Positions 1 through 64,000 of a stretch of DNA of 64,000 nt are shown piece by piece; positions within the stretch are counted from its first letter, which is position 1, and every line of letters starts with the position of its first letter. The DNA comes from Arthrobacter sp. AK04 (GTDB lineage Bacteria > Actinomycetota > Actinomycetes > Actinomycetales > Micrococcaceae). The notes under the pieces are model-generated. The model worked only from the letters and a program-made list of their open reading frames with translations, was not told the origin of the DNA and made no database searches. The position numbers and the translations under genes were made by a program. The stretch is taken from positions 1 to 64,000 of the forward strand of contig NZ_JAJOMC010000021.1 in NCBI RefSeq assembly GCF_021129155.1. Reading direction: 5' to 3'.

Positions 1-1
1 T

Positions 2-127
2 AACGGGATCAGCAACGGCTGGACCGAAGCCGACGGCACAAAGACCTACCGTCCAACCCTCGCCGTGTCCCGCGAGGCCATGGCCGCCTTCATGTACCGG
101 CTTGCAGGAAGCACCGCGAGCTTCTGA
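2..127 (+). CDS. C-terminal end of a surface-repeat protein (partial)
   Basis: The window opens inside a rightward gene; 41 codons remain before the TGA at 125-127. The tail reads NGISNGWTEADG, then TYRP, then REAMAAFMYRLAG. This is the pattern of the actinobacterial SLH-like repeat (GISxGW, DG, YRP, R-x-AMAAFMYR) found in secreted wall hydrolases and other surface proteins of Arthrobacter relatives. The repeat is thought to mediate wall association. Everything upstream, including any catalytic domain, lies outside the window, so the function of the whole protein cannot be called. It converges on prfB with only 36 bases between. Confidence 0.6.
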   Translation, partial: NGISNGWTEADGTKTYRPTLAVSREAMAAFMYRLAGSTASF

Positions 128-163
128 ACCCCGCCCTGCGAACAGCAATCGGCCTGAGCCAGT

Positions 164-1282
164 TTAAGACTTGTCGGCGTTGCGGTTATCCGTGCGCCAG
201 CGGATGCCGGCGTCGATGAAGTCGTCAATTTCGCCGTCGAACACGGCGGAGGTGTTGCCTACTTCGTGCTCGGTCCGAAGGTCCTTCACCATCTGGTAGG
301 GGTTGAGGACGTAAGACCGCATCTGGTCCCCCCAGGAGGCCTTGACATCGCCGGCCAGTGCCTTCTTCTCGGCGTCCTCCTGCTCCTTCTTGAGTAGCAG
401 GAGCCTGGACTGCAGCACCCGCATGGCAGCGGCGCGGTTCTGCAGCTGCGATTTTTCGTTCTGCATGGAGACCACTGTGCCGGTGGGAATGTGGGTGAGG
501 CGGACGGCGGAGTCGGTGGTGTTGACCGACTGCCCGCCGGGCCCCGATGAGCGGAAGACATCGACCCGGATCTCGTTGTCCGGAATTTCGATGGAGTCTG
601 TCTGCTCGATAAGCGGGATGACCTCCACAGCGGCAAAGGACGTCTGTCGCCTACCTTGGTTGTCGAAGGGGCTGATCCTGACGAGCCGGTGGGTGCCCGC
701 CTCGACGCTGAGCGTTCCGAACGCGTATGGCGCCTTCACCTCGAAAGTTGCGGACTTCAAGCCGGCTTCTTCGGCGTACGAGGTATCCATGACTGTTGTG
801 GGGTAGCCGTGGCGCTCCGCCCAGCGGAGGTACATGCGCATCAGCATCTCGGCGAAGTCCGCGGCGTCCACGCCACCGGCCCCTGCACGGATGGAGACGA
901 CGGCTTCCCGCTCGTCATACTCACCGGAGAGCAGGGTGACCACTTCGAGTTCCTTCAGGGCCTTCTTGATGGACTCGAGCTCTGCGGCCGCCTCGCCCAT
1001 CGAATCGGCGTCGTCCTCGTCCTGTCCCAGCTCCACCAGGACTTCGAGGTCGTCGATCCGTGAGGCGAGCTTATTAAGGCGCTCGAGTTCGGACTGCTTG
1101 TGCGAGAGCTTTGACGTGATTTTTTGCGCTGCCGAGGGGTCGTCCCACAGGTCCGGCTCGCCTGCCCGCTCGCTCAATTCGGCTATGTCTTCCTTGAGCG
1201 CGTCGACATCAGAGACCCGCTCAATGGAGTCGTAGGTGGCGCGAAGGGCGCGGATTTCAGCGGAAAAATCAATATTGGCCAT
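164..1282 (-). CDS. prfB: Peptide chain release factor 2
   Basis: Class I release factor that reads UAA/UGA and triggers peptidyl-tRNA hydrolysis on the ribosome. The 372-residue product has normal RF2 length. The stop-codon-reading tripeptide SPF is at residues 204-206 and the catalytic GGQ at 249-251, inside [18 protein letters not shown]. The frame is continuous from ATG, so the programmed +1 frameshift used by E. coli RF2 is absent. The start is the ATG at 1280-1282; no strong Shine-Dalgarno sequence precedes it. In many actinobacteria prfB is followed by ftsE-ftsX-smpB. Here a convergent surface-protein gene follows instead, which is unusual. Confidence 0.97.
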
Positions 1283-1299
1283 GGTTGTTTAAGCCTACG

Positions 1300-1398
1300 C
1301 TATCCGGCAAAGCCTGCGGCATGGACTGGTTTTGCTGCCTTCCGGGGCTTGGGCAAGAGGCCAGCCGGTACCGGTCATGTGGCCCCGCCGGGGATCGG
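1300..1398 (-). ncRNA. Weak candidate structured RNA with SRP-like apical motif
   Basis: The 116-base gap between the Tad operon and prfB holds, on the minus strand, CCCCGGAAGGCAGCA (about 1331-1345). It resembles the conserved tip of bacterial small SRP RNA (CCGGAAGG, one base, AGCA, with an AG on the 5' side). CTGG and CCAG close a short stem around it. I could not build the single long hairpin expected of a complete 4.5S RNA from the flanks, and in actinobacteria the SRP RNA usually sits near dnaX. The upstream part also contains CCCCGGCGGGG, a small GC hairpin just after the stop of the preceding gene that could act as a weak terminator. Treat this as a lead only. Confidence 0.22.
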
Positions 1399-1845
1399 TC
1401 AGCGCGTCAGCCGTGAGCGTGCCGTTGACGTCGCTTCGATCCTTATGCCGTCCGGCACCAGGAAGTTAACCACCGGAGGGTGGACAGCGGCTGTCAGCAC
1501 CACGACGGCGGTGGAACCATCGGGGCTGCCCGTTGCCCCGGCGACGGCGAGTCCGCTGAATCGCTGGGCAGCAGGGCTCCTTGAGACGAAGTCCGCCGCG
1601 ACGTTCCTGACCCGTGCCGGGTTCAGTGTTGCAGAAGGACTCCCGCCTTGCGCGTCCACGTCGCCCAGGGTGTAGCTGTCCGCTGCCGCCAGGGAGGCGC
1701 CGTCAGCGAGCGAAAGCAGCCGCTTGTGTTCCAGGTACACGGAGGAAATGCCGATTACCACAGTGGCGACCAGCAGAGCCAAGGTCACGTAGCCGAGGAT
1801 CATGACCATCATCTGGCCGTCTTCATGGTTGGTCCTGGCGGTCAT
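1399..1845 (-). CDS. TadG/TadE-like pseudopilin (Rv3654c-like)
   Basis: A 148-residue protein with a short polar N-terminus (HEDGQM) followed by one long hydrophobic segment at about residues 12-36 and a small extracytoplasmic domain. This is the layout of the helicase/secretion-neighbourhood TadE-like family that ends actinobacterial Tad loci. The sequence KRLLSLADGASLAAADSY after the membrane helix is typical of TadG-related proteins. The gene overlaps the preceding TadE gene by 4 bases (ATGA), so it is translationally coupled as the last gene of the leftward operon. Its role in pilus assembly or secretion is inferred from family and position. Confidence 0.8.
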   Translation of the reverse strand: MTARTNHEDGQMMVMILGYVTLALLVATVVIGISSVYLEHKRLLSLADGASLAAADSYTLGDVDAQGGSPSATLNPARVRNVAADFVSRSPAAQRFSGLAVAGATGSPDGSTAVVVLTAAVHPPVVNFLVPDGIRIEATSTARSRLTR

Positions 1846-2363
1846 CGGAATCTGCCCACCAATTGTGTTGCGGAGGCCTCAACCTCGCTTGCGGCCAACC
1901 GGAAGTCACTGTTGAAGGGCGCAAACGGCAGGGGCACCGACAGGCTCACCGTGATGGTCACCGCTGTGCCTGGAGCTTGGCAGTCTGCGGGGTCGCACGT
2001 CGTTGAGATGCTTGCCTTGTCCGGCTGGTGGCCGAAGTCGGCAAGGGCGATAGACACCGCTTGTTCGGCGGCAGCCTGGGCCGTCGGTTGGTCAGGCTGG
2101 GCGACGTAGACCTTGGCTGCCTGGTCCGCTGCTCCCACCACGGCAAAAGAGCCGCCCTGGATTTGCCCCACGGTAATGACAAAGTAAACCAGCGGGACCA
2201 TAAGCAGGAGGGCAAGAAAAGTGAACTCCACAACGGCACTCCCCTGCTCGTGTTCTGCCCTGCCTTTCTGGCCATTGCCTGCTGATGGCGGCCTCAGGCA
2301 CAGTGCTTGGACCAGCCTGCGTTTCAGGAACAGCGCACAGAGCCTACGGCTGCACGGCTGCAT
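1842..2363 (-). CDS. TadE-family pseudopilin
   Basis: The product contains HEQGSAVVEF followed by a hydrophobic helix, a class III prepilin-like signal (cleavage after Gly, Glu at +5 of the mature form) characteristic of TadE minor pseudopilins. Such proteins are inserted in the membrane, processed by a TadV-type peptidase and assist Flp pilus assembly. The start is uncertain: the ATG at 2361-2363 gives a 46-residue basic leader and overlaps the upstream gene by 20 bases, and a shorter form may be real. The C-terminal domain of about 110 residues has three cysteines, two of them in CDPADC. No prepilin peptidase is encoded nearby. Confidence 0.8.
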   Translation of the reverse strand: MQPCSRRLCALFLKRRLVQALCLRPPSAGNGQKGRAEHEQGSAVVEFTFLALLLMVPLVYFVITVGQIQGGSFAVVGAADQAAKVYVAQPDQPTAQAAAEQAVSIALADFGHQPDKASISTTCDPADCQAPGTAVTITVSLSVPLPFAPFNSDFRLAASEVEASATQLVGRFR

Positions 2364-2769
2364 GGCCTTTCACCTCCAGCATGTCCCGGGGACCGATAAG
2401 CCCGATGACCGGCATCGGCGCCCGCACTGTCACTTCCAGGGTTCGGAGGCCTTGAACGGTCACTTCGCTGGTGCTCACCTGTTCGGCAAATCCGGCATTC
2501 AGCGCTGAGCCGATCAGGCTGCGTGTCCGCTCTTCGGCGTCGGCTGGTCCCCTGTCCGCGAGGGTGCCGTACCTGGCGCCGGAGGCCGCAGCATCGATCA
2601 ACGTGTTGCGGACGTGCAGGATCAAGGTCAGCTGGATGATGGCCAGGAAGAACATCGTGAGGAGTCCACCCACCAGGACAAAATCCACCACCGCCGAACC
2701 CTGCTCCCGCGCCGCGAGCAAGCCGCGAACCCTGCAGGCCTGGCTTGGCGGGCGGGAGGACCTCGACAC
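2344..2769 (-). CDS. TadE-family pseudopilin
   Basis: A 141-residue protein with AREQGSAVVDFV followed by a hydrophobic helix (about residues 28-50), the prepilin-like signal and transmembrane helix of the TadE family. Asp stands at the position normally held by Glu. A small extracytoplasmic domain follows. It lies 3 bases after the small prepilin-like gene and overlaps the next tadE-like gene. Two TadE proteins side by side match the order in the mycobacterial Rv3654c-Rv3659c cluster and suggest a heteromeric pseudopilin. Confidence 0.82.
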   Translation of the reverse strand: MSRSSRPPSQACRVRGLLAAREQGSAVVDFVLVGGLLTMFFLAIIQLTLILHVRNTLIDAAASGARYGTLADRGPADAEERTRSLIGSALNAGFAEQVSTSEVTVQGLRTLEVTVRAPMPVIGLIGPRDMLEVKGHAAVQP

Positions 2770-2772
2770 GGG

Positions 2773-3018
2773 CTAGCTTCCGACCGTATCCATCGCCTGG
2801 TTGAACATCGACTCCAGCGCCGGTCCGGCAAGCGCCAGCAGCGCCGCCACCAGCACAGCCGACATTAGGGTGATCATGACCCATCCAGGCACATCTCCCC
2901 TTTCATTGTGGTTGTCATTGTGGTTCCCACCGCGACGGACTCCCGCGCAAAGGGCAGTGCCCAGGGCGGTGTTCACAACAAGGAGCAGGGATGCCCAGCG
3001 AGTTCCCATCATTTTCAT
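2773..3018 (-). CDS. Small prepilin-like membrane protein of the Tad operon
   Basis: An 81-residue product starting at the ATG at 3016-3018, which has a purine-rich stretch (GGACGGGA) just upstream. A longer open frame reaches upstream to 3432 but is antisense-frame noise over tadC. The protein has an N-terminal hydrophobic stretch (residues 8-26), a polar GGNHNDNHNERG linker, and a second hydrophobic helix (about 46-65) after RGDVPGW. Position between tadC and tadE is where the major Flp pilin or a DUF4244-type protein sits in related loci. The helix after RGD resembles a mature pilin helix but lacks the usual Glu at +5, so pilin identity is inference. Confidence 0.6.
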   Translation of the reverse strand: MKMMGTRWASLLLVVNTALGTALCAGVRRGGNHNDNHNERGDVPGWVMITLMSAVLVAALLALAGPALESMFNQAMDTVGS

Positions 3019-3080
3019 TTCCCGTCCTATTCCTGGTTCGGTTCTTCGATCGATATGCATTCCGGCTCCACTGGTTGTCC

Positions 3081-4022
3081 CTAAAACCCCAGGTTGATGG
3101 CCGCGAGCCCTGGGAAAACGGCAAACACCACAGTCAGCGGGAGCACGCCGAAAACAAGCGGCACCATCATGGCGATTTCCTTCTTGCCTGCAGCTTCCAT
3201 AAGGTCGCGTTTGGCGATATCCCGCACGTCCTGGGCTTGGGCACGCAGGACATCCGCCAGGGGCGTGCCTCTCTGGACAGCGACAATGATGCCGTCGACG
3301 AACCTCACCAGAGGGGCCAGGTCGGTCCGTGCCGAGAACTCCTGCAATGCCTGCACCAGGGGCTTGCCCGCCCGGGTTTCGGCAAGAATGTCCGCGAACT
3401 CCTTGGTGAGCTCCCCCTTGGCGCTGCGACAAACCCGGTCGAGGGCTCCGGTGGCGCTCTCCCCTGCGCTGACGGCGAGCGCCATCAGTTCAGCCAGGCT
3501 CGGAAACTCCGCCATCATCCTCGATTCACGCCGTTTGACCTGTACGCCAAGCCAATAGTCCCGCAGCATGAAGCCGCCCACAGCACTGCCCAGGACGGCG
3601 ACCGCGGCGAGCAGTGGGTTGAACCTCCCGGCTGCGGCTCCCAGGGCAGTGACGCCAAGGGCGGCCACGAATCCGGCAGCGGCCCACAGTAGCTGCTCGG
3701 CCCGGAAGTCGATGGAGGTCTTGGTTCTTCCCGCCTGCGACAGCCGTCGTGCGGTCGCTCCGGGCGATGGATTCAGCCTCCCCAATGCCGCCATGCCGTC
3801 CCGGATCACCGGACGCAAAATCCTTTCAAGCGGACCGAAAGGCGTCAGGTTGGCCTCCCCCAGGCTCAAGAGCCGGGATTCAAGGTTTTGGGACTTCAAC
3901 TGCGGCTCAATGCGTTCTGCCAGGGTGGTGGCGCGCATCAACGGCGATCTGAAGATGACGAGCCACAGACCGGTCCCCAGGACAATCCCGCAGGCGACGG
4001 CGGCAGGAGATATGTCGATCAC
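3081..4022 (-). CDS. tadC: TadC-like type II secretion system F protein
   Basis: A 313-residue polytopic inner-membrane platform protein of the T2SSF/GspF family. Such proteins couple the secretion ATPase to pilin polymerisation. An N-terminal membrane helix (about 8-25) precedes a cytoplasmic T2SSF domain rich in charged helices (the MAEFPSLAELMALAVSAG region), and hydrophobic segments lie in the middle and at the C-terminus. It overlaps the tadB gene by 4 bases. The pair TadB/TadC is the standard membrane platform of Tad systems. Confidence 0.88.
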   Translation of the reverse strand: MIDISPAAVACGIVLGTGLWLVIFRSPLMRATTLAERIEPQLKSQNLESRLLSLGEANLTPFGPLERILRPVIRDGMAALGRLNPSPGATARRLSQAGRTKTSIDFRAEQLLWAAAGFVAALGVTALGAAAGRFNPLLAAVAVLGSAVGGFMLRDYWLGVQVKRRESRMMAEFPSLAELMALAVSAGESATGALDRVCRSAKGELTKEFADILAETRAGKPLVQALQEFSARTDLAPLVRFVDGIIVAVQRGTPLADVLRAQAQDVRDIAKRDLMEAAGKKEIAMMVPLVFGVLPLTVVFAVFPGLAAINLGF

Positions 4023-4876
4023 CTGAGCACCCGCTCATCCTGGGGCAGGGCCCCAATCCTTAGCATGATGGAGTAGCAGACCAGCGAAATTACCAGGCCA
4101 CCAAGCAGGACTGCTGCACCCATGGCGGTGTTGTATGCCTGCACCGCCTCCGGTCTTGTTGCCAGCAGGAGCATAACGATCCACGGGGCAGCGACCGCAA
4201 GGCGTGCGGCGTTGACGGTCCAGGACTGCCTGGCCTCCAGTTCACTTCGGGTGCGGGCACTCTCGCGGAGGAACTCAGCCAACGTGCCGAGCAACTTTCC
4301 CAGGTCCGAGCCTCCAACTTCGCGGGTCAGCCGAAGGGCTTCGACTATACGGTCGGCGACCGGGTCTGCGAGCCTGTGCTTAAGTTTGTTGAGCGAGGCG
4401 TCGAACTGGCCTCCGGCGCGGTAGTCGGCACCGAACTCCCGGAATACGTGACGAAGCTCGTCAGGCCCCTTTTCCCCCAGCTGAATGAGGGCTTCCGGCA
4501 GCGGCAGGCCGGCACGTATGGCGGAGCGGAGGTGATCAACGACGTCGGGCCACAACTGGCGCAACAACGCGCTTCTCTTTTTTGCCCTCCAGCGCAGGAT
4601 GCTGATGGGAAGCCATGCAGCAAACAGCGCGAAGCAACAGGCGATAGGCCAGGAACGGCTGACAGCGTAAAACACCAATGCCACAAAGAGCCCCAGCCCC
4701 GCGCAGGTGCCGATGAGGCCACCCGGGGATACTTTGTCGACGCCGGCGGAGGCGAGAAGGTCGGCCAGGCGGCTTACCTTCGGCGCCATGGGGCGCTGCT
4801 CAGGTGTCTCCCAGAAGGACCACCAGATGAGGAAGAGGCCCGTCCCGGCGCCGATACCCAGCAAAGCCGACGTCAT
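4019..4876 (-). CDS. tadB: TadB-like type II secretion system F protein
   Basis: A 285-residue T2SSF-domain membrane protein. One hydrophobic segment starts the protein, a pair of hydrophobic segments lies at about 55-90, the cytoplasmic F domain runs about 105-225 (LPLPEALIQLGEKGPDEL and REVGGSDLGKLLGTLAEFL), and two membrane helices finish it. It overlaps tadA and tadC by 4 bases each, so the three are translationally coupled. It is the partner of TadC in the platform that receives energy from the TadA ATPase. Confidence 0.88.
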   Translation of the reverse strand: MTSALLGIGAGTGLFLIWWSFWETPEQRPMAPKVSRLADLLASAGVDKVSPGGLIGTCAGLGLFVALVFYAVSRSWPIACCFALFAAWLPISILRWRAKKRSALLRQLWPDVVDHLRSAIRAGLPLPEALIQLGEKGPDELRHVFREFGADYRAGGQFDASLNKLKHRLADPVADRIVEALRLTREVGGSDLGKLLGTLAEFLRESARTRSELEARQSWTVNAARLAVAAPWIVMLLLATRPEAVQAYNTAMGAAVLLGGLVISLVCYSIMLRIGALPQDERVLR

Positions 4877-6096
4877 CGCGGATCCAGCAGCGCCGCGACG
4901 TCGTACCCTGCCCGGCTGAACTTTTCCGCGGCCGGCATCGAGCTGGCGCGTGCCTGAAGGGTACCGTCCACCATCGCAAAGACGGGAGACGACTCGATAA
5001 TGCCGTTCTCCACTCGCCGGCCCAACGAGAGGATTTCGGTGACCTCCCTACGGCCGTTGGCCTTCCGGCTGCAATGAACCACAAGGTCGATACAGGATGC
5101 GACCGTTGGGACGACAAAGGCTGACGAGATGTTCTCGCCTGCGAGCAAGGGCAGCGTGCAGATCTTGGTGACTGCGTCATGCGCCGAGTTCGCGTGTACG
5201 GTGCACATGCCTGGCAAACCACTATTCAGAGCGATGAGCATGTCCAGGCTCTCAGCTTCACGGACTTCCCCCACCACCAGGCGGTCCGGGCGCATGCGGA
5301 GCGCCTCCTTGACCAGGCGCCGCAACGGAATTTCGCCCTCCCCCTCCAGGTTCGGTTGGCGGCATTGGAGTCCTACGACATCGCGCAGGGGGAACTGCAG
5401 TTCGAAGATTTCCTCAACGGTGATCACCCGCTCCCGGCTGCCTATGCTCGCAGCCAGGCAGTTGAGCATTGTGGTTTTGCCGGCCTGGGTTGCGCCTGAA
5501 ACCAGGATGTTGAGGCCGCTGGAAACGGCTGCACCCAGAAAACGGGCGGACTGCGGCGTCAGCGTGCCCAGCTCGACAAGATGTTCAAGGCGGCTGGCCT
5601 TGACCACGAATTTCCGGATGTTGACTGCCCAGTACTTGCGGGTCACATCCGGGATGACCACGTGGAGCCTCGACCCGTCAGGAAGCGCTGCGTCCACAAA
5701 CGGAGAGGACATGTCCAGCCGGCGGCCGGAGCTTTTCAGCATCCGCTCAACCAGGTCCCGGACCTGCTGCTCAGTCAGGCTTAGCGAGGTCAGCTCGGAT
5801 TCACCGTTCCGGGCCACGAAGATCTCGTTGGGAGCGTTCAGCCAGATCTCTTCGATGGTTGGATCGTCCAGCAGCGGCTGTAGGACGCCGAAACCAGCGA
5901 CGGCGTCAAAGAGGAATCTGCGGGCCGCGTCCAGGGGCCCGAGGGGAGGGAGCGGACCCAAAAGCGCCCGCTCATCGTAGTCCGTCACCGCCGCCTCTAC
6001 CAGGCGGCGGACCTCGCCGGCCTGATGAAGCGGATCAAGCCCTCGACGACGGATAAGCTCGCGGACTTCATCCTCGACTATTCCCAGCGCGTCCAT
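4873..6096 (-). CDS. tadA: TadA/CpaF-type secretion ATPase
   Basis: Hexameric VirB11/CpaF-like ATPase that powers Tad pilus assembly. The 407-residue product has an N-terminal domain (1-165), Walker A GATQAGKT (201-208), an acidic EE pair (228-229), Walker B-like DRLVVGEVR (271-279) and the histidine box TVHANS (299-304). The start is the ATG at 6094-6096 with GGGGAACG just upstream. An in-frame extension to 6225 has no family similarity and covers the promoter region. This is the first gene of the leftward Tad operon. In mycobacteria a CpaE-like gene precedes tadA; here that gene is about 35 kb away (41157-42464). Confidence 0.93.
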   Translation of the reverse strand: MDALGIVEDEVRELIRRRGLDPLHQAGEVRRLVEAAVTDYDERALLGPLPPLGPLDAARRFLFDAVAGFGVLQPLLDDPTIEEIWLNAPNEIFVARNGESELTSLSLTEQQVRDLVERMLKSSGRRLDMSSPFVDAALPDGSRLHVVIPDVTRKYWAVNIRKFVVKASRLEHLVELGTLTPQSARFLGAAVSSGLNILVSGATQAGKTTMLNCLAASIGSRERVITVEEIFELQFPLRDVVGLQCRQPNLEGEGEIPLRRLVKEALRMRPDRLVVGEVREAESLDMLIALNSGLPGMCTVHANSAHDAVTKICTLPLLAGENISSAFVVPTVASCIDLVVHCSRKANGRREVTEILSLGRRVENGIIESSPVFAMVDGTLQARASSMPAAEKFSRAGYDVAALLDPR

Positions 6097-6382
6097 ACGT
6101 TCCCCAATACAACTGCCGCCCCCGGCGGAGGCAGTGCAACTGGGATAAAGACTAGGGACCGGACAAGAAGCTGCCAAGTCATAAACATTGTCTGTGGATA
6201 AACGCAGGATTGTCACAGGATCCACACATGCACCACCAGCACCTCTGTTGTCACCAGCACCATGGTGCTATGGTGAGCGCGTTAAGTGTCAAATCCCTGT
6301 TCGGCTGATTCCTGGGGGAACCATCCGAAACAGCAACCCAGATGAGGACTCGCAGGAGCGCCTCATTGTTTCCGGAGCCAAT
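6097..6382. promoter_or_regulatory. Divergent control region of tadA and the GH25 gene
   Basis: This 286-base gap must hold both promoters. It contains a perfect 14-bp palindrome AGCACCATGGTGCT at 6256-6269, a direct repeat CACCAGCACC at 6234-6243 and 6252-6261 (18-bp period), and two GTCAC boxes at 6212 and 6250. The GTCAC boxes loosely recall MtrA sites, though MtrA binding is speculation. From about 6276 to 6365 the GH25 leader has three stretches that recall, in order, parts of the c-di-AMP (ydaO/yuaA) riboswitch: GCGCGTTAAGTG, GGGGGAACCA, and CCGAAACAGC followed by CTCGCAGG. The GGGGUGAAU element is missing and the segment is too short for a normal copy. Confidence 0.4.
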
Positions 6383-8986
6383 ATGAAGCGGAACCCGTCT
6401 CAGTCCCGTCGCCCCGTCATGAAGTCCTTTGGGATAGCCCTCCTGACTGCATCCCTGGTGGCCGGCCCATGTTTGACGGGTACTGCGTCCGCCGTTGAGC
6501 CCGCTCCAACGCCGACAATGTCCTCGCTTCCGAGTGAAACCTCGACTGCTGTCGCACCCTCTCCGGCGGTTCCCTCGGCAACGTCATCCGCCGAAGAATC
6601 AGTCCCTGCGGAAGCACCTGCTGCCCAGCCCACGGCCGAGGCCACACAGTCAATGGCGGAAGCAGTCGGCATTGGCGGAGCTGAGATGGGACAGCGGTCT
6701 GCACGCGTTACGGCGTCGGCTTCATCCGATTCCTTCAGGCGGCTAAATGCGGAGTCGCTGTCTACCGAAGGCACCTGGATGCCTACTTTCGGCATCCAGG
6801 GACTGGACGTTAGCGGCCACCAACCGACCGTGGATTGGCAGCACCAGTGGAACATGGGTGCCCGCTTTGCCTACGTCAAAGCGACTGAAGGCAATTACTA
6901 CAAGAACCCTTCATACAGCTCCCAGTATCAGGGTTCCCGCAACGTTGGGATGATCCGCGGCGCGTACCACTTCGCCATTCCCAATTGGTCTTCCGGAGCA
7001 GACCAGGCACGCTACTTCGTACAGAACGGCGGCGGCTGGTCGGCAGATGGCTACACCATGCCGCCAGTGCTCGACTTTGAGTTCAATCCGTACGAAGGCC
7101 GCACGATTAACGGTTTCTACTTCGGCAACACCTGCTACAACATGTCTCCTGCCCAGCTCACGTCATGGGTGCGGGACTTCGGCAACACTATGCAGTCCAT
7201 GACTGGCCGGTTGCCTGTCATTTACACCAACACCAGTTGGTGGAACCAATGCCTGGGCAATCCCGCCGGCTTTGGTGACTACCCGCTGTGGGTTGCGGCC
7301 TATCCCAGCTCCCCCACGAACAATGCAGGACCGGTTCCCACGGCGAGCTGGAGCACCTATAGCATGTGGCAGTACAGCAGCACGGGCCCCTTCGCCGGTG
7401 ACTCGAATGTCTGGAATGGGGACTACACGCAGTTGAAGGCCTTTGCATCAAGTGGCACTTCTCTCCCCTCAGCACGAATCTCCCAGGTTGGGGACTCCAA
7501 TGGTGATGGTCGGCCGGATCTGATCGCCCGTCGGCCTGATGGATCATTGTGGAGCCACCGCGGAACGGGCACTGGAGGCTACGCCGCCGGTCAACTGCTA
7601 GGCACTGGTTGGAACATCTATGACATGTCGGTCGGAGTTGGCGATTCAAACGGAGACGGCAAACCTGACCTCATTGCCCGTCGACCAGACGGAACACTCT
7701 GGTTCTATGCAGGCAACGGAACCGGTAACTACGGGGCAGCCCGCCAAATAGGTAGCGGCTGGCAAATCTTCGACACTATCCAGGGTGCCGGTGACACAAA
7801 CGGTGATGGCTTTGCCGATGTTATCGCCCGGCAGCCCGACGGCGCTCTCTGGTTCTATGCCAGCGACGGAACCGGAGGATACAAAATGGGCCAGAAGATC
7901 GGCGCCGGTTGGCAGATCTACGACCAACTCATCAACAGCGGCGACCTCAATGGCGATAAAAAGCCTGACCTTTTGGCTCGCCGGCCCGACGGGACGATCT
8001 GGTTTTACGCTGGCGTTAGCACCACCACCTACCAGAACGCACGGCAAATCGGCACCGGATGGGGCGTCTACGACCAAGTACTCGGCGCCGGCGACAACAA
8101 CAACGACGGCAAAGCCGACATCATCGGCCGCCGAACAGACGGCAGCCTCTGGTTCTACGCTGGCGACGGAATGAGCAAACCAACCGACGGCTACCTGTTG
8201 GCGGTTCCCGTCGGTTCCGGCTGGGACAGCCGTGAGCGCCTTAGCTCCGTTGGGGACTCCAATGGTGATGGTCGGCCGGATCTGATCGCCCGTCGGCCTG
8301 ATGGATCATTGTGGAGCCACCGCGGAACGGGCACTGGAGGCTACGCCGCCGGTCAACTGCTAGGCACTGGTTGGAACATCTATGACATGTCGGTCGGAGT
8401 TGGCGATTCAAACGGAGACGGCAAACCTGACCTCATTGCCCGTCGACCAGACGGAACACTCTGGTTCTATGCAGGCAACGGAACCGGTAACTACGGGGCA
8501 GCCCGCCAAATAGGTAGCGGCTGGCAAATCTTCGACACTATCCAGGGTGCCGGTGACACAAACGGTGATGGCTTTGCCGATGTTATCGCCCGGCAGCCCG
8601 ACGGCGCTCTCTGGTTCTATGCCAGCGACGGAACCGGAGGATACAAAATGGGCCAGAAGATCGGCGCCGGTTGGCAGATCTACGACCAACTCATCAACAG
8701 CGGCGACCTCAATGGCGATAAAAAGCCTGACCTTTTGGCTCGCCGGCCCGACGGGACGATCTGGTTTTACGCTGGCGTTAGCACCACCACCTACCAGAAC
8801 GCACGGCAAATCGGCACCGGATGGGGCGTCTACGACCAAGTACTCGGCGCCGGCGACAACAACAACGACGGCAAAGCCGACATCATCGGCCGCCGACCAG
8901 ACGGCAGCCTCTGGTTCTACGCTGGCGACGGAATGAGCAAACCAACCGACGGCTACCTGTTGGCGGTCCCCGTCGGGGGCATATAG
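6383..8986 (+). CDS. Secreted GH25 muramidase with FG-GAP/VCBS repeats
   Basis: Predicted to hydrolyse the MurNAc-GlcNAc bond of peptidoglycan outside the cell. The start is the ATG at 6383-6385 with CGGAG upstream; the frame is open further upstream but that part is leader. Of 867 residues, 1-37 are a signal peptide (cleavage after ASA), 38-130 a Pro/Ala/Ser/Glu-rich linker, and about 135-335 the GH25 domain beginning FGIQGLDVSGHQ, with the acidic pair DFE at about 231-233. From residue 368 come ten units of about 50 residues, each opening GDxNxDG and containing RRPDGxLWFY; the DxNxDG loops should bind calcium. The ten units are two nearly identical blocks of five, and the tenth is truncated. 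The repeats probably form a beta-propeller for wall or glycan binding. Confidence 0.9.
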   Translation: MKRNPSQSRRPVMKSFGIALLTASLVAGPCLTGTASAVEPAPTPTMSSLPSETSTAVAPSPAVPSATSSAEESVPAEAPAAQPTAEATQSMAEAVGIGGAEMGQRSARVTASASSDSFRRLNAESLSTEGTWMPTFGIQGLDVSGHQPTVDWQHQWNMGARFAYVKATEGNYYKNPSYSSQYQGSRNVGMIRGAYHFAIPNWSSGADQARYFVQNGGGWSADGYTMPPVLDFEFNPYEGRTINGFYFGNTCYNMSPAQLTSWVRDFGNTMQSMTGRLPVIYTNTSWWNQCLGNPAGFGDYPLWVAAYPSSPTNNAGPVPTASWSTYSMWQYSSTGPFAGDSNVWNGDYTQLKAFASSGTSLPSARISQVGDSNGDGRPDLIARRPDGSLWSHRGTGTGGYAAGQLLGTGWNIYDMSVGVGDSNGDGKPDLIARRPDGTLWFYAGNGTGNYGAARQIGSGWQIFDTIQGAGDTNGDGFADVIARQPDGALWFYASDGTGGYKMGQKIGAGWQIYDQLINSGDLNGDKKPDLLARRPDGTIWFYAGVSTTTYQNARQIGTGWGVYDQVLGAGDNNNDGKADIIGRRTDGSLWFYAGDGMSKPTDGYLLAVPVGSGWDSRERLSSVGDSNGDGRPDLIARRPDGSLWSHRGTGTGGYAAGQLLGTGWNIYDMSVGVGDSNGDGKPDLIARRPDGTLWFYAGNGTGNYGAARQIGSGWQIFDTIQGAGDTNGDGFADVIARQPDGALWFYASDGTGGYKMGQKIGAGWQIYDQLINSGDLNGDKKPDLLARRPDGTIWFYAGVSTTTYQNARQIGTGWGVYDQVLGAGDNNNDGKADIIGRRPDGSLWFYAGDGMSKPTDGYLLAVPVGGI
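7487..8976 (+). repeat. Tandem 762-bp duplication inside the GH25 gene
   Basis: Unit one runs 7487-8248 and unit two 8249-8976, with an exact 762-bp (254-codon) offset. Comparing the two by eye, unit two matches unit one over about 728 bp with two base changes noticed. One alters Thr to Pro (codon at 8135 against 8897); the other, near 8207/8969, is silent. Synonymous positions are otherwise the same, so the duplication is very recent or kept uniform by gene conversion. Each unit encodes five FG-GAP repeats. The identity ends 10 bases before the stop codon. Confidence 0.95.
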
Positions 8987-8999
8987 GTGTATTCCCCCG
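8974..8999 (+). terminator. Hairpin overlapping the GH25 stop codon
   Basis: CGGGGG (8974-8979) pairs with CCCCCG (8994-8999), and ATA/TAT can add inner pairs; the stop TAG (8984-8986) lies in the loop. There is no T-run after it. It may be an end-of-transcript structure, and it sits exactly where the tandem duplication loses identity. Confidence 0.35.
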
Positions 9000-9495
9000 G
9001 CACGTTGATGATGGCATGAGGGGACTCGGCGGGTGTTATGTGTGCTTGTCGAGAACACTTCCAAGGGCTCCGCTTGCCCCGTGCGGCACTCGTGGGCGCA
9101 GATATAACAAAATCCCGCGTCGGCATTCCCATCGCAGGCCAGCAAGAGAGCCGCTGTCAGGTTTGGATCGCATTAGAAGGTGGATGACCATTCCCCGGTT
9201 CATCCACTCGGAGATGTGCCGATAAAACTAGCGGGGCCGCGCCGAAGCTCAGGCACGGCGCATAGTGGTTTGGCCTTCAAGTGTCGCGTCCATCCGGAAC
9301 AGCCCGCTAAAGGCTCCTACTACCGAGGATCGCGCTCGTTTGTAAGCCAGGGGCTTCGAGCTTCACTGGAACTATGCAAGTGCTCGTCTCAACACTGCGG
9401 CACTTCGCCAAACTGTCTGCACACTGGAGGGCCATCAGACGCAGTGTTGTCAGCGTACGCTCCGGTTGCCGCACGGCCTGAGCGTAGCAGTTGCA
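8987..9495. other. 509-base gap between convergent genes, no gene seen
   Basis: The short open frames here have no recognisable motif, ribosome site or family pattern. The only clear structure is an 8-bp perfect inverted repeat, GTGGATGA at 9180-9187 and TCATCCAC at 9200-9207, which can extend inward by CC/GG around a small loop. It could terminate the GH25 transcript, the gtrA transcript, or both. The composition looks less GC-rich than the flanking core genes and the region may be decayed sequence. Confidence 0.5.
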
Positions 9496-9942
9496 TCACT
9501 GCCGAGGGATTACGACTTCTTCATCATTCTGCTTGCGTTCCAGAACACCGGGTTTGAATATCCAGTGCTTGTACAACAAGTAGTTCCATGCAGTCGTCAT
9601 TATCGTGGAAACGACCTTGCCTAACTGGTAGCCAGCGCCGAGCATGTCGAAAACATTGACTATGACATCAATGGCAAGCGTGTTGAACACTACAAGAAGG
9701 CAATATTTAATGAAGCTGACACTCTTGCCGTTATCAGCACGGAAAGTGAAAATTCGCTGAAGTGCGTAATTGAAACCAAGGCTGGTAAGAAAGGCGATTG
9801 GAGTTGCAATTACAAGATCAACTGCGAACACCTCGTGGAGAAGCATGAGCAGCCCCAGGTCAATGGCGAACGACACCCCGCCCACCATAATGAACCGCGC
9901 GATCTCACTATCGAGCACAAACTTGGTATGCCGTTTCAGCAC
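9496..9942 (-). CDS. GtrA-family membrane protein
   Basis: A 148-residue protein with four predicted membrane helices and the GtrA signature FIMVGGVSFAIDLG near the N-terminus plus AWNYLLYKHWIF near the C-terminus. GtrA proteins are thought to flip undecaprenyl-phosphate-linked hexoses so that surface polysaccharide can be decorated outside the membrane. The start is GTG at 9940-9942 after AAGAGGATAA. No GtrB-type transferase is adjacent, but a DPM/GtrB-like gene lies at 18319-19077 in the same polysaccharide locus and is the likely supplier of substrate. Confidence 0.9.
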   Translation of the reverse strand: MLKRHTKFVLDSEIARFIMVGGVSFAIDLGLLMLLHEVFAVDLVIATPIAFLTSLGFNYALQRIFTFRADNGKSVSFIKYCLLVVFNTLAIDVIVNVFDMLGAGYQLGKVVSTIMTTAWNYLLYKHWIFKPGVLERKQNDEEVVIPRQ

Positions 9943-10196
9943 TTATCCTCTTATTTCAAGTTGGACGGCGCCAGTTCGGCACACGCTGGGCGTAAGGACC
10001 ATCACAGTCAAAGAAGGACGAACCCCGGAATCTGTTCTGGCGTCGGGGTACGTTCAACTGGCGGGTCGCTTGCGCCACTATGGCTACGTAATAGGCTAGC
10101 ATACTAGGGTTGTCGCAAGGCCAGGCCGCCTCTTGTCGCTTCCGCGCGACAGCGTGACGCCACCGACGCCCAGCTTCTATTCCCTAGGACCCACGT

Positions 10197-12158
10197 TTGA
10201 CAGCGACAGCATTATCAGCACCTGAGCACGCCGCTCCAAAAAGATCGTTCTTTTCGCCATTAGGGAAGAAAGACTACCCACTTCGCATTTCAGCCATAGT
10301 TCTCTACATCATTGTTGTGATGTTGGGTGCCACCACCTCGTCTATTGGCATGCCCACGCTCAGGGAGAACCCAGCTGAACCGCTGGGTTATCAGTTGGGC
10401 GAAGCTTCTCCTATTCGGTCCGATGAATATAATGCTTTTTCCCCAATTGTGCTTTCAACCATGGCGACAGGGGGCGCACCGACTACGAGCGTCCTGTCTG
10501 CTCCAGCGGACATAAATCACCGCTATTCTTCCGGTGGGTTTTTTGAGACCTTTGTCTTTTTTGACTCCACTTTGCTCTATACCGCCTCTTTCCTGCCCGA
10601 TGCAATGGTATTTGCAGCCCACTGGTGGCTGCCCGCGCTACTTCTATTCCTTTTCCTGCCAACATGGTTCGAGCAAGTCGGCTCAAACCGTCGCTGGGGA
10701 TGGATGGCAGCTTTCCTCATAGCATTATCGCCGGCATCATCCTGGTGGACCATGATGCCCATCCAGTTGATCGCCTACACGATTGCTGGTTCCAGTCTCC
10801 TTCTGTCTGCTTATCGAAGGTTCACGATACATCAACGCGTAATACCAGCATTGCAGTCTGTGGCAGCAGGAATATTAATCGCGGGACTTCCGAGTTTCTA
10901 CATCCCTTGGTCCCTCGTTCTAGGCCTGCCTATACTCGTTGCGACAGTCGCTTGGGTGTTTGCCCATAAAGGTAGGTGGAAGCCGAAACTGCTGGCATTG
11001 GGCTGTTCGGGTATTACCGCCATGGTTTTTGCGGCTGGGATGTTGTGGGAGAACCGCGAAGGCATCAGCGCCCTTTTGAACACGGTCTACCCTGGATCCA
11101 GAAGGTCGACAGGAACAGCCCAGTCCATTGCCTTGCTCTTCGGCGCACCTGGACTGGCCCCGATGCAAGATATGTTGCCCGTCGGCATCAACCAGAGCGA
11201 ACTGTCCACGGCCTTCACCATAACTTTCGTATGGGCGTTGTTACTGATCGCCAACATCAATCTCGTTGGGCAGCTCCGGGAAAACGTTGCCGTTTTTGTG
11301 GTAGGGGGTTTCGGCCTTCTGTGGCTTCTGTGGTGCACTGTTAATTTCGGAGCGAGAGGTTCTTCGATACCGCTCTTGAATTACGTACAGCCCGCGAGGG
11401 CAGCCCAGGTCTGCGGCATTTTAGGCTCCATACTGGTATGTCTCCTGTTGGCCCAGTTGCCACGCAAGGTAAATTGGAAGCTTCCCCTGACAGCAGCCGC
11501 AAGTTGCACCCTTGTCACGGCCTACGCCGTTTCTTCGCTTCAACTGTCCTACCTCCCCGAGATGGCAACGTCATCGATTGCCACCGCTGCCCTTGCAGTC
11601 GGTCTATGCGTTTTTTTCGCCACCAAATTTGCTTCCAGGGTGTGGCCAATGGTGCTCATATCCGCACTGGCTGCGGTTCCGGTGTTCAGCGCCAATCCGC
11701 TGCTTTTCGGCCTCGGTGATTTGCGGGAGTCGGAAACTGCCAAGTATCTTTCAGCGGAGGGCAAGCGCGCAGCAGAGAATAACGAGGTATGGGCCTCGGA
11801 TTTTGGCGCATTCGACACGGTCATGCTGGCCAACGGGGTTCCCTCGCTGAGCGGACTTCAGCGTTCGGGCCCCAACACCGAGCAATGGAAGAAGTTGGAC
11901 TCAGAGGGCAGCCACGCAAATGAGTGGAATCGTGGAGGCGGCTTCGTCCATTTCCAATGGACCCCAGGAGAACCTATGACCTTCGAAGCGCCTGTGCCTG
12001 ACACCACGGTTGTCCGCGTCGATCCTTGCGACCTGAAGCTGCGCTGGCCCAGCCTTCGGGCAATATCTTCCTCGCAGACTCTTAATGCACCCTGCCTTCT
12101 TCCCGAGCGGACTTTGACATGGTCCGGCAAGGAATTTTTCGTGTACAAATTCCAGTAG
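10197..12158 (+). CDS. Polytopic GT-C-like membrane protein
   Basis: A 653-residue protein with about a dozen hydrophobic segments, an extracytoplasmic first loop containing the acidic motif RSDEYN (about residue 75), and a hydrophilic C-terminal domain of about 140 residues. This topology and an early loop acidic pair resemble membrane-embedded GT-C glycosyltransferases that use polyprenyl-phosphate sugars (DUF7657-like proteins of actinobacterial polysaccharide loci). The catalytic role is inference. The start appears to be TTG at 10197 with TAGGAC upstream, which is weak. Base composition looks more AT-rich than the flanking core genes, consistent with an acquired or fast-evolving surface-polysaccharide gene. 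Confidence 0.65.
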   Translation: MTATALSAPEHAAPKRSFFSPLGKKDYPLRISAIVLYIIVVMLGATTSSIGMPTLRENPAEPLGYQLGEASPIRSDEYNAFSPIVLSTMATGGAPTTSVLSAPADINHRYSSGGFFETFVFFDSTLLYTASFLPDAMVFAAHWWLPALLLFLFLPTWFEQVGSNRRWGWMAAFLIALSPASSWWTMMPIQLIAYTIAGSSLLLSAYRRFTIHQRVIPALQSVAAGILIAGLPSFYIPWSLVLGLPILVATVAWVFAHKGRWKPKLLALGCSGITAMVFAAGMLWENREGISALLNTVYPGSRRSTGTAQSIALLFGAPGLAPMQDMLPVGINQSELSTAFTITFVWALLLIANINLVGQLRENVAVFVVGGFGLLWLLWCTVNFGARGSSIPLLNYVQPARAAQVCGILGSILVCLLLAQLPRKVNWKLPLTAAASCTLVTAYAVSSLQLSYLPEMATSSIATAALAVGLCVFFATKFASRVWPMVLISALAAVPVFSANPLLFGLGDLRESETAKYLSAEGKRAAENNEVWASDFGAFDTVMLANGVPSLSGLQRSGPNTEQWKKLDSEGSHANEWNRGGGFVHFQWTPGEPMTFEAPVPDTTVVRVDPCDLKLRWPSLRAISSSQTLNAPCLLPERTLTWSGKEFFVYKFQ

Positions 12159-12327
12159 TTCGGTGGCCAGCAGGCCCTGGTGACGGCCCTTCCGAGGCCG
12201 CTTGTTCCTCAGTTGAGGAGGAGCTGCACACCCTTGGCGGCCACATGCCAGTGGTAGAAGCTCGTATTGGAGTTCTGATACGTCGAGCTTCAGGTGATGG
12301 CCCCATATAGCGGAAACTCGACGTAGG

Positions 12328-12370
12328 CTACGGGAGGACGGAGTACGTGATTTCGCTCCTCCTCCCGTAG
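12328..12370. terminator. Strong inverted repeat downstream of the GT-C-like gene
   Basis: CTACGGGAGGA (12328-12338) is exactly complementary to TCCTCCCGTAG (12360-12370). A single bulged C and four further pairs continue the stem inward, around a loop of about a dozen bases. No T-run follows. It lies in the 271-base gap between the GT-C-like and flippase genes, where I saw no coding sequence. A terminator or processing site is likely. Confidence 0.5.
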
Positions 12371-12429
12371 CGGCCCATCCCCTCAGCCTCATAGGCAAGA
12401 AACCCTCCGTCGAAGACAATGCCCGGCTG

Positions 12430-13734
12430 GTGGGGCTCGAACTTCCTCAGATCGGAGACCTGCGTTTGGCTACTAAAGCTGCCCCTGCGCTGCTGCACCG
12501 CTTCGGCGGCTTTGCAGTTTCGCTCGTCTTTTCGACTCTCGTCAATCTCTTAGCAATACCCTTTGTCATTTTCACTCTTGGGAAAGGGATCTGGGGGGAG
12601 CTCGCGCTCGCGCAAGCTACCGCTGCACTCTTTGGCATACTCGTCGCCTACGGTTGGGGGACGGTGGGGGCCGCCATGGTTGCCTCGTTGCCGGTTTACG
12701 AACGTCCGCAGATGTACCTGGACTCCTTGGTCAGCCGCAGCTATCTTTTTCTGTTCGCCGCCCCGGTGATGTTCCTCGCCGTGCTGGCCATTTCCCGTGT
12801 TGATCCCATCGTTGCCGCTGTTGCGGCAGTTGCCTACCTGCTCCCCTTCCTTGGAGCTTCCTGGTATTTCGTTGGGCAGGCGAAGCCCTGGCAGTTGTTG
12901 GTTTTCGATGTGCTGCCTCAAGGCCTCGGCGTAGTTACTGGCGTCGTCCTAATGATGTTCATGCCCCACGCATACACGTTCGTAGGCTCGCTCCTCTTCT
13001 TCAACCTCGTGGCAGTCATACTTGGCGCCACAGGTGCGCTCAGATCCCGACCAAGCCAACCCCTCAAAAGGAACTTAGCCCTCGTACCGGCGATGCGGCG
13101 CCTTCGGGATCAACGGCATGGCGTCATCGCGGCCGGGACCGGAAGTTTGAACAGTAACTTGCCGCTGCTGGTGGTGAACCAGGTTGTGCAGGCTGCCCTG
13201 CCTCAGTACGCCATGGCAGACAAGCTGTTCCGCTTTGCCGTGGCCGGGTTCGGGCCCGTGCTCCAGGTGATTCAAGGATGGATTCCTGAAGCCGGCGTGT
13301 CAGCAAGCAGGAATCGCATCCGTGTCGTTGCCCGCCTGGCTCCCGCTGCTGGCCTGTTGGCCGGAGTCGTGCTTGCCGCATTGACCCCTTGGGCGAGCTC
13401 TGCCTTCTCCGGGGGCTCAATAAATATTGGCCTCGAACTGAGCGCGCCATTCGGTGTGATCTTGGCTGGCGTGATCGTGGCGCAAATCGTGGGCCTGGCC
13501 TGCCTGATACCGCTTGGCAAAGGAGCAGCCCTCGCGAAATCGACCGCGATTGGCGCGGCACTGAACGTCCCACTGATGATTTTGCTGGGTTTTGCGTTTG
13601 GAGCACCTGGAGTCGCCTGGGCCGTGGGCCTGGCGGAGTTGGTAGTCGCCAGCTACCAACTCTTGGTTGTAGGAACAACGCTGAGGCATCTCGCACGGGC
13701 AGAGCCCGCCTCGGCCAGCGAACCCCGTAAGTAG
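12430..13734 (+). CDS. Wzx-like oligosaccharide flippase (MOP superfamily)
   Basis: Up to 434 residues, almost entirely hydrophobic with about 12-14 predicted helices. The N-terminal FGGFAVSLVFSTLVNLLAIP, a tight series of helix pairs, and a C-terminal half repeating the pattern fit the polysaccharide biosynthesis/MATE-like flippase family. Such proteins move lipid-linked oligosaccharide across the cytoplasmic membrane. The GTG at 12430 has no clear ribosome site, whereas TTG at 12466 is preceded by GGAG at 7 bases and is a likelier start (422 residues). The flippase implies a Wzx-dependent route, although no Wzy polymerase was identified. Confidence 0.8.
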   Translation: MGLELPQIGDLRLATKAAPALLHRFGGFAVSLVFSTLVNLLAIPFVIFTLGKGIWGELALAQATAALFGILVAYGWGTVGAAMVASLPVYERPQMYLDSLVSRSYLFLFAAPVMFLAVLAISRVDPIVAAVAAVAYLLPFLGASWYFVGQAKPWQLLVFDVLPQGLGVVTGVVLMMFMPHAYTFVGSLLFFNLVAVILGATGALRSRPSQPLKRNLALVPAMRRLRDQRHGVIAAGTGSLNSNLPLLVVNQVVQAALPQYAMADKLFRFAVAGFGPVLQVIQGWIPEAGVSASRNRIRVVARLAPAAGLLAGVVLAALTPWASSAFSGGSINIGLELSAPFGVILAGVIVAQIVGLACLIPLGKGAALAKSTAIGAALNVPLMILLGFAFGAPGVAWAVGLAELVVASYQLLVVGTTLRHLARAEPASASEPRK

Positions 13735-13777
13735 TATCCAAACCGAAGCACTGTGTTGGGGAAAGCTGCCAGCAGTA

Positions 13778-14776
13778 TTACGGTGCTGATTGCGAACCCT
13801 TTTTGAATACTTCGACTGGAACACCAGCCAGGAATTCCAGAAAACACGGCCAGGCGACGTCTCCGCGTTTCAGTGCCAATACAAGCGTCCTAATGGTATC
13901 GGTCCAGGCGTGTCCACTCTCGAACGGGGCTATGCCCTTGTCGAACCCGGGAGCGGCGATATTAACCCGGGTCCGAAGTGTATTTGCCATCACCTTCCGC
14001 CAACCAAAACTTAGCTCGTGTGCGGTCTTCAGCACGGCTAGCGGACTCGTGGCGCCCTGATACTTTCCGGCGAGGTAGCGCAGGTGATTGAAGGATGCCA
14101 GGACGCTCTTACGTTTCCCGACCTCGCCCAGAACGTTTCCGCCATGCTGGATGTAGTCCTGCACGACGTCATCAATCACCGTTACTCCCCCAGTGGACTT
14201 GGCACACACAGCCAGCCAGTGGTCATGCACCTGCGAGATCGTGTTCAGACGGGGGAAGGGCAGAGCCAGGTCCAGCAGCTCCCTACGGAATATGCAAAGA
14301 CTGCCAGTTACCTGGTTCTGGGCCAGCAGGGCGTCCAGGGCGACACTCTTCCTGCGGGTAGAGGATGAAACCACCTCGTTGTCGGGAAGACGAACTACGC
14401 GTGCTTGCCCCGCGACCAGGCTCGCACCCTCAAGATACGGGATCATCCGCTCCAGCTTCGAGGGATACCAGTAATCGTCCTGATCAGACAGCGCCACCCA
14501 TGCGGCCCGTTCCGGCGCCTGTTGAACTGCCCTTTCGAAGTTCCCGTAGAAACCAAACCGGTCATCAAAGCCAACCACCCGGAACCGCTCATCGCCGGCC
14601 AGCTCCGTCGCAACGAAGTCGCGGATCTCATCGAACCCACCGTCGGCGGAAATGAGGCACTCAAAGTTACTGTGGGTCTGGTTCTGGATGGACTTCAGCT
14701 GTGCGGCAAAGAGCGTCCAGTCCGGCTTGTAAGCAGCGAGGGCGATGATGCCATAAGAACTCTTGTCGTAAGGCAT
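13778..14776 (-). CDS. Family 2 glycosyltransferase
   Basis: A 332-residue GT-A-fold transferase. The N-terminal nucleotide-sugar domain contains ISADGGFDE (about 42-50) and the metal-binding motif SDQDDYWYP (about 96-104), typical of GT2 enzymes from rhamnose-containing polysaccharide loci. An acceptor-side motif HDHWLAVCAKS follows at about 194-204. It is the last gene of the leftward four-gene operon GT2-rmlB-rmlCD-GT2, 7 bases after rmlCD, so transfer of rhamnose is a reasonable guess. The acceptor is unknown. Confidence 0.88.
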   Translation of the reverse strand: MPYDKSSYGIIALAAYKPDWTLFAAQLKSIQNQTHSNFECLISADGGFDEIRDFVATELAGDERFRVVGFDDRFGFYGNFERAVQQAPERAAWVALSDQDDYWYPSKLERMIPYLEGASLVAGQARVVRLPDNEVVSSSTRRKSVALDALLAQNQVTGSLCIFRRELLDLALPFPRLNTISQVHDHWLAVCAKSTGGVTVIDDVVQDYIQHGGNVLGEVGKRKSVLASFNHLRYLAGKYQGATSPLAVLKTAHELSFGWRKVMANTLRTRVNIAAPGFDKGIAPFESGHAWTDTIRTLVLALKRGDVAWPCFLEFLAGVPVEVFKKGSQSAP

Positions 14777-14783
14777 GGGCCGA

Positions 14784-16208
14784 CTATTCCACCATCACAT
14801 GCTGGCCGACGTACTCTTCCAGTGCCACCCGGGCAGGTCTGGGTGCAAAACCTGACCCCTTGATCTTTGTCAGGTCCAGGATGCTGTGAAGCGGTCGGGG
14901 CGCCACATCCTTGCCTTTGAAGTATTCCTCGGTGCTGACGCCGGTGACAGCGGACCGCGGCTCCCCTACGAGTTCGTATACGTCCCCGGCAATGTCCGCC
15001 CAAGACTGGCCGTCGCCGTCGTTACTGAGGTTGTAGGTGCCGTAATCTGCTTGGGATTCCAGCAAGTGCCGGATGCCTGCGGCGATGTCCAAGGTGAAGC
15101 TGAGCCGGCCAATCTGGTCGTTGACCACGGACGGCTCGATGCCGCGGCCGGCGAGCGATGCCATGGTCCGCACGAAGTTGTTTCCCTCACCGATAACCCA
15201 ACTGGTCCGCACGATGTAGTGGCGGGGAACCACGCTGACCACGGCGTCCCCTGCTGCCTTGGTCTGGCCATAAACACCCAGGGGCGTGAAGGGTTCAGTT
15301 TCGTTATGACTCTCCCGCGCACCATCAAAGACGTAGTCGGAGGAGACGTGCACCAGGGTGAGGTCATGGTCGACGGCGGTACGCGCCAGCCGTGCGACGG
15401 CAGCAACGTTGACGGCCCAGGCGGCTGCCCGGCCTTCCGCGGTTTCCGCGGCGTCGACCGCGGTGTACGCGGCGGCATTGATAATTGTCGAGTAGTTCTT
15501 CCAGTTCCGCTCCGCGAAGGACGCCTCGCTGCCCAGATCGAAGCCCGCACGGCCGGCAAACTCAACTGTTGCATCGCCGTCGTACTGTTCCCGTAGGGCC
15601 TTGCCCAACTGGCCGTCGGCACCTACCACGAGGATCTTCTTGGCCGGCATCGGAACAACGTCCGCGAGGCGGGGGTGCGCCTTGTCCTTGTTGGACAGTT
15701 CTGCCTCCTCGAGCGGCACCGGCCAGCCGATCGCCGCCGTCTCGTCGGCGAGGTTCAGGAAGGTGTACTGACCCTGGGCATCCGCTGACCAGTGGTCGTT
15801 GACCAAGTAGGTGTAGGCCGTGTTGTCCTCCAGGGTCTGGAAGGCGTTGCCCACGCCGCGCGGAATGAAGATCGCCTGGCTGGGGTTCATTTCAGCGGTG
15901 AAAACGGCACCAAACGACGGGCCCTCGCGCAGGTCAACCCAGGCGCCGAAGATCCGCCCGGTGGCCACCGAGATGAACTTGTCCCACGGTTCTGCGTGGA
16001 TGCCGCGGGTGGTGCCGGCCTTCTCGTTGAAAGAGATGTTGTTCTGCACCGGGCGGAAGTCCGGCAGCCCGAGTGCCACCATTTTTTCCCGCTGCCAGTT
16101 CTCCTTGAACCAGCCACGATTGTCGCCGTGGACCGGCAAGTCGTACAGGACGACGCCGGGGATCGGCGTTTCGTGTGCGGTCAGCTCCTTTGAGAACTCG
16201 ATCGACAT
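14784..16208 (-). CDS. rmlCD: RmlC-RmlD fusion: dTDP-4-keto-rhamnose 3,5-epimerase and reductase
   Basis: One 474-residue polypeptide carries the last two steps of dTDP-L-rhamnose synthesis. Residues 1-185 are RmlC-like cupin: RGIHAEPW with His71 at the catalytic-base position, and WVDLREGPSFG at 90-100. From residue 191 comes an RmlD-type Rossmann reductase: VVGADGQLG at 194-202, VSSDYVFDG, and the YGQTKAAGD active-site Tyr-x3-Lys. The junction is a short linker. Such fusions are known in actinobacteria including Bifidobacterium. It lies 3 bases after rmlB and is co-transcribed with it. Confidence 0.94.
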   Translation of the reverse strand: MSIEFSKELTAHETPIPGVVLYDLPVHGDNRGWFKENWQREKMVALGLPDFRPVQNNISFNEKAGTTRGIHAEPWDKFISVATGRIFGAWVDLREGPSFGAVFTAEMNPSQAIFIPRGVGNAFQTLEDNTAYTYLVNDHWSADAQGQYTFLNLADETAAIGWPVPLEEAELSNKDKAHPRLADVVPMPAKKILVVGADGQLGKALREQYDGDATVEFAGRAGFDLGSEASFAERNWKNYSTIINAAAYTAVDAAETAEGRAAAWAVNVAAVARLARTAVDHDLTLVHVSSDYVFDGARESHNETEPFTPLGVYGQTKAAGDAVVSVVPRHYIVRTSWVIGEGNNFVRTMASLAGRGIEPSVVNDQIGRLSFTLDIAAGIRHLLESQADYGTYNLSNDGDGQSWADIAGDVYELVGEPRSAVTGVSTEEYFKGKDVAPRPLHSILDLTKIKGSGFAPRPARVALEEYVGQHVMVE

Positions 16209-16211
16209 CGT

Positions 16212-17219
<1,008 letters not shown>

Positions 17220-17243
17220 TTACCTAACCTTCTTTGGCCGCCT

Positions 17244-18014
17244 CTAACGCTCATCACCTCTGACAGCCCCGCGCGTCCTCCGGAAAGCCTCGAACATAAG
17301 CCTCAAAAGCATTATTCGGGCAGCAGCTATTTTCCGCAGGGACCTCCATCCTGATGGAGTCTGATTCTCGCCATGCAGCCGCCGGAGCACGGTCGACTCG
17401 TCCAGGTGGGCTACAGAGCCTGCCATATTGCCGCAAATGGCCAACCACAGGTCATGCGACTCCCGCACAAAGGCCGGGATCGGCACCACCAGGTCCAGGG
17501 CATCACGCCTAAACCCCATAGCGCAGCCATAATAGGCGCGGTAGCCGATCAGAATTCCCCAAAGATTGGCCAGGTTCCTTCCTGAATCAGATGAGCGCAA
17601 CTTGGGGATCCAAGGCCGGGGACCGCCGCCCAATATTTCGAAGTTACTGGCAACCACCTTGGACGTCTCAAGGGCTGCCAACATCATCGTCAAGCGTCCC
17701 TTAGTCCAAACGTCATCTTGATCCGATAGAAAAATGAACTGACCACGGCTTAGCCTGATGGCTTCCTCAAAGGTGCGGACGTATCCCCGATTGTGTGGTG
17801 CCACTAAGAGCCGAACCCTCGCGTCCTTCACTCGTCCCACAACGGCAGCGGTTTCGTCGGGCGACGCATCATCAACTACGACCACTTCGTCGTCGGGCCC
17901 CAACTCACGGAGGATGGACCCCAACTGTTCCTCTACGAACTTGCTTCCACGGTAGGTTGCCATGCACACGCTCGCCCGAACCTGCGTGGGGTGCCCAGAC
18001 GCTGCATAGTTCAT
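17244..18014 (-). CDS. Family 2 glycosyltransferase
   Basis: A 256-residue GT2 enzyme. It starts at the ATG at 18012-18014, preceded by GGAGTAAGAAA. The motifs are VCMATYRGSKFVEEQL at the N-terminus, VVVVDDASPDET, FLSDQDDVW for nucleotide-sugar and metal binding, and ESHDLWLAI on the acceptor side. These resemble rhamnosyltransferase-like GT2 members. It is the first gene of the leftward rhamnose operon and faces the DPM-like gene across the intergenic region that carries a palindrome. Confidence 0.88.
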   Translation of the reverse strand: MNYAASGHPTQVRASVCMATYRGSKFVEEQLGSILRELGPDDEVVVVDDASPDETAAVVGRVKDARVRLLVAPHNRGYVRTFEEAIRLSRGQFIFLSDQDDVWTKGRLTMMLAALETSKVVASNFEILGGGPRPWIPKLRSSDSGRNLANLWGILIGYRAYYGCAMGFRRDALDLVVPIPAFVRESHDLWLAICGNMAGSVAHLDESTVLRRLHGENQTPSGWRSLRKIAAARIMLLRLMFEAFRRTRGAVRGDER

Positions 18015-18160
18015 TTTCTTACTCCACACAGATAGATGACTGACTCAGGGTCACGGACCGTGCATCATCCTACGGTGTCCCTTTGGAGCAAGGATTATGC
18101 CTCCCCGCCGCGGACGGAGCTTGAGGCCTGCATTCGCCGCTATTCCGTCGCCGGGAGCAG

Positions 18161-18177
18161 GGACATGACTCATGTCC
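18161..18177. promoter_or_regulatory. 17-bp palindrome, candidate operator
   Basis: GGACATGACTCATGTCC is a perfect inverted repeat of two 8-bp arms around one central base, in the middle of the 304-base gap between the two divergent rhamnose operons. Such a dyad suits a homodimeric HTH repressor. A second, shorter dyad CACGGACCGTG lies at 18052-18062, nearer the leftward operon. No regulator gene is adjacent, so the binding protein is unknown. Confidence 0.5.
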
Positions 18178-18278
18178 AACTAAGTTGTTTCTCTCCTATG
18201 GCGGACCCCCGGTGATACCACGCAAAGCGGGATATTGGTCACTCCGAGGGTCGGCTGGGCTGCGCCCCAAGCCCGCAG

Positions 18279-18300
18279 TGGCCCGGCCAGCCCCGGGCCA
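18279..18300 (+). promoter_or_regulatory. 8-bp hairpin in the leader of the DPM-like gene
   Basis: TGGCCCGG (18279-18286) pairs perfectly with CCGGGCCA (18293-18300) around a 6-base loop, ending 18 bases before the ATG at 18319. It may influence translation or end readthrough. No T-run follows; the next bases are TTGATATATT. Confidence 0.4.
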
Positions 18301-18318
18301 TTGATATATTGGGACCCT

Positions 18319-19077
18319 ATGAAAACTGATACCTCTGCGCGGGTCCTAGTCATCATGCCTGCCTGGAATGAGGCTGAATCTGTAGGAAATACCGTCCGTG
18401 AAGTCCTGTCCGTGGGTATGCCGTACGACGTTTTGGTCGTCAACGATGGTTCAAAGGACGAAACTGCCGTCTTGGCGGCGGCCGCCGGCGCAACGGTGCT
18501 CAACCTTCCCTTCAACCTCGGCGTGGGGGGAGCAATGCGTGCGGGGTTCAAATACGCACAGCGCAGAGGATACAGCCGCGTGATCCAAGTCGATGCCGAC
18601 GGGCAGCACGACCCGCGGAACATTGAGGAGGTCCTCTCGGGCTTGGAATATGCTGACATTTCCATTGGTGCCCGCTTCGCGGACCGGGGCGATTACGAGG
18701 TGAAAGGACCCCGTAAATGGGCAATGCAGTTTCTCGCCCGTGTTATCTCGGGGCTGGCAAAAACGCGGCTTACGGACGTAACGTCGGGCTTCCGGGCGGC
18801 GAACGAACGTGCGATTAATCAATATCTTGACCACTACCCAGCCGAGTACCTGGGAGACACCATCGACTCCTTGGTCGTCGCCGTCCGCTCCGGATGCAAG
18901 GTAACCCAGATACCGGTGGCCATGCGCCCCCGGCAGGGTGGAACGCCAAGCCATGACCCTGTAAAAGCAGCTATCTATCTTGGACGTTCGGTGTTCGCTT
19001 TGCTCTTTGCGCTGACACGCAAGCGGTCGCTGCTCCAGACATCAGACAAGACCAGTCAGGAGCCGGCAACATGCTGA
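18319..19077 (+). CDS. DPM1/GtrB-like polyprenyl-phosphate glycosyltransferase
   Basis: A 252-residue GT2 enzyme that should load a hexose onto undecaprenyl (or decaprenyl) phosphate at the inner membrane face. It has VIMPAWNEAESVGNTV, VVNDGSKDET, the glycine-rich NLGVGGAMRAG, and VDADGQHDP as the DxD-like metal site. TSGFRAANERA follows the catalytic domain. The start is the ATG at 18319, after GGGA; an in-frame extension to 18235 lies over the leader hairpin. It overlaps the DUF2304 gene by 7 bases. This GT2 plus DUF2304 pairing is common and suggests a functional unit with a membrane flippase such as the GtrA protein at 9496-9942. Confidence 0.88.
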   Translation: MKTDTSARVLVIMPAWNEAESVGNTVREVLSVGMPYDVLVVNDGSKDETAVLAAAAGATVLNLPFNLGVGGAMRAGFKYAQRRGYSRVIQVDADGQHDPRNIEEVLSGLEYADISIGARFADRGDYEVKGPRKWAMQFLARVISGLAKTRLTDVTSGFRAANERAINQYLDHYPAEYLGDTIDSLVVAVRSGCKVTQIPVAMRPRQGGTPSHDPVKAAIYLGRSVFALLFALTRKRSLLQTSDKTSQEPATC

Positions 19078-19454
19078 ACATCGCTGCCTTTATTCTCGCC
19101 CTCGCCATAGTTGGCGTGGTATTCGAGATGCTTCGACGGAAGAAACTCCGCGAGAAGTATGCCGCGCTCTGGCTCTTCGTGGGTATCGGGACACTGGTAC
19201 TGGCTGCTTTCCCCCGGCTCCTGACGATCGTGACAGAGTTCTCAGGCGTGCAGCTCCCCTCAAACCTTTTGTTTATCATCAGCATCCTCCTGCTCCTGGG
19301 CGTGTGCCTCCACCTGTCATGGGAGATCTCTGTCGTCGAAGATGAGACCAGAACGCTGGCTGAGGAGGTTGCAATCCTCCGGGCCCTTATTGAAGCGCTG
19401 CCGGCAGCGGAAAACGCAGAGGGCAATCCCACAAAATTGCCCGGCTCGCAGTAG
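19071..19454 (+). CDS. DUF2304 membrane protein
   Basis: A 127-residue protein with three hydrophobic segments, the basic motif RRKKLREKYAALWL after the first helix, and a C-terminal coiled-coil-like tail (SVVEDETRTLAEEVAILRA). This is the DUF2304 layout. DUF2304 proteins are commonly encoded directly after GT2 genes of the DPM/GtrB type and are thought to anchor or assist them; the exact role is not established. Its start overlaps the end of the GT2 gene (ATGCTGA), so translation is coupled. Confidence 0.9.
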   Translation: MLNIAAFILALAIVGVVFEMLRRKKLREKYAALWLFVGIGTLVLAAFPRLLTIVTEFSGVQLPSNLLFIISILLLLGVCLHLSWEISVVEDETRTLAEEVAILRALIEALPAAENAEGNPTKLPGSQ

Positions 19455-19467
19455 AGAAGCGCGAGCA

Positions 19468-20355
19468 ATGGCACTTGACATCTTCATCCCTTATTGGGGT
19501 GACGTGAATTACATGAAGCAGGCAGTCGACAGTGTTCTGGCACAGGACAACGATGACTGGTTGCTGACGGTGGTGGATGATGCCTATCCAGGTGATGAAG
19601 TGCGGCGGTACGTTGAGGCTATAAGCGACGAACGCGTCAGGTACGTGCGGAAAGCAACCAACGAGGGGATTACGGAAAATTTCCGCACCTGCATTTCCCT
19701 TGCAACTCAAGACATTGTGGTCGTCATGGGTTGCGATGATGTCCTGCTCCCCAACTTCGTCACCGTTGTTCAAAAAGCCGGCGCCAATTATCCGGAGGCG
19801 GCGATAATACAACCAGGCGTACAAGTTATCGACGAGGGGGGCAACCCGACGAAGCCCCTCACCGACCTCGTCAAACAGCATATGGTTAAGCCCCGGGGAA
19901 GAGATCAAAGGCTTGTCAAAGGCGAACACCTGGCCGAAAGCCTCCTACACGGCGACTGGTTGTATTGGCCGTCCCTAGCTTTCAGGCGGGAAAGCATCAG
20001 CAGGTTCGACTTCCGCGATGGATTTCCCGTCATCCAGGATCTGGCACTCGTGATGGACATGGTGCTGGACGGCGCCGTGTTGCTCATTGAACCCGAGGTA
20101 TGCTTCGCGTACAGGCGGCATACCCGCAGCGCCTCCGGGGCGAAGCTACTTGACGGATCGCGCTTCGAAGGCGAACGTGACTATTTCGCTCTTGCAGCCC
20201 GACTCTGCGACGCTAAAGGCTGGGGCAGGGCAGGCAGGGCCGCGAGGCTCCGTCTAACGTCCCGGGCCCACGCCCTGCTCTATGTGCCATACGCCCTTCG
20301 CAGGCGGAGAATCAACACACTTAAAGGATTGGTGAACCATGCCTTCGGAAAGTGA
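19468..20355 (+). CDS. Family 2 glycosyltransferase
   Basis: A 295-residue GT2 enzyme. It starts at the ATG at 19468-19470 (GAGAAG upstream), 14 bases after the DUF2304 stop; the frame is open earlier but that overlaps DUF2304. It has FIPYWGDVNYMKQAVDSVL, VVDDAYPGDE, GITENF, and VVVMGCDDVLLP, where CDD replaces the usual DxD. After the catalytic domain comes YWPSLAFRRESI. It overlaps the next GT2 gene by 17 bases. The donor and acceptor are unknown; an operon with rmlA suggests rhamnose or a related sugar. Confidence 0.86.
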   Translation: MALDIFIPYWGDVNYMKQAVDSVLAQDNDDWLLTVVDDAYPGDEVRRYVEAISDERVRYVRKATNEGITENFRTCISLATQDIVVVMGCDDVLLPNFVTVVQKAGANYPEAAIIQPGVQVIDEGGNPTKPLTDLVKQHMVKPRGRDQRLVKGEHLAESLLHGDWLYWPSLAFRRESISRFDFRDGFPVIQDLALVMDMVLDGAVLLIEPEVCFAYRRHTRSASGAKLLDGSRFEGERDYFALAARLCDAKGWGRAGRAARLRLTSRAHALLYVPYALRRRRINTLKGLVNHAFGK

Positions 20356-21280
20356 AGTGCAAGGTTCAGAGTCCATGGCTGATCCTGCCCCTCTGTCCCA
20401 AGTAGCCTGTGTGGTGACGGCCTACCGCCCCTCAGCGGAACTAATAGCCAATGTCCAAGCACTGGTGGCCCAGTCCGGCAGGGTCATTGTGGTAGACGAC
20501 GGAAGCGGCCCTGGTTACGAACAAATTTTGGGGAAAGTGGCAGAAATTGGCGCCGAAGTTGAACGTCTGGCGACAAATTCTGGCATCGGGGCAGCCCTCA
20601 ACCGCGGGCTGGAACGGGCACGCCAAACACCAGGCATTGGCTATATAGTCACTGTCGACCAGGATTCCGTCCTCCCTCCGGGCTATGTCCAATCGCTCCT
20701 TGCAGGCGAGGCTGCTGCTCGTTTGCGTGGACTTGCCCCTGGACTTATTGGGCCAGCGCGCATACACGGCAACCCGGTGATGTCCTCAGGAACGCGGAAC
20801 GGCGTTGTTCTCGGAAGGGAGCCCATCCAGTCGGGGCTGATGATCACAATGCAGGCCTTAGAGCACGTAGGCGCTTTTCAGGAAGAACTGTTCATCGATT
20901 TGGTGGACACAGAATTCTACCTTCGTGCAACCGACGCGGGCTGGCCAACCATCCTTGCTGATGCCGAATTCGATCACTCACTGGGTACTTTTGTCGAAGC
21001 GCGAGTATTTGGACTGCCTGTTATGCTGCCTGCCGGCCCGCTTCGAGTGCGTACGGCCGCCTCGTGGCGCTATTACTACATCTTCAGAAACAGGATTTTG
21101 GTCTCGCGGCAATATGCGAAGCGCCACCCCGTTTGGATTGCCACCGGCTTGTGGGCTGATCTTCGACACTTGGCCTGGGTCACAACACTGGCGCCAGGAC
21201 GGTCATCACGACTTGCAGCAGCGGCGACCGGCGTCAGGGACGGCATTCTGGGGCGCAGCGGCAAAAAGCCGCGCCCCTGA
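20339..21280 (+). CDS. RfbF-like rhamnosyltransferase (GT2)
   Basis: A 313-residue GT2 enzyme similar in pattern to dTDP-rhamnose transferases. It has CVVTAYRPSAELIANV, VVDDGSGPG, NSGIGAALNRGLE, TVDQDSVLPP (metal motif DQD) and, later, IDLVDTEFYLRATDAGW. The C-terminal third holds SWRYYYIFRN, typical of RfbF/WsaF-like rhamnosyltransferases. It is preceded by AAAGGATTGG and overlaps the upstream gene by 17 bases, with rmlA 70 bases downstream. Rhamnose transfer is inferred from family and context. Confidence 0.87.
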   Translation: MPSESEVQGSESMADPAPLSQVACVVTAYRPSAELIANVQALVAQSGRVIVVDDGSGPGYEQILGKVAEIGAEVERLATNSGIGAALNRGLERARQTPGIGYIVTVDQDSVLPPGYVQSLLAGEAAARLRGLAPGLIGPARIHGNPVMSSGTRNGVVLGREPIQSGLMITMQALEHVGAFQEELFIDLVDTEFYLRATDAGWPTILADAEFDHSLGTFVEARVFGLPVMLPAGPLRVRTAASWRYYYIFRNRILVSRQYAKRHPVWIATGLWADLRHLAWVTTLAPGRSSRLAAAATGVRDGILGRSGKKPRP

Positions 21281-21350
21281 ACTGACGGACACCAACTCCC
21301 TACCGCCACAGGTTTGGCTCACGAGTAAGCCTTAGGAGAGGATATAGTCC

Positions 21351-22214
21351 ATGCGCGGAATAATTTTGGCTGGCGGAACTGGATCGCGGCTTCACCCAAT
21401 CACCCTTGGCATCAGCAAGCAGCTCGTTCCTGTTTACGACAAGCCAATGATTTATTACCCCCTCTCCACCTTGATCCTTGCCGGCATCAGGGACATCCTG
21501 ATCATCACGACACCACACGACGCAGATCAGTTCCAGCGGCTGCTGGGCGATGGCTCCCAGTTCGGTATCAATCTGACCTACGTCCAGCAGCCCTCCCCCG
21601 ACGGCCTCGCGCAGGCGTTTATCCTGGGTGCCGAACACATCGGTGGCGAGACGGTAGCGTTGGTGCTCGGCGACAACATCTTTTATGGGCAAGGGATGGG
21701 TACGCAGCTGCGCCGTCATGCTGAGATCGATGGCGGTGCAGTCTTTGGCTACTGGGTAAAGGATCCCAAGTCGTATGGCGTCGTGGAGTTCGACGATGAC
21801 GGAAAAGCGCTTTCACTCGAAGAGAAGCCGGAAAGGCCACGAAGCCATTACGCGGTTCCGGGACTTTACTTTTACGACAATGACGTCATCGAGATCGCAA
21901 AAAACTTGAAACCCTCTGCCCGTGGCGAGCTCGAGATCACGGACGTAAACCGGACATACCTTGAACGGGGCAAGCTTCAGGTAGAGATTCTGCCCCGCGG
22001 CACAGCTTGGCTGGATACCGGAACTTTCAATGATCTCAGCGACGCATCGAATTTCATCCGGACGGTCGAGAACCGCCAAGGACTCAAGATTGGTGCTCCC
22101 GAGGAAATTGCATGGCGTCAGGGCTTCCTGACTGACGACGAGCTCCGGCGCCGCGCCGAGCCTCTCGTCAAGAGTGGATACGGCAACTACCTATTAGAGC
22201 TTCTGGAGGACTAG
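21351..22214 (+). CDS. rmlA: Glucose-1-phosphate thymidylyltransferase
   Basis: Makes dTDP-glucose from dTTP and glucose-1-phosphate, the first committed step to dTDP-rhamnose. The 287-residue length is normal. The nucleotide-binding motif is [12 protein letters not shown] at residues 5-16, with [16 protein letters not shown] at 24-39, [10 protein letters not shown] near 108, and [11 protein letters not shown] strong ribosome site (AGGAGAGG) lies upstream. It is separated from rmlB and rmlCD, which are in the divergent operon, so both operons must be expressed together for rhamnose synthesis. Confidence 0.97.
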
Positions 22215-22270
22215 GCTCTGCGGCTTCAACCTCACCCGCCGTTTACCTGCTGTCTTTCCGTGGAGTCCTC

Positions 22271-24253
22271 ATGAGTTGGTTTTCTGTCATTCCCATGGCT
22301 GCCGTGTGCGTGGCCCTACTGTTTCTGCCGGGCACGCTACTCATCCTTGCTCTTGGCCTCCGCAACCCTGGCTTTATTGCCGTTGCTCCCCTTCTGACAG
22401 TTAGCATTGCGGCTGTAACCGCCATAGTCGCGCCTTATGCCGGAGTAAGTTGGTCACTCCTGCCCGTCATCGTCGCCTCCCTGGCCGCTGCTGCCGTGCT
22501 CTTTGTCGCCCGGAAAGCCCTAAAGCTGCGGCAGCCGCACCAAAAATGGCGCGCAGCGGTCTTCCCCTCCAAGCAAATGCTTCTCCTGGCGGTAGCCGGC
22601 TTTCTTGTGGGCGCTGGCTCCGTAGGCCTGCAACTGCGCGCAGCATTCGGCCGTCCGGAGAACGTCTCCCAGACCTTCGACAGCGTCTTTCACCTGAATG
22701 CACTTCGGTATGTCCTGGAAACGGGAAATGCCTCTTCGATGACGATTACGGGGATGACCAACGGCGACAATCCTCCATACTTCTACCCGGCCGCCTGGCA
22801 TGGCCTGGCGTCCCTTCTTATCCAAATAACTGGTCTTCAACTACCCGCTGCGGTCAACGTACTCAACCTTTGCGTTGCAATGACCGTCTGGACACTCGGC
22901 TGCATGTTCCTTACCCGATCCATTATGGGCTCTAACCCCTATGCCATCAGTGCAGCGGGAGTCCTGGCGGCGGGCTTCGGATCCTTTCCCATCCTGCTGC
23001 TCGACTTCGGGGTCCTATACCCAAACTTCCTGTCCGTAAGTATGCTTCCCGCGGCGTTGGCCTGTGTTAGTTTGTTCTTCGGTACCAGTACCTTTTCACA
23101 TATTGGCCCTCTTGCCCGTTACACACTGGCTCCACTTTCCGCGCTCGGCGTTGCCATTGCCCACCCTAACGGAGTGATGTCCTTGGCGGCCATGTCTGTC
23201 CCGATCCTCGTCGCTTCCTTCATAGCCGTCACATTGAGGCAACGCCGCGAGGGGAGGCCGCCAGGCGCAACGCTCACCGCCACTGCCGGGCTGCTCGTGG
23301 CCCTGGCCGTTATCGCTGTGCTGTGGAAATATGTCCGTCCGCCAGCCGCTGCCGCGACTTGGCTCCCTGTACAGACTCCCGGGCAAGCAGTCGGTGAAAT
23401 CCTGACGAATTCAGCTATGCAGCGTCCTCCCGCCTGGGCGGTCAGCATTCTCGTCGTGGCGGGTCTGATCTACGTACTGAAACGCCCGTTCTCAATGTGG
23501 ATCGCAGCATCCTTCCTGGTCATTGCGACCCTCTTTGTCATGGTTTCCGCCGGGGCGGCAGGAAGCACAAGGGACCTGTTAACCGGTGTCTGGTACAACG
23601 ACAGCTACCGTTTGGCGGCACTGCTGCCGGTTGCAGGGGCAGCCCTTGGCGCCATCGGGGTTGCATGGGTCGTCCAATCGCTGCAAAGCCGCATTCAGGC
23701 GGCTCCTGGCAGAAACAAGCTTGTCCGGAGAGCGCAAAGGCCCTTCACTTTGTTCACTGCCGGGCCGCTCGTCTTCCTGGCTGTCATTGGACTCCTACAG
23801 GCGCCCCCGATGATTACTCCAGTCCGGTCCGCCCAGGCCAACTACTCCACGACGCCGGACTCCCCTTTGGTGAGTTCAGACGAGATGGCCCTGATCGACG
23901 ACCTCGACGAGTACGTTCCGGCGGACGCAACCATTGCGGTTAATCCCTGGACCGGAGGTGCAATGGCATTTGCAATGGCGGACCGCAACACGACGTCCAA
24001 GCACACACTGACTACCTATACAGAAGCCACCGAACTGTTGAACAACAAGTTCCGGGAAGCAGCGAGCGATCCTACTGTGTGCCCGGCTGCACGTGCAAAC
24101 AACGTCCGATTTGTACTTGATTTCGGAACACGGGAAGTCCACGGAGGCAACCACGGCTTCCAAGGCCTCCAAATTCCTGATTCAACGCCAGGTTTTGAAC
24201 TGGTTGCGCGGCATGGAGAAGCAAAGCTGTTTAGGGTCACCGCCTGCGGTTGA
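22271..24253 (+). CDS. DUF6541-like polytopic membrane protein, possible GT-C transferase
   Basis: A 660-residue protein with about 13 hydrophobic segments and a soluble C-terminal domain of about 120 residues containing Cys pairs. The first large extracytoplasmic loop (about 125-175) contains SQTFDSVFHLNALRYVLETG and NPPYFYPAAWHG, which resemble the acidic and aromatic loop motifs of DUF6541 proteins from actinobacterial wall-polysaccharide loci. These look like membrane glycosyltransferases but are uncharacterised. GGAG sits 5 bases before the ATG. It ends the rightward rhamnose operon and could use the polyprenyl-phosphate sugar made by the DPM-like enzyme at 18319. Confidence 0.72.
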   Translation: MSWFSVIPMAAVCVALLFLPGTLLILALGLRNPGFIAVAPLLTVSIAAVTAIVAPYAGVSWSLLPVIVASLAAAAVLFVARKALKLRQPHQKWRAAVFPSKQMLLLAVAGFLVGAGSVGLQLRAAFGRPENVSQTFDSVFHLNALRYVLETGNASSMTITGMTNGDNPPYFYPAAWHGLASLLIQITGLQLPAAVNVLNLCVAMTVWTLGCMFLTRSIMGSNPYAISAAGVLAAGFGSFPILLLDFGVLYPNFLSVSMLPAALACVSLFFGTSTFSHIGPLARYTLAPLSALGVAIAHPNGVMSLAAMSVPILVASFIAVTLRQRREGRPPGATLTATAGLLVALAVIAVLWKYVRPPAAAATWLPVQTPGQAVGEILTNSAMQRPPAWAVSILVVAGLIYVLKRPFSMWIAASFLVIATLFVMVSAGAAGSTRDLLTGVWYNDSYRLAALLPVAGAALGAIGVAWVVQSLQSRIQAAPGRNKLVRRAQRPFTLFTAGPLVFLAVIGLLQAPPMITPVRSAQANYSTTPDSPLVSSDEMALIDDLDEYVPADATIAVNPWTGGAMAFAMADRNTTSKHTLTTYTEATELLNNKFREAASDPTVCPAARANNVRFVLDFGTREVHGGNHGFQGLQIPDSTPGFELVARHGEAKLFRVTACG

Positions 24254-24461
24254 GGCTCTGCCTAGCCTTAGCCCTCGCGGCACCGAAGGTGCAGGCATCG
24301 TTGCCGAACAGTGCGCGTGCCGGAGTTGCACCACCGCCGAATCGTTTTCTCGATGCCTTGCAAGGGTTCCCATAGCAGGTCTACAGCCGGGATGAACTAG
24401 CTCGCCGAACAGGGACAGGCGGTTCCCGTGCCCCTGCTGCCAGCTACTCGGGAGCTATCTT
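24254..24461. other. 208-base convergent gap
   Basis: No gene is visible. An imperfect stem joins CAGGGACA (24410-24417) to TGCCCCTG (24429-24436) with one mismatch, a possible weak bidirectional terminator between the rhamnose and galactofuranan operons. Confidence 0.35.
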
Positions 24462-25187
24462 CTAGGACCGAAGCATCGCGACGGCGTCATGGATGGACCC
24501 ATCGAACTTCACGTTGCCATGCTCCAGCAGGATGCCGCGCTCACAGATTCGGGACACAAGATCGAGGTCATGGCTGACCACGACGAGGGTCTTCCCGTCG
24601 CGGGCCAATTCCTGGATCTTGTCGATACATTTCCGCTGGAACGGCTCGTCGCCGACAGCAAGGATTTCGTCGATCAGGAATACTTCCGGATCGGTATGCA
24701 CGGCCACCGAGAATGCAAGCCGCAGGTACATGCCCGACGAGTAGAACTTGACTTCCGTGTCGATGAATTGACCGATCTCGGAGAACTCGACGATGTCATC
24801 AAACCGGTCCTTGACCTGCTGTTCAGTCATTCCCAGGATGGCGCCGTTCAAAAATACATTGTCCCGCCCGGAGAGATCCGGATGGAAGCCTGCGCCCACC
24901 TCGATAAGGCCAGCAACCCTGCCCCTCGTTTTCACGGTACCGGAATCGGGAAGCATGACCCCGGAGATATGTTTGAGCAACGTGGACTTACCGGAGCCGT
25001 TAAGGCCCAGAAGAGCGACAGTCTCCCCTGTCTTCACCTCCACAGTCACGTTTTTCAGCGCATGGAATTTCTCTGAGAGGTCGCCTTTACGACCTTTCAC
25101 CAGCCACACCACTGCTTCCTTGATAGAGCGAGTGTGCCGGAGCACGAACTGTTTGCTGATATCCGATACTTCTATTGCGTTGACCAC
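24462..25187 (-). CDS. Polysaccharide ABC exporter ATPase (Wzt/RfbE type)
   Basis: The 241-residue nucleotide-binding subunit of an ABC-2 polysaccharide or teichoic-acid exporter. It has Walker A GLNGSGKST (about 60-68), the Wzt/TagH-type signature YSSGMYLRLAFSVA, Walker B VFLIDEILAVGD, and the switch histidine in VVSHD. There is no C-terminal carbohydrate-binding domain, so it resembles the short RfbE/Rv3781 type. GTG starts the gene directly after the stop of the permease gene. Its context with glfT2 and glf points to export of a galactofuranose-containing lipid-linked glycan. Confidence 0.93.
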   Translation of the reverse strand: MVNAIEVSDISKQFVLRHTRSIKEAVVWLVKGRKGDLSEKFHALKNVTVEVKTGETVALLGLNGSGKSTLLKHISGVMLPDSGTVKTRGRVAGLIEVGAGFHPDLSGRDNVFLNGAILGMTEQQVKDRFDDIVEFSEIGQFIDTEVKFYSSGMYLRLAFSVAVHTDPEVFLIDEILAVGDEPFQRKCIDKIQELARDGKTLVVVSHDLDLVSRICERGILLEHGNVKFDGSIHDAVAMLRS

Positions 25188-26065
25188 TTACAGCTCCTGC
25201 GCGAAACGGCCCTCGAGGCGCCGAAAGGTGAATTGGCCCAGTGTGACTACTGCCAAGGCGACGAAAAGGCCCACGGGCAGCCATAGGGTGAAGAGCGCCG
25301 GGGGCATCGCGGCAGAGCCGTCAGTCGTCGGGAACCAAAAGGCGTAGTGGAATAGTTCCACGCCGATGGTGATCGGGTTCGCTTGGTAAACGGCGAACCA
25401 TCCGGGACCCAACTTCTCATGCACCATGGTCCATGCATACATAACGGGCGAGGCCCAGGTGGCCACCATCAACAACATGTCAACAAGGTTTTCCGAGTCG
25501 CGGAAGTAGACGTTTGCTGCTCCAAAGAGCAGCCCCAAGCCTGTCGCGAGGAGCCCTACGATAAGGAATCCGGCCACAGCGGCAAGCAACTGAACTACGT
25601 TAGGTTTCCAGCCGGCGATAACACAGCCGGCCACAAGAACAACCAACTGCGGGAAGAAGTGGACTGCCGATACCCAGACCGAAGCCACCGGAAAGAGCTC
25701 CCGCGGCAGGTAGATTTTCTTGATCAGGTTCCCGTTATTAACGATCGACCTTGCGGCATTTCCCAGAGCTTCCGAGAAGAAGTTAATCAGCACGATGCCG
25801 GAGAACAGGTAGACCGCATAGTTGGCCAACCCGTCAGGATTCCTGGGGCTGCGTTCCAGCCCAAGGAAAACACCCAACGCGACGTAGAAAACGACGAACT
25901 GCACGCCCGGTTTGACGTATGACCACAACAGCCCCAGTACCGAGCCGCGGTAGCGAACCTTGAGTTCCTTGCGCACCAACAGCTTGAGCAGGAAGCTTGA
26001 CTGCCTAACATCACGAAGGCCGCTGCCAAGCCCCGGAGTAGTCAGCTCACCCGGTGAAACTGTGC

Positions 26066-26069
<4 letters not shown>
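25188..26069 (-). CDS. Polysaccharide ABC exporter permease (Wzm/RfbD type)
   Basis: A 293-residue ABC-2 permease with about six membrane helices. The N-terminal amphipathic motif LLVRKELKVRYRGSVLGLLW and the following helices match the Wzm/TagG/RfbD family (mycobacterial Rv3783 type). With the ATPase downstream it should form the channel that moves lipid-linked glycan outward. It overlaps glfT2 by 4 bases and the ATPase gene follows without a gap. Confidence 0.93.
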
Positions 26070-29400
<3,331 letters not shown>

Positions 29401-29403
29401 CTA

Positions 29404-29430
29404 CGGAACTTGTCCACATAGGACATTCCG
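29404..29430. promoter_or_regulatory. Imperfect palindrome upstream of the EccC-like gene
   Basis: CGGAA and TGTCC on the left are complementary to GGACA and TTCCG on the right, with a 5-base centre (ACATA, 29416-29420) and two unpaired bases in the left arm. It lies 63 bases before the ATG of the FHA/FtsK gene and inside the divergent gap with glf. It is a possible operator, and its binding protein is unknown. Confidence 0.35.
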
Positions 29431-29493
29431 GAGTGTCGCGCGTTCGGCGCCTCTGGCTAGCGTGAGTGGAAAGGCACCAAAGGATCTGCACCC

Positions 29494-32400
29494 ATGACGC
29501 TTCATTGCACCCTGGTCCGAGGCCCCCGGTCACCACAGGCCGGACCGCCCCTGGAACTCACCTTAGCGGCTCCGCCCGGCACGTCCGGTGAGGCAATCCA
29601 CGCTGAGCTTGTCAGGACGTTCGGCACGGGAGCTGTCTATGTTGACGGGGAGGACCTGTGTTCCCTGAGCCTCGGAACGGCGCCCTTGATCGCGGGCGCC
29701 GTCCTGGTTGACGGCGGAAGCCAGCCCGCTGGCCGGAAAGCCCGGCGGTGGCCTGCCTCCGACCCCGGTGCCCCCATCGCGTTGGCCATTCACAGCGGCG
29801 CCGGAGCCGGCACCCTGATCCCCCTGCAGCGCGGCAACTACACCATCGGCAGAAGTAATACCCGCATCGTCATCCCGGATCCTGAGCTTTCCCGGGAACA
29901 CGCCCGCCTGGTAGTCACCGAAAAGGACATCATGATCGTTGATCTGGGCAGTGCCAATGGCACGTACATCGACGGCGAGCGGGTACGCCATGCGCTGATC
30001 TCCACGGCTACCGCAATCCGCTGTGGCAGTTCAACGATGTCCCTGGTCTTTCTCAATGGCCCGGACAAAGCACTTGCCGACGCCGGCGCTTCAGTCCAGG
30101 ATCCCCTCACCGTTGCGGGCCGTCCGGAGTCCGGCAACCGTGGAATCCTTGTTCTCACCGCAGTGCTCCCCCTGGTCATCGGCGTGGGACTCGCCATCCT
30201 CACTGGCATGTGGATGTTCCTGGCTTTTGCGGTGGTTTCGGCGGTATCCGTGCTCATCCCGCTGGCTGCCGGGCGCCGGCAGCGGCGCGAATTCGCCAGC
30301 AGGATCAGCGCCGCCGTCAAGGCGGACCAGGAGCGGCGGAAGCGCGCCGGCCCGTCACTGGCGCTGCTGGTGCTCGCTGCAGCCCAGTGCCAGGTTGCGC
30401 CTTCGGCAGCTCCCGGGGAGGGCAGGGTGTGGCTGCGGCTTGGACTGGCTCCGCAGGCCGCCAACCTGAAGATCGAATCGGGGAACGCTGTGCAGGCGAT
30501 TCCGTCCGCCGGAGAGATGCCCGTGATGTTGAACCCGGCGCACAGCCCCACCACCTTGCGGGGACCCCGGACAGTGCTGGCGGGAATGCTGCGGTCACTT
30601 GTTATGCAACTCGCCGGGTACCCAGGAGGCTGCAGGGCACGCATTGTGATCTGCGGCCGTCCGGGAACACTTCCCCTCCCTGCCCGCTTTCTCCGCAGCG
30701 TCACGCTGGCCGCCTCCCCGGAGTCGTGCCTGCGCACGCTCACGGAAGGTTTCAATCACGACCATGATCACGGCGTGCTCCTGCTCACGTCCGCCTTGGG
30801 CGAGGATGAGGCAGTGCTGCTCGAGCAGGCGGCTCAACGGGGCTGGCAAGTGCTGAAGTTTCGTTCGGCTGACAGCCCTCCCGGTATTGCCGACGTAGAA
30901 CTCACCGAAAAGGAGTCGCGCCTGCGCGAGCCAGGCAGGGAAACCACGTTCATCCCGGACCTCGCGCCTGAGGATGTGTTCAGCAGCTACTGCCGGCAAC
31001 TGGCGGCCTCCCCGCAGCGGCTGGACCGCGCGGAGAACCAAGTTCCCTCGGTCTGCACCCTTGACGGACTGCTGCCTCCCTCCCCCGCGCACACTGCTGC
31101 CCGCTGGAACTCCCCTGCGCGCGCGGGCACTCTGGCAGTCCCCCTGGGCCTCCAGGCCACGGGTCCCTTGGTCCTGGACCTGCAAAGCGATGGTCCGCAC
31201 GTGCTGGTTGCAGGAACAACTGGATCAGGAAAGTCCGAACTGCTGCGCAGCCTGGTGCTGGCACTTGCCTTGGCCCATCCGCCGGACCGCGTCAATTTTC
31301 TCTTCATTGACTTTAAAGGCGGTGCCGGGCTCGGTCCCATGGACGGGCTGGTCCACTGCGTCGGCGTCCTGACCGATCTGTCCGCCCATGAGCTCGAACG
31401 TACGCTCACCTCGCTCAAGGCCGAGATTAGGCTCCGCGAGCAAGCCCTCGCTGCGGCACAGGTGCCGGACCTTGCAGCCTACCGAACCTCTCCTGCCTCC
31501 CGGGACAACCCACTTCCCCACTTGGTGATCGTCATCGACGAGTTCCGCATGCTCGTGGACGATGCGCCCGAAGTACTCCGAGAACTGATGCGCATCGCCT
31601 CAATCGGCCGCTCGCTTGGCCTGCACCTGGTTATGGCCACCCAGCGGCCCCAGGGCGCACTGACCGCAGATATCCGGGCAAACGTCACCTCAAGCATCGC
31701 GCTCCGCGTTCAATCCGATATGGAGTCGCACGATATCCTCCACAGCAACGCTGCTGCAGGAATCAGCCTCAACACCCCGGGGCGTGCCTTCATCGCCCGG
31801 GGTACGGAGCCGCCTGTGGAGTTTCAAGCTGCATCAACCGGGATACCTGCCCCGGACGGGGACGCGGAAGAAGTAAAGGTGCAGCTCGCCGCCGACTTCC
31901 TCTCTACCTGCGGCCAAGACAGCCCGGCACCTGCAGGTGCCACGGATCGGACTCCCGCGCAGGCAGCAGCCCCTCTTGTCGCTATGGTTCGGCATCTTTG
32001 GACCACACAGGCGGGTCCAGCACCGCGGCTTCCGGTGGCCCCTCCGCTGCCGCTGAAGCCCGCCCGCCCCGAATCCGGCATGGCCGTGTTGCACCCGGGG
32101 GACGGCGGGACAAAGGGTCCAGCCATTGCATTGGGCCTGCTCGATATGCCCCATCGGCAGGAAATCAGGTCCTTGGTCTGGTGCCCGTCAACGGACGGGC
32201 ATCTTGCCTTGATAGGAGGTCCCCTGTCCGGAGCATCCGAAGCCCTCGAACTGGCAGTCCATGGCATGGCAGACAATGCGGAAGAAACCCACTTGTACTT
32301 CCTGGATGCGGCTGCGGCCTTCCGCAGGCTGGCAGCGCACCCGCGCACCGGAGCCCACGCCGGTCTGCATGAGCTGCGGCGGAGCGTCCGCGTCCTCGAG

Positions 32401-33645
32401 CGGCTGGGCCAGGAGCTGGCCACCCGGCTAAGCCGGACTGACCACGGGGGTGTTCCGCTGGTTCTCGCCATCTCCGGATGGGGTTCCTGGGTGTCGGCTT
32501 TTCGGGCCGGCCCGTTCGCCTGGGCCGAGGAAGTAATGCTGGATCTTGTCCGCGACGGAATGAGGGCCGGAATTACTGTCATCATCTCCGGGGAGCGGGA
32601 ACTCGTTACCGCCAGGTTCTGCGGATCGATTCCCAACCGCATCTATTTCCCTGCCGGTTCAAACGAGGACAGCAGGATAGCGTGGCCAAAGCTGCCTGCC
32701 ACAGCAGCGGTCAGGGGCAGAGGCGCAGCGTTTGGCTCCATCGCCTGCGGCACCGCATCCGTGTGCCAGCTTTACGAGCCCGCTCCTGACACTTCCGGGC
32801 CCCACGGGACCGGCAGGGCCGGGACCCAGCAGTCCCTGGCGCGGCCCTTTCGGATTGAGCCGCTGCCCGTTCGGGTGACAATCGCGGAGGTCAGGGCCGC
32901 AGCCCATGTAACTCAAGGGACCGGGACGGGACGGGGACAGCGTGCCGCTGGAAATGTTGTGGCCCAGACAAAGACTGCAGGAGCCGCAAAAGACGGGCCC
33001 AGGCAAGCCGGGGAGAGCGCGCCGGAAGGAATATCCGCGCCCGCACCGGCCCTGGTTGCCGGACAGCGCCCTGCGGGCGGTGCATCCGTGCCGCGGGATG
33101 TGCTTCTCGGTGTCGGTGGCGACGAGCTGGACCCCGTCTTTGTGCATGTGCCGCCAGGGGGCACCTTTGCCGTCCTGGGAGGACCCGGATCAGGGAAAAC
33201 GAACTTCCTGCGGGCCCTGCAGGCGCTGAACCCGGGTACAGACGCTTGGGTTGACCCTGGCACACTGAGCGACCCCGCTGAGTTTTGGAAGGGAGCCCTG
33301 GAGAAGGCGCGGCAGGGAACCCTGCCAGGATCAGCGGCGCTGTTGGTGGACGACATCGACCTGATGGCTGCCGGTACCCTCAGGGATCTCTCCGAGCTGC
33401 ACAGCCTGGGCCACGGAGTGGTCTTCACGGCCAGCTACAGTCCTTTGCTGATCCAGCGCGTTCCGCTGGCGATGGATGCCCGGGCCGCCGGGAGGGGGCT
33501 CCTGCTAGCTCCGCGATCGATGTCGGAGGGCGACCTTTTCGGAATCCGCTTCGAGGTAGAACCCAATCCTCCCCCGGGCAGGAGTGTTCTGATTGCCCGC
33601 GGGAAGTCCTCGGCGGTGCAGGTGGCCTGGGCCGGGACGCCCTGA
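29494..33645 (+). CDS. FHA-FtsK/SpoIIIE ATPase of EccC/EssC type
   Basis: A 1383-residue membrane-anchored motor with type VII secretion coupling-ATPase architecture. Residues 1-100 form a small N-terminal domain. An FHA domain runs about 115-185 (YTIGRSNTRIVI, SREHA, SANGTYI) and should bind phosphothreonine. Two membrane helices lie at about 218-262. ATPase domain 1 has canonical Walker A GTTGSGKS near 575 and Walker B VIVIDEF near 678. Domain 2 near 905 is degenerate (GGPLSGAS, no Lys). Domain 3 has GGPGSGKT near 1229 and ALLVDDID. EccC/EssC proteins have three such domains. EssC usually has two FHA domains; one is clear here. No WXG100, EccB/D/E or mycosin gene is adjacent, so the substrate and partners are unknown. 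Confidence 0.85.
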   Translation: MTLHCTLVRGPRSPQAGPPLELTLAAPPGTSGEAIHAELVRTFGTGAVYVDGEDLCSLSLGTAPLIAGAVLVDGGSQPAGRKARRWPASDPGAPIALAIHSGAGAGTLIPLQRGNYTIGRSNTRIVIPDPELSREHARLVVTEKDIMIVDLGSANGTYIDGERVRHALISTATAIRCGSSTMSLVFLNGPDKALADAGASVQDPLTVAGRPESGNRGILVLTAVLPLVIGVGLAILTGMWMFLAFAVVSAVSVLIPLAAGRRQRREFASRISAAVKADQERRKRAGPSLALLVLAAAQCQVAPSAAPGEGRVWLRLGLAPQAANLKIESGNAVQAIPSAGEMPVMLNPAHSPTTLRGPRTVLAGMLRSLVMQLAGYPGGCRARIVICGRPGTLPLPARFLRSVTLAASPESCLRTLTEGFNHDHDHGVLLLTSALGEDEAVLLEQAAQRGWQVLKFRSADSPPGIADVELTEKESRLREPGRETTFIPDLAPEDVFSSYCRQLAASPQRLDRAENQVPSVCTLDGLLPPSPAHTAARWNSPARAGTLAVPLGLQATGPLVLDLQSDGPHVLVAGTTGSGKSELLRSLVLALALAHPPDRVNFLFIDFKGGAGLGPMDGLVHCVGVLTDLSAHELERTLTSLKAEIRLREQALAAAQVPDLAAYRTSPASRDNPLPHLVIVIDEFRMLVDDAPEVLRELMRIASIGRSLGLHLVMATQRPQGALTADIRANVTSSIALRVQSDMESHDILHSNAAAGISLNTPGRAFIARGTEPPVEFQAASTGIPAPDGDAEEVKVQLAADFLSTCGQDSPAPAGATDRTPAQAAAPLVAMVRHLWTTQAGPAPRLPVAPPLPLKPARPESGMAVLHPGDGGTKGPAIALGLLDMPHRQEIRSLVWCPSTDGHLALIGGPLSGASEALELAVHGMADNAEETHLYFLDAAAAFRRLAAHPRTGAHAGLHELRRSVRVLERLGQELATRLSRTDHGGVPLVLAISGWGSWVSAFRAGPFAWAEEVMLDLVRDGMRAGITVIISGERELVTARFCGSIPNRIYFPAGSNEDSRIAWPKLPATAAVRGRGAAFGSIACGTASVCQLYEPAPDTSGPHGTGRAGTQQSLARPFRIEPLPVRVTIAEVRAAAHVTQGTGTGRGQRAAGNVVAQTKTAGAAKDGPRQAGESAPEGISAPAPALVAGQRPAGGASVPRDVLLGVGGDELDPVFVHVPPGGTFAVLGGPGSGKTNFLRALQALNPGTDAWVDPGTLSDPAEFWKGALEKARQGTLPGSAALLVDDIDLMAAGTLRDLSELHSLGHGVVFTASYSPLLIQRVPLAMDARAAGRGLLLAPRSMSEGDLFGIRFEVEPNPPPGRSVLIARGKSSAVQVAWAGTP

Positions 33646-33660
33646 TGCGACGGGGCCAGG

Positions 33661-34149
33661 TCATAATGCCGGGGTGGTACCTCCGGTGCGGGAGGCGTAG
33701 CTGATCACCTTGTTGTGGAACAGGAGCACGATTGCGGTGACCGCAGGAACCAGCATTGCGAGGCCGGCGGGCACGAGGCCGCTGCTGAGGGTTGGGAACC
33801 CGATGGTCAAAACGAACAGTTGCGCCACAAGGGCAGCGGCACGGGTCCAGCGGTACCCCCGGTAAAGGAAGGCGGCAACCGCGTACAGCCACGCAGAAAA
33901 GGCAAGCAATAAGCCTAAGGTGAATACAGCTCCCCAGAAGGACAGGACCGGGCTCCCGATTGCCAACTGGTACCCGTACCATCCGGCGACGAGCAGGAGT
34001 GCCGTGGCTTCCGCAGCTACCACCAGAGCCACGACAATAACGGCCGGCGGCCGGTGTCCATGGGCACTCCCGTCAGGCCGCTGCGGGCCCTGGCCGGGTT
34101 CTTGGGAGGAAGGCTGGGGGTTCGTTGGGTTTATCGGGGGTCTTGACAC
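33661..34149 (-). CDS. Small integral membrane protein
   Basis: A 162-residue protein with a Pro/Gln/Ser-rich N-terminal tail of about 33 residues and four membrane helices. It resembles a common actinobacterial uncharacterised membrane family, which I cannot name with certainty. The start is GTG at 34147-34149 after TAGGGTG. It converges on the EccC-like gene with 15 bases between and is divergent from whiB1. Its function is unknown. Confidence 0.7.
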   Translation of the reverse strand: MSRPPINPTNPQPSSQEPGQGPQRPDGSAHGHRPPAVIVVALVVAAEATALLLVAGWYGYQLAIGSPVLSFWGAVFTLGLLLAFSAWLYAVAAFLYRGYRWTRAAALVAQLFVLTIGFPTLSSGLVPAGLAMLVPAVTAIVLLFHNKVISYASRTGGTTPAL

Positions 34150-34290
34150 ACTGGCACCCTACCGGACATAGTCGGACAGTGGTTGGGGCCGCCAGCGCCA
34201 GTGTGATGTATCGCTCAGCTTTCCGCGGATATCAAGCCTTATTACCTCTTGTTTACACGTCGTTAACATGACAGGCTTGATTCAGATGAC

Positions 34291-34320
34291 CAAGGGGGCC
34301 CTGCCGGGCCCTTTTCCTTT
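34291..34320 (+). terminator. GC hairpin with T-rich tail upstream of whiB1
   Basis: AAGGGGGCCC (34292-34301) pairs with GGGCCCTTTT (34306-34315), with two G-T pairs and the loop TGCC, followed by CCTTT. It has the form of an intrinsic terminator on the plus strand yet lies 60 bases before whiB1. It could block upstream readthrough or attenuate whiB1. Confidence 0.45.
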
Positions 34321-34379
34321 GTAGCTACTAGTGAATAATTTCACAAGGGCTCTTCCCAGAAATGGAGCAACTGATCAGC

Positions 34380-34628
34380 ATGGATTGGCGTAACCGCGCA
34401 GCGTGCCTCGAAAAGGACCCTGAACTCTTCTTCCCCGTCGGGAACACCGGGCCAGCCCTTCTGCAGATCGAAGAAGCAAAAAGCGTCTGCCGCCGCTGCC
34501 CCGTTGTGGATACTTGCCTGCAGTGGGCATTGGAATCGGGCCAGGACGCAGGCGTCTGGGGTGGCATGAGCGAAGACGAGCGCCGTGCGCTGAAGCGCCG
34601 CGCTGCACGCGCCCGCCGCGCTTCCTAG
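34380..34628 (+). CDS. whiB1: WhiB1-family iron-sulfur transcription regulator
   Basis: A small DNA-binding regulator with a nitric-oxide-sensitive [4Fe-4S] cluster. From the ATG at 34380 it has 82 residues with cysteines 9, 37, 40 and 46, the same positions as mycobacterial WhiB1. It also has DPELFFPVGNTGPA, the GVWGG turn, and a basic tail (KRRAARARRA). An upstream ATG at 34362 adds six residues and cannot be excluded. WhiB1 is generally essential and binds the sigma factor region 4. The neighbouring pdtaS gene converges on it, the same arrangement as Rv3219/Rv3220c. Its promoter region has a partial CRP-like sequence at 34202-34217. Confidence 0.96.
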   Translation: MDWRNRAACLEKDPELFFPVGNTGPALLQIEEAKSVCRRCPVVDTCLQWALESGQDAGVWGGMSEDERRALKRRAARARRAS

Positions 34629-34647
34629 GCACACCGCAACGCACAGA

Positions 34648-34691
34648 CAACAGCCCCGGCTGCAACCGCAAGGTCGCAGCCGGGGCTGTTG
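34648..34691. terminator. Bidirectional terminator between whiB1 and pdtaS
   Basis: A perfect 16-bp stem: the left arm 34648-34663 contains AACAGCCCCGGCTGC and the right arm 34676-34691 is its complement, with a 12-base loop. It sits in the gap between convergent whiB1 and pdtaS and can end transcripts from both sides. Confidence 0.85.
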
Positions 34692-34750
34692 CTTGTTCGG
34701 CCTACCCAACGTGAAGGTCGGGCTAACCTACAGCTTCCCGTGCCGGGGAT

Positions 34751-36217
34751 CTACTTGCCGGCCAGGCTTATTCTTATCTCCACTGCGGTGCCGCCGCCTT
34801 CGCGCGGCCGCCACTGGATAGTCCCGCCCAGCTCGCTTGTCACCAAGGTCCGAACGATTTGAAGCCCAAGACCCTCAACATGAGGCGTATCCGGAAGCCC
34901 CACGCCGTCGTCGGCAATGGTGACTGTGAGTTCCTCACCATCATCCCCCTCGGACCGGTCAGCGATGAGCCAGACAGTCCCGGCCCTGCCTTCGAGCCCG
35001 TGCTCCACAGCGTTGGTCACCAGTTCATTGATGACCAGGGCCAGCGGGGTGGCAAGATCGCTCGGCAGCTCTCCGAAAGTGCCGGATCGTTCCGTCCGGA
35101 CCTGCTGCGAGGGTGAGGCGACTTCGGCCGACAGCCGGAACTGGCGCCCGATCAGCTCGTCGAAATCCACGCTCTGCGTGAGCCCCTGGGATAAAGTCTC
35201 GTGGACCAGCGCGATAGTGGCGACCCGGCGCATGGCCTGCTCCAGCCCCTGCTTTGCTTCGTCGCTGACCATCCGGCGGGACTGCATGCGCAGCAGCGCC
35301 GCGACAGTCTGGAGATTGTTCTTAACCCGGTGGTGGATCTCACGGATGGTTGCATCTTTGGTCACCAGCTCCATTTCACGCCGGCGAAGCTCCGACACAT
35401 CACGGCAAAGGACCAGCGCACCGAACCGTTGCTGCTCATCCCGCAACGGAATAGCGCGCAGTGACAGGCTCACTCCACGTGATTCAATTTCACTGCGCCA
35501 GGGCATCCGCCCGGTAACCACCAGGGGCAATGTCTCGTCCACCATCCGGCGGTCCTTGAGCAGGCTGGCGGTCACCTCGGCCAGTGAGCGGCCCTCCAAC
35601 GATTCCCCGTCACCCAGCCGCCTGAACGCCGAGACGCCGTTGGGGCTCGCGTACTGCACGATTCCCTCCGCATCCAGCCTGATGAGCCCGTCCCCTACGC
35701 GGGGTGCGCCGCGGCGGGAACCGGTGGGCGAGGCGAAGTCCGGCCACAGCCCCAGCGTGCCCATCCGCAGGAGGTCGTATGCGCACTGGCGGTACGTCAG
35801 TTCAAGGCGCGACGGCATCCGCGAGCTGGAGAGGTCCATATGGGTGGTGACCACGGCCAGCGTGCGCCCGTTGCGGACCATGGGAACGGCCTCCACGCGG
35901 AGGGCCATATCGCTGCTCCAATTGGTTTCACTGGAGCGCTCGATGGAACGGCTGCTCCAGGCCTTGTCCACAAGGGGCTGCAGGTCCGAGCGGATGCCCT
36001 CCCCCACGAAATCCCCGTGGAACACGGTGTGCGTGGTGGAGGGCCGCACGTGGGCGAGCGCCACGTAGCCAAGCTCGGGATGGGGGAACCACAGGGCCAG
36101 GTCGGCGAAAGCAAGGTCCGCAACCATTTGCCAGTCCCCCACCAGGAGGTGCAGCCACTCGGCATCGCCCGGCCCAAAATCAGCGTGTTCCCTGATAGGG
36201 TCCGTAAAGATTGCCAC
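34751..36217 (-). CDS. pdtaS: PdtaS-type sensor histidine kinase
   Basis: A 488-residue soluble kinase with no membrane helix. The N-terminal GAF domain covers about 10-150, a PAS domain about 175-275, then HisKA_2 with IREIHHRVKNNLQ (His295/His296), and the HATPase domain with NELVTNAVEH and DDGVGLP. In mycobacteria PdtaS phosphorylates PdtaR, an ANTAR RNA-binding antiterminator, and responds to ligands such as c-di-GMP and copper. GTG starts the gene behind GGAGG. No pdtaR is adjacent, as in M. tuberculosis. Confidence 0.93.
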   Translation of the reverse strand: MAIFTDPIREHADFGPGDAEWLHLLVGDWQMVADLAFADLALWFPHPELGYVALAHVRPSTTHTVFHGDFVGEGIRSDLQPLVDKAWSSRSIERSSETNWSSDMALRVEAVPMVRNGRTLAVVTTHMDLSSSRMPSRLELTYRQCAYDLLRMGTLGLWPDFASPTGSRRGAPRVGDGLIRLDAEGIVQYASPNGVSAFRRLGDGESLEGRSLAEVTASLLKDRRMVDETLPLVVTGRMPWRSEIESRGVSLSLRAIPLRDEQQRFGALVLCRDVSELRRREMELVTKDATIREIHHRVKNNLQTVAALLRMQSRRMVSDEAKQGLEQAMRRVATIALVHETLSQGLTQSVDFDELIGRQFRLSAEVASPSQQVRTERSGTFGELPSDLATPLALVINELVTNAVEHGLEGRAGTVWLIADRSEGDDGEELTVTIADDGVGLPDTPHVEGLGLQIVRTLVTSELGGTIQWRPREGGGTAVEIRISLAGK

Positions 36218-36245
36218 TGCACCTCCATTTTCGACGCCGGACTTG

Positions 36246-39200
36246 CTAGCGTCGGACGATTGACCTCAAGAGCCTCAATGCTACCGACAGTGAAGCCATA
36301 TCGTCGGCCTCCAGCGAATTCACCTCGTCGAACATGCTCTTGGCCCTGGTGAGCTGCTCGGCATTCCGCGCCTCCCAGTCCTTCAGCCGCGCCTCCGGCG
36401 AGTCAGCGGCGGCAGTGGCGTCCAGCACCGCCGTCGTCATGTCCGAAATGGTGGAGTACAGGTCATCCCGCAAGGCCGCCCTTGCCAGCGCCTGCCACCT
36501 GTCCTGCCGGGGCAGGCTGCTGATCCGCTCCAGCAGTGAATCGGCGTGGAACCGGTTGAAGACGGTGTAGTACACGGCCGCGATCTCCTCGACCGGGTCC
36601 TTGCGCACGTGGGCAATCTTGGCGATGTCGAGCAGCACAAAGCTTTCGAAAAGTTCTGCCCAACGCAGGGCAAGACCTTCCGGCAGCTCCCACTCGCGTG
36701 CGTTCTCCAGCCAGCTGGCCACACGTTCCCGGTCATCACCGCGCAGGTATTCCAGCAGGCGCCCCCGCATTGGCTCCATTACGGGTTTGAACTCGGAGAC
36801 CACGTCTGCGATGGGCCGCGACAGCGTTCCCTGTCCCAGGAGCCAGCGGACTGCCCGGTCCAGCAACCGCCTGATGTCCAGGTGGACGGTGCTCCAATGC
36901 TCTGTGGGGAAGGACGCCGGGAGGCTGTTCAGTTCCCCCACCATGGTGTCCAGATCGTAGACCTCCCTCAGCGCAACAAACGCCTTGGCCACGGCCACTT
37001 CACTGGCGGAGGTTTCCTCCATGACCCGGAAGGCGAACGTGATCCCGCCGAGGTTGATCATGTCGTTGGCGACCACCGTGGCGATGATTTCGCGGCGGAG
37101 CGGATGGGTGTCCAGTTCGGCGTCAAAGCGCTCGCGCAGCTGGGCCGGGAAGTAGGCGCGCAGGGTCTGCCTGAACCAGGGGTCATCGGCCAGGTCGCTT
37201 TCCCGCAGGGCCGTTGCCAGCTCGATCTTTGCGTAAGCGGCCAGCACCGAGAGCTCCGGAGACGTCAGCCCCTGCCCCTGCTGCAGCCTCTCGTGCAGGG
37301 CCTCCGTTGTGGGAAGCGCTTCGAGATCCCTCTTCAGGTCGGCTTTCTTCTCCAGCCAGTCCATCAGACGTTCGTAGCTGGGACTCCACTCGGCAACCCT
37401 GGTCCGGTCATTAAGCAGCAGGATGTTCTGGTCGATATTGTCTTCGAGCACCAGCCGGCCCACTTCGTCGGTCATTGATGCCAGGAAGCCAGCGCGCTCT
37501 TCCGGCGACAGCTTTCCAGCCGCCACCATCCGGTCCACGAAAATCTTGATGTTGACTTCATGGTCCGAGCAGTCAACGCCGGCAGAGTTGTCAATGGCGT
37601 CGGTGTTGAGGATGACGCCCTGCAGCGCTGCTTCAATGCGGCCGCGCTGTGTCATGCCGAGGTTTCCACCTTCGCCCACCACCTTGACGCGCAGGTCCCG
37701 ACCGTCGACGCGGATCGCGTCGTTCGCCTTGTCCCCGACCATGGCGTTGGTTTCGGTGCTCGCCTTGACGTACGTACCGATGCCGCCGTTGTACAACAGG
37801 TCCGCCGGGGCCAGAAGGATGGCGCGGAGGAGTTCGGGCGGGCTGAGCTCGGTTGTCTCAGCCGGCAGCCCCAGTGCAGCACGAACCTGGGCTGACACCG
37901 GGATTGATTTGGCCTGCCGGGCAAAGACGCCGCCACCCTCACTGATCAGCGACTTGTTGTAGTCGTCCCAGGAGGACCGCGACAGCTCGAACAACCGCTG
38001 CCGTTCCACGAACGAGGATTCCTCGTCGGGGTTGGGATCGAGGAAGATGTGCCGGTGGTCGAAGGCGGCGAGCAGGCGGATATGGCGGGATAGCAGCATG
38101 CCGTTGCCGAACACGTCTCCGGACATGTCACCCACGCCGACCACGGTGAATGGCTGTGTCTGCGTATCAAGGTCGAGCTCGCTGAAGTGGCGCTTCACCG
38201 ACTCCCAGGCGCCGCGGGCGGTGATGCCCATGGCTTTGTGGTCGTAACCCACGGAGCCGCCGGACGCGAACGCGTCCCCCAGCCAGAACCCATATTCATC
38301 AGCCAGGCCGTTGGCGATATCCGAGAATGTCGCCGTGCCCTTGTCGGCGGCCACTACGAGGTACGAATCGGCGTCGTCGTGCCGGACAACGTCCGACGGC
38401 GGCACAAGCCTTTCGTTGTCACCCTCAGTAATGAGGTTGTCGGTGATGTCCAGCAGGCCCCTGATAAAGGTCTTGTAGCTTTCGATTCCTTCCGCCATCC
38501 AGGCAGCGCGGTCGGCGGTGGGGTCCGGCAGCTGCTTGGCGAAGAACCCGCCTTTGGCGCCCGTCGGCACGATGACCGCGTTCTTGACAGTCTGTGCCTT
38601 CACCAGTCCGAGGATCTCGGTCCGGAAATCCTCGCGGCGGTCGGACCAGCGCAGCCCGCCGCGGGCCACCTTGCCGAAGCGGAGGTGGACGCCCTCAACC
38701 CGCGGCGAGTAGACCCAGATCTCGAACATGGGACGTGGGAAGGGCAGTCCCTCGATCTGTGATGGATCGAGCTTGAAGCTCAGGTGGGTTCTGTTCTGGT
38801 AGTAGTTCGTCCGGAGCGTCGCCTCGATCAGGTTGACGAACGTGCGCAGGACCCTGTCGGCGTCGAGCGTTGCCACCTTCTCGATGGACACTTCAAGATC
38901 CTTGCGGACGGAAGCCTGCGCCTCGGCCCGCTCGTCTTCGGAAAGGGACGGATCGAAGCGCGCCGCGAACAGCGCATTGAGCCCCTTGGTTACATGCGGG
39001 TTAGCCAGCAGGGTATCTGCCATGAACCCGAAGGAATTGGTGTTGCCCATCTGGCGCATGTACCGCGCGTAGGCCCGCAGCACGGTGACCTGCCGCCATT
39101 GCAGGCCCTCCCTCAGGACCAGGCGGTCGAAGCTGTCCGATTCGGCTGCGCCGGTAACTGCCGCGCCGAAGGAATCGGCCAGCAACTGCCCGGTTGAGAG

Positions 39201-41099
39201 TGGATCCACCTTGGCCGGGTACTTCAGGCCGAGGTCGTACAGGAAGAAGTCGCGGCTGTCCGCGGTTTCAATTTCAAAGGGCCGCTCGTCCAGGACTTCC
39301 AGGCCAAGGTTGTGGAAGTAGGGCAGAATCTGGCTGAGGCTCTTGGGTTCCAGCATGTAGAGCTTGACGCGGGCGTCTTCCTCCAGCGTCGCGCCCGCTC
39401 CTTCCGGGAGGTAAACGTGCACGCCGGGCCGCTCCTGCACGGCGCCTTCAGACCGTTCCGCGGCCGCGCCGTATTTCTCGAAGCGCGCAATGTCTTCGAG
39501 GGCGTCCTCGACTTCGTAGTCCACGCGGTAGCTGGCCGGGAAGGCCTCGGACCAGATGGCGGCAAGCTCCTTTGCCCCCGCAACGTCACCCTTCTCGCGC
39601 AACACCTCCGCGATGCCCTCGCTCCAGGACCGGGCGGCACGGACAAGGCGCTTCTCGAGCTCTACGGTATTCACGCCACTGAAGTCCGCATTCTTGGGCA
39701 GCCGGATGCGGAAGAACAGGCGCGCCAGCGCCGACTCCGTCATGCGCGCTTCGTAGTCGATGGAAACAGCCTGGAACGTTTCGCGGAGCTCCTGCTCGAT
39801 ACGGAGCCGGACGTTGGTGGTGTACCTGTCCCTGGGGAGGTACACCACGGCGGACATGAACCTGCCATAGATGTCCGGCCGGAGGAAAAGCCGGGTGCGG
39901 CGGCGCTCCTGCAGCTTCTGAATCCCAAGAGCCGTTGCGGCCAGGTCCTGGATCTCGATTTGGAACAGCTCGTCCCGCGGGTACGTCTCCAGGATTCCCA
40001 GCAGGTCCTTACCGGAATGGGAGTCCGGCGGAAAGCCTGCGCTCTTGAGCACCGCGTCCACCTTCTCCCGCACGATGGGGATATCCCGGACGGAGCCCGT
40101 GTAGGCACTGGTGGCAAAAAGTCCAATGAAGCGGCGCTCCCCATTGACGTTGCCCTCGGCATCGAAGCTCTTGACCCCGATGTAGTCCAGGTACGCCGAA
40201 CGGTGGACGGTCGACCTGGAGTTCGCCTTGGTGATGACCAGGGCCCGCTTTTCACGGGCTTTTTTCCGGCCGGTGTCTGTCAGGTGCTGGATGTGGGGCG
40301 AGTCCTCGGAATCCCGCAACAGGCCAAGGCCGCTGTTATCGCGCAGCTCCAGGACATCTTCACCGTCGACATTGACCAGGTCGTATTCCCGGTAACCAAG
40401 GAAGGTGAAGTTTCCATCGTCAAGCCAGCGCAGCAAGTCTTTCGCGTGCCGCAGTTCTGCGATTTGTGCAGGATGGGCGATCTGGTCCAGGCTTTCGGCG
40501 ATCTGGATGGCCTTCTGGCGCATCTTCGGCCAGTCCTCAACGGCGGCGCGGACATCCATAAGGACACGTTCAAGGCCCTCGAGAAGGGCAGCCTTTGCTT
40601 CCTTGGACACACGGTTGATCTCGACGGCAATCCAGGACTCCATGTGCGAGGAATCGCCGCCCTGGGCAATCAAGTGCGAAAGGCTGGGCATGGCAGCCGT
40701 GTCGCCGCTGGATATACCGAGGTGGGCGGGGACCCTGCTGACCTTGGCCAGCTGCCCGCTCTCCCGGTTGCGTGCCGCTACAAAAAGCGGGTGGATTACC
40801 AGCTTGATGGCGGCATGCTGCCGGACAAGCTCGGCATTCACGGAGTCGACCAGGAACGGCATGTCGTCCGTGACAACGAAGACGACGCTGCTGTCTTCCT
40901 CGTCCATGACGGCGATGTTCGCCTGTCCCCGCTGCCGGACCGAAGCAACCTTGCGGTGATAGTCCGCCCGCGCCACCATCACGTCCCGAGGGTAGGCCCG
41001 GGCGTCCTCTTCGGCTAGGTGCTGGTAGTAGTCCCCGATGAAACTCTCATCGCCTTCAATGGAAAGGGGCTGATCCTCCACGCTGGATCCAGACGACAT
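36246..41099 (-). CDS. gdh: NAD-specific glutamate dehydrogenase, large 180-kDa type
   Basis: Oxidative deamination of glutamate to 2-oxoglutarate with NAD. The 1617-residue protein matches the L-GDH180 class (Rv2476c type): a long N-terminal region with ACT-like regulatory segments, a central catalytic GDH domain with KVARGGLRWSDRREDF and VPTGAKGGF, then the Rossmann part with VVGVGDMSGDVFGNGM and VGEGGNLGMTQ, and a helical C-terminus. The start is the ATG at 41097-41099 with GGAGG nine bases upstream; the in-frame TTG two codons earlier is too close to it. In mycobacteria this enzyme is controlled by the FHA protein GarA. Transcription is monocistronic or follows the CpaE-like gene across 57 bases. 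Confidence 0.95.
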   Translation of the reverse strand: MSSGSSVEDQPLSIEGDESFIGDYYQHLAEEDARAYPRDVMVARADYHRKVASVRQRGQANIAVMDEEDSSVVFVVTDDMPFLVDSVNAELVRQHAAIKLVIHPLFVAARNRESGQLAKVSRVPAHLGISSGDTAAMPSLSHLIAQGGDSSHMESWIAVEINRVSKEAKAALLEGLERVLMDVRAAVEDWPKMRQKAIQIAESLDQIAHPAQIAELRHAKDLLRWLDDGNFTFLGYREYDLVNVDGEDVLELRDNSGLGLLRDSEDSPHIQHLTDTGRKKAREKRALVITKANSRSTVHRSAYLDYIGVKSFDAEGNVNGERRFIGLFATSAYTGSVRDIPIVREKVDAVLKSAGFPPDSHSGKDLLGILETYPRDELFQIEIQDLAATALGIQKLQERRRTRLFLRPDIYGRFMSAVVYLPRDRYTTNVRLRIEQELRETFQAVSIDYEARMTESALARLFFRIRLPKNADFSGVNTVELEKRLVRAARSWSEGIAEVLREKGDVAGAKELAAIWSEAFPASYRVDYEVEDALEDIARFEKYGAAAERSEGAVQERPGVHVYLPEGAGATLEEDARVKLYMLEPKSLSQILPYFHNLGLEVLDERPFEIETADSRDFFLYDLGLKYPAKVDPLSTGQLLADSFGAAVTGAAESDSFDRLVLREGLQWRQVTVLRAYARYMRQMGNTNSFGFMADTLLANPHVTKGLNALFAARFDPSLSEDERAEAQASVRKDLEVSIEKVATLDADRVLRTFVNLIEATLRTNYYQNRTHLSFKLDPSQIEGLPFPRPMFEIWVYSPRVEGVHLRFGKVARGGLRWSDRREDFRTEILGLVKAQTVKNAVIVPTGAKGGFFAKQLPDPTADRAAWMAEGIESYKTFIRGLLDITDNLITEGDNERLVPPSDVVRHDDADSYLVVAADKGTATFSDIANGLADEYGFWLGDAFASGGSVGYDHKAMGITARGAWESVKRHFSELDLDTQTQPFTVVGVGDMSGDVFGNGMLLSRHIRLLAAFDHRHIFLDPNPDEESSFVERQRLFELSRSSWDDYNKSLISEGGGVFARQAKSIPVSAQVRAALGLPAETTELSPPELLRAILLAPADLLYNGGIGTYVKASTETNAMVGDKANDAIRVDGRDLRVKVVGEGGNLGMTQRGRIEAALQGVILNTDAIDNSAGVDCSDHEVNIKIFVDRMVAAGKLSPEERAGFLASMTDEVGRLVLEDNIDQNILLLNDRTRVAEWSPSYERLMDWLEKKADLKRDLEALPTTEALHERLQQGQGLTSPELSVLAAYAKIELATALRESDLADDPWFRQTLRAYFPAQLRERFDAELDTHPLRREIIATVVANDMINLGGITFAFRVMEETSASEVAVAKAFVALREVYDLDTMVGELNSLPASFPTEHWSTVHLDIRRLLDRAVRWLLGQGTLSRPIADVVSEFKPVMEPMRGRLLEYLRGDDRERVASWLENAREWELPEGLALRWAELFESFVLLDIAKIAHVRKDPVEEIAAVYYTVFNRFHADSLLERISSLPRQDRWQALARAALRDDLYSTISDMTTAVLDATAAADSPEARLKDWEARNAEQLTRAKSMFDEVNSLEADDMASLSVALRLLRSIVRR

Positions 41100-41156
41100 C
41101 GACAAACGCCTCCATCACGAAATATTTGCTGCACCATTGCAACTCTTATGGCGAGC

Positions 41157-42464
41157 CTAGTCCTTCCCCCGGCGGCTTGCTGTAGAAGAAAAGACAGAGG
41201 ATTTCCGCTTTTGCTGGGCGGGTGCACAAACCAGTTCCCGGATGGCATGACGAAGAGGAGAGTCTGGTGCCGCTTCAAGCAGCAGCGAGCCTCCCAGGAG
41301 GGCGGCATCGGCCGCGGCAGCATCGTGGGGCAGGAACCCCTTCAGGTCGGATGCCGGCCCATACCGTTCCCACGCATCCCTCAACTGGCGTTCGGGCCCC
41401 CTGCCCACGGCCGAAGCACGCACCTTATTCATAACAACAACGGGCGCGACGCCGGGCACGGCCTCGTCGAGCTCGGCAAGACCGCGCACCAGCCTTGGAA
41501 CACCCACAGGATCGGCGGCGCCGACTGCGTAAACCGTGTCGGCCAGTTCGAGGGACCGCAGCGTTGCCGCATTCCGCCGCGGCGCCATCGTGTCGAAGCT
41601 GAGCTCCTCATCCGCTTCAAGGCAGAACCCGGCGTCCACCACCACAACCTCCGCTATTTCCCGCGCCCGGCTGAGGACGAGCGCTAGGGCTGAGGCGCGA
41701 AGCTCCGTCCAGCGGTCTGAACGGGTTATGCCCGTGAGCACCCTGAAGGTACCGGACTTCATTGCAACAGGCGCTGCGATCTTTTCAAGGGCTCCGCTGT
41801 CCAGCAGTCCCTGGTCTGCGAGCCGGCAAGCTTGCGCCAGGCCAGCGGACTCATCGAGGAGCCCGAGCACTGCAGCGATGCTGGCGCCGTAGCTGTCAGC
41901 GTCGACAAGAATTACCTCTTTGCCATCCGCCGCCAGCTCGCCGGCGATGTTTGCAGCCAAGGTGGTCCGGCCCGGCGCTCCAGCCGGTCCCCAGACGGCA
42001 ATGATCTTGCCCGGCCCAGGATCGTCCGTGCCTAAAGAGGGCTCCGCGGGCACCGGCTTCAGCGCGTCGCCGGGATCAGCCGGGCTGCTCCGGGCGGAAG
42101 CGTGCAGTCCCGCTCCCGACAATTGGGACACAGCTTCGGCAATCCTGTCCGACAATGCAGCGGACTCCACCCCGGTCAGCGCCGACGCTACCCCTATCGT
42201 CCGCAGCCTCGCAGCTTCATCAGCGTCGTCTGTCAGGGCGATAATGGCCACCCCCACCGCTGAAAGCCGGTCCACCAGCGAGGAGGTCAGCCCTTCGGAC
42301 CCTTCCGCCACGACGGCGGCCCGCGCCAGTCCGCTTTGGCATGCGGCGAGGAGTTCGGGAAGTTCCGCACACCTCCTGACCACCGTTACCGGCCCGTGCA
42401 ACCGCTCCAACCCACCGACCAGATCCTCCCGGCTCTGGCCGACGGTGACCACCGGAATGCTCAT
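41157..42464 (-). CDS. CpaE/TadZ-like MinD-family ATPase
   Basis: A 435-residue protein with an N-terminal receiver-like domain (1-120) and a C-terminal MinD/ParA-like domain. The P-loop is GPAGAPGRTT at 159-168, where Arg166 replaces the invariant Lys of ParA/MinD. EVILVDADSYGASIA and EVVVVDAGFCLE supply the other nucleotide-binding motifs. CpaE/TadZ proteins position Tad pili, and the related mycobacterial Ssd (Rv3660c) affects septum placement. It overlaps the upstream SAF gene by 4 bases (ATGA). In Rv-type loci this gene is beside tadA; here it is 35 kb away, so it may serve the Tad operon at 1.4-6.1 kb or another process. Confidence 0.85.
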   Translation of the reverse strand: MSIPVVTVGQSREDLVGGLERLHGPVTVVRRCAELPELLAACQSGLARAAVVAEGSEGLTSSLVDRLSAVGVAIIALTDDADEAARLRTIGVASALTGVESAALSDRIAEAVSQLSGAGLHASARSSPADPGDALKPVPAEPSLGTDDPGPGKIIAVWGPAGAPGRTTLAANIAGELAADGKEVILVDADSYGASIAAVLGLLDESAGLAQACRLADQGLLDSGALEKIAAPVAMKSGTFRVLTGITRSDRWTELRASALALVLSRAREIAEVVVVDAGFCLEADEELSFDTMAPRRNAATLRSLELADTVYAVGAADPVGVPRLVRGLAELDEAVPGVAPVVVMNKVRASAVGRGPERQLRDAWERYGPASDLKGFLPHDAAAADAALLGGSLLLEAAPDSPLRHAIRELVCAPAQQKRKSSVFSSTASRRGKD

Positions 42465-43105
42465 CTGGTGCCGCCACCCGGGTTCCAGACCACCGAGATC
42501 TTTGCTCCGTTGGCTTGGGCTCCCAGCAAGGCAGGCATGTGGCTGTCCTCCACCAGCACCATCAGGACGGTTTTCTTCGATGACCCCAGCGCCGTCGAGC
42601 CGGCTGCCACCTCGGCGATCTCGGCGCCGGGAAGAAGGAGCTTCGGCTCACTGAACCCGTTGCGGGCATCCGGCTGCCCAACCCACACGTCCACCCTGGC
42701 TCCGGCTACGGCCTGTGCCGGAAGCGTCTCCTCAATAGTGATAGCCACCGGCTTTCGGTCAAGTTCGTCCACCTCGCCAAGGCTGGCCCGGGGAACCAGC
42801 TGGTTCTCTCCAATGCGCTGAAGTGCCACGACGCCTTCAGGGAGCCCGGACTCTGCCGTGATGTACTGGTTCTCGGTATCCCCCAGGCGCACCCTCGCAC
42901 GGACCACGTTGTCCTGGGTCAGCCTCTCCCCTACAGCGATACCATCCCTCGCCGCGAACACTTCTGTTGTCCGGTCCGCGCTGCCGACAAGGAAAACGAC
43001 TCCCGCCACCGAGACCAGGACCAGGAGGATACCCACCAGGAGCCGGGGATCCTTCCAGGATGGCCGCTTCAGCCGTGCCGCTGTGGCAGATACTTCAGGC
43101 ACCAT
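42461..43105 (-). CDS. CpaB/RcpC-like SAF-domain membrane protein
   Basis: A 214-residue protein with a cytoplasmic basic N-terminus, one membrane helix (about 22-42) and an extracytoplasmic SAF domain (about 47-110: VFAARDGIAVGERLTQDNVV, then LVPRASLGEV). A second beta-rich part contains LPAQAVAGARVDVWVG. The pattern matches Flp pilus assembly protein CpaB/RcpC. A strong ribosome site (GGGGGAG) lies upstream. It is coupled to the CpaE-like gene, supporting a Tad-related role. In an organism without an outer membrane secretin the function must differ from Caulobacter CpaB. Confidence 0.85.
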   Translation of the reverse strand: MVPEVSATAARLKRPSWKDPRLLVGILLVLVSVAGVVFLVGSADRTTEVFAARDGIAVGERLTQDNVVRARVRLGDTENQYITAESGLPEGVVALQRIGENQLVPRASLGEVDELDRKPVAITIEETLPAQAVAGARVDVWVGQPDARNGFSEPKLLLPGAEIAEVAAGSTALGSSKKTVLMVLVEDSHMPALLGAQANGAKISVVWNPGGGTR

Positions 43106-43253
43106 TGAGTCTTCTCCCCCTATAAGCCGGCCCTGCTCGCCGTATCACCCTCATTGTTACCGCCGGGACGCCGGAACAAAAGTCATCTCTGCAGACAAGG
43201 CCAATCTGTGGATAACAGCAGCACTTGAAGCCATTCGATGGCAAAATGGGAGC

Positions 43254-43469
43254 ATGCCCAGGTTCCTCACGCTCGCAGATGTTGCCGAACAGCTCCAGAT
43301 CAATTCTCCGGCCGCTTACGCACTGGTCCGCAGTGGAGAACTGAAAGCCATCCAGGTTGGCGGCCGGGGTCAGTGGCGCGTGGAAGAGAAGATGCTGGAG
43401 CAGTACATCGAGGAGCGTTACGCCGAGGCCAGCCGGATGATCCAGGAGTCGAAGGCCAAGTCCGTCTGA
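43254..43469 (+). CDS. Small excisionase/BldC-like helix-turn-helix protein
   Basis: A 71-residue MerR/excisionase-type HTH protein: FLTLADVAEQLQINSPAAYALVR then GELKAIQVGGRGQWRV, the winged-helix signature, and a C-terminal helix EQYIEERYAEASRMI. The ATG at 43254 follows GGGAG closely; the frame upstream is noncoding. Proteins like this are chromosomal regulators in actinobacteria and are not necessarily phage Xis. It is divergent from the SAF gene, so it may regulate the CpaB/CpaE pair. No integrase is present. Confidence 0.82.
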   Translation: MPRFLTLADVAEQLQINSPAAYALVRSGELKAIQVGGRGQWRVEEKMLEQYIEERYAEASRMIQESKAKSV

Positions 43470-43502
43470 AGTCCGCGCTGCTCACCGCGGCGGGCCAGGC
43501 CA

Positions 43503-44075
43503 CTAGAACTCAGCGGACCTTCGGGACCTGATGGCACCCAACGCCGCGAAGGGGATGACTGCCACCTGCTTGACCTGGCTGCTGCGCCGCGCTTCCCCGG
43601 GAGTGAAGACGGCCAGGTCCAGATGGTCCTTGCCCACCCTGTCGATGACTCCAACCAGCCTGACAGGTTCGGAACCATGCCCCCTCACCGTCACTGACAG
43701 TTCCGCGCGGTCCCTTGCCAGGCCCCGCAGGGAGTGGGCAAGCCCAATACCCTTGCGCACCCGTGACTGCTCTGCCACGGCTGCACGGCCCAGCCCTTCG
43801 TACCACATGACGGCCATGTATGGGATGAGAACCTGATGCTGCTCCTCGTTCAGCAGTAGGGCATCCGCACCGGCATGGCTCAATGCGCCCCGAACGACAT
43901 CCCCACAATTGAGATGGGCCGCAATCCGGCAGCCAACCGCCGCCCGCAGCCGAAACGCAAGTTCTGTGGACACCATCTCAGCCCTGGTGCGTTCATTTAT
44001 CTCAGAGTCAATCGCCAGCCGCTCTGATTCAGCGAATTGGCTTTCCATGTCATCGAAAAGGGCATCCCAGCGCAT
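43503..44075 (-). CDS. Conserved actinobacterial protein of unknown function
   Basis: A 190-residue soluble protein, starting at MRWDALFDDMESQF (ATG 44073-44075). An in-frame extension to 44183 looks spurious because it crosses the divergent promoter region. The N-terminal half is helical (ERLAIDSEINERTRAEMVST). The middle contains RIAAHLNCGDVVRGALSHAGADALLL and QVLIPYMAVMWYEG. The C-terminal half looks like a small beta-barrel (VRGHGSEPVRLVGVIDRVGKDHLDLAVF). I do not recognise the family. It faces the LysM gene across about 90 bases and converges on the HTH gene. Confidence 0.75.
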   Translation of the reverse strand: MRWDALFDDMESQFAESERLAIDSEINERTRAEMVSTELAFRLRAAVGCRIAAHLNCGDVVRGALSHAGADALLLNEEQHQVLIPYMAVMWYEGLGRAAVAEQSRVRKGIGLAHSLRGLARDRAELSVTVRGHGSEPVRLVGVIDRVGKDHLDLAVFTPGEARRSSQVKQVAVIPFAALGAIRSRRSAEF

Positions 44076-44166
44076 TCCGTCAGCGTAGGGCCCTGCGCGA
44101 GACACGGTCAATCGGAAGAAACATCTCTCCAGTGTATGGACAAATCGGGACAGTCGACCGCAAACT

Positions 44167-45117
44167 GTGTCTATGCCCATCAAAATGCATCAAACTGCAT
44201 CAAAAGCTATTACCACCCCCCGGTCCGGAGCCTCCCGGCCGTCGGGTGACATCCTGACAGCGCTTGCTCTGCTGCTACTTGGACTGGCTCTTTGCCTTAT
44301 CGGTATGGGCCTTGTGGGTGAGCTGAAGGAAGACTTCGGCCGGCGCCAGGAGACCAGAGTCGATGAACTCCTGGGTGTGGGGGCAGCCGTGGCCGGGGCA
44401 GGCATTGTGGCCTGGTGGATCTTGTCGCTGGTATGTGCTGCCGTGACCGCCCTCCTGGACCGGACCGGCCGTACCCGCGCCGCGGCAGCGACCCGAAGAC
44501 TTTCACCGGCGTTCATGCAGAGACTGGTTCTGGGCGCACTGTCAGTCCACCTTCTGGCCGGGCCTGCAGCGCATGCCGCAGTCACCGGCCCGGGGCCGGA
44601 ATGGGCGCCCACGCAAGGACAGTTCTCCTCGGCTCCGGCCATTCCCGCCACCGAAGAACCCGCAAAAGCGGAAACGGGGGCAGCCGCGACAGACCCGGTG
44701 CAGGACCAGACCCCGCAGACCAGCGCCGGGACGCCGGCCACCGTACCGGAGCCTTCCAGTGCACCTCAACAGGTCCCTTCGCGGGAACCGGCAGGAGCAG
44801 TAGAAGCCGCTCCCCCGTCAACCTTCAACCCCGGCTGGCAGCCTGCCCCACCTGTCACAGATCCTGGAATGCTCGCAGCTCCGGCCACCCGTGCCTCTGC
44901 AGGAGAAGGCGGCCTGCCGGACGAAGGTGTCACCGTCCAGGCCGGAGACACGCTCTGGGACATAGCGGCCCGCCATTTGGGACCCGGCGTGTCCGATCTG
45001 GACATCGCACTTCAATGGCCCCGCTGGTACGAGGCCAACCGGGGCGTCATCGGGCAGGATCCCGATGCATTGCTCCCGGGGCAAATTCTTCAGCCACCGC
45101 TGGCCGGACAGAAATAG
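44167..45117 (+). CDS. LysM-domain membrane protein
   Basis: Up to 316 residues: two hydrophobic segments near 30-50 and 72-97, a third near 118-136 ending HAA, a long Pro/Ala/Glu/Thr linker (about 140-250), and a C-terminal LysM-like motif, VTVQAGDTLWDIAARHLG, from about 255. LysM binds peptidoglycan, so the C-terminus should reach the wall. The start is uncertain: GTG 44167, ATG 44173 and ATG 44185 are all possible and none has a good ribosome site. Three phased CATCAAA repeats overlap this start region. It is followed 38 bases later by the Rv3235-family gene, probably one operon. Confidence 0.8.
   Translation: MSMPIKMHQTASKAITTPRSGASRPSGDILTALALLLLGLALCLIGMGLVGELKEDFGRRQETRVDELLGVGAAVAGAGIVAWWILSLVCAAVTALLDRTGRTRAAAATRRLSPAFMQRLVLGALSVHLLAGPAAHAAVTGPGPEWAPTQGQFSSAPAIPATEEPAKAETGAAATDPVQDQTPQTSAGTPATVPEPSSAPQQVPSREPAGAVEAAPPSTFNPGWQPAPPVTDPGMLAAPATRASAGEGGLPDEGVTVQAGDTLWDIAARHLGPGVSDLDIALQWPRWYEANRGVIGQDPDALLPGQILQPPLAGQK
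44178..44204. repeat. Three CATCAAA repeats at exact 10-bp spacing
   Basis: CATCAAA occurs at 44178, 44188 and 44198, one helical turn apart, at the presumed 5' end of the LysM gene in the divergent region with the gene at 43503-44075. Helically phased direct repeats often mark cooperative regulator binding. If so, translation of the LysM gene probably starts downstream of them. Confidence 0.5.
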
Positions 45118-45155
45118 CCCGGCCCGATCAGCCAAACAACGTAAGGGGAAGACCG

Positions 45156-45653
45156 ATGACTGCAGCAACACCATTACACGCCGTTCGGGAGAGGACCGCT
45201 CCCGGAGCAGCAGAACCCGCCCAGCCACCCCATGAGCCGGCTGCAACAGCCGCTGCAGTGCCTTTACGCGACGGAACCTCGGCACCTCTGCGCCCTGTGG
45301 ACCCTATGGCGGAAGTCCGCGCAATCACCCGCAGTACAGTCCAGGCGGCAATGGAAGTCCTTGCCGGAATCAGGCCGATCCATCAGCTCGCCAGGCCCCT
45401 TGACCCCCGCTGCCTTGCCGCACTGCAGCACCGCGCCGCCCTGATCAGGCGGGAAATCACCAGGACCGGCAACCCGGCGCTCGCCCGGCTCCACCGAAAT
45501 TCCGCGGTCCGCTCCGTCCGTGTCTGCGAAATCTCCGACGGTATCTACGAAGCCAGCGCTGTGGTGGTGGATGACGTGCGCGCACGTGCCGTGGCCGTCC
45601 GGCTTGAACGGAGCAAACAGGTGTGGCGGGTGACGGAACTTGTCATCGGCTGA
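45156..45653 (+). CDS. Rv3235-family protein
   Basis: A 165-residue protein with a disordered Ala/Pro-rich N-terminus (1-50) and a conserved C-terminal domain of about 110 residues: AEVRAITRSTVQAAMEVLAG, RPLDPRCL, then VRSVRVCEISDGIYEASAVV and ERSKQVWRVTELVIG. This matches the actinobacterial Rv3235 family (DUF6459), encoded near secA in mycobacteria as it is here. The function is unknown; the C-terminal fold looks NTF2-like or SecA-associated, which is inference. AAGGGGAAG precedes the ATG at 45156. Confidence 0.85.
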   Translation: MTAATPLHAVRERTAPGAAEPAQPPHEPAATAAAVPLRDGTSAPLRPVDPMAEVRAITRSTVQAAMEVLAGIRPIHQLARPLDPRCLAALQHRAALIRREITRTGNPALARLHRNSAVRSVRVCEISDGIYEASAVVVDDVRARAVAVRLERSKQVWRVTELVIG

Positions 45654-45668
45654 AGGGGGACGGAACAC

Positions 45669-45701
45669 GGCAGGGCCGGGAACACTGTTCCCGGCCCTGC
45701 C
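45669..45701. terminator. Bidirectional terminator before secA
   Basis: A perfect 14-bp stem, GGCAGGGCCGGGAA (45669-45682) with its complement (45688-45701), loop CACTG, followed by AAAACC. It lies between the convergent Rv3235-family and secA genes. Confidence 0.85.
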
Positions 45702-45745
45702 AAAACCACAGTGAGCCCCAGCGCGGCTGGCAGCTCAACCCTCCG

Positions 45746-48484
45746 TCAGCGGCGCTTCTTCTTCGCCGGACGTTTGGCCGCATCCTGTGCTGCCGCCTTG
45801 GCCGGGTTACCTGACCTGCCCGAGGAGCGTGTCTCCACCCGGGTCTGCGTTCCACCGCTTTCGCTGGGGGCGGTGTACTGCAGCTGGGCTGGTTTCTCCG
45901 GCGCTTCAAGCCCGGCAGCGTGAACCTGCGGCTGCACGTGCTCGGTGTGCTCGCCGGCGTCGTCCGCGACCACGACGTCCTGTGCGGGGGTGACCTCAAC
46001 TTCGAGGTTGAACAGGAATCCGACGCTTTCTTCCCGGATGGCCTCCATCATGCCCTGGAAGAGGATGAAGCCTTCACGCTGGTATTCCACCAGCGGGTCG
46101 CGCTGGGCCATGGCGCGCAGGCCGATTCCTTCCTTGAGGTAGTCCATCTCATACAGGTGTTCCTGCCACTTACGGCCAATGACGGAGAGCACCACGCGGC
46201 GCTCAAGTTCGCGCATGCTCTCAGAGCCAAGGGCTTCCTCCCGCGCCTGGTACACCAGCCGCGCGTCGGACAGCAGTTCCTCCTTCAGGAATTCCACCGT
46301 CAGCCTGGACTTGCCGCCGGCTTCCTCAATGATCTCTTCCGGGGTGACGCTCACGGGATACAGGGTCTTGAGGTTGGTCCAGAGCTGGTTGAAGTCCCAG
46401 TCGTCGCCGTTGCCTTCTGCCGTTGCAGCGTCAATGAGGGCAGTGACAGTGTCTTCGACGAAGAACTGGACTTTCTCGTGCAGGTCGTCGCCTTCGAGGA
46501 TCCGCCGCCGGTCACTGTAGATTGCCTCACGCTGGCGGTTGAGGACGTCGTCGTATTTCAGGACGTTCTTGCGCTGTTCGGCATTGCGGCCCTCAACCTG
46601 GCCCTGCGCCGAGGCGATGGCGCGGGACACGAGCTTCGATTCCAGTGCGACGTCGTCGGGGACGGAGCTGTTCATGAGCCGTTCCGCAGCGCCCGAATTG
46701 AAGAGCCGCATGAGGTCATCGGTCAGCGACAGGTAGAAGCGGGACTCGCCAGGGTCACCCTGGCGGCCGGAGCGTCCGCGGAGCTGATTGTCGATGCGGC
46801 GCGATTCGTGGCGCTCTGTTCCAAGGACGTAGAGTCCGCCGAGGTTCAAGACTTCCTCGTGCTCGTCCTTGACCGACTGCTTGGCAGCTTCGAGCGCTGC
46901 CGGCCAGGCGGACTCGTACTCCTCGGAGTTCTCCTCCGGGTCCAGCCCGCGCTTGGCAAGCTCGGCCACGGCGGTGAATTCAGCGTTGCCGCCAAGCATG
47001 ATGTCCGTACCGCGGCCGGCCATGTTGGTTGCCACCGTGACGGCGCCCTTACGGCCGGCCTGGGCGACGATGGCAGCTTCGCGTGCATGGTTCTTCGCGT
47101 TGAGGACCTCGTGCCGGATGCCTTCCTTGGCAAGGAGCCTGGAGAGGTATTCGCTCTTCTCCACGCTGGTGGTACCCACCAGGACCGGCTGGCCCTTTTC
47201 ATGCCGTTCGGCAATGTCCCGGACGACGGCGTCGAACTTTACCGTTTCGTTCTTGAAGACCAGGTCCGGCTGGTCGATGCGCTGCATGTCGCGGTTGGTG
47301 GGAATGGCCACCACGCCCAGCTTGTAGGTGCTCATGAATTCCGCTGCCTCGGTTTCGGCAGTACCGGTCATGCCTGAGAGCTTCTGGTACATGCGGAAGT
47401 AGTTCTGCAGCGTCACGGTGGCCAGGGTCTGGTTCTCGGCCTTGATCTCGACGCCTTCCTTGGCCTCGATCGCCTGGTGCATGCCCTCGTTGTAGCGGCG
47501 GCCGGCAAGGATGCGGCCGGTGTGCTCATCGACAATCAGGACTTCCCCGTCCAGGATGACGTAGTCCTTGTCCCGCTTGAAAAGTTCCTTGGCCTTGATG
47601 GCGTTGTTGAGGAACCCGATGAGGGGTGTGTTGGCGGACTCGTACAGGTTCTGGATACCGAGGTAGTCCTCCACCTTCTCGATGCCGCTCTCCAGTACGC
47701 CGACGGTGCGCTTCTTCTCGTCCACCTCGTAGTCCTTGTCAGGCTGCAGCCGGAGGACCACTTTGGCGAACTCGCTGTACCACCGGTTGGTGTCCCCCTG
47801 CGCCGGCCCGGAGATGATGAGCGGTGTGCGGGCTTCGTCGATGAGGATGGAGTCCACTTCGTCAACGATGGCGAAGTGGTGTCCGCGCTGGACCAGTTCG
47901 TTCTTGTCCCAGGCCATGTTGTCGCGGAGGTAATCGAAACCGAATTCGTTGTTGGTGCCGTACGTGATGTCTGCGGCGTACTGCTGGCGGCGGACGGCGG
48001 GGTCCTGGTTGGAGAGGATGCACCCGCTGGTCAAGCCGAGGAAGCGGTAGACGCGGCCCATGAGGTCAGACTGGTATTCAGCGAGGTAGTCGTTCACGGT
48101 GATCACGTGGACGCCCTTGCCGGTGAGCGCGTTCAGGTAGGCGGGAGCGGTCGCCACCAGGGTCTTGCCTTCACCGGTCTTCATTTCTGCAATGTTGCCC
48201 AGGTGCAGGGCGGCGCCGCCCATCATCTGGACATCGAAGTGGCGCATCCCCAGGGTGCGCGAGGAAGCTTCCCGGACGGCGGCAAACGCTTCCGGGAGCA
48301 GGTCATCGAGCTTCTCCCCGTCCTGGTGCCGCTCCCTCAGACGGTCGGTTTCCTCCCGGAGTTCGGCGTCCGTGAACGTCTTGAACGAATCTTCCAGTGC
48401 ATTGATGGAGTCGGCATAGTTCCGCAGTTGCCGGAGGGTTTTTTTATCACCGGTGCGGAGAAGTTTTTCGATAAGTGATGCCAC
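45746..48484 (-). CDS. secA: Preprotein translocase ATPase SecA
   Basis: The motor of Sec-dependent protein export, acting with SecYEG. The 912-residue protein has Walker [10 protein letters not shown] (101-109), DEVD of helicase motif II in [17 protein letters not shown], the preprotein-crosslinking domain, [10 protein letters not shown] and the [11 protein letters not shown] arginine-finger region. The C-terminus is basic and ends KKKRR, with no zinc-binding CxC motif, as is usual for actinobacterial SecA1. The start is GTG at 48482-48484 with GGGAG upstream. Order with hpf, comFC, lpqB and mtrBA matches the Rv3240c-Rv3246c region. Confidence 0.98.
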
Positions 48485-48530
48485 GTGAAGATGCTCCCAG
48501 TCTTTGCCGCCGAATTCTGGCGTTTTTAGT

Positions 48531-49796
48531 CTACGGGAGAGACACCGCCGAGGTGCCCGCTTGTTCCCTCAGAGCGGAGTCCGCTCCGGTGCTTACAGCG
48601 TGGGCGAGGCTGGCTGCAAGGTCGCCAACAGGGAAAACCTCAACGCCAGGCAGGCCCAGCCAGCCGGCCATGAGCCAAAGCTCCGCAGCAAGTTCGACGG
48701 CGGTGTCCGGCGGCGCGCCAGGCTCCGCGAAAGAGGACCTCACCAGCAGCTTCCCTTCTTTCCGGTCAGCCTTGAGGTCCACCCGCGCCACAATCCTGTC
48801 CCGAAGGAGGAAGGGCAGGACGTAGTAGCCGAAGCGTCTTTTGTGCTCGGGTGTGTAGATTTCGATCCTGTAGTGAAAGCCGAACAGTTCTTCGAGCCGC
48901 CGGCGTTCGAAGACGAGCGAATCGAACGGGCTCAGCAGCGCACGGCCCGTGGCCCGTCGCGGCATTTTCGCGTCGACATGGCGGAAGACGGCACGGTCCC
49001 AGCCGGCCACGGTGACCGGTTCCAGCCTTCCCCGCTCCACAAGATGTCCGACGGCGGCCGCAGCCGCTTTGACAGGCGTGCGGAAGTAGTCCGCGAAGCA
49101 GCGCACGGTTCCGATGCCGTGGGCCTGCGCGGCGGCGTCGATCAGGCGGTGCATCGCCTCGGCGGCCGCATCGGCGTCTGTTCCCTGGATGGGAAGCTGA
49201 GGCAACACTTTGGAAGCCAGGGTGTACCTGCGCTCGAACTGCTCCGTCCGCGATGCAGCTGACACCAGGCCCTCCTCAAAAAGATGCTCCAGGACCCTCT
49301 TTACGGCATTCCAGTTCCAGCCCCAGTTCACCGTCTGCGTTTCCTCAACGTGCCCTATCCGGGTGGTCAGCTCGGCAGCGGTCAGGGGGCGGGACCGGGC
49401 GAGGGTGTCGAGGATGCGCCCGGAGATGTCGGCACGAAGCCCGGGGTCCATGCGGGACGCACCCACCCATGACCGCTTCTGCCATAAAAGGAGGTCCGCA
49501 TAGTGTTCCGGCCGGATGTAGCTGGCCTCGTGTGCCCAGTACTCCACCAAGCGCCGCGGATGAACGGCGGACATCCGCTGGAGGATCGTGCGGTCGTAAT
49601 TGCCGAGCCGGGAAAAGAACGGAAGGAAATGGCTCCGGGCTACAACATTGACGGAATCGATCTGGACGAGCTGGATCCGGGCAAAGGTGCGGCCCACCGC
49701 CCGTGATGTCACGGGGCCGGCGGGCCGTCCTTTATCGAGTCCCTGAGCTGCCAAAGCGATCCGCCGTGCCTGGTCCAGGCTCAGCGTTGCCGGCAC
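48531..49796 (-). CDS. YcaQ/AlkX-type winged-helix DNA glycosylase
   Basis: A 421-residue HTH_42 (DUF1006) protein. Family members such as E. coli YcaQ (AlkX) unhook DNA interstrand crosslinks and excise bulky alkylated bases. The catalytic motif QID (45-47) in [13 protein letters not shown] is the QxD type that marks AlkX rather than the QxQ of AlkZ. Later winged-helix segments include [24 protein letters not shown] near the C-terminus. GTG starts the gene behind AGAGAGGA. It is inserted between secA and hpf, which are neighbours in mycobacteria. Confidence 0.88.
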
Positions 49797-49828
49797 ATCA
49801 GTCCTCTCTGTTGATGGTTTTCACCAGC

Positions 49829-50554
49829 CTAGGCGTTGGCCGGAGTGTCGTCCGAACGGTAGGCAAGGACTTTTTCCTCCACCACGGTGTCTCCAGGTTC
49901 GCATTCGTGGTCCAGGGTGATCACCCCGTAGGTCCAGCCGCGGCGGCGGTAGACGACGGATGGCGTGTTGGTGGCCTTATCCACGAAAAGGTAGAAATCG
50001 TGGCCAACGAGTTCCATGTTGTCCACGGCATCGTCGAGGGAAAGGGAAGCGGCGGGGAAGACTTTCCGCCGGATCAGGACCGGGGAATTGCCGGCCGGGA
50101 TGTCGTTTTCGACATCGTAGGGAGACTTGTCGTCGGGGGCAGCCGCAGCCTCGTTCCGGTGGCTTGCCTCGACGTAGAGGGGCTCGTTCGGGCTGGCCGG
50201 TTCGAGGGAGGCGGTAGCTTCGCGGACAGCTTTGGGTGTGTGCCGTCCATGGTGGACCTTCTTGCGGTCCTTGGCGCGCCGGAGGCGTTCAAGCAGCTTG
50301 TTGTAGGCGAGGTCGAATGCTGCGAACTTGTCAGCGGCGCTGGCCTCAGCGCGGATCACGGGCCCCCTGCCCAGGACTGTCACCTCAACGGTCAGCTGAT
50401 CGCCGGTCTGCCGGGCATTGGTCTCCTTGGAGACTTTCGCATCGACCCGCTGGACCTTGTCGCCAAGCGATTCGATTTTCGAGATCTTTTCCCCGGCGTA
50501 TTCGCGGAACCGGTCTGAGACTGTCAGATTTCGTCCGCTGATCATAAACTCCAT
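49829..50554 (-). CDS. hpf: Ribosome hibernation promoting factor, long form
   Basis: Binds the 30S subunit and drives 100S ribosome dimer formation in stationary phase. The 241-residue product has the N-terminal S30AE domain (about 1-105, EFMISGRNLTVSDRFREYA) and a C-terminal dimerisation domain (about 165-235, VIRRKVF-like segment followed by GHDFYLFVDKATNTPSVVYRR). A variable linker lies between. The start is the ATG at 50552-50554, preceded by the near-perfect ribosome site GGAGGGCACC. It lies next to comFC, as in mycobacteria. Confidence 0.95.
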   Translation of the reverse strand: MEFMISGRNLTVSDRFREYAGEKISKIESLGDKVQRVDAKVSKETNARQTGDQLTVEVTVLGRGPVIRAEASAADKFAAFDLAYNKLLERLRRAKDRKKVHHGRHTPKAVREATASLEPASPNEPLYVEASHRNEAAAAPDDKSPYDVENDIPAGNSPVLIRRKVFPAASLSLDDAVDNMELVGHDFYLFVDKATNTPSVVYRRRGWTYGVITLDHECEPGDTVVEEKVLAYRSDDTPANA

Positions 50555-50698
50555 GGTGCCCTCCAAATGACTTCGGTGACACGACGGCGGCGCTTCCCTG
50601 GGCCGATCTGCCTGACAGTCGAGCCCCTCTCCGAGCCGCCATCGAAAGGTACATTCTGTTCTTGGTACCCACCACCGACGTTAGTTCATAGGCACCCG

Positions 50699-51661
50699 TT
50701 ATTCATCCTTTCCCGGTTTATTTTTTTCTAAGTCATGGCAGGTTCCGCGGGTCTGCGCGGCCGCTGCGGCGTAGCCGTCGGCGTCCGGCGGGCGTGTCGC
50801 CGCGAGGACGACGGCGCCCGCCACCTGCGCCCCGGCCGCATGAAGGGCCCGAGCTGCTTCAGCCAGAGTGGCTCCGGTGGTCAGGACGTCGTCGACGATG
50901 ACACAGGGGTATCCGGCGACCTTGTTCCGGGCCCGCCGGCGGACCCGCATGGAACCGCGCACCCGCTTTGCCCGGGCACCACGGCCAAGGCCTTTCTGCC
51001 CGCCGGGCAGCTGCAGGCCCGGCCCGCGTGCTTTCGTGAGGACATCTGCAACACCCAGCCCCGGCAGCCGTCCAGGCGCGCCGCCGAGGAGCAAATGAAC
51101 GGGGCTGAACCCCCGGCTCAGGTACGCCCCGCTGCTGGTGGGGACGGGGACCAGGAAGAATTCTCCTGCCCCTTCCGTAGCGGCACGGACCGCGCCGCCC
51201 AACGCGCGTCCCAGGCTTCCCTTGAGCTGGTGCTGGCCATGCCTTTTGAAGGAGAGCAGCGCCTGGGCAAGTTCTTCCCGGTATACGCCGGCGGCAACCA
51301 CAGGAAGCAGCACCGTCCCCGCCACGTCCATAAGCGCCGGGGCGGCGCTCTCCGCTCGGAACGGGGCCGCGGTGAGCCGCCGGATGTGGCGGTCGCACCG
51401 GATGCAGAGCGCCCGGTCTTCCGCGCCGCAGCACACGCAGTCCACAGGAACTGCCAGGGAAAGCAGATCAGCCGCCGCGCCTGCGAGCTGGTCCAAGACG
51501 CGCAGGACCCTGCTGCCGTGGTCCGCACGGTGCCTGGCGCTGTATCCGGGCGGCGGGGTCAGGTCAGGGTCCAGCCGCAACAGTGTCCGGGCGCTGTCAT
51601 GCAGTCCTGTTCTGGTGGCCATTCCTTGACTGTCCACCGGGCGGCGGCTCCGGGACAGCAC
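50699..51661 (-). CDS. comFC: ComFC-family phosphoribosyltransferase-like protein
   Basis: A 320-residue ComF family member. An N-terminal zinc motif CVCCGAEDRALCIRC (about 75-89) precedes a PRTase-fold domain with the PRPP-binding loop CVIVDDVLTTGATL near the C-terminus. ComFC is linked to DNA uptake and recombination in competent bacteria; in actinobacteria its role is unclear. The start could be GTG at 51661 or ATG at 51622 (AAGGA immediately upstream). The C-terminus is Ala-rich and ends in a charged tail. Position between hpf and lpqB is conserved in actinobacteria. Confidence 0.9.
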   Translation of the reverse strand: MLSRSRRPVDSQGMATRTGLHDSARTLLRLDPDLTPPPGYSARHRADHGSRVLRVLDQLAGAAADLLSLAVPVDCVCCGAEDRALCIRCDRHIRRLTAAPFRAESAAPALMDVAGTVLLPVVAAGVYREELAQALLSFKRHGQHQLKGSLGRALGGAVRAATEGAGEFFLVPVPTSSGAYLSRGFSPVHLLLGGAPGRLPGLGVADVLTKARGPGLQLPGGQKGLGRGARAKRVRGSMRVRRRARNKVAGYPCVIVDDVLTTGATLAEAARALHAAGAQVAGAVVLAATRPPDADGYAAAAAQTRGTCHDLEKNKPGKDE

Positions 51662-51726
51662 ACACCTGCCTTATGTGGACAGAGCCCGGTCCCGCCGGGC
51701 CCCGCGCCGCTTCCCGGACATGGTGG

Positions 51727-53445
51727 TCAGCCTGGAAAGGATAGATCCGTAGGCCCCTTGATCTGCGGAGACCAGCCGTTGCCCAGGCGCTGGAAGATGC
51801 CCTCAGCTGACTGGGCATAAATGTCCTCAGGCCCATTCCCGGCGCTCAAGGCGACGAGACCCGGCCAGGGCGCCAGCTGCTGCGGCTGCCCGGAGGCGAG
51901 TGACAGCAACTCCGGCGTCACGTTTGATGCCGCCGACCCCTTCATGACCGCGATTGTTGTGTCGGAAACCCACGCGCCCTGGTCGGGCTCGCTGCCGGTT
52001 GCCAAAGTAACGGGTGGTGTCAGCTCACGGGGCGTCCCGTCGCCGCCGCGGATTATGCCGGTCACCTGCACCCGGGTCTTTCCGTTCTGCTCCGAAATCA
52101 CCAGGGCACGGACCCCTTCCCTGGAAATCCTGAACTCCTTGACGGTCCGCCCGGCCAGCCAGGCCGGCGTCATGGTGACGGAGGGCACGGTGGCGCCCTC
52201 GGCAATACCCTCCGGGCGGTAAGCCACCACTTCGGTGCCCCCCGTTGCTCCCGGCCCAGCCGACCACACCCATTCATTAAGCCCGAAGGATGGCCGGGTC
52301 AGGGTGCTTCTCGTGGTGAGTGCCCGGGCCGGTTGGCCGGGACTGATGCTGTACAGGGTGGTGCGGCTGTCATTGAGGAAGGCCGCAGTCTGGGACACCG
52401 GAGATTCCGCGGGAAGCCTGGGATTGAGGGAGGAGACGGGCTGCATGTCGGGGAGCGGCGAAACCCTGTTGTTTTCGTACCGCACCAGCTCATTGCCGCT
52501 GATGGCTATCTGGCGGGAGGGTACGTTCTTGTCCTGCACCGGCGGAAGCACGGATCCATTGTCTTCCACCCGCACGAGGTCCTGGTTTGCGCGCAGTTCG
52601 ACGTTGACGACGTCGGGCTGGCTGCGGAAAGTCAACGTCAGCTGCATCTGCATCCGCAGCCTGTCCTCCGGCGACGTTTCCATCAGCTCTTTTGCAGTCA
52701 AGTCCACCTGCGCCGCGCCGGAAACGACCGGGACCGACTCACGGGCCAGCTTGATGCCGGAAGGAAAGGCGCTTGCGACGGCGCCGCGCAGGTAGGGTGC
52801 CGGCCCCGCCAGCAATGCGCTGGTCATCGCCTTGACGGTCTTGTTCTTAATGAACCAGCGGACGTCCGGGACGGCGAACGTAAAGGAGGGATCGTAGAAA
52901 TAGATTGGGTAGGCACCGTAGATGACCTTAAACGTTTCCTCCGCGATGGCAGTGCCGTCCGGAATGGCGGAGATCCTCCATTCACCTTCCACCTGGGTGA
53001 CGGTCACCGGGATGTTCTCAATCGTGCCCTCCGGCGACTGAGTGGCAATGCCGTCTGCGTCCACCGTGTAGGCGACGTCGAGCTCGTAGTTGTAGACGTT
53101 CTCGGTGGCGGTTGCCACCACCCGCGCCTCCCGGTACACGAGGGCACGCTGGTCCGGCTTCCAGGACACGGAGGAGGCCTGCGTCAGGTACTGGCGGGCC
53201 ACGGCGTAATCGTCTTCGTAGCCGCTTCCGGCCCGGTAGAAGTAATCGATGATGGTCTCCGGCGAGGCGCCCGGCTGCGGCGCCGCCGGCAGGAATACCG
53301 GCGCGCTGAGGTTGCCCGCGCTGCCCTCACTGCTTTTGCCAACCGGCCCGGACGTGGGAATCCTGGCGCAGCCCGCCATCAGGACGAGCAGGAGGACCAG
53401 CAGGGAAGCAGACAGTTGTGCCTGACGACCGGCGCGGCCTGTCAT
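51727..53445 (-). CDS. lpqB: LpqB lipoprotein, MtrAB accessory factor
   Basis: A 572-residue lipoprotein with an N-terminal signal and lipobox LMAGC, exported and anchored by a lipidated cysteine. A GerMN domain lies at about 200-320 ([14 protein letters not shown], then [13 protein letters not shown]), and a beta-propeller-like C-terminal half follows. In mycobacteria LpqB interacts with the sensor MtrB and tunes MtrA signalling. The ATG at 53443-53445 overlaps the mtrB stop (ATGA) and is preceded by GAGGAGAG. The operon order mtrA-mtrB-lpqB is the standard one. Confidence 0.95.
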
Positions 53446-55355
53446 GTTCTCTCCTCGGGGGCAGTCCCTGTTCCGGCCGGGGCGTGTGTTCCCAGGACCA
53501 GCATGCTGCCGTTCCCCTGTTCTCCAGGCATCACAATGTCCTCCGGCTCGAGCTGGACCGGCGATTTGTCGATTTCTTCCCCCTGGCGCAGGGGCAGCGT
53601 CAGCCGGAAGTTCGCCCCGCCGCCTTTCTTGCCCCATGCCTGGAGCCAGCCGTTGTGCAGCTTGGTGTCCTCCATGGCGATGGAGAGGCCCAAGCCGCTT
53701 CCGCCGGTTGTGCGGGCACGTGCGGGGTCGGCCCGCCAGAAACGGTCGAAGACGCGCGCCGCTTCTGCGGGCGCCATTCCGATCCCATGGTCCCGGACGG
53801 CAATTCCGACGGCGGTCTGGCTAACTCCGACGGTGACAGTGACCGGCTTCCCTTCGCCGTGCTCCACCGCATTAAGGATCAGGTTCCGCATGATCCTGTC
53901 GATACGCCGGGCGTCCATCTCCACGATGACGGCACCCTGCGGCGCCCTGAGGACGATCTCCGAACCGTATTCCGCAGCGACCGGGGCCGCGCCCTCGATG
54001 GCATGTGTAATCACCTGCAGGATGTCCTCCGCTTCGGCGTCGAGCACTGCCACGCCGGCATCGAAGCGGGAGATTTCGAGCAGGTCCGACAAGAGTGACT
54101 GGAAGCGTTCAACCTGGTTGTAAAGCAGCTCGGCGGAGCGCTTATTGATGGGATCGAAGTCGTGGCGTGCGTCGTACAGTACTTCCGCCGCCATCCGGAC
54201 CGTGGTCAACGGTGTGCGCAGTTCGTGGGAAACGTCGGAAACGAATCGCTGCTGCATCTGCGACAGGGTTGCCAGCTGGGTGATCTGCTCCTGGAGGCTG
54301 GCTGCCATGTGGTTGAAGGATGCACCCAGGCGCGCAACTTCGTCTTCGCCCCGGACCACCATCCGTTCCTGCAGCTGGCCGGCGGCGAGTTTCTCCGACA
54401 CCATGGCGGCATGGCTGACCGGGCTGACCACGTTGCGGGTGACGTACCAGGCGACGGCACCGATCAGCAGGACAAGCACCGCACCGCCGGCCCACAGGAC
54501 GCTCTGGATCTCGTCCAGGGTCTGCTGTGCGGAGTTCAGGTCATAGATGAGATAGAGCTCATAGACGGTGCCGTTAAAGGTCACCTTGTTCCCCACTGCA
54601 ATGCCGGGGCGGTCTTCGGTGCCCACCGGAATGACGGTGGAGGCCCAGTACTGGTCCTTACCCGACTCCTGCACGGCCTTGCGCAGTTCAGGCGGGATGA
54701 CGCTCACAGTCAGCTGGTCAGAGGCGCGGGATTCGACCCAGCGGTTCCTGGGCTTGGTCTGCTCCGGCATGGCCTCAAAAACGTACCTTCGCTGGATGAC
54801 CGAGCCGCGCCCTTCCACCGCATTCAGGGTGTCGTACACCAAAGTGATGACACTGGCCTGGTCGGTGACCTGCGCGCCGTCGAACGTGTCCTGCACCTGC
54901 TTGACGTGGTAGCTGGTCTCCGACTCAGCCTGCGCCAGCCGCTCCTGGAAGAGGTTGTTGGCGATCTGGTTGGACAGGTAGGCCCCCACAACCGCGAAGG
55001 AGGTGACGGCAAGGAGGAGCGTGGTGAGGACTGTCCGGAACTGCAGTGACCGGCGCCACCGCCGGTGAAGGGACCGGCCGATGAACCGCAGCGCCGGCAG
55101 GAATCGCCGGAATCCGGTCCTGACCAGCCGTGCGACCCGCAGGCTGACGATCAGGGCACGCCGCTGCCAGAGGTGAGAGCGGAACGTCAGGCGCCGGAGG
55201 CGGGCAGTGACGGCGTCGGTGTGTTCGGGCCCTGGAGGCAGACCCGCCCCGCCGCCATGCCCGGAAGCGGAACTCCCAGCGGGAGCGGGCGCGCCCGTAT
55301 CCGGTGCACCGTCCTGCGCCGCGGGTTCAGGCCCCTGCTTTGTAGCCGACACCAC
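53442..55355 (-). CDS. mtrB: Sensor histidine kinase MtrB
   Basis: A 637-residue membrane kinase that senses the septum and cell wall state and phosphorylates MtrA. A 100-residue basic cytoplasmic N-terminus precedes TM1 (107-127). An extracytoplasmic sensor (128-285) and TM2 (286-307) follow, then a HAMP domain, and the phospho-acceptor His377 in [15 protein letters not shown]. The ATPase domain contains [18 protein letters not shown] and GGSGLGLSI. The start is GTG at 55353-55355, overlapping the mtrA end by 29 bases. The C-terminal tail after the kinase domain is Pro/Glu-rich. Confidence 0.96.
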
Positions 55356-56001
55356 GCACCGTCAATACGACTTCCGGAGCTTCCGGATCCTGTTCGATCT
55401 TGGACCGGAGGCGCTGGACATGGACGTTCACGAGGCGCGTGTCGGCAGCATGGCGGTAGCCCCAGACCTGCTCGAGCAGCAGTTCGCGGGTGAACACTTG
55501 CCATGGTTTCCGGGCCAGGGCCACCAGGAGGTCGAATTCCAGGGGCGTCAGCGAAATCCGGTCGCTGCCCCGGCTGACTGTGTGCCCGGCAACGTCGATG
55601 GTGATGTCGGCAATGCGCAGGGTTTCCGGAGCTTTCTGGTCGCCCGGGCGGAGCCGGGCGCGGACACGGGCCACCAGTTCAGCAGGCTTGAAAGGCTTGG
55701 GCACGTAGTCGTCTGCACCGGATTCAAGTCCCCGGACGACGTCGGACGTGTCCGATTTGGCGGTGAGCATGACGATGGGCACATCCGACTCTCCCCGGAT
55801 CTGCCGGCAGACCTCGATGCCGTCCACGCCCGGAAGCATGAGGTCCAGCAAAACAAGGTCCGGCCGCGATGACCGGAAAACGTCGAGCGCCTGGGCGCCG
55901 TCCGCGCAAAAGACCGGCTCGAAGCCGTCGTTGCGAAGGACAATTCCAATCATTTCGGCCAGCGCTTCATCATCATCTACCACCAGAATGCGTGCCTTCA
56001 T
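55327..56001 (-). CDS. mtrA: Response regulator MtrA
   Basis: A 224-residue OmpR/PhoB-type regulator controlling replication, cell division and wall hydrolase genes in actinobacteria. The receiver domain runs 1-115, with acidic pocket VVDDDE at 7-12, phospho-acceptor Asp53 in LVLLDLMLPG, Thr in MLTAKS and Lys in VPKPF. The winged-helix DNA-binding domain ends with [10 protein letters not shown]. The ATG at 55999-56001 is preceded by AAGGGA. It is the first gene of mtrA-mtrB-lpqB and divergent from the membrane-protein operon at 56177. Confidence 0.97.
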   Translation of the reverse strand: MKARILVVDDDEALAEMIGIVLRNDGFEPVFCADGAQALDVFRSSRPDLVLLDLMLPGVDGIEVCRQIRGESDVPIVMLTAKSDTSDVVRGLESGADDYVPKPFKPAELVARVRARLRPGDQKAPETLRIADITIDVAGHTVSRGSDRISLTPLEFDLLVALARKPWQVFTRELLLEQVWGYRHAADTRLVNVHVQRLRSKIEQDPEAPEVVLTVRGVGYKAGA

Positions 56002-56176
56002 AGTTATATATTCCCTTATCAGGATGGCTTTGTCCTGTTCAGCGCCTTCCGGCATGGCGGGCGCTAGGATGCCCGACGCCGGAACTATAGGCTGGTGCCA
56101 CGCCGGACGTTTTGAGCGCCACGCGGGAGGTGCGGAGCCGCGCCAGGCCGACGGCGGACTGGATGGGGGAAGGAAC

Positions 56177-57589
56177 ATGGTGTCACCAAAGGATTCAGAC
56201 GCGGAGGAGCCCGGGGACCCCGGCCTGCCTGCATGGCGGCAGACCCCGGAGCAGCACCCGCCTTTGGGAGGGCAGCAACGCGAGCAGCAACCCTGGGGTC
56301 CACCGCCGGATCGGCAGCAATCCTGGGGCGCGCCATCGGATCAGCAGCACCACTGGGGCCCGCCGCCGAATCAGCAGCAACCCTGGGGGCCGCCGGCGTG
56401 GCAGCAGCCGTGGGGCCAGCCCGGTCCGGCATACCCGGGCCCGCCGCGGGCGCAACCTCCCAACGCCGGCTATCCCGCCGGCTATCCCCATGGGGGCTCC
56501 CCCTACGGCCAGCCACGATATGTGGCTCCGCCCAAGCCGGGCATCGTCCCCCTGCGCCCCCTGATGTTCGGCGAGATCATGGACGGTTCCTTCCAAACGA
56601 TCAGGCGGAATGCAAAAGCCATGCTGGGTGCTTCCCTCCTGGCCCAGTCCCTTGCCGCCATCCTGACGGCTGTCCTTACGGCCGCCACAGCCACATCGGT
56701 GGGCTCCATCGAGGCCTGGGCGGAAAGCGCCAGCCCCGCCGACCTCACATCGCTCGGCCTGGGCTTCGTTGCCGCCATCATGCTGGTTGCCGTCCTGACC
56801 ATCTTCCTGGCCTCAGTCCTGCAGGGCGCCATGGTGGTGCCGGTGGCGCGGTCCATCCTGAACCGTCCCACCGGTTTCCGCCAGATGTGGGCCCTGGCCA
56901 GGCCGCGGGTGGGAGCACTGATGCGGCTGGCGGCACTGCTGATGGTTGCCGGCCTGCTTGCCATCCTCGTCCCGGCAGCGGCAACCGTCGCACTGATAGC
57001 CAGCATGGAGCGGATAGGCATCCTGCTGCTCATCCCCATGTTCCTCGGCCTTGTTGCCCTGTTCGTTTGGATCTACATCAAACTCATGGTGGCTCCGGCC
57101 GCCGTCGTCATTGAAGAACTGGGCGCGCTGGCCGCCCTGCGCAGGTCCTGGGAACTGACACGGGCCAACTGGTGGCGGATCCTTGGAATCACCCTGGTGG
57201 TGGGCATCATGGTGGGCGTCATCAGCCAGGTGGTCATGATTCCAGTAAGCCTTGTGCCTCCGCTGATGGCAGGCTTCGTGTCACCCCACGGGGGTGCCGG
57301 GCAGGATGTAGCCATCGCCGTCGCCGTCGGCATCATCACCGCCGTCCTCGGTGCACTTGCAGGAGCGTTGGGCTATGCCTTCCAGACGTCCGTCATGGCG
57401 CTGATCTACATGGACCTCCGGATGCGGAAGGACGGACTGGATATCTCGCTGCTCCGCATGATGGAGTCCGGCGCGGATCCGGACGGCATCCCGGGACGCG
57501 GCCACGGAACCGCCCGCTCCGGAGGATACGCCGGTGGCTGGAACCCCGGCACCGGGCCTGCGCCAAAGGCATGGCCGGATGGCCGCTGA
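56177..57589 (+). CDS. Pro/Gln-rich membrane protein with glycerophosphodiesterase-type membrane domain
   Basis: A 470-residue protein. Residues 1-125 are low-complexity, with repeated QQ-W-G-PP units that probably stay disordered in the cytoplasm. From PLRPLMFGEIMDGSFQTIRRN (about 132) come about six long helices in the pattern of the glycerophosphoryl diester phosphodiesterase membrane-domain (DUF7544-like) proteins of actinobacteria. No catalytic phosphodiesterase domain is present. GGGGGAAGGAAC precedes the ATG at 56177. It overlaps the DUF4129 gene by 11 bases and heads the operon with MoxR and DUF58. A role in envelope assembly is inferred from context. Confidence 0.82.
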   Translation: MVSPKDSDAEEPGDPGLPAWRQTPEQHPPLGGQQREQQPWGPPPDRQQSWGAPSDQQHHWGPPPNQQQPWGPPAWQQPWGQPGPAYPGPPRAQPPNAGYPAGYPHGGSPYGQPRYVAPPKPGIVPLRPLMFGEIMDGSFQTIRRNAKAMLGASLLAQSLAAILTAVLTAATATSVGSIEAWAESASPADLTSLGLGFVAAIMLVAVLTIFLASVLQGAMVVPVARSILNRPTGFRQMWALARPRVGALMRLAALLMVAGLLAILVPAAATVALIASMERIGILLLIPMFLGLVALFVWIYIKLMVAPAAVVIEELGALAALRRSWELTRANWWRILGITLVVGIMVGVISQVVMIPVSLVPPLMAGFVSPHGGAGQDVAIAVAVGIITAVLGALAGALGYAFQTSVMALIYMDLRMRKDGLDISLLRMMESGADPDGIPGRGHGTARSGGYAGGWNPGTGPAPKAWPDGR

Positions 57590-58256
57590 ACCGCCGGTGC
57601 TGCCGGGCGCGGAGGAAGCCCGCCGCTGGGCAGCAGAGGAGCTTTCACAACCTGAATACCGCGACGCCGCGCCGCCCTGGGTGGAGACGCTTTGGGAGGA
57701 CTTCCTGGATTGGCTTTCGTCCCTGGACGGGTCCCCGGATCCGGCCAGTACGGTGCCAAGCCCCGTCATTGGACTGGTGATCGCAGTGATCATCATCGCC
57801 GCGGTGATCATCGCCAAACCCAGGCTGAACCACAGGGAGCGGCAGGTTAAAGAGGTGTTCGGTACCGAAAGCGTTCTGGCGGCCGCCGACTACCGGCGGC
57901 GCGCTGAAAGTTCCGCAGCGGCTGGAAGGTGGGCAGACGCCGTCGTGGACCGTTTCCGGGCCCTGGTCCGCTCTGCCGAAGACCGCACCATCCTGGACCC
58001 CCAGCCGGGGCGGACGGCCGATGAAGTAGCCCGGGACCTGGCGCTTCCCTTCAGCACCGAAGCGCAGCGCCTGGGCTGGGCGGCAGGCACCTTCGACGCC
58101 ATCCGCTATGGAAACAGGGCGGCGGACGAGGGAGACTACCGGGCGATGGCCGGCCTGGACAACGCGCTCGAAGCCCTCAGGCCCGTCCGCAGCCCGGACC
58201 ACCAGGACGGAAGCCACCAGGACCTCGGAGTATCGCATCCGGCGGCCCTGCCATGA
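57579..58256 (+). CDS. DUF4129 membrane protein
   Basis: A 225-residue protein starting at the ATG at 57579. It has a conserved N-terminal amphipathic part (AEELSQPEYRDAAPPW, then LWEDFLDWLSSL), one membrane helix (about 63-80) and a C-terminal DUF4129 domain in the cytoplasm (ADYRRRAESSAAAGRWADAVVDRFRALVR, then GRTADEVARDLA). DUF4129 proteins occur with MoxR, DUF58 and DUF4350 genes in actinobacteria (Rv3692-Rv3695 region). The function is unknown. It overlaps its neighbours by 11 and 4 bases. Confidence 0.88.
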   Translation: MAAEPPVLPGAEEARRWAAEELSQPEYRDAAPPWVETLWEDFLDWLSSLDGSPDPASTVPSPVIGLVIAVIIIAAVIIAKPRLNHRERQVKEVFGTESVLAAADYRRRAESSAAAGRWADAVVDRFRALVRSAEDRTILDPQPGRTADEVARDLALPFSTEAQRLGWAAGTFDAIRYGNRAADEGDYRAMAGLDNALEALRPVRSPDHQDGSHQDLGVSHPAALP

Positions 58257-59442
58257 CGGGGACAACGCCGGCTTCCACACGTCATGAAAGCCCCAACGCG
58301 GACCAGGCTCCCCTCCGCAGGAGAGGTTGGCTCCGGCGGCACCGTGCCATTGCGGCATTCAGCGCCGTGGTGGCTGCCGCGCTGGGACTGGTGCTCTGGG
58401 CGCAGCTCAGTCCTAAAGGCGACGCCGTTCCGTTGTCGGTCCACAATGCCGGCCCCGAGGGCGCCCGCGCAGTCACGCAGATCCTGGAAAGGCACGGCGT
58501 TGCGGTCCAGGATGCACGAAGCTACGAAGCAGCCATGGCAGCGCTGCAGGCGGGTTCCTCCCCCACCCTGCTGCTCTACGACAGGAACGGCTTCCTGGGC
58601 GGGCCCCGTCTCCTCAACCTGGCGGCGTCCGCGCAGAGGATGGTGGTGGTATCCCCGAGGCTCCAGACCCTCGACGGCCTCGATGCCGGCATCCGGCAGG
58701 CGGGGGTTGTGCCTGACGCCTCTCCGGTGCTGGAGCCCGGGTGCAGCCTGCCTGACCCGCAAGCCGCAGGTACGGTTTCCGGGGAGTCCGGCTTCCTGTA
58801 CGACGGCGGGACGTCCTGCTACCGGCCGGACGGTTCCGGCGCCGGACTCGTTGCCGCCAGCAGCGACGGACGGCTCATCGTCGTCGGCAGCACCGCCGTC
58901 TTTAGTAACGGAGAGCTGGACCGGCTTGGGCATGCCGCGCTCGCCATCCGTACCCTCGGCCCGTCCCCGGACCTTGTTTGGTACATCCCAACCCTTGAAG
59001 ACCTGGAAACCGGGGGCAGACCCGAAAGCCTCGACGAGCTGGCCCCCGACTGGGTGCGCTTCCTTGGCCCATGGCTCGTCCTGGTTGGCCTGGCGGCAAT
59101 AGCCTGGCGTGGCAGGCGCCTTGGCCCGCTGGTGTTTGAGCCCTTGCCGGTTGTGGTCAAGGCAGCGGAGACGGCAGAGGGCCGGGCGAGGCTCTATCAA
59201 GACTCCCGCGCCGTGGACCAGGCCCGGGACAACCTCCGGGCCGGTACGCTGGTGCGGCTTTCCGGGCATCTGCGCACCGGGCCAGGCGCCACTGCCGGCC
59301 AGGTCATCGAAGCAGCCGCGCAACACCTCGGCAGGCCGGCCCGGGATATCCGCGAACTCGTTAACGAACGTCCCGGCACCGAGGCGAGGCTTGTGGCCTG
59401 GTCACGGGAGCTGGACACCCTAGAGAAAGAAGTCAAGAGCCG

Positions 59443-59446
<4 letters not shown>
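58253..59446 (+). CDS. DUF4350 membrane protein
   Basis: A 397-residue protein with a basic N-terminus, a membrane helix (about 30-50), an extracytoplasmic DUF4350 domain (about 60-255, GPEGARAVTQILERHGVAVQ), and a second helix (about 275-293). The cytoplasmic C-terminus carries EGRARLYQDSRAVDQARDNLR. The family is thought to act with MoxR and DUF58 partners. It has start and stop overlaps of 4 bases with both neighbours, so the operon is translationally coupled. Confidence 0.88.
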
Positions 59447-60437
<991 letters not shown>

Positions 60438-60438
<1 letters not shown>

Positions 60439-61730
60439 TGGCCATCTCCGGCCGTTTCGTGCTGCTGGTGCTGCTGGGCGTGGTGCCGGTTCTCCTGCTG
60501 CCCGGCTGGGGAACGGTGCTGTTGGTGGCCGGGCTGCTGACGGTTCTTGCCGCCGTCGACCTTCTGGCAGCAGCACCTCTGCGGACGGTCAGCCTCCAGC
60601 GCACAGAGCCCGGAAACGTCACCCTGCATGCGTCTGCGGATGCTCTACTCACGGTCCGGAACGACGGCGGCCGCCGGCTCCGCGGAGTCCTCCGCGATGC
60701 CTGGCAACCCTCCGCCGGAGCGGAGAATGCGGTACAGGACATTGAGGTTCCGGCCGGCGAGCGCAGGCGCGTCACCGTCCGGCTGCGTCCCGTCCGGCGC
60801 GGAGACCTGCGGACACCGCACGTCACCCTCCGCTCGTTTGGCCCCCTCCTGCTGGCGGCGCGCCAGCGGACCGTGCAGTGCCCCGGCTCGCTGCGGGTGC
60901 TGCCTCCTTTCCATTCACGGCGGCACCTGCCCTCTAAGCTTCGTAAACTGCGCGAGCTCGACGGCAAGGCCGCGGTACAGATCCGGGGCGCGGGCACCGA
61001 GTTCGATTCCCTGCGGGACTACGTCCGCGGCGACGACGTCCGGTCGATTGACTGGCGGGCCACGGCACGCCGGTCAGCGGTGGTGGTGCGCACCTGGCGG
61101 CCGGAACGGGACCGCCGTGTGGTCATGGTCCTTGATACCTCGAGGACGTCCGCAGCAAGGATCGACGACGAAACCCGACTGGATACGGGCATGGAAGCGG
61201 CGCTCCTGCTGGGCGTCCTCGCGGAGCGGGGCGGGGACCGGGTGGATTTCCTCGCCTTTGACCGCCGGACACGCGCCCGGGCAGGGTCCGCCGGGCAGGG
61301 GAACCTCCTGGGACAGATGGTCCAGGCCATGGCACCGCTTGAAGCCGACCTCATCGAGATGGACTGGCCGTCCGTCCCGGCGCAGGTCCGCGCCGTGTCC
61401 GCGCACCGGTCCCTCGTTGTGCTGCTGACATCGCTGGACGGCGGCGCACCCGAGGAAGGCCTGCTTCCCGTTGCGGCCCAGCTGGCCCGGCAGCATGTGG
61501 TGGTGGTTGCGGCGGTCCGGGACCCGCAGCTGGGAACCATGCTCGAGGAACGCGCCGACGCCACCGGTGTCTTCCGGGCCGCCGCGGCAGAGCGGGCGCT
61601 CCTGCAGCGCGCGGCGATCAGCGCAGAGCTCCGGCAGCATGGCGTGTCAGTGGTGGATGCCGAACCCCACCAGCTGCCGCCGCGGCTGGCGGACATGTAC
61701 ATCAGGCTCAAGGCTGCCGGTACATTGTGA
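60438..61730 (+). CDS. DUF58 protein, MoxR partner
   Basis: A 430-residue protein with two N-terminal membrane helices (about 8-45), a beta-rich middle, and the DUF58 motif GDDVRSIDWRATARR (about 197-211). A VWA-like domain follows, with VVMVLDTSRTSAARIDDETRLD, a MIDAS-type DxSxS variant (Asp-Thr-Ser). It likely forms a complex with the upstream MoxR ATPase. The start overlaps the MoxR stop by one base. Function in the cell is unknown, although the class is often tied to envelope stress or secretion. Confidence 0.92.
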
Positions 61731-61775
61731 GGTCACAGCACCTTGTTCCAGCCACATTCCCAGCAGGAGGTTCCC

Positions 61776-62489
61776 ATGAACATTCCCATCTACCAGCAGG
61801 CCCTCGGCGCGGACTTTTCGCGCCTGCAGCCCGAGCTGCAGGACTACTTTTCCCTGGTTCCCGGCTCGGGCCGCTACGGCGTGGGTGAAGGAACGTTCGA
61901 CGTCGTGGGCTGCCGGCAGGAGTGGCTGCGGCCTTTGCTGCGGCTCACCAGCGGGGAGGAAGCGTTCTTTCCCGAGTACGGCGAAAACATTCCGTTCCGC
62001 ATCGAAAACCACGCCCACCAGGACCCCTTTGGCCGCTCCAGCCTTACGGCCCGTCGTGAGATCCGGTTCCCGGGGCGCACCCGCATCTTCCAGGACACCA
62101 CAAGCGCCACCCGCCGGGACGGAGCGCCCCAGCTGGTGGATTACGTGGGCCGGTACCGGCGGCTGGTCACCGACCTGAACCTGAGCGTCACGGCAGAGGG
62201 CCGGCTGCGGGGCGTATCGGAAGCATCACGGCTCCTTCTGGGCCCCCTCCGCATTCCGCTTCCTGCCGCCCTGGACGCCAAGGCCTACGCCGAACAGTGG
62301 TGGGACCCGGCAGAAGGGCCCGCCGGGAAACACCGGATCCAGGTGAAGGTCATCCAGCCGCAGATCGGGCTGGTCCTGGTCTACGCCGGCAGCTTCGACT
62401 ACCGGCTGCGACCCTACACCGGCGGCAGTTCAGCCCACAGCTTCCTGCCGCGCTACGCGCAGCCGGACCGCTGGGAGAACCGGGTCTGA
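61776..62489 (+). CDS. DUF4166 protein
   Basis: A 237-residue soluble protein starting at the ATG at 61776 behind AGGAGGTTCCC, one of the strongest ribosome sites in the window. It has the DUF4166 features: SRLQPELQDYFSLVPGSGRYGVGEGTFDVVGC near the N-terminus, FPFRIENHAHQDPFGRSSLTARREIRFPGRTR-like middle residues, and LVYAGSFDYRL near the end. The function is unknown; some DUF4166 members are fused to Rossmann or isoprenoid-related domains. It follows DUF58 by 45 bases and may belong to that operon. Confidence 0.85.
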   Translation: MNIPIYQQALGADFSRLQPELQDYFSLVPGSGRYGVGEGTFDVVGCRQEWLRPLLRLTSGEEAFFPEYGENIPFRIENHAHQDPFGRSSLTARREIRFPGRTRIFQDTTSATRRDGAPQLVDYVGRYRRLVTDLNLSVTAEGRLRGVSEASRLLLGPLRIPLPAALDAKAYAEQWWDPAEGPAGKHRIQVKVIQPQIGLVLVYAGSFDYRLRPYTGGSSAHSFLPRYAQPDRWENRV

Positions 62490-62513
62490 CTCCCGTGGCG
62501 GAAGCCGCGCCGG

Positions 62514-63587
62514 CTAGCCCTGGGCGAGCTGGTTAAGCCCGTCTGCAAGCTGGGTGAGCCTGCCCAGCACGGCCGTGGCCTGCGATGGCGAGCAGCCGGC
62601 AAGCCCGGCCGAGGGTGTAACCCGGATGGAAGCCAGGGTGTCTGCCGGTAGCCCCAGCTGCCGCCAGGGCCGCCACACAGCCTCCACTGATTCAGCGACC
62701 TTTGGCAGTGGCCCGCCGGCCGCCTCCAGCGCGCCGAGCCAGAGGCTTGTGCCTGATTCCACCGCTCCGGCCAGCTGCTCCCGCTGCCGCGAGGTCAAGG
62801 CCTTCAGTGGAACAGCGATGCCGTCCGCCCCGGCAGCCAGGATCTGCTCGAAGGGCGCCTCCACCTCCGGCACAGAAATTACTGCTTCGACGGCGCCCGC
62901 GGCCCGCAGGGCGTCAAGGACCACCCGCCATGATTCGCGGGCTTCGGATGCCGGCACCGCCCGGAGGGTACGGTAGCCGCTGGAGGTGGGAATGGTGCCG
63001 GCCAGCACCGCGGCGATGTCCGGCTCGTCCACCTGGACTACCAGGCGCGCGCCCGGCACGGCGGCCGCCACCCGGGAGAGGTATCCCCCTACACCGGCGG
63101 CAAGCGAGGCTGCAAGGTCCCGCCGGGCACCGTAGTCGAGGAGGGCCCGCTCGCCGTTGTGCAGGTGGAGCCCCGCCGCCAGGCTCAGCGGCCCCACCAG
63201 CTGGACCTTGATCTCCGTGGCAGGGTTCTCCTCGGCACCGGCTACGTCCGCAAGGACGTTGATGTCCGTGGCCAGGGCTGACGCGGCGCGGCGGAAGTCC
63301 TTGCCGGGACGGTCAACCAACCGCCACCCATAGGGCTGGACGTCTACGGCAAGCTCCGCAAGGAGGGAGGCCGTACGCCCCAGGGCATCGGAACCAACTC
63401 CGCGGTCCGGCAGTTCGGCGAGGAACGGCAGGTGCGGGCTGCCCAGTTCACCCCGGATGATCCTGGCCGCCTCGACGGGGTCTTCGCCCGGCCACGGTCC
63501 CAATGCGGTGGCCGTTACTTCCCGCGGCGGAGCGGGTGCCGGTGAGGAGGCACTGCCGCGGTGTTCGTGCCTTTCGACCATGCTCAC
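62514..63587 (-). CDS. MetE-like (cobalamin-independent methionine synthase-like) protein
   Basis: A 357-residue single-barrel protein resembling the C-terminal half of MetE, as in several actinobacterial annotations. QVDEP (VVQVDEPDIA near residue 185) and VTPSAGLAGCSP near the end recall MetE's VDEP and CGL-type motifs. The usual zinc-binding His-x-Cys stretch of MetE is not evident: the expected area reads AVISVPEVEAPFEQ. Catalysis of homocysteine methylation is therefore doubtful. GTG at 63587 overlaps the stop of the chorismate mutase gene by 4 bases, so the two are translationally coupled. Its short length (MetE is about 750 residues) fits the stand-alone family. Confidence 0.75.
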   Translation of the reverse strand: MSMVERHEHRGSASSPAPAPPREVTATALGPWPGEDPVEAARIIRGELGSPHLPFLAELPDRGVGSDALGRTASLLAELAVDVQPYGWRLVDRPGKDFRRAASALATDINVLADVAGAEENPATEIKVQLVGPLSLAAGLHLHNGERALLDYGARRDLAASLAAGVGGYLSRVAAAVPGARLVVQVDEPDIAAVLAGTIPTSSGYRTLRAVPASEARESWRVVLDALRAAGAVEAVISVPEVEAPFEQILAAGADGIAVPLKALTSRQREQLAGAVESGTSLWLGALEAAGGPLPKVAESVEAVWRPWRQLGLPADTLASIRVTPSAGLAGCSPSQATAVLGRLTQLADGLNQLAQG

Positions 63588-63991
63588 GCGAGGGCTGATG
63601 CCTGCGGGTGCTGGCCCGAGGCAGCCTCATGGTCTTCGGCGATGGCCTCGTGGTGCCTGATGACTTCGCCAATGATGAAGTTGAGGAACTTCTCGGCAAA
63701 GGCCGGGTCCAGGTGGGCGTCCTCGGCAAGGCGGCGAAGCCTCGCGATCTGCGCGGCCTCACGGCCGGGATCGCCGGCGGGCAGCCGGTGGGCGGCCTTG
63801 AGGAAGCCCACCTTCTGGGTGGCCTTGAAGCGCTCCGCCAGCAGGTAAACCAGGGTGGCATCAATGTTGTCGATGCTCGAACGGATGGAGAGCAGTTCAG
63901 CCATCACCGACTGGTCCACCTGGTCCGCCAGCGAACTGGCTGAGGGGTCGTAGTCATCGGAGTCAGGAGTGTGAAGGTTGTGCTGCGTCAT
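63584..63991 (-). CDS. Chorismate mutase, AroQ type
   Basis: Converts chorismate to prephenate for phenylalanine and tyrosine. The 135-residue protein is all-helical, with LLSIRSSIDNIDATLVYLLAERF and the active-site pattern AERFKATQKVGFLKAAHRLP, then ARLRRLAEDAHLDPAFAEKFLNFIIGEVIRHHEAI. No signal peptide is present, so it is the intracellular type. The start is the ATG at 63989-63991, close to the window end. It is coupled to the MetE-like gene downstream. Confidence 0.93.
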   Translation of the reverse strand: MTQHNLHTPDSDDYDPSASSLADQVDQSVMAELLSIRSSIDNIDATLVYLLAERFKATQKVGFLKAAHRLPAGDPGREAAQIARLRRLAEDAHLDPAFAEKFLNFIIGEVIRHHEAIAEDHEAASGQHPQASALA

Positions 63992-64000
63992 GGTTCAAGT

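What the first reader, a model, noticed from the sequence alone, without database searches (positions are those of the whole stretch)
29494..33645. Orphan FHA-FtsK type VII secretion motor
The protein has an FHA domain, two membrane helices and three ATPase domains (first and third canonical, second without the Walker Lys). This is the architecture of EccC/EssC, yet no WXG100 substrate, EccB/D/E or mycosin is next to it. It lies between the galactan operon and whiB1. It may be a minimal T7-like exporter, possibly gated by threonine phosphorylation through the FHA domain, with substrates encoded elsewhere.
Basis: partly seen in the sequence, partly recalled or inferred. Interest (0 to 1): 0.62.

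Follow-up and report, generated by a model that had tools for sequence, protein, structure and literature searches.

The report
Orphan type VII secretion-type motor
An Arthrobacter-type bacterium carries a membrane ATPase built like the motor of the type VII protein-secretion machine but with none of the usual partner genes beside it; related bacteria keep it at the same spot, in several of them back to back with pilus genes, and it seems to carry in its own chain a ubiquitin-like piece that other type VII systems make as a separate protein.

Summary
Window 29494-33645 (+) encodes "A", a 1383-aa EccC/EssC-type motor: FHA domain, two helices, EccC stalk, three FtsK-like ATPase domains. The P-loop lysine is missing in domain 2 and present in domain 3, a swap derived in Micrococcaceae.

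A is orphan: no WXG100 in 17 Micrococcaceae loci or 12 others, no EccB in 73 genus-level genomes, no EssB in 119. It is kept in 70 of 72 congeners, cleanly deleted in G005, and fast-evolving under purifying selection.

The genome also holds four scattered WXG100 matches, a mycosin-like protease, and a second motor "B" in a T7SSd-like cluster (kinase, Fn3/Ig protein).

Two new points. (1) A's N-terminus is a predicted ubiquitin fold matching YukD/EccD domains (hhalign P 6.5e-6; 0 of 200 shuffles; weak for B); the T7SSd paper reports no ubiquitin-like partner. (2) In seven genomes of four other families A is divergent from and adjacent to tadA; in Arthrobacter a polysaccharide cluster lies between.

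Best reading: a second T7SS-type export motor, substrates in trans, FHA-gated. Secretion is inferred, not shown.

The parts
29494..33645 (+). Motor A: orphan EccC/TsdC-type FHA-FtsK membrane ATPase, 1383 aa
29494..29727 (+). N-terminal domain, residues 1-78, predicted ubiquitin-like beta-grasp (b1 2-9, b2 20-25, helix 32-43, b3 48-50, b4 53-54, b5 70-73)
   Evidence: AlphaFold2 model; hhalign against YukD/EccD-N domains; subthreshold ubiquitin hits; no Pfam hit
29764..30060 (+). FHA domain, residues 91-189, with GR, SRxH and NG residues
30139..30348 (+). Two long helices, residues 216-285, taken as the two membrane spans
   Evidence: hydropathy flags only 218-236
30421..31017 (+). EccC-type stalk/DUF (D0) domain, residues 310-508
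   Evidence: 8rin_A Z 18.0, 213 residues
31057..31863 (+). ATPase domain D1, residues 522-790; Walker A GTTGSGKSE at 31213-31239, Walker B and DEFR at 31522-31548
32104..32793 (+). ATPase-like domain D2, residues 871-1100; P-loop without Lys or Arg at 32215-32238
33076..33642 (+). ATPase domain D3, residues 1195-1383; P-loop GGPGSGKTN at 33178-33204
33661..34149 (-). Small multi-span membrane protein, convergent neighbour (162 aa); probably not a partner, since it stays in A-less G005
34362..34628 (+). whiB1-type regulator
   Evidence: PF02467 8.8e-28
34751..36217 (-). PdtaS-type histidine kinase, marker of the conserved locus
   Evidence: PF12282 4.8e-47
36246..41105 (-). Large NAD-glutamate dehydrogenase (name recalled), marker of the conserved locus
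   Evidence: synteny
28084..29370 (-). glf-type gene of the galactan operon (name recalled), divergent neighbour of A in most Micrococcaceae loci seen
4873..6225 (-). TadA-type pilus ATPase (T2SSE); divergent next-door neighbour of A in seven other-family genomes
   Evidence: PF00437 2.2e-41
1399..4876 (-). Rest of the tad pilus locus (tadB/C and TadE/G-like; names by position and recall)

Best explanation
A is a second, stand-alone type VII-type export motor. Shown by sequence, model and comparison: EccC/EssC architecture, an intact D1 P-loop and Walker B, a phosphothreonine-type FHA, orphan status conserved across families, purifying selection. Inferred: A forms an EccC-like hexamer in the membrane; its N-terminal ubiquitin-like domain does in cis what EccD or YukD/EsaB do in trans; the FHA domain binds a threonine-phosphorylated partner and switches the motor on; D1 hydrolyses ATP; D2 and D3 act as the substrate-recognition tail and export helical-hairpin (WXG100-type) proteins encoded elsewhere. 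In this genome the best candidate is the groEL-linked WXG100, which ends in a YxxxE signal (signal motif recalled).
For: Fold: 4nh0 (T. curvata EccC) is the best match over 736 residues; EccC3 and EccC5 membrane/DUF match; phmmer best hit 4nh0 3.1e-73. D1 Walker A and B kept in 29 of 29. FHA binding residues largely kept. Retained in 70 of 72 congeners, 68 of those 70 best rows without an internal stop; dN/dS 0.21-0.29 in four comparisons, with D1 lowest in all four. WXG100 matches in 72 of 72 congeners. The one genome of 119 without a WXG100 match (G074) also has no EccC-level motor hit, only one at 4e-19. A's homologue B belongs to a cluster with a kinase and, in G024, has a WXG100 gene 0.26 kb downstream; B-type motors are followed by WXG100 genes in L085, L087, L106, L107, L108 and L110. 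N-terminal domain matches YukD/EccD-N.
Against: No WXG100 gene was seen beside A (0 of 17 plus 0 of 12 loci). G005 lacks A yet keeps a strong WXG100 match and a B-level motor match, so that WXG100 does not need A for its retention. G083 and G102 have WXG100 matches but no EccC-level motor hit; both are fragmented (320 and 1060 contigs). A scores below the curated NCBIfam cut-offs (EssC 276 of 778, EccCa 211 of 509, EccCb 199 of 347). No secretion data. The substrate pocket of D3 was not tested.
Confidence: 0.45

Rival explanations
1. A works with the Tad (type IVc) pilus: it is an accessory motor or regulator of pilus assembly or of a pilus-linked export step, not a WXG100 exporter.
For: A and tadA are divergent neighbours in 7 of 12 loci outside Micrococcaceae whose flank lets one tell (four family codes: f5, f7, f15, f17); L140 shows the whole order prfB, tad, A, whiB1, PdtaS, GDH. 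No WXG100 there. Published T7SSg and T7SSh clusters in Bacillota also adjoin Tad genes and T7SSf has a TadZ-like protein (PMC11217815, passages).
Against: L169-L173 were fetched after one search had shown motor and tadA positions, mostly because these were close, so 7 of 12 is not an unbiased rate; among the 8 decidable loci fetched before, it is 4 of 8. The rest of the locus (whiB1, PdtaS, GDH) is equally syntenic, so adjacency may be inherited order. A TadA-type match is in 119 of 119 genomes (the weak ones may be other ATPases) and in G005, which lacks A. tadA lies about 8.5 kb (G116) and 13.5 kb (G104) from A, and 21-36 kb in the Arthrobacter examples I measured.
Confidence: 0.2
2. A is a partner or modulator of motor B: mixed complexes or competition for the same WXG100 substrates, tuning a T7SSd-like system.
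For: G000, G001, G003, G016 and G024 have both A and B; same domain order; profile-related N-terminal domains (A against B hhalign probability 92.6); B cluster supplies a kinase.
Against: A evolves much faster than B in the same three genome pairs (54-56% against 88-91% identity), unlike a co-assembled subunit; A and B are separate clades.
Confidence: 0.18
3. A is a DNA translocase or conjugation-type coupling protein of the FtsK/HerA superfamily.
For: D1 alone matches FtsK motor domains (2ius Z 31.0) and the TcpA coupling protein (6o1x Z 27.1).
Against: Whole-chain best match is EccC; membrane/DUF region is EccC-like; three ATPase-like domains. Relaxase or other conjugation genes were not searched for.
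Confidence: 0.06
4. A is a decaying relic of a former T7SS cluster.
For: Fast evolution; D2 P-loop lost in Micrococcaceae; G005 has lost it; best rows of G071 and G033 carry one internal stop, and G071 and G030 look split between frames.
Against: 68 of 70 best rows without a stop, invariant D1 motifs, dN/dS well below 1.
Confidence: 0.06

Closest known systems
T7SSd TsdC (Garrett, Higginson and Palmer 2024, PMC11217815; abstract, sections 7 and 9 and passages seen)
   Same: Actinomycetota; FHA-bearing EccC/EssC ATPase with conserved phosphothreonine motif; no YukD/EccD-N match in the genome. The B cluster here (Fn3/Ig protein, Ser/Thr kinase, FHA-FtsK; WXG100 after B in G024) closely resembles T7SSd. 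I did not compare sequences with the paper's TsdC.
   Different: A has no WXG100 beside it and sits at the tad-whiB1 locus; I find a predicted ubiquitin-like domain at its own N-terminus, whereas the paper reports no ubiquitin-like protein for T7SSd.
T7SSa EccC (Mycobacterium, T. curvata)
   Same: Two TM helices, DUF/D0 and three ATPase domains; best structural match.
   Different: M. tuberculosis EccC1-5 lack FHA (PMC9436818 passage); EccB is absent here; EccE was not tested.
T7SSb EssC/YukB
   Same: N-terminal FHA, TM, D0-D3.
   Different: EssC carries two FHA domains lacking phosphothreonine residues (PMC10765036 passage); here one canonical FHA preceded by a predicted ubiquitin-like fold; no EssB (0 of 119).
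T7SSg/T7SSh (Bacillota)
   Same: Loci adjoin Tad pilus genes.
   Different: Those ATPases lack FHA domains and sit with their own WXG100 and ubiquitin-like genes (PMC11217815 passages).
Second eccC of Actinotignum schaalii (PMC5720513, passages)
   Same: A second FtsK/SpoIIIE eccC reported away from the esx cluster.
   Different: No more is said of it in the passages I saw; I did not compare sequences.

Membership tests
EccC/EssC motor family | Membrane-anchored FtsK/SpoIIIE ATPase with D0 stalk and three tandem ATPase domains | tested here: met
EccC/EssC motor family | Reaches curated NCBIfam equivalog cut-offs (TIGR03928, TIGR03924, TIGR03925) | tested here: not met
   276 of 778, 211 of 509 and 199 of 347 bits: homologue, not an equivalog of EssC or EccC
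EccC/EssC motor family | Drives export of a WXG100 protein | not testable with these tools
   needs secretome or binding assay
T7SSa | EccB and EccD partners in the genome | tested here: not met
   EccB 0 of 73 genus-level genomes incl. own; YukD/EccD-N 0 in own, 3 of 72 congeners
T7SSa | EccE and mycosin partners | tested here: inconclusive
   EccE not searched; a mycosin-like protease exists elsewhere but scores 231.7 of 278.75 bits
T7SSb | EssB/YukC and YukD/EsaB | tested here: not met
   PF10140 0 of 119; PF08817 0 in own genome
T7SSd | FHA-bearing ATPase with conserved phosphothreonine motif (TsdC) | tested here: met
   exceptions among A rows: L064 and L170 lack the Asn, L057, L059 and L143 lack the following Gly
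T7SSd | WXG100 (TsdA) encoded with the ATPase | tested here: not met
   For A: 0 of 17 and 0 of 12 loci. For B in this genome no WXG100 adjacent; present in G024
T7SSd | Ser/Thr kinase (TsdD) and Ig-like TsdI encoded with the ATPase | tested here: inconclusive
   For A: the immediate neighbours are identified (glf type, 162-aa protein, whiB1, PdtaS, GDH) and none fits, but the whole window was not scanned against Pfam. For B: kinase and fn3/Big_9 protein present
T7SSd | TsdH single-TM protein | not tested
   too short and unstructured to recognise here
Ubiquitin-like (YukD/EccD-N) domain | Beta-grasp topology and profile similarity to YukD/EccD-N | tested here: met
   Model topology; A-family profile P 6.5e-6, probability 84.8, 0 of 200 shuffles. 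Weaker: mixed profile P 3.9e-4, probability 35; B-only P 0.014, 3 of 200 shuffles; no Pfam ubiquitin-family hit in 21 N-termini; PDB profile best hit E 0.11. The domain was not folded alone.

The most novel reading that the evidence does not exclude
A is the motor of an undescribed, ancient T7SS-like pathway of Micrococcales, distinct from T7SSa to T7SSj: the ubiquitin-like module that other systems supply as YukD or EccD is fused to the motor itself, the locus is tied to the Tad pilus by a shared divergent promoter region, and substrates are supplied in trans. By homology with B it would also explain why T7SSd appears to lack a ubiquitin-like component.
Probability: 0.3. Interest if true: 0.75.

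Novelty: new variant of a known kind. Interest (0 to 1): 0.55.

Why it matters
Work on type VII secretion has asked what the minimal machine is, and the 2024 survey of subtypes (PMC11217815) found it surprising that T7SSd lacks the otherwise near-universal ubiquitin-like part. Here is a conserved, dispensable motor family in genomes mostly without EccB, EssB or a YukD/EccD-N match, which appears to carry that part in its own chain. Arthrobacter strains would allow direct tests of whether motor plus WXG100 suffices for export. The neighbourhood of T7-type motors and Tad pili in two phyla also becomes testable.

Tried and rejected
Local loss of a cluster: rejected, because relatives in several other families have the same orphan at the same locus. 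Galactan operon as functional partner: judged unlikely, because tadA or other genes stand there outside Micrococcaceae and the galactan genes stay without A in G005. The convergent 162-aa membrane protein as partner: unlikely, because it is kept in G005 without A and other genes lie between it and A in Janibacter and L139. LXG substrates: no match in this genome. Pfam scan of the N-terminal domain: no ubiquitin family. The B-only N-terminal profile against YukD/EccD-N is weak (P 0.014, 3 of 200 shuffles reach it), so for B the ubiquitin-like reading rests on homology with A. Mycosin: 113 of 119 genomes match TIGR03921 but only 1 passes its cut-off. Families absent from the VIA-align tables were not used as evidence of absence. 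The D3 substrate pocket was not analysed.

Rows dropped or limits: L033 dropped from the 29-row motif count (start pattern missed it). One search kept the best 80 of 587 relatives and its pattern list was itself capped. Trees are quick LG+G4 searches with midpoint roots and no bootstrap; L143 falls weakly outside the A clade and L172 is a long branch. L135 and L173 end too close to the motor to decide tad adjacency. L169-L173 were fetched, mostly because motor and tadA positions were close, so tad-adjacency counts are biased upward. In L142 the called motor frame overlaps tadA, so no gap can be read. The genome search tables of matches were cut after about 150 rows. Gene calling in my scripts is a crude GC3 method and mis-called some genes (for example the groEL-linked WXG100). 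The DUF58 frame of the B cluster was not scanned. B was confirmed as such only in G000, G001, G003, G016 and G024; the family codes are unnamed, so breadth is given as codes.
Full report
WHAT IS THERE. The ORF at 29494-33645 (+) encodes a 1383-aa protein, here called A. Its nearest named relatives are Arthrobacter proteins. Pfam gives FHA at 116-170 (3.7e-14) and FtsK_SpoIIIE at 542-720 (1.1e-35). NCBIfam gives EssC, EccCa and EccCb models, all below their cut-offs. The best PDB sequence match is T. curvata EccC 4nh0, 3.1e-73. AlphaFold2 models of the two halves (31 sequences each, pLDDT 84.7 and 85.2) match EccC: residues 202-508 to EccC3 6sgx_F (Z 18.9, 280 aligned, rmsd 3.9) and 277-509 to the EccC5 DUF (8rin Z 18.0); the C-terminal half to 4nh0 (Z 34.8, 736 aligned, rmsd 5.5). 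So A has the EccC plan plus an FHA: FHA, two helices, D0/DUF, D1, D2, D3.

WALKER MOTIFS. In 29 aligned orthologues (30 loci, L033 dropped) D1 is canonical in 29, D2 has no Lys in 29, and D3 has Lys in 28. A wider alignment shows this is derived: in the 13 A-locus motors from outside Micrococcaceae D2 has K or R in 13 and D3 has K in 0 (R in 12, V in 1). In 16 Micrococcaceae rows D2 has K/R in 0 (L058 and L064 are gapped there) and D3 has K in 14 (R in 2). The secondary P-loop lysine has in effect moved from D2 to D3. After the D1 Walker B, 27 of 29 A rows read DEFR (L144 DEYR, L170 DEVR) and 20 of 20 B rows read DEFA.

N-TERMINAL DOMAIN. The model of residues 1-78 has strand 2-9, strand 20-25, helix 32-43, strands 48-50 and 53-54, a short helical turn and strand 70-73: the order of ubiquitin (comparison with ubiquitin from recall). 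A profile of 21 N-termini against the PDB gives redesigned ubiquitin (E 0.11), Sharpin (0.27) and RAD23B (0.55, 0.68) as its top four of six hits, none significant. Pfam gives no ubiquitin family for any of the 21. With A-type sequences alone (18) it gives P 6.5e-6, probability 84.8, 0 of 200 shuffles; with B-type alone (21) P 0.014, probability 3.2, and 3 of 200 shuffles; A against B probability 92.6. I read this as a ubiquitin-like domain in A, and by homology possibly in B.

ORPHAN STATUS. In 17 named loci (Arthrobacter, Pseudarthrobacter, Paenarthrobacter, Sinomonas, an uncultured Micrococcaceae) A lies beside the 162-aa membrane protein in 16 (L056 ends inside A), with PdtaS and GDH found in 15. 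A home-made WXG100 profile, built from this genome's four, finds nothing within the fetched flanks (up to 10 kb a side) of these 17, whereas it finds WXG100 genes just downstream of B-type motors in L085, L087, L106, L107, L108 and L110. In 12 A-locus stretches outside Micrococcaceae it finds none. EccB (PF05108) is in 5 of 119 genomes and in none of 73 genus-level genomes counting this one. YukC/EssB (PF10140) is in 0 of 119. YukD/EccD-N (PF08817) is in 9 of 119, 3 of them congeners, not this genome. LXG: no match in this genome. EccE was not searched.

WHAT ELSE THE GENOME HOLDS. WXG100 (PF06013): four matches, one over the cut-off. The strong one is a 95-aa protein near groEL (gene name recalled) whose tail holds YAQAE. 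The others begin 527-, 332- and 87-aa proteins and share a GADV start motif. A second motor B (1481 aa) is at C86 in a cluster with fn3/Big_9, MoxR, transglutaminase, RDD/zinc-ribbon and Ser/Thr kinase genes. This resembles the Bifidobacterium PFNA operon (PMC8430577, passages) and T7SSd (PMC11217815). In G024 a WXG100 with the same start motif follows B by 0.26 kb. A mycosin-like subtilase with signal peptide and C-terminal TM by hydropathy lies at C84 (231.7 bits, cut-off 278.75).

CONSERVATION. A is found in 70 of 72 congeners at 5.7e-180 or better; G005 and G027 (68% complete) have only B-level matches. 68 of these 70 best rows have no internal stop; G071 and G033 have one, and G071 and G030 look split between frames. 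In G005 the locus is intact but A is missing cleanly between glf and the 162-aa gene; a permissive search finds nothing better than E 0.18. A has the lowest median identity of the ten locus genes compared: 44% against 93% (PdtaS), 83% (GDH), 90% (glf) and 60% (162-aa protein). For three genome pairs A is 54-56% and B 88-91% identical. Nei-Gojobori dN/dS for A is 0.21-0.29 in four comparisons, with D1 the lowest domain in all four (0.10-0.13); FHA has the lowest dN in three of four but not always a low ratio. B gives 0.08 and 0.09, GDH 0.06, PdtaS 0.02, the 162-aa protein 0.18. So A is under purifying but relaxed or diversifying selection; the long linkers diverge fastest.

LOCUS HISTORY. A tree of 44 motors puts A with the motors of the whiB1/PdtaS locus of other families in one clade (20 rows, SH-aLRT 94; L143 weakly outside), apart from B and from EccD-linked EccCs. 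In seven genomes (G076 and G094 of f5; G078, G096 and G112 of f7; G118 of f15; G088 of f17) A is divergent from and adjacent to tadA, with about 0.05-0.37 kb between in six; in G096 the called frames overlap. In five further loci that can be judged it is not adjacent: G116 (about 8.5 kb), G104 (about 13.5 kb), G087 (L143), and the Janibacter loci L065 and L068. L169-L173 were fetched, mostly because the positions were close, so 7 of 12 is biased; of the 8 decidable loci fetched earlier 4 are adjacent (L137, L140, L142, L144). In the window tadA lies 23.3 kb from A, in G001 24 kb, in G016 36 kb, with a polysaccharide cluster between in the window and G001. L140 shows the whole order prfB (name recalled), tad, A, whiB1, PdtaS, GDH, which I take as ancestral; the galactan cluster then is an insertion. 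A TadA-type match is in 119 of 119 genomes (weak ones may be other ATPases), G005 included.

INTERPRETATION. I take A as a second, stand-alone T7SS-type motor, with FHA gating and a ubiquitin-like domain in cis, exporting WXG100-type substrates from elsewhere (confidence 0.45). For it: all 72 congeners have WXG100 matches, and G074, the one genome of 119 without, has no EccC-level motor. Against it: G005 keeps the strong WXG100 without A; G083 and G102 have WXG100 matches and no EccC-level motor hit, though both assemblies are fragmented. A role with the Tad pilus is the strongest rival (0.2): Garrett et al. report T7SSg and T7SSh beside Tad genes in Bacillota, and leave open whether this is coincidence. 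A modulating role on B comes next (0.18).

NOVELTY. T7SSd with FHA-bearing ATPase, kinase and Ig-like protein is published (PMC11217815), with the explicit remark that no ubiquitin-like protein was found. A. schaalii was noted to have a second eccC elsewhere (PMC5720513, passages). I found no description of the tad-whiB1 orphan motor or of a fused ubiquitin-like domain in the listings of ten paper searches or in the parts of the five papers I opened; this covers only the open-licence library, and supplements were not readable. Hence: new variant of a known kind.

Noticed in passing
L013 (contig C86 of the window's genome), 26-19878: T7SSd/PFNA-like cluster: fn3/Big_9 protein, MoxR, DUF58-like frame (recalled, not scanned), transglutaminase, RDD/zinc-ribbon, Ser/Thr kinase, FHA-FtsK motor B.
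   Followed up: partly
L015 (C67) about 10164-10451: Stand-alone 95-aa WXG100 with YAQAE in its tail between a histidine kinase and an rnhA-like gene, near groEL (names recalled); a PF06013 match of some kind occurs in 118 of 119 genomes.
   Followed up: partly
L018 9226-10809 and L016 14645-15643: WXG100 domains heading longer proteins (527 and 332 aa) scattered in the genome, candidate effectors.
   Followed up: no
L167 11161-12564: Mycosin-like subtilase (signal peptide, S8 domain, C-terminal TM), below the mycosin cut-off.
   Followed up: partly
L149, L150, L151: Three congeners (G028, G023, G033) carry an extra EccD-linked EccC system without an EccB match; the ATPase frame of L150 is in two pieces.
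   Followed up: no
L131, L132, L134: Three congeners (G034, G050, G008) have a Streptomyces-type FHA-FtsK motor beside a kinase-like gene.
   Followed up: no
L155, L157, L158: Another motor clade with WXG100 genes and very large proteins (up to 1993 aa) beside it, possible effectors.
   Followed up: no
L169 4776-5985 and L135 218-625: RsbW-like anti-sigma frames (names recalled), with a sigma-factor-like frame in L169, near motor A in two families.
   Followed up: no
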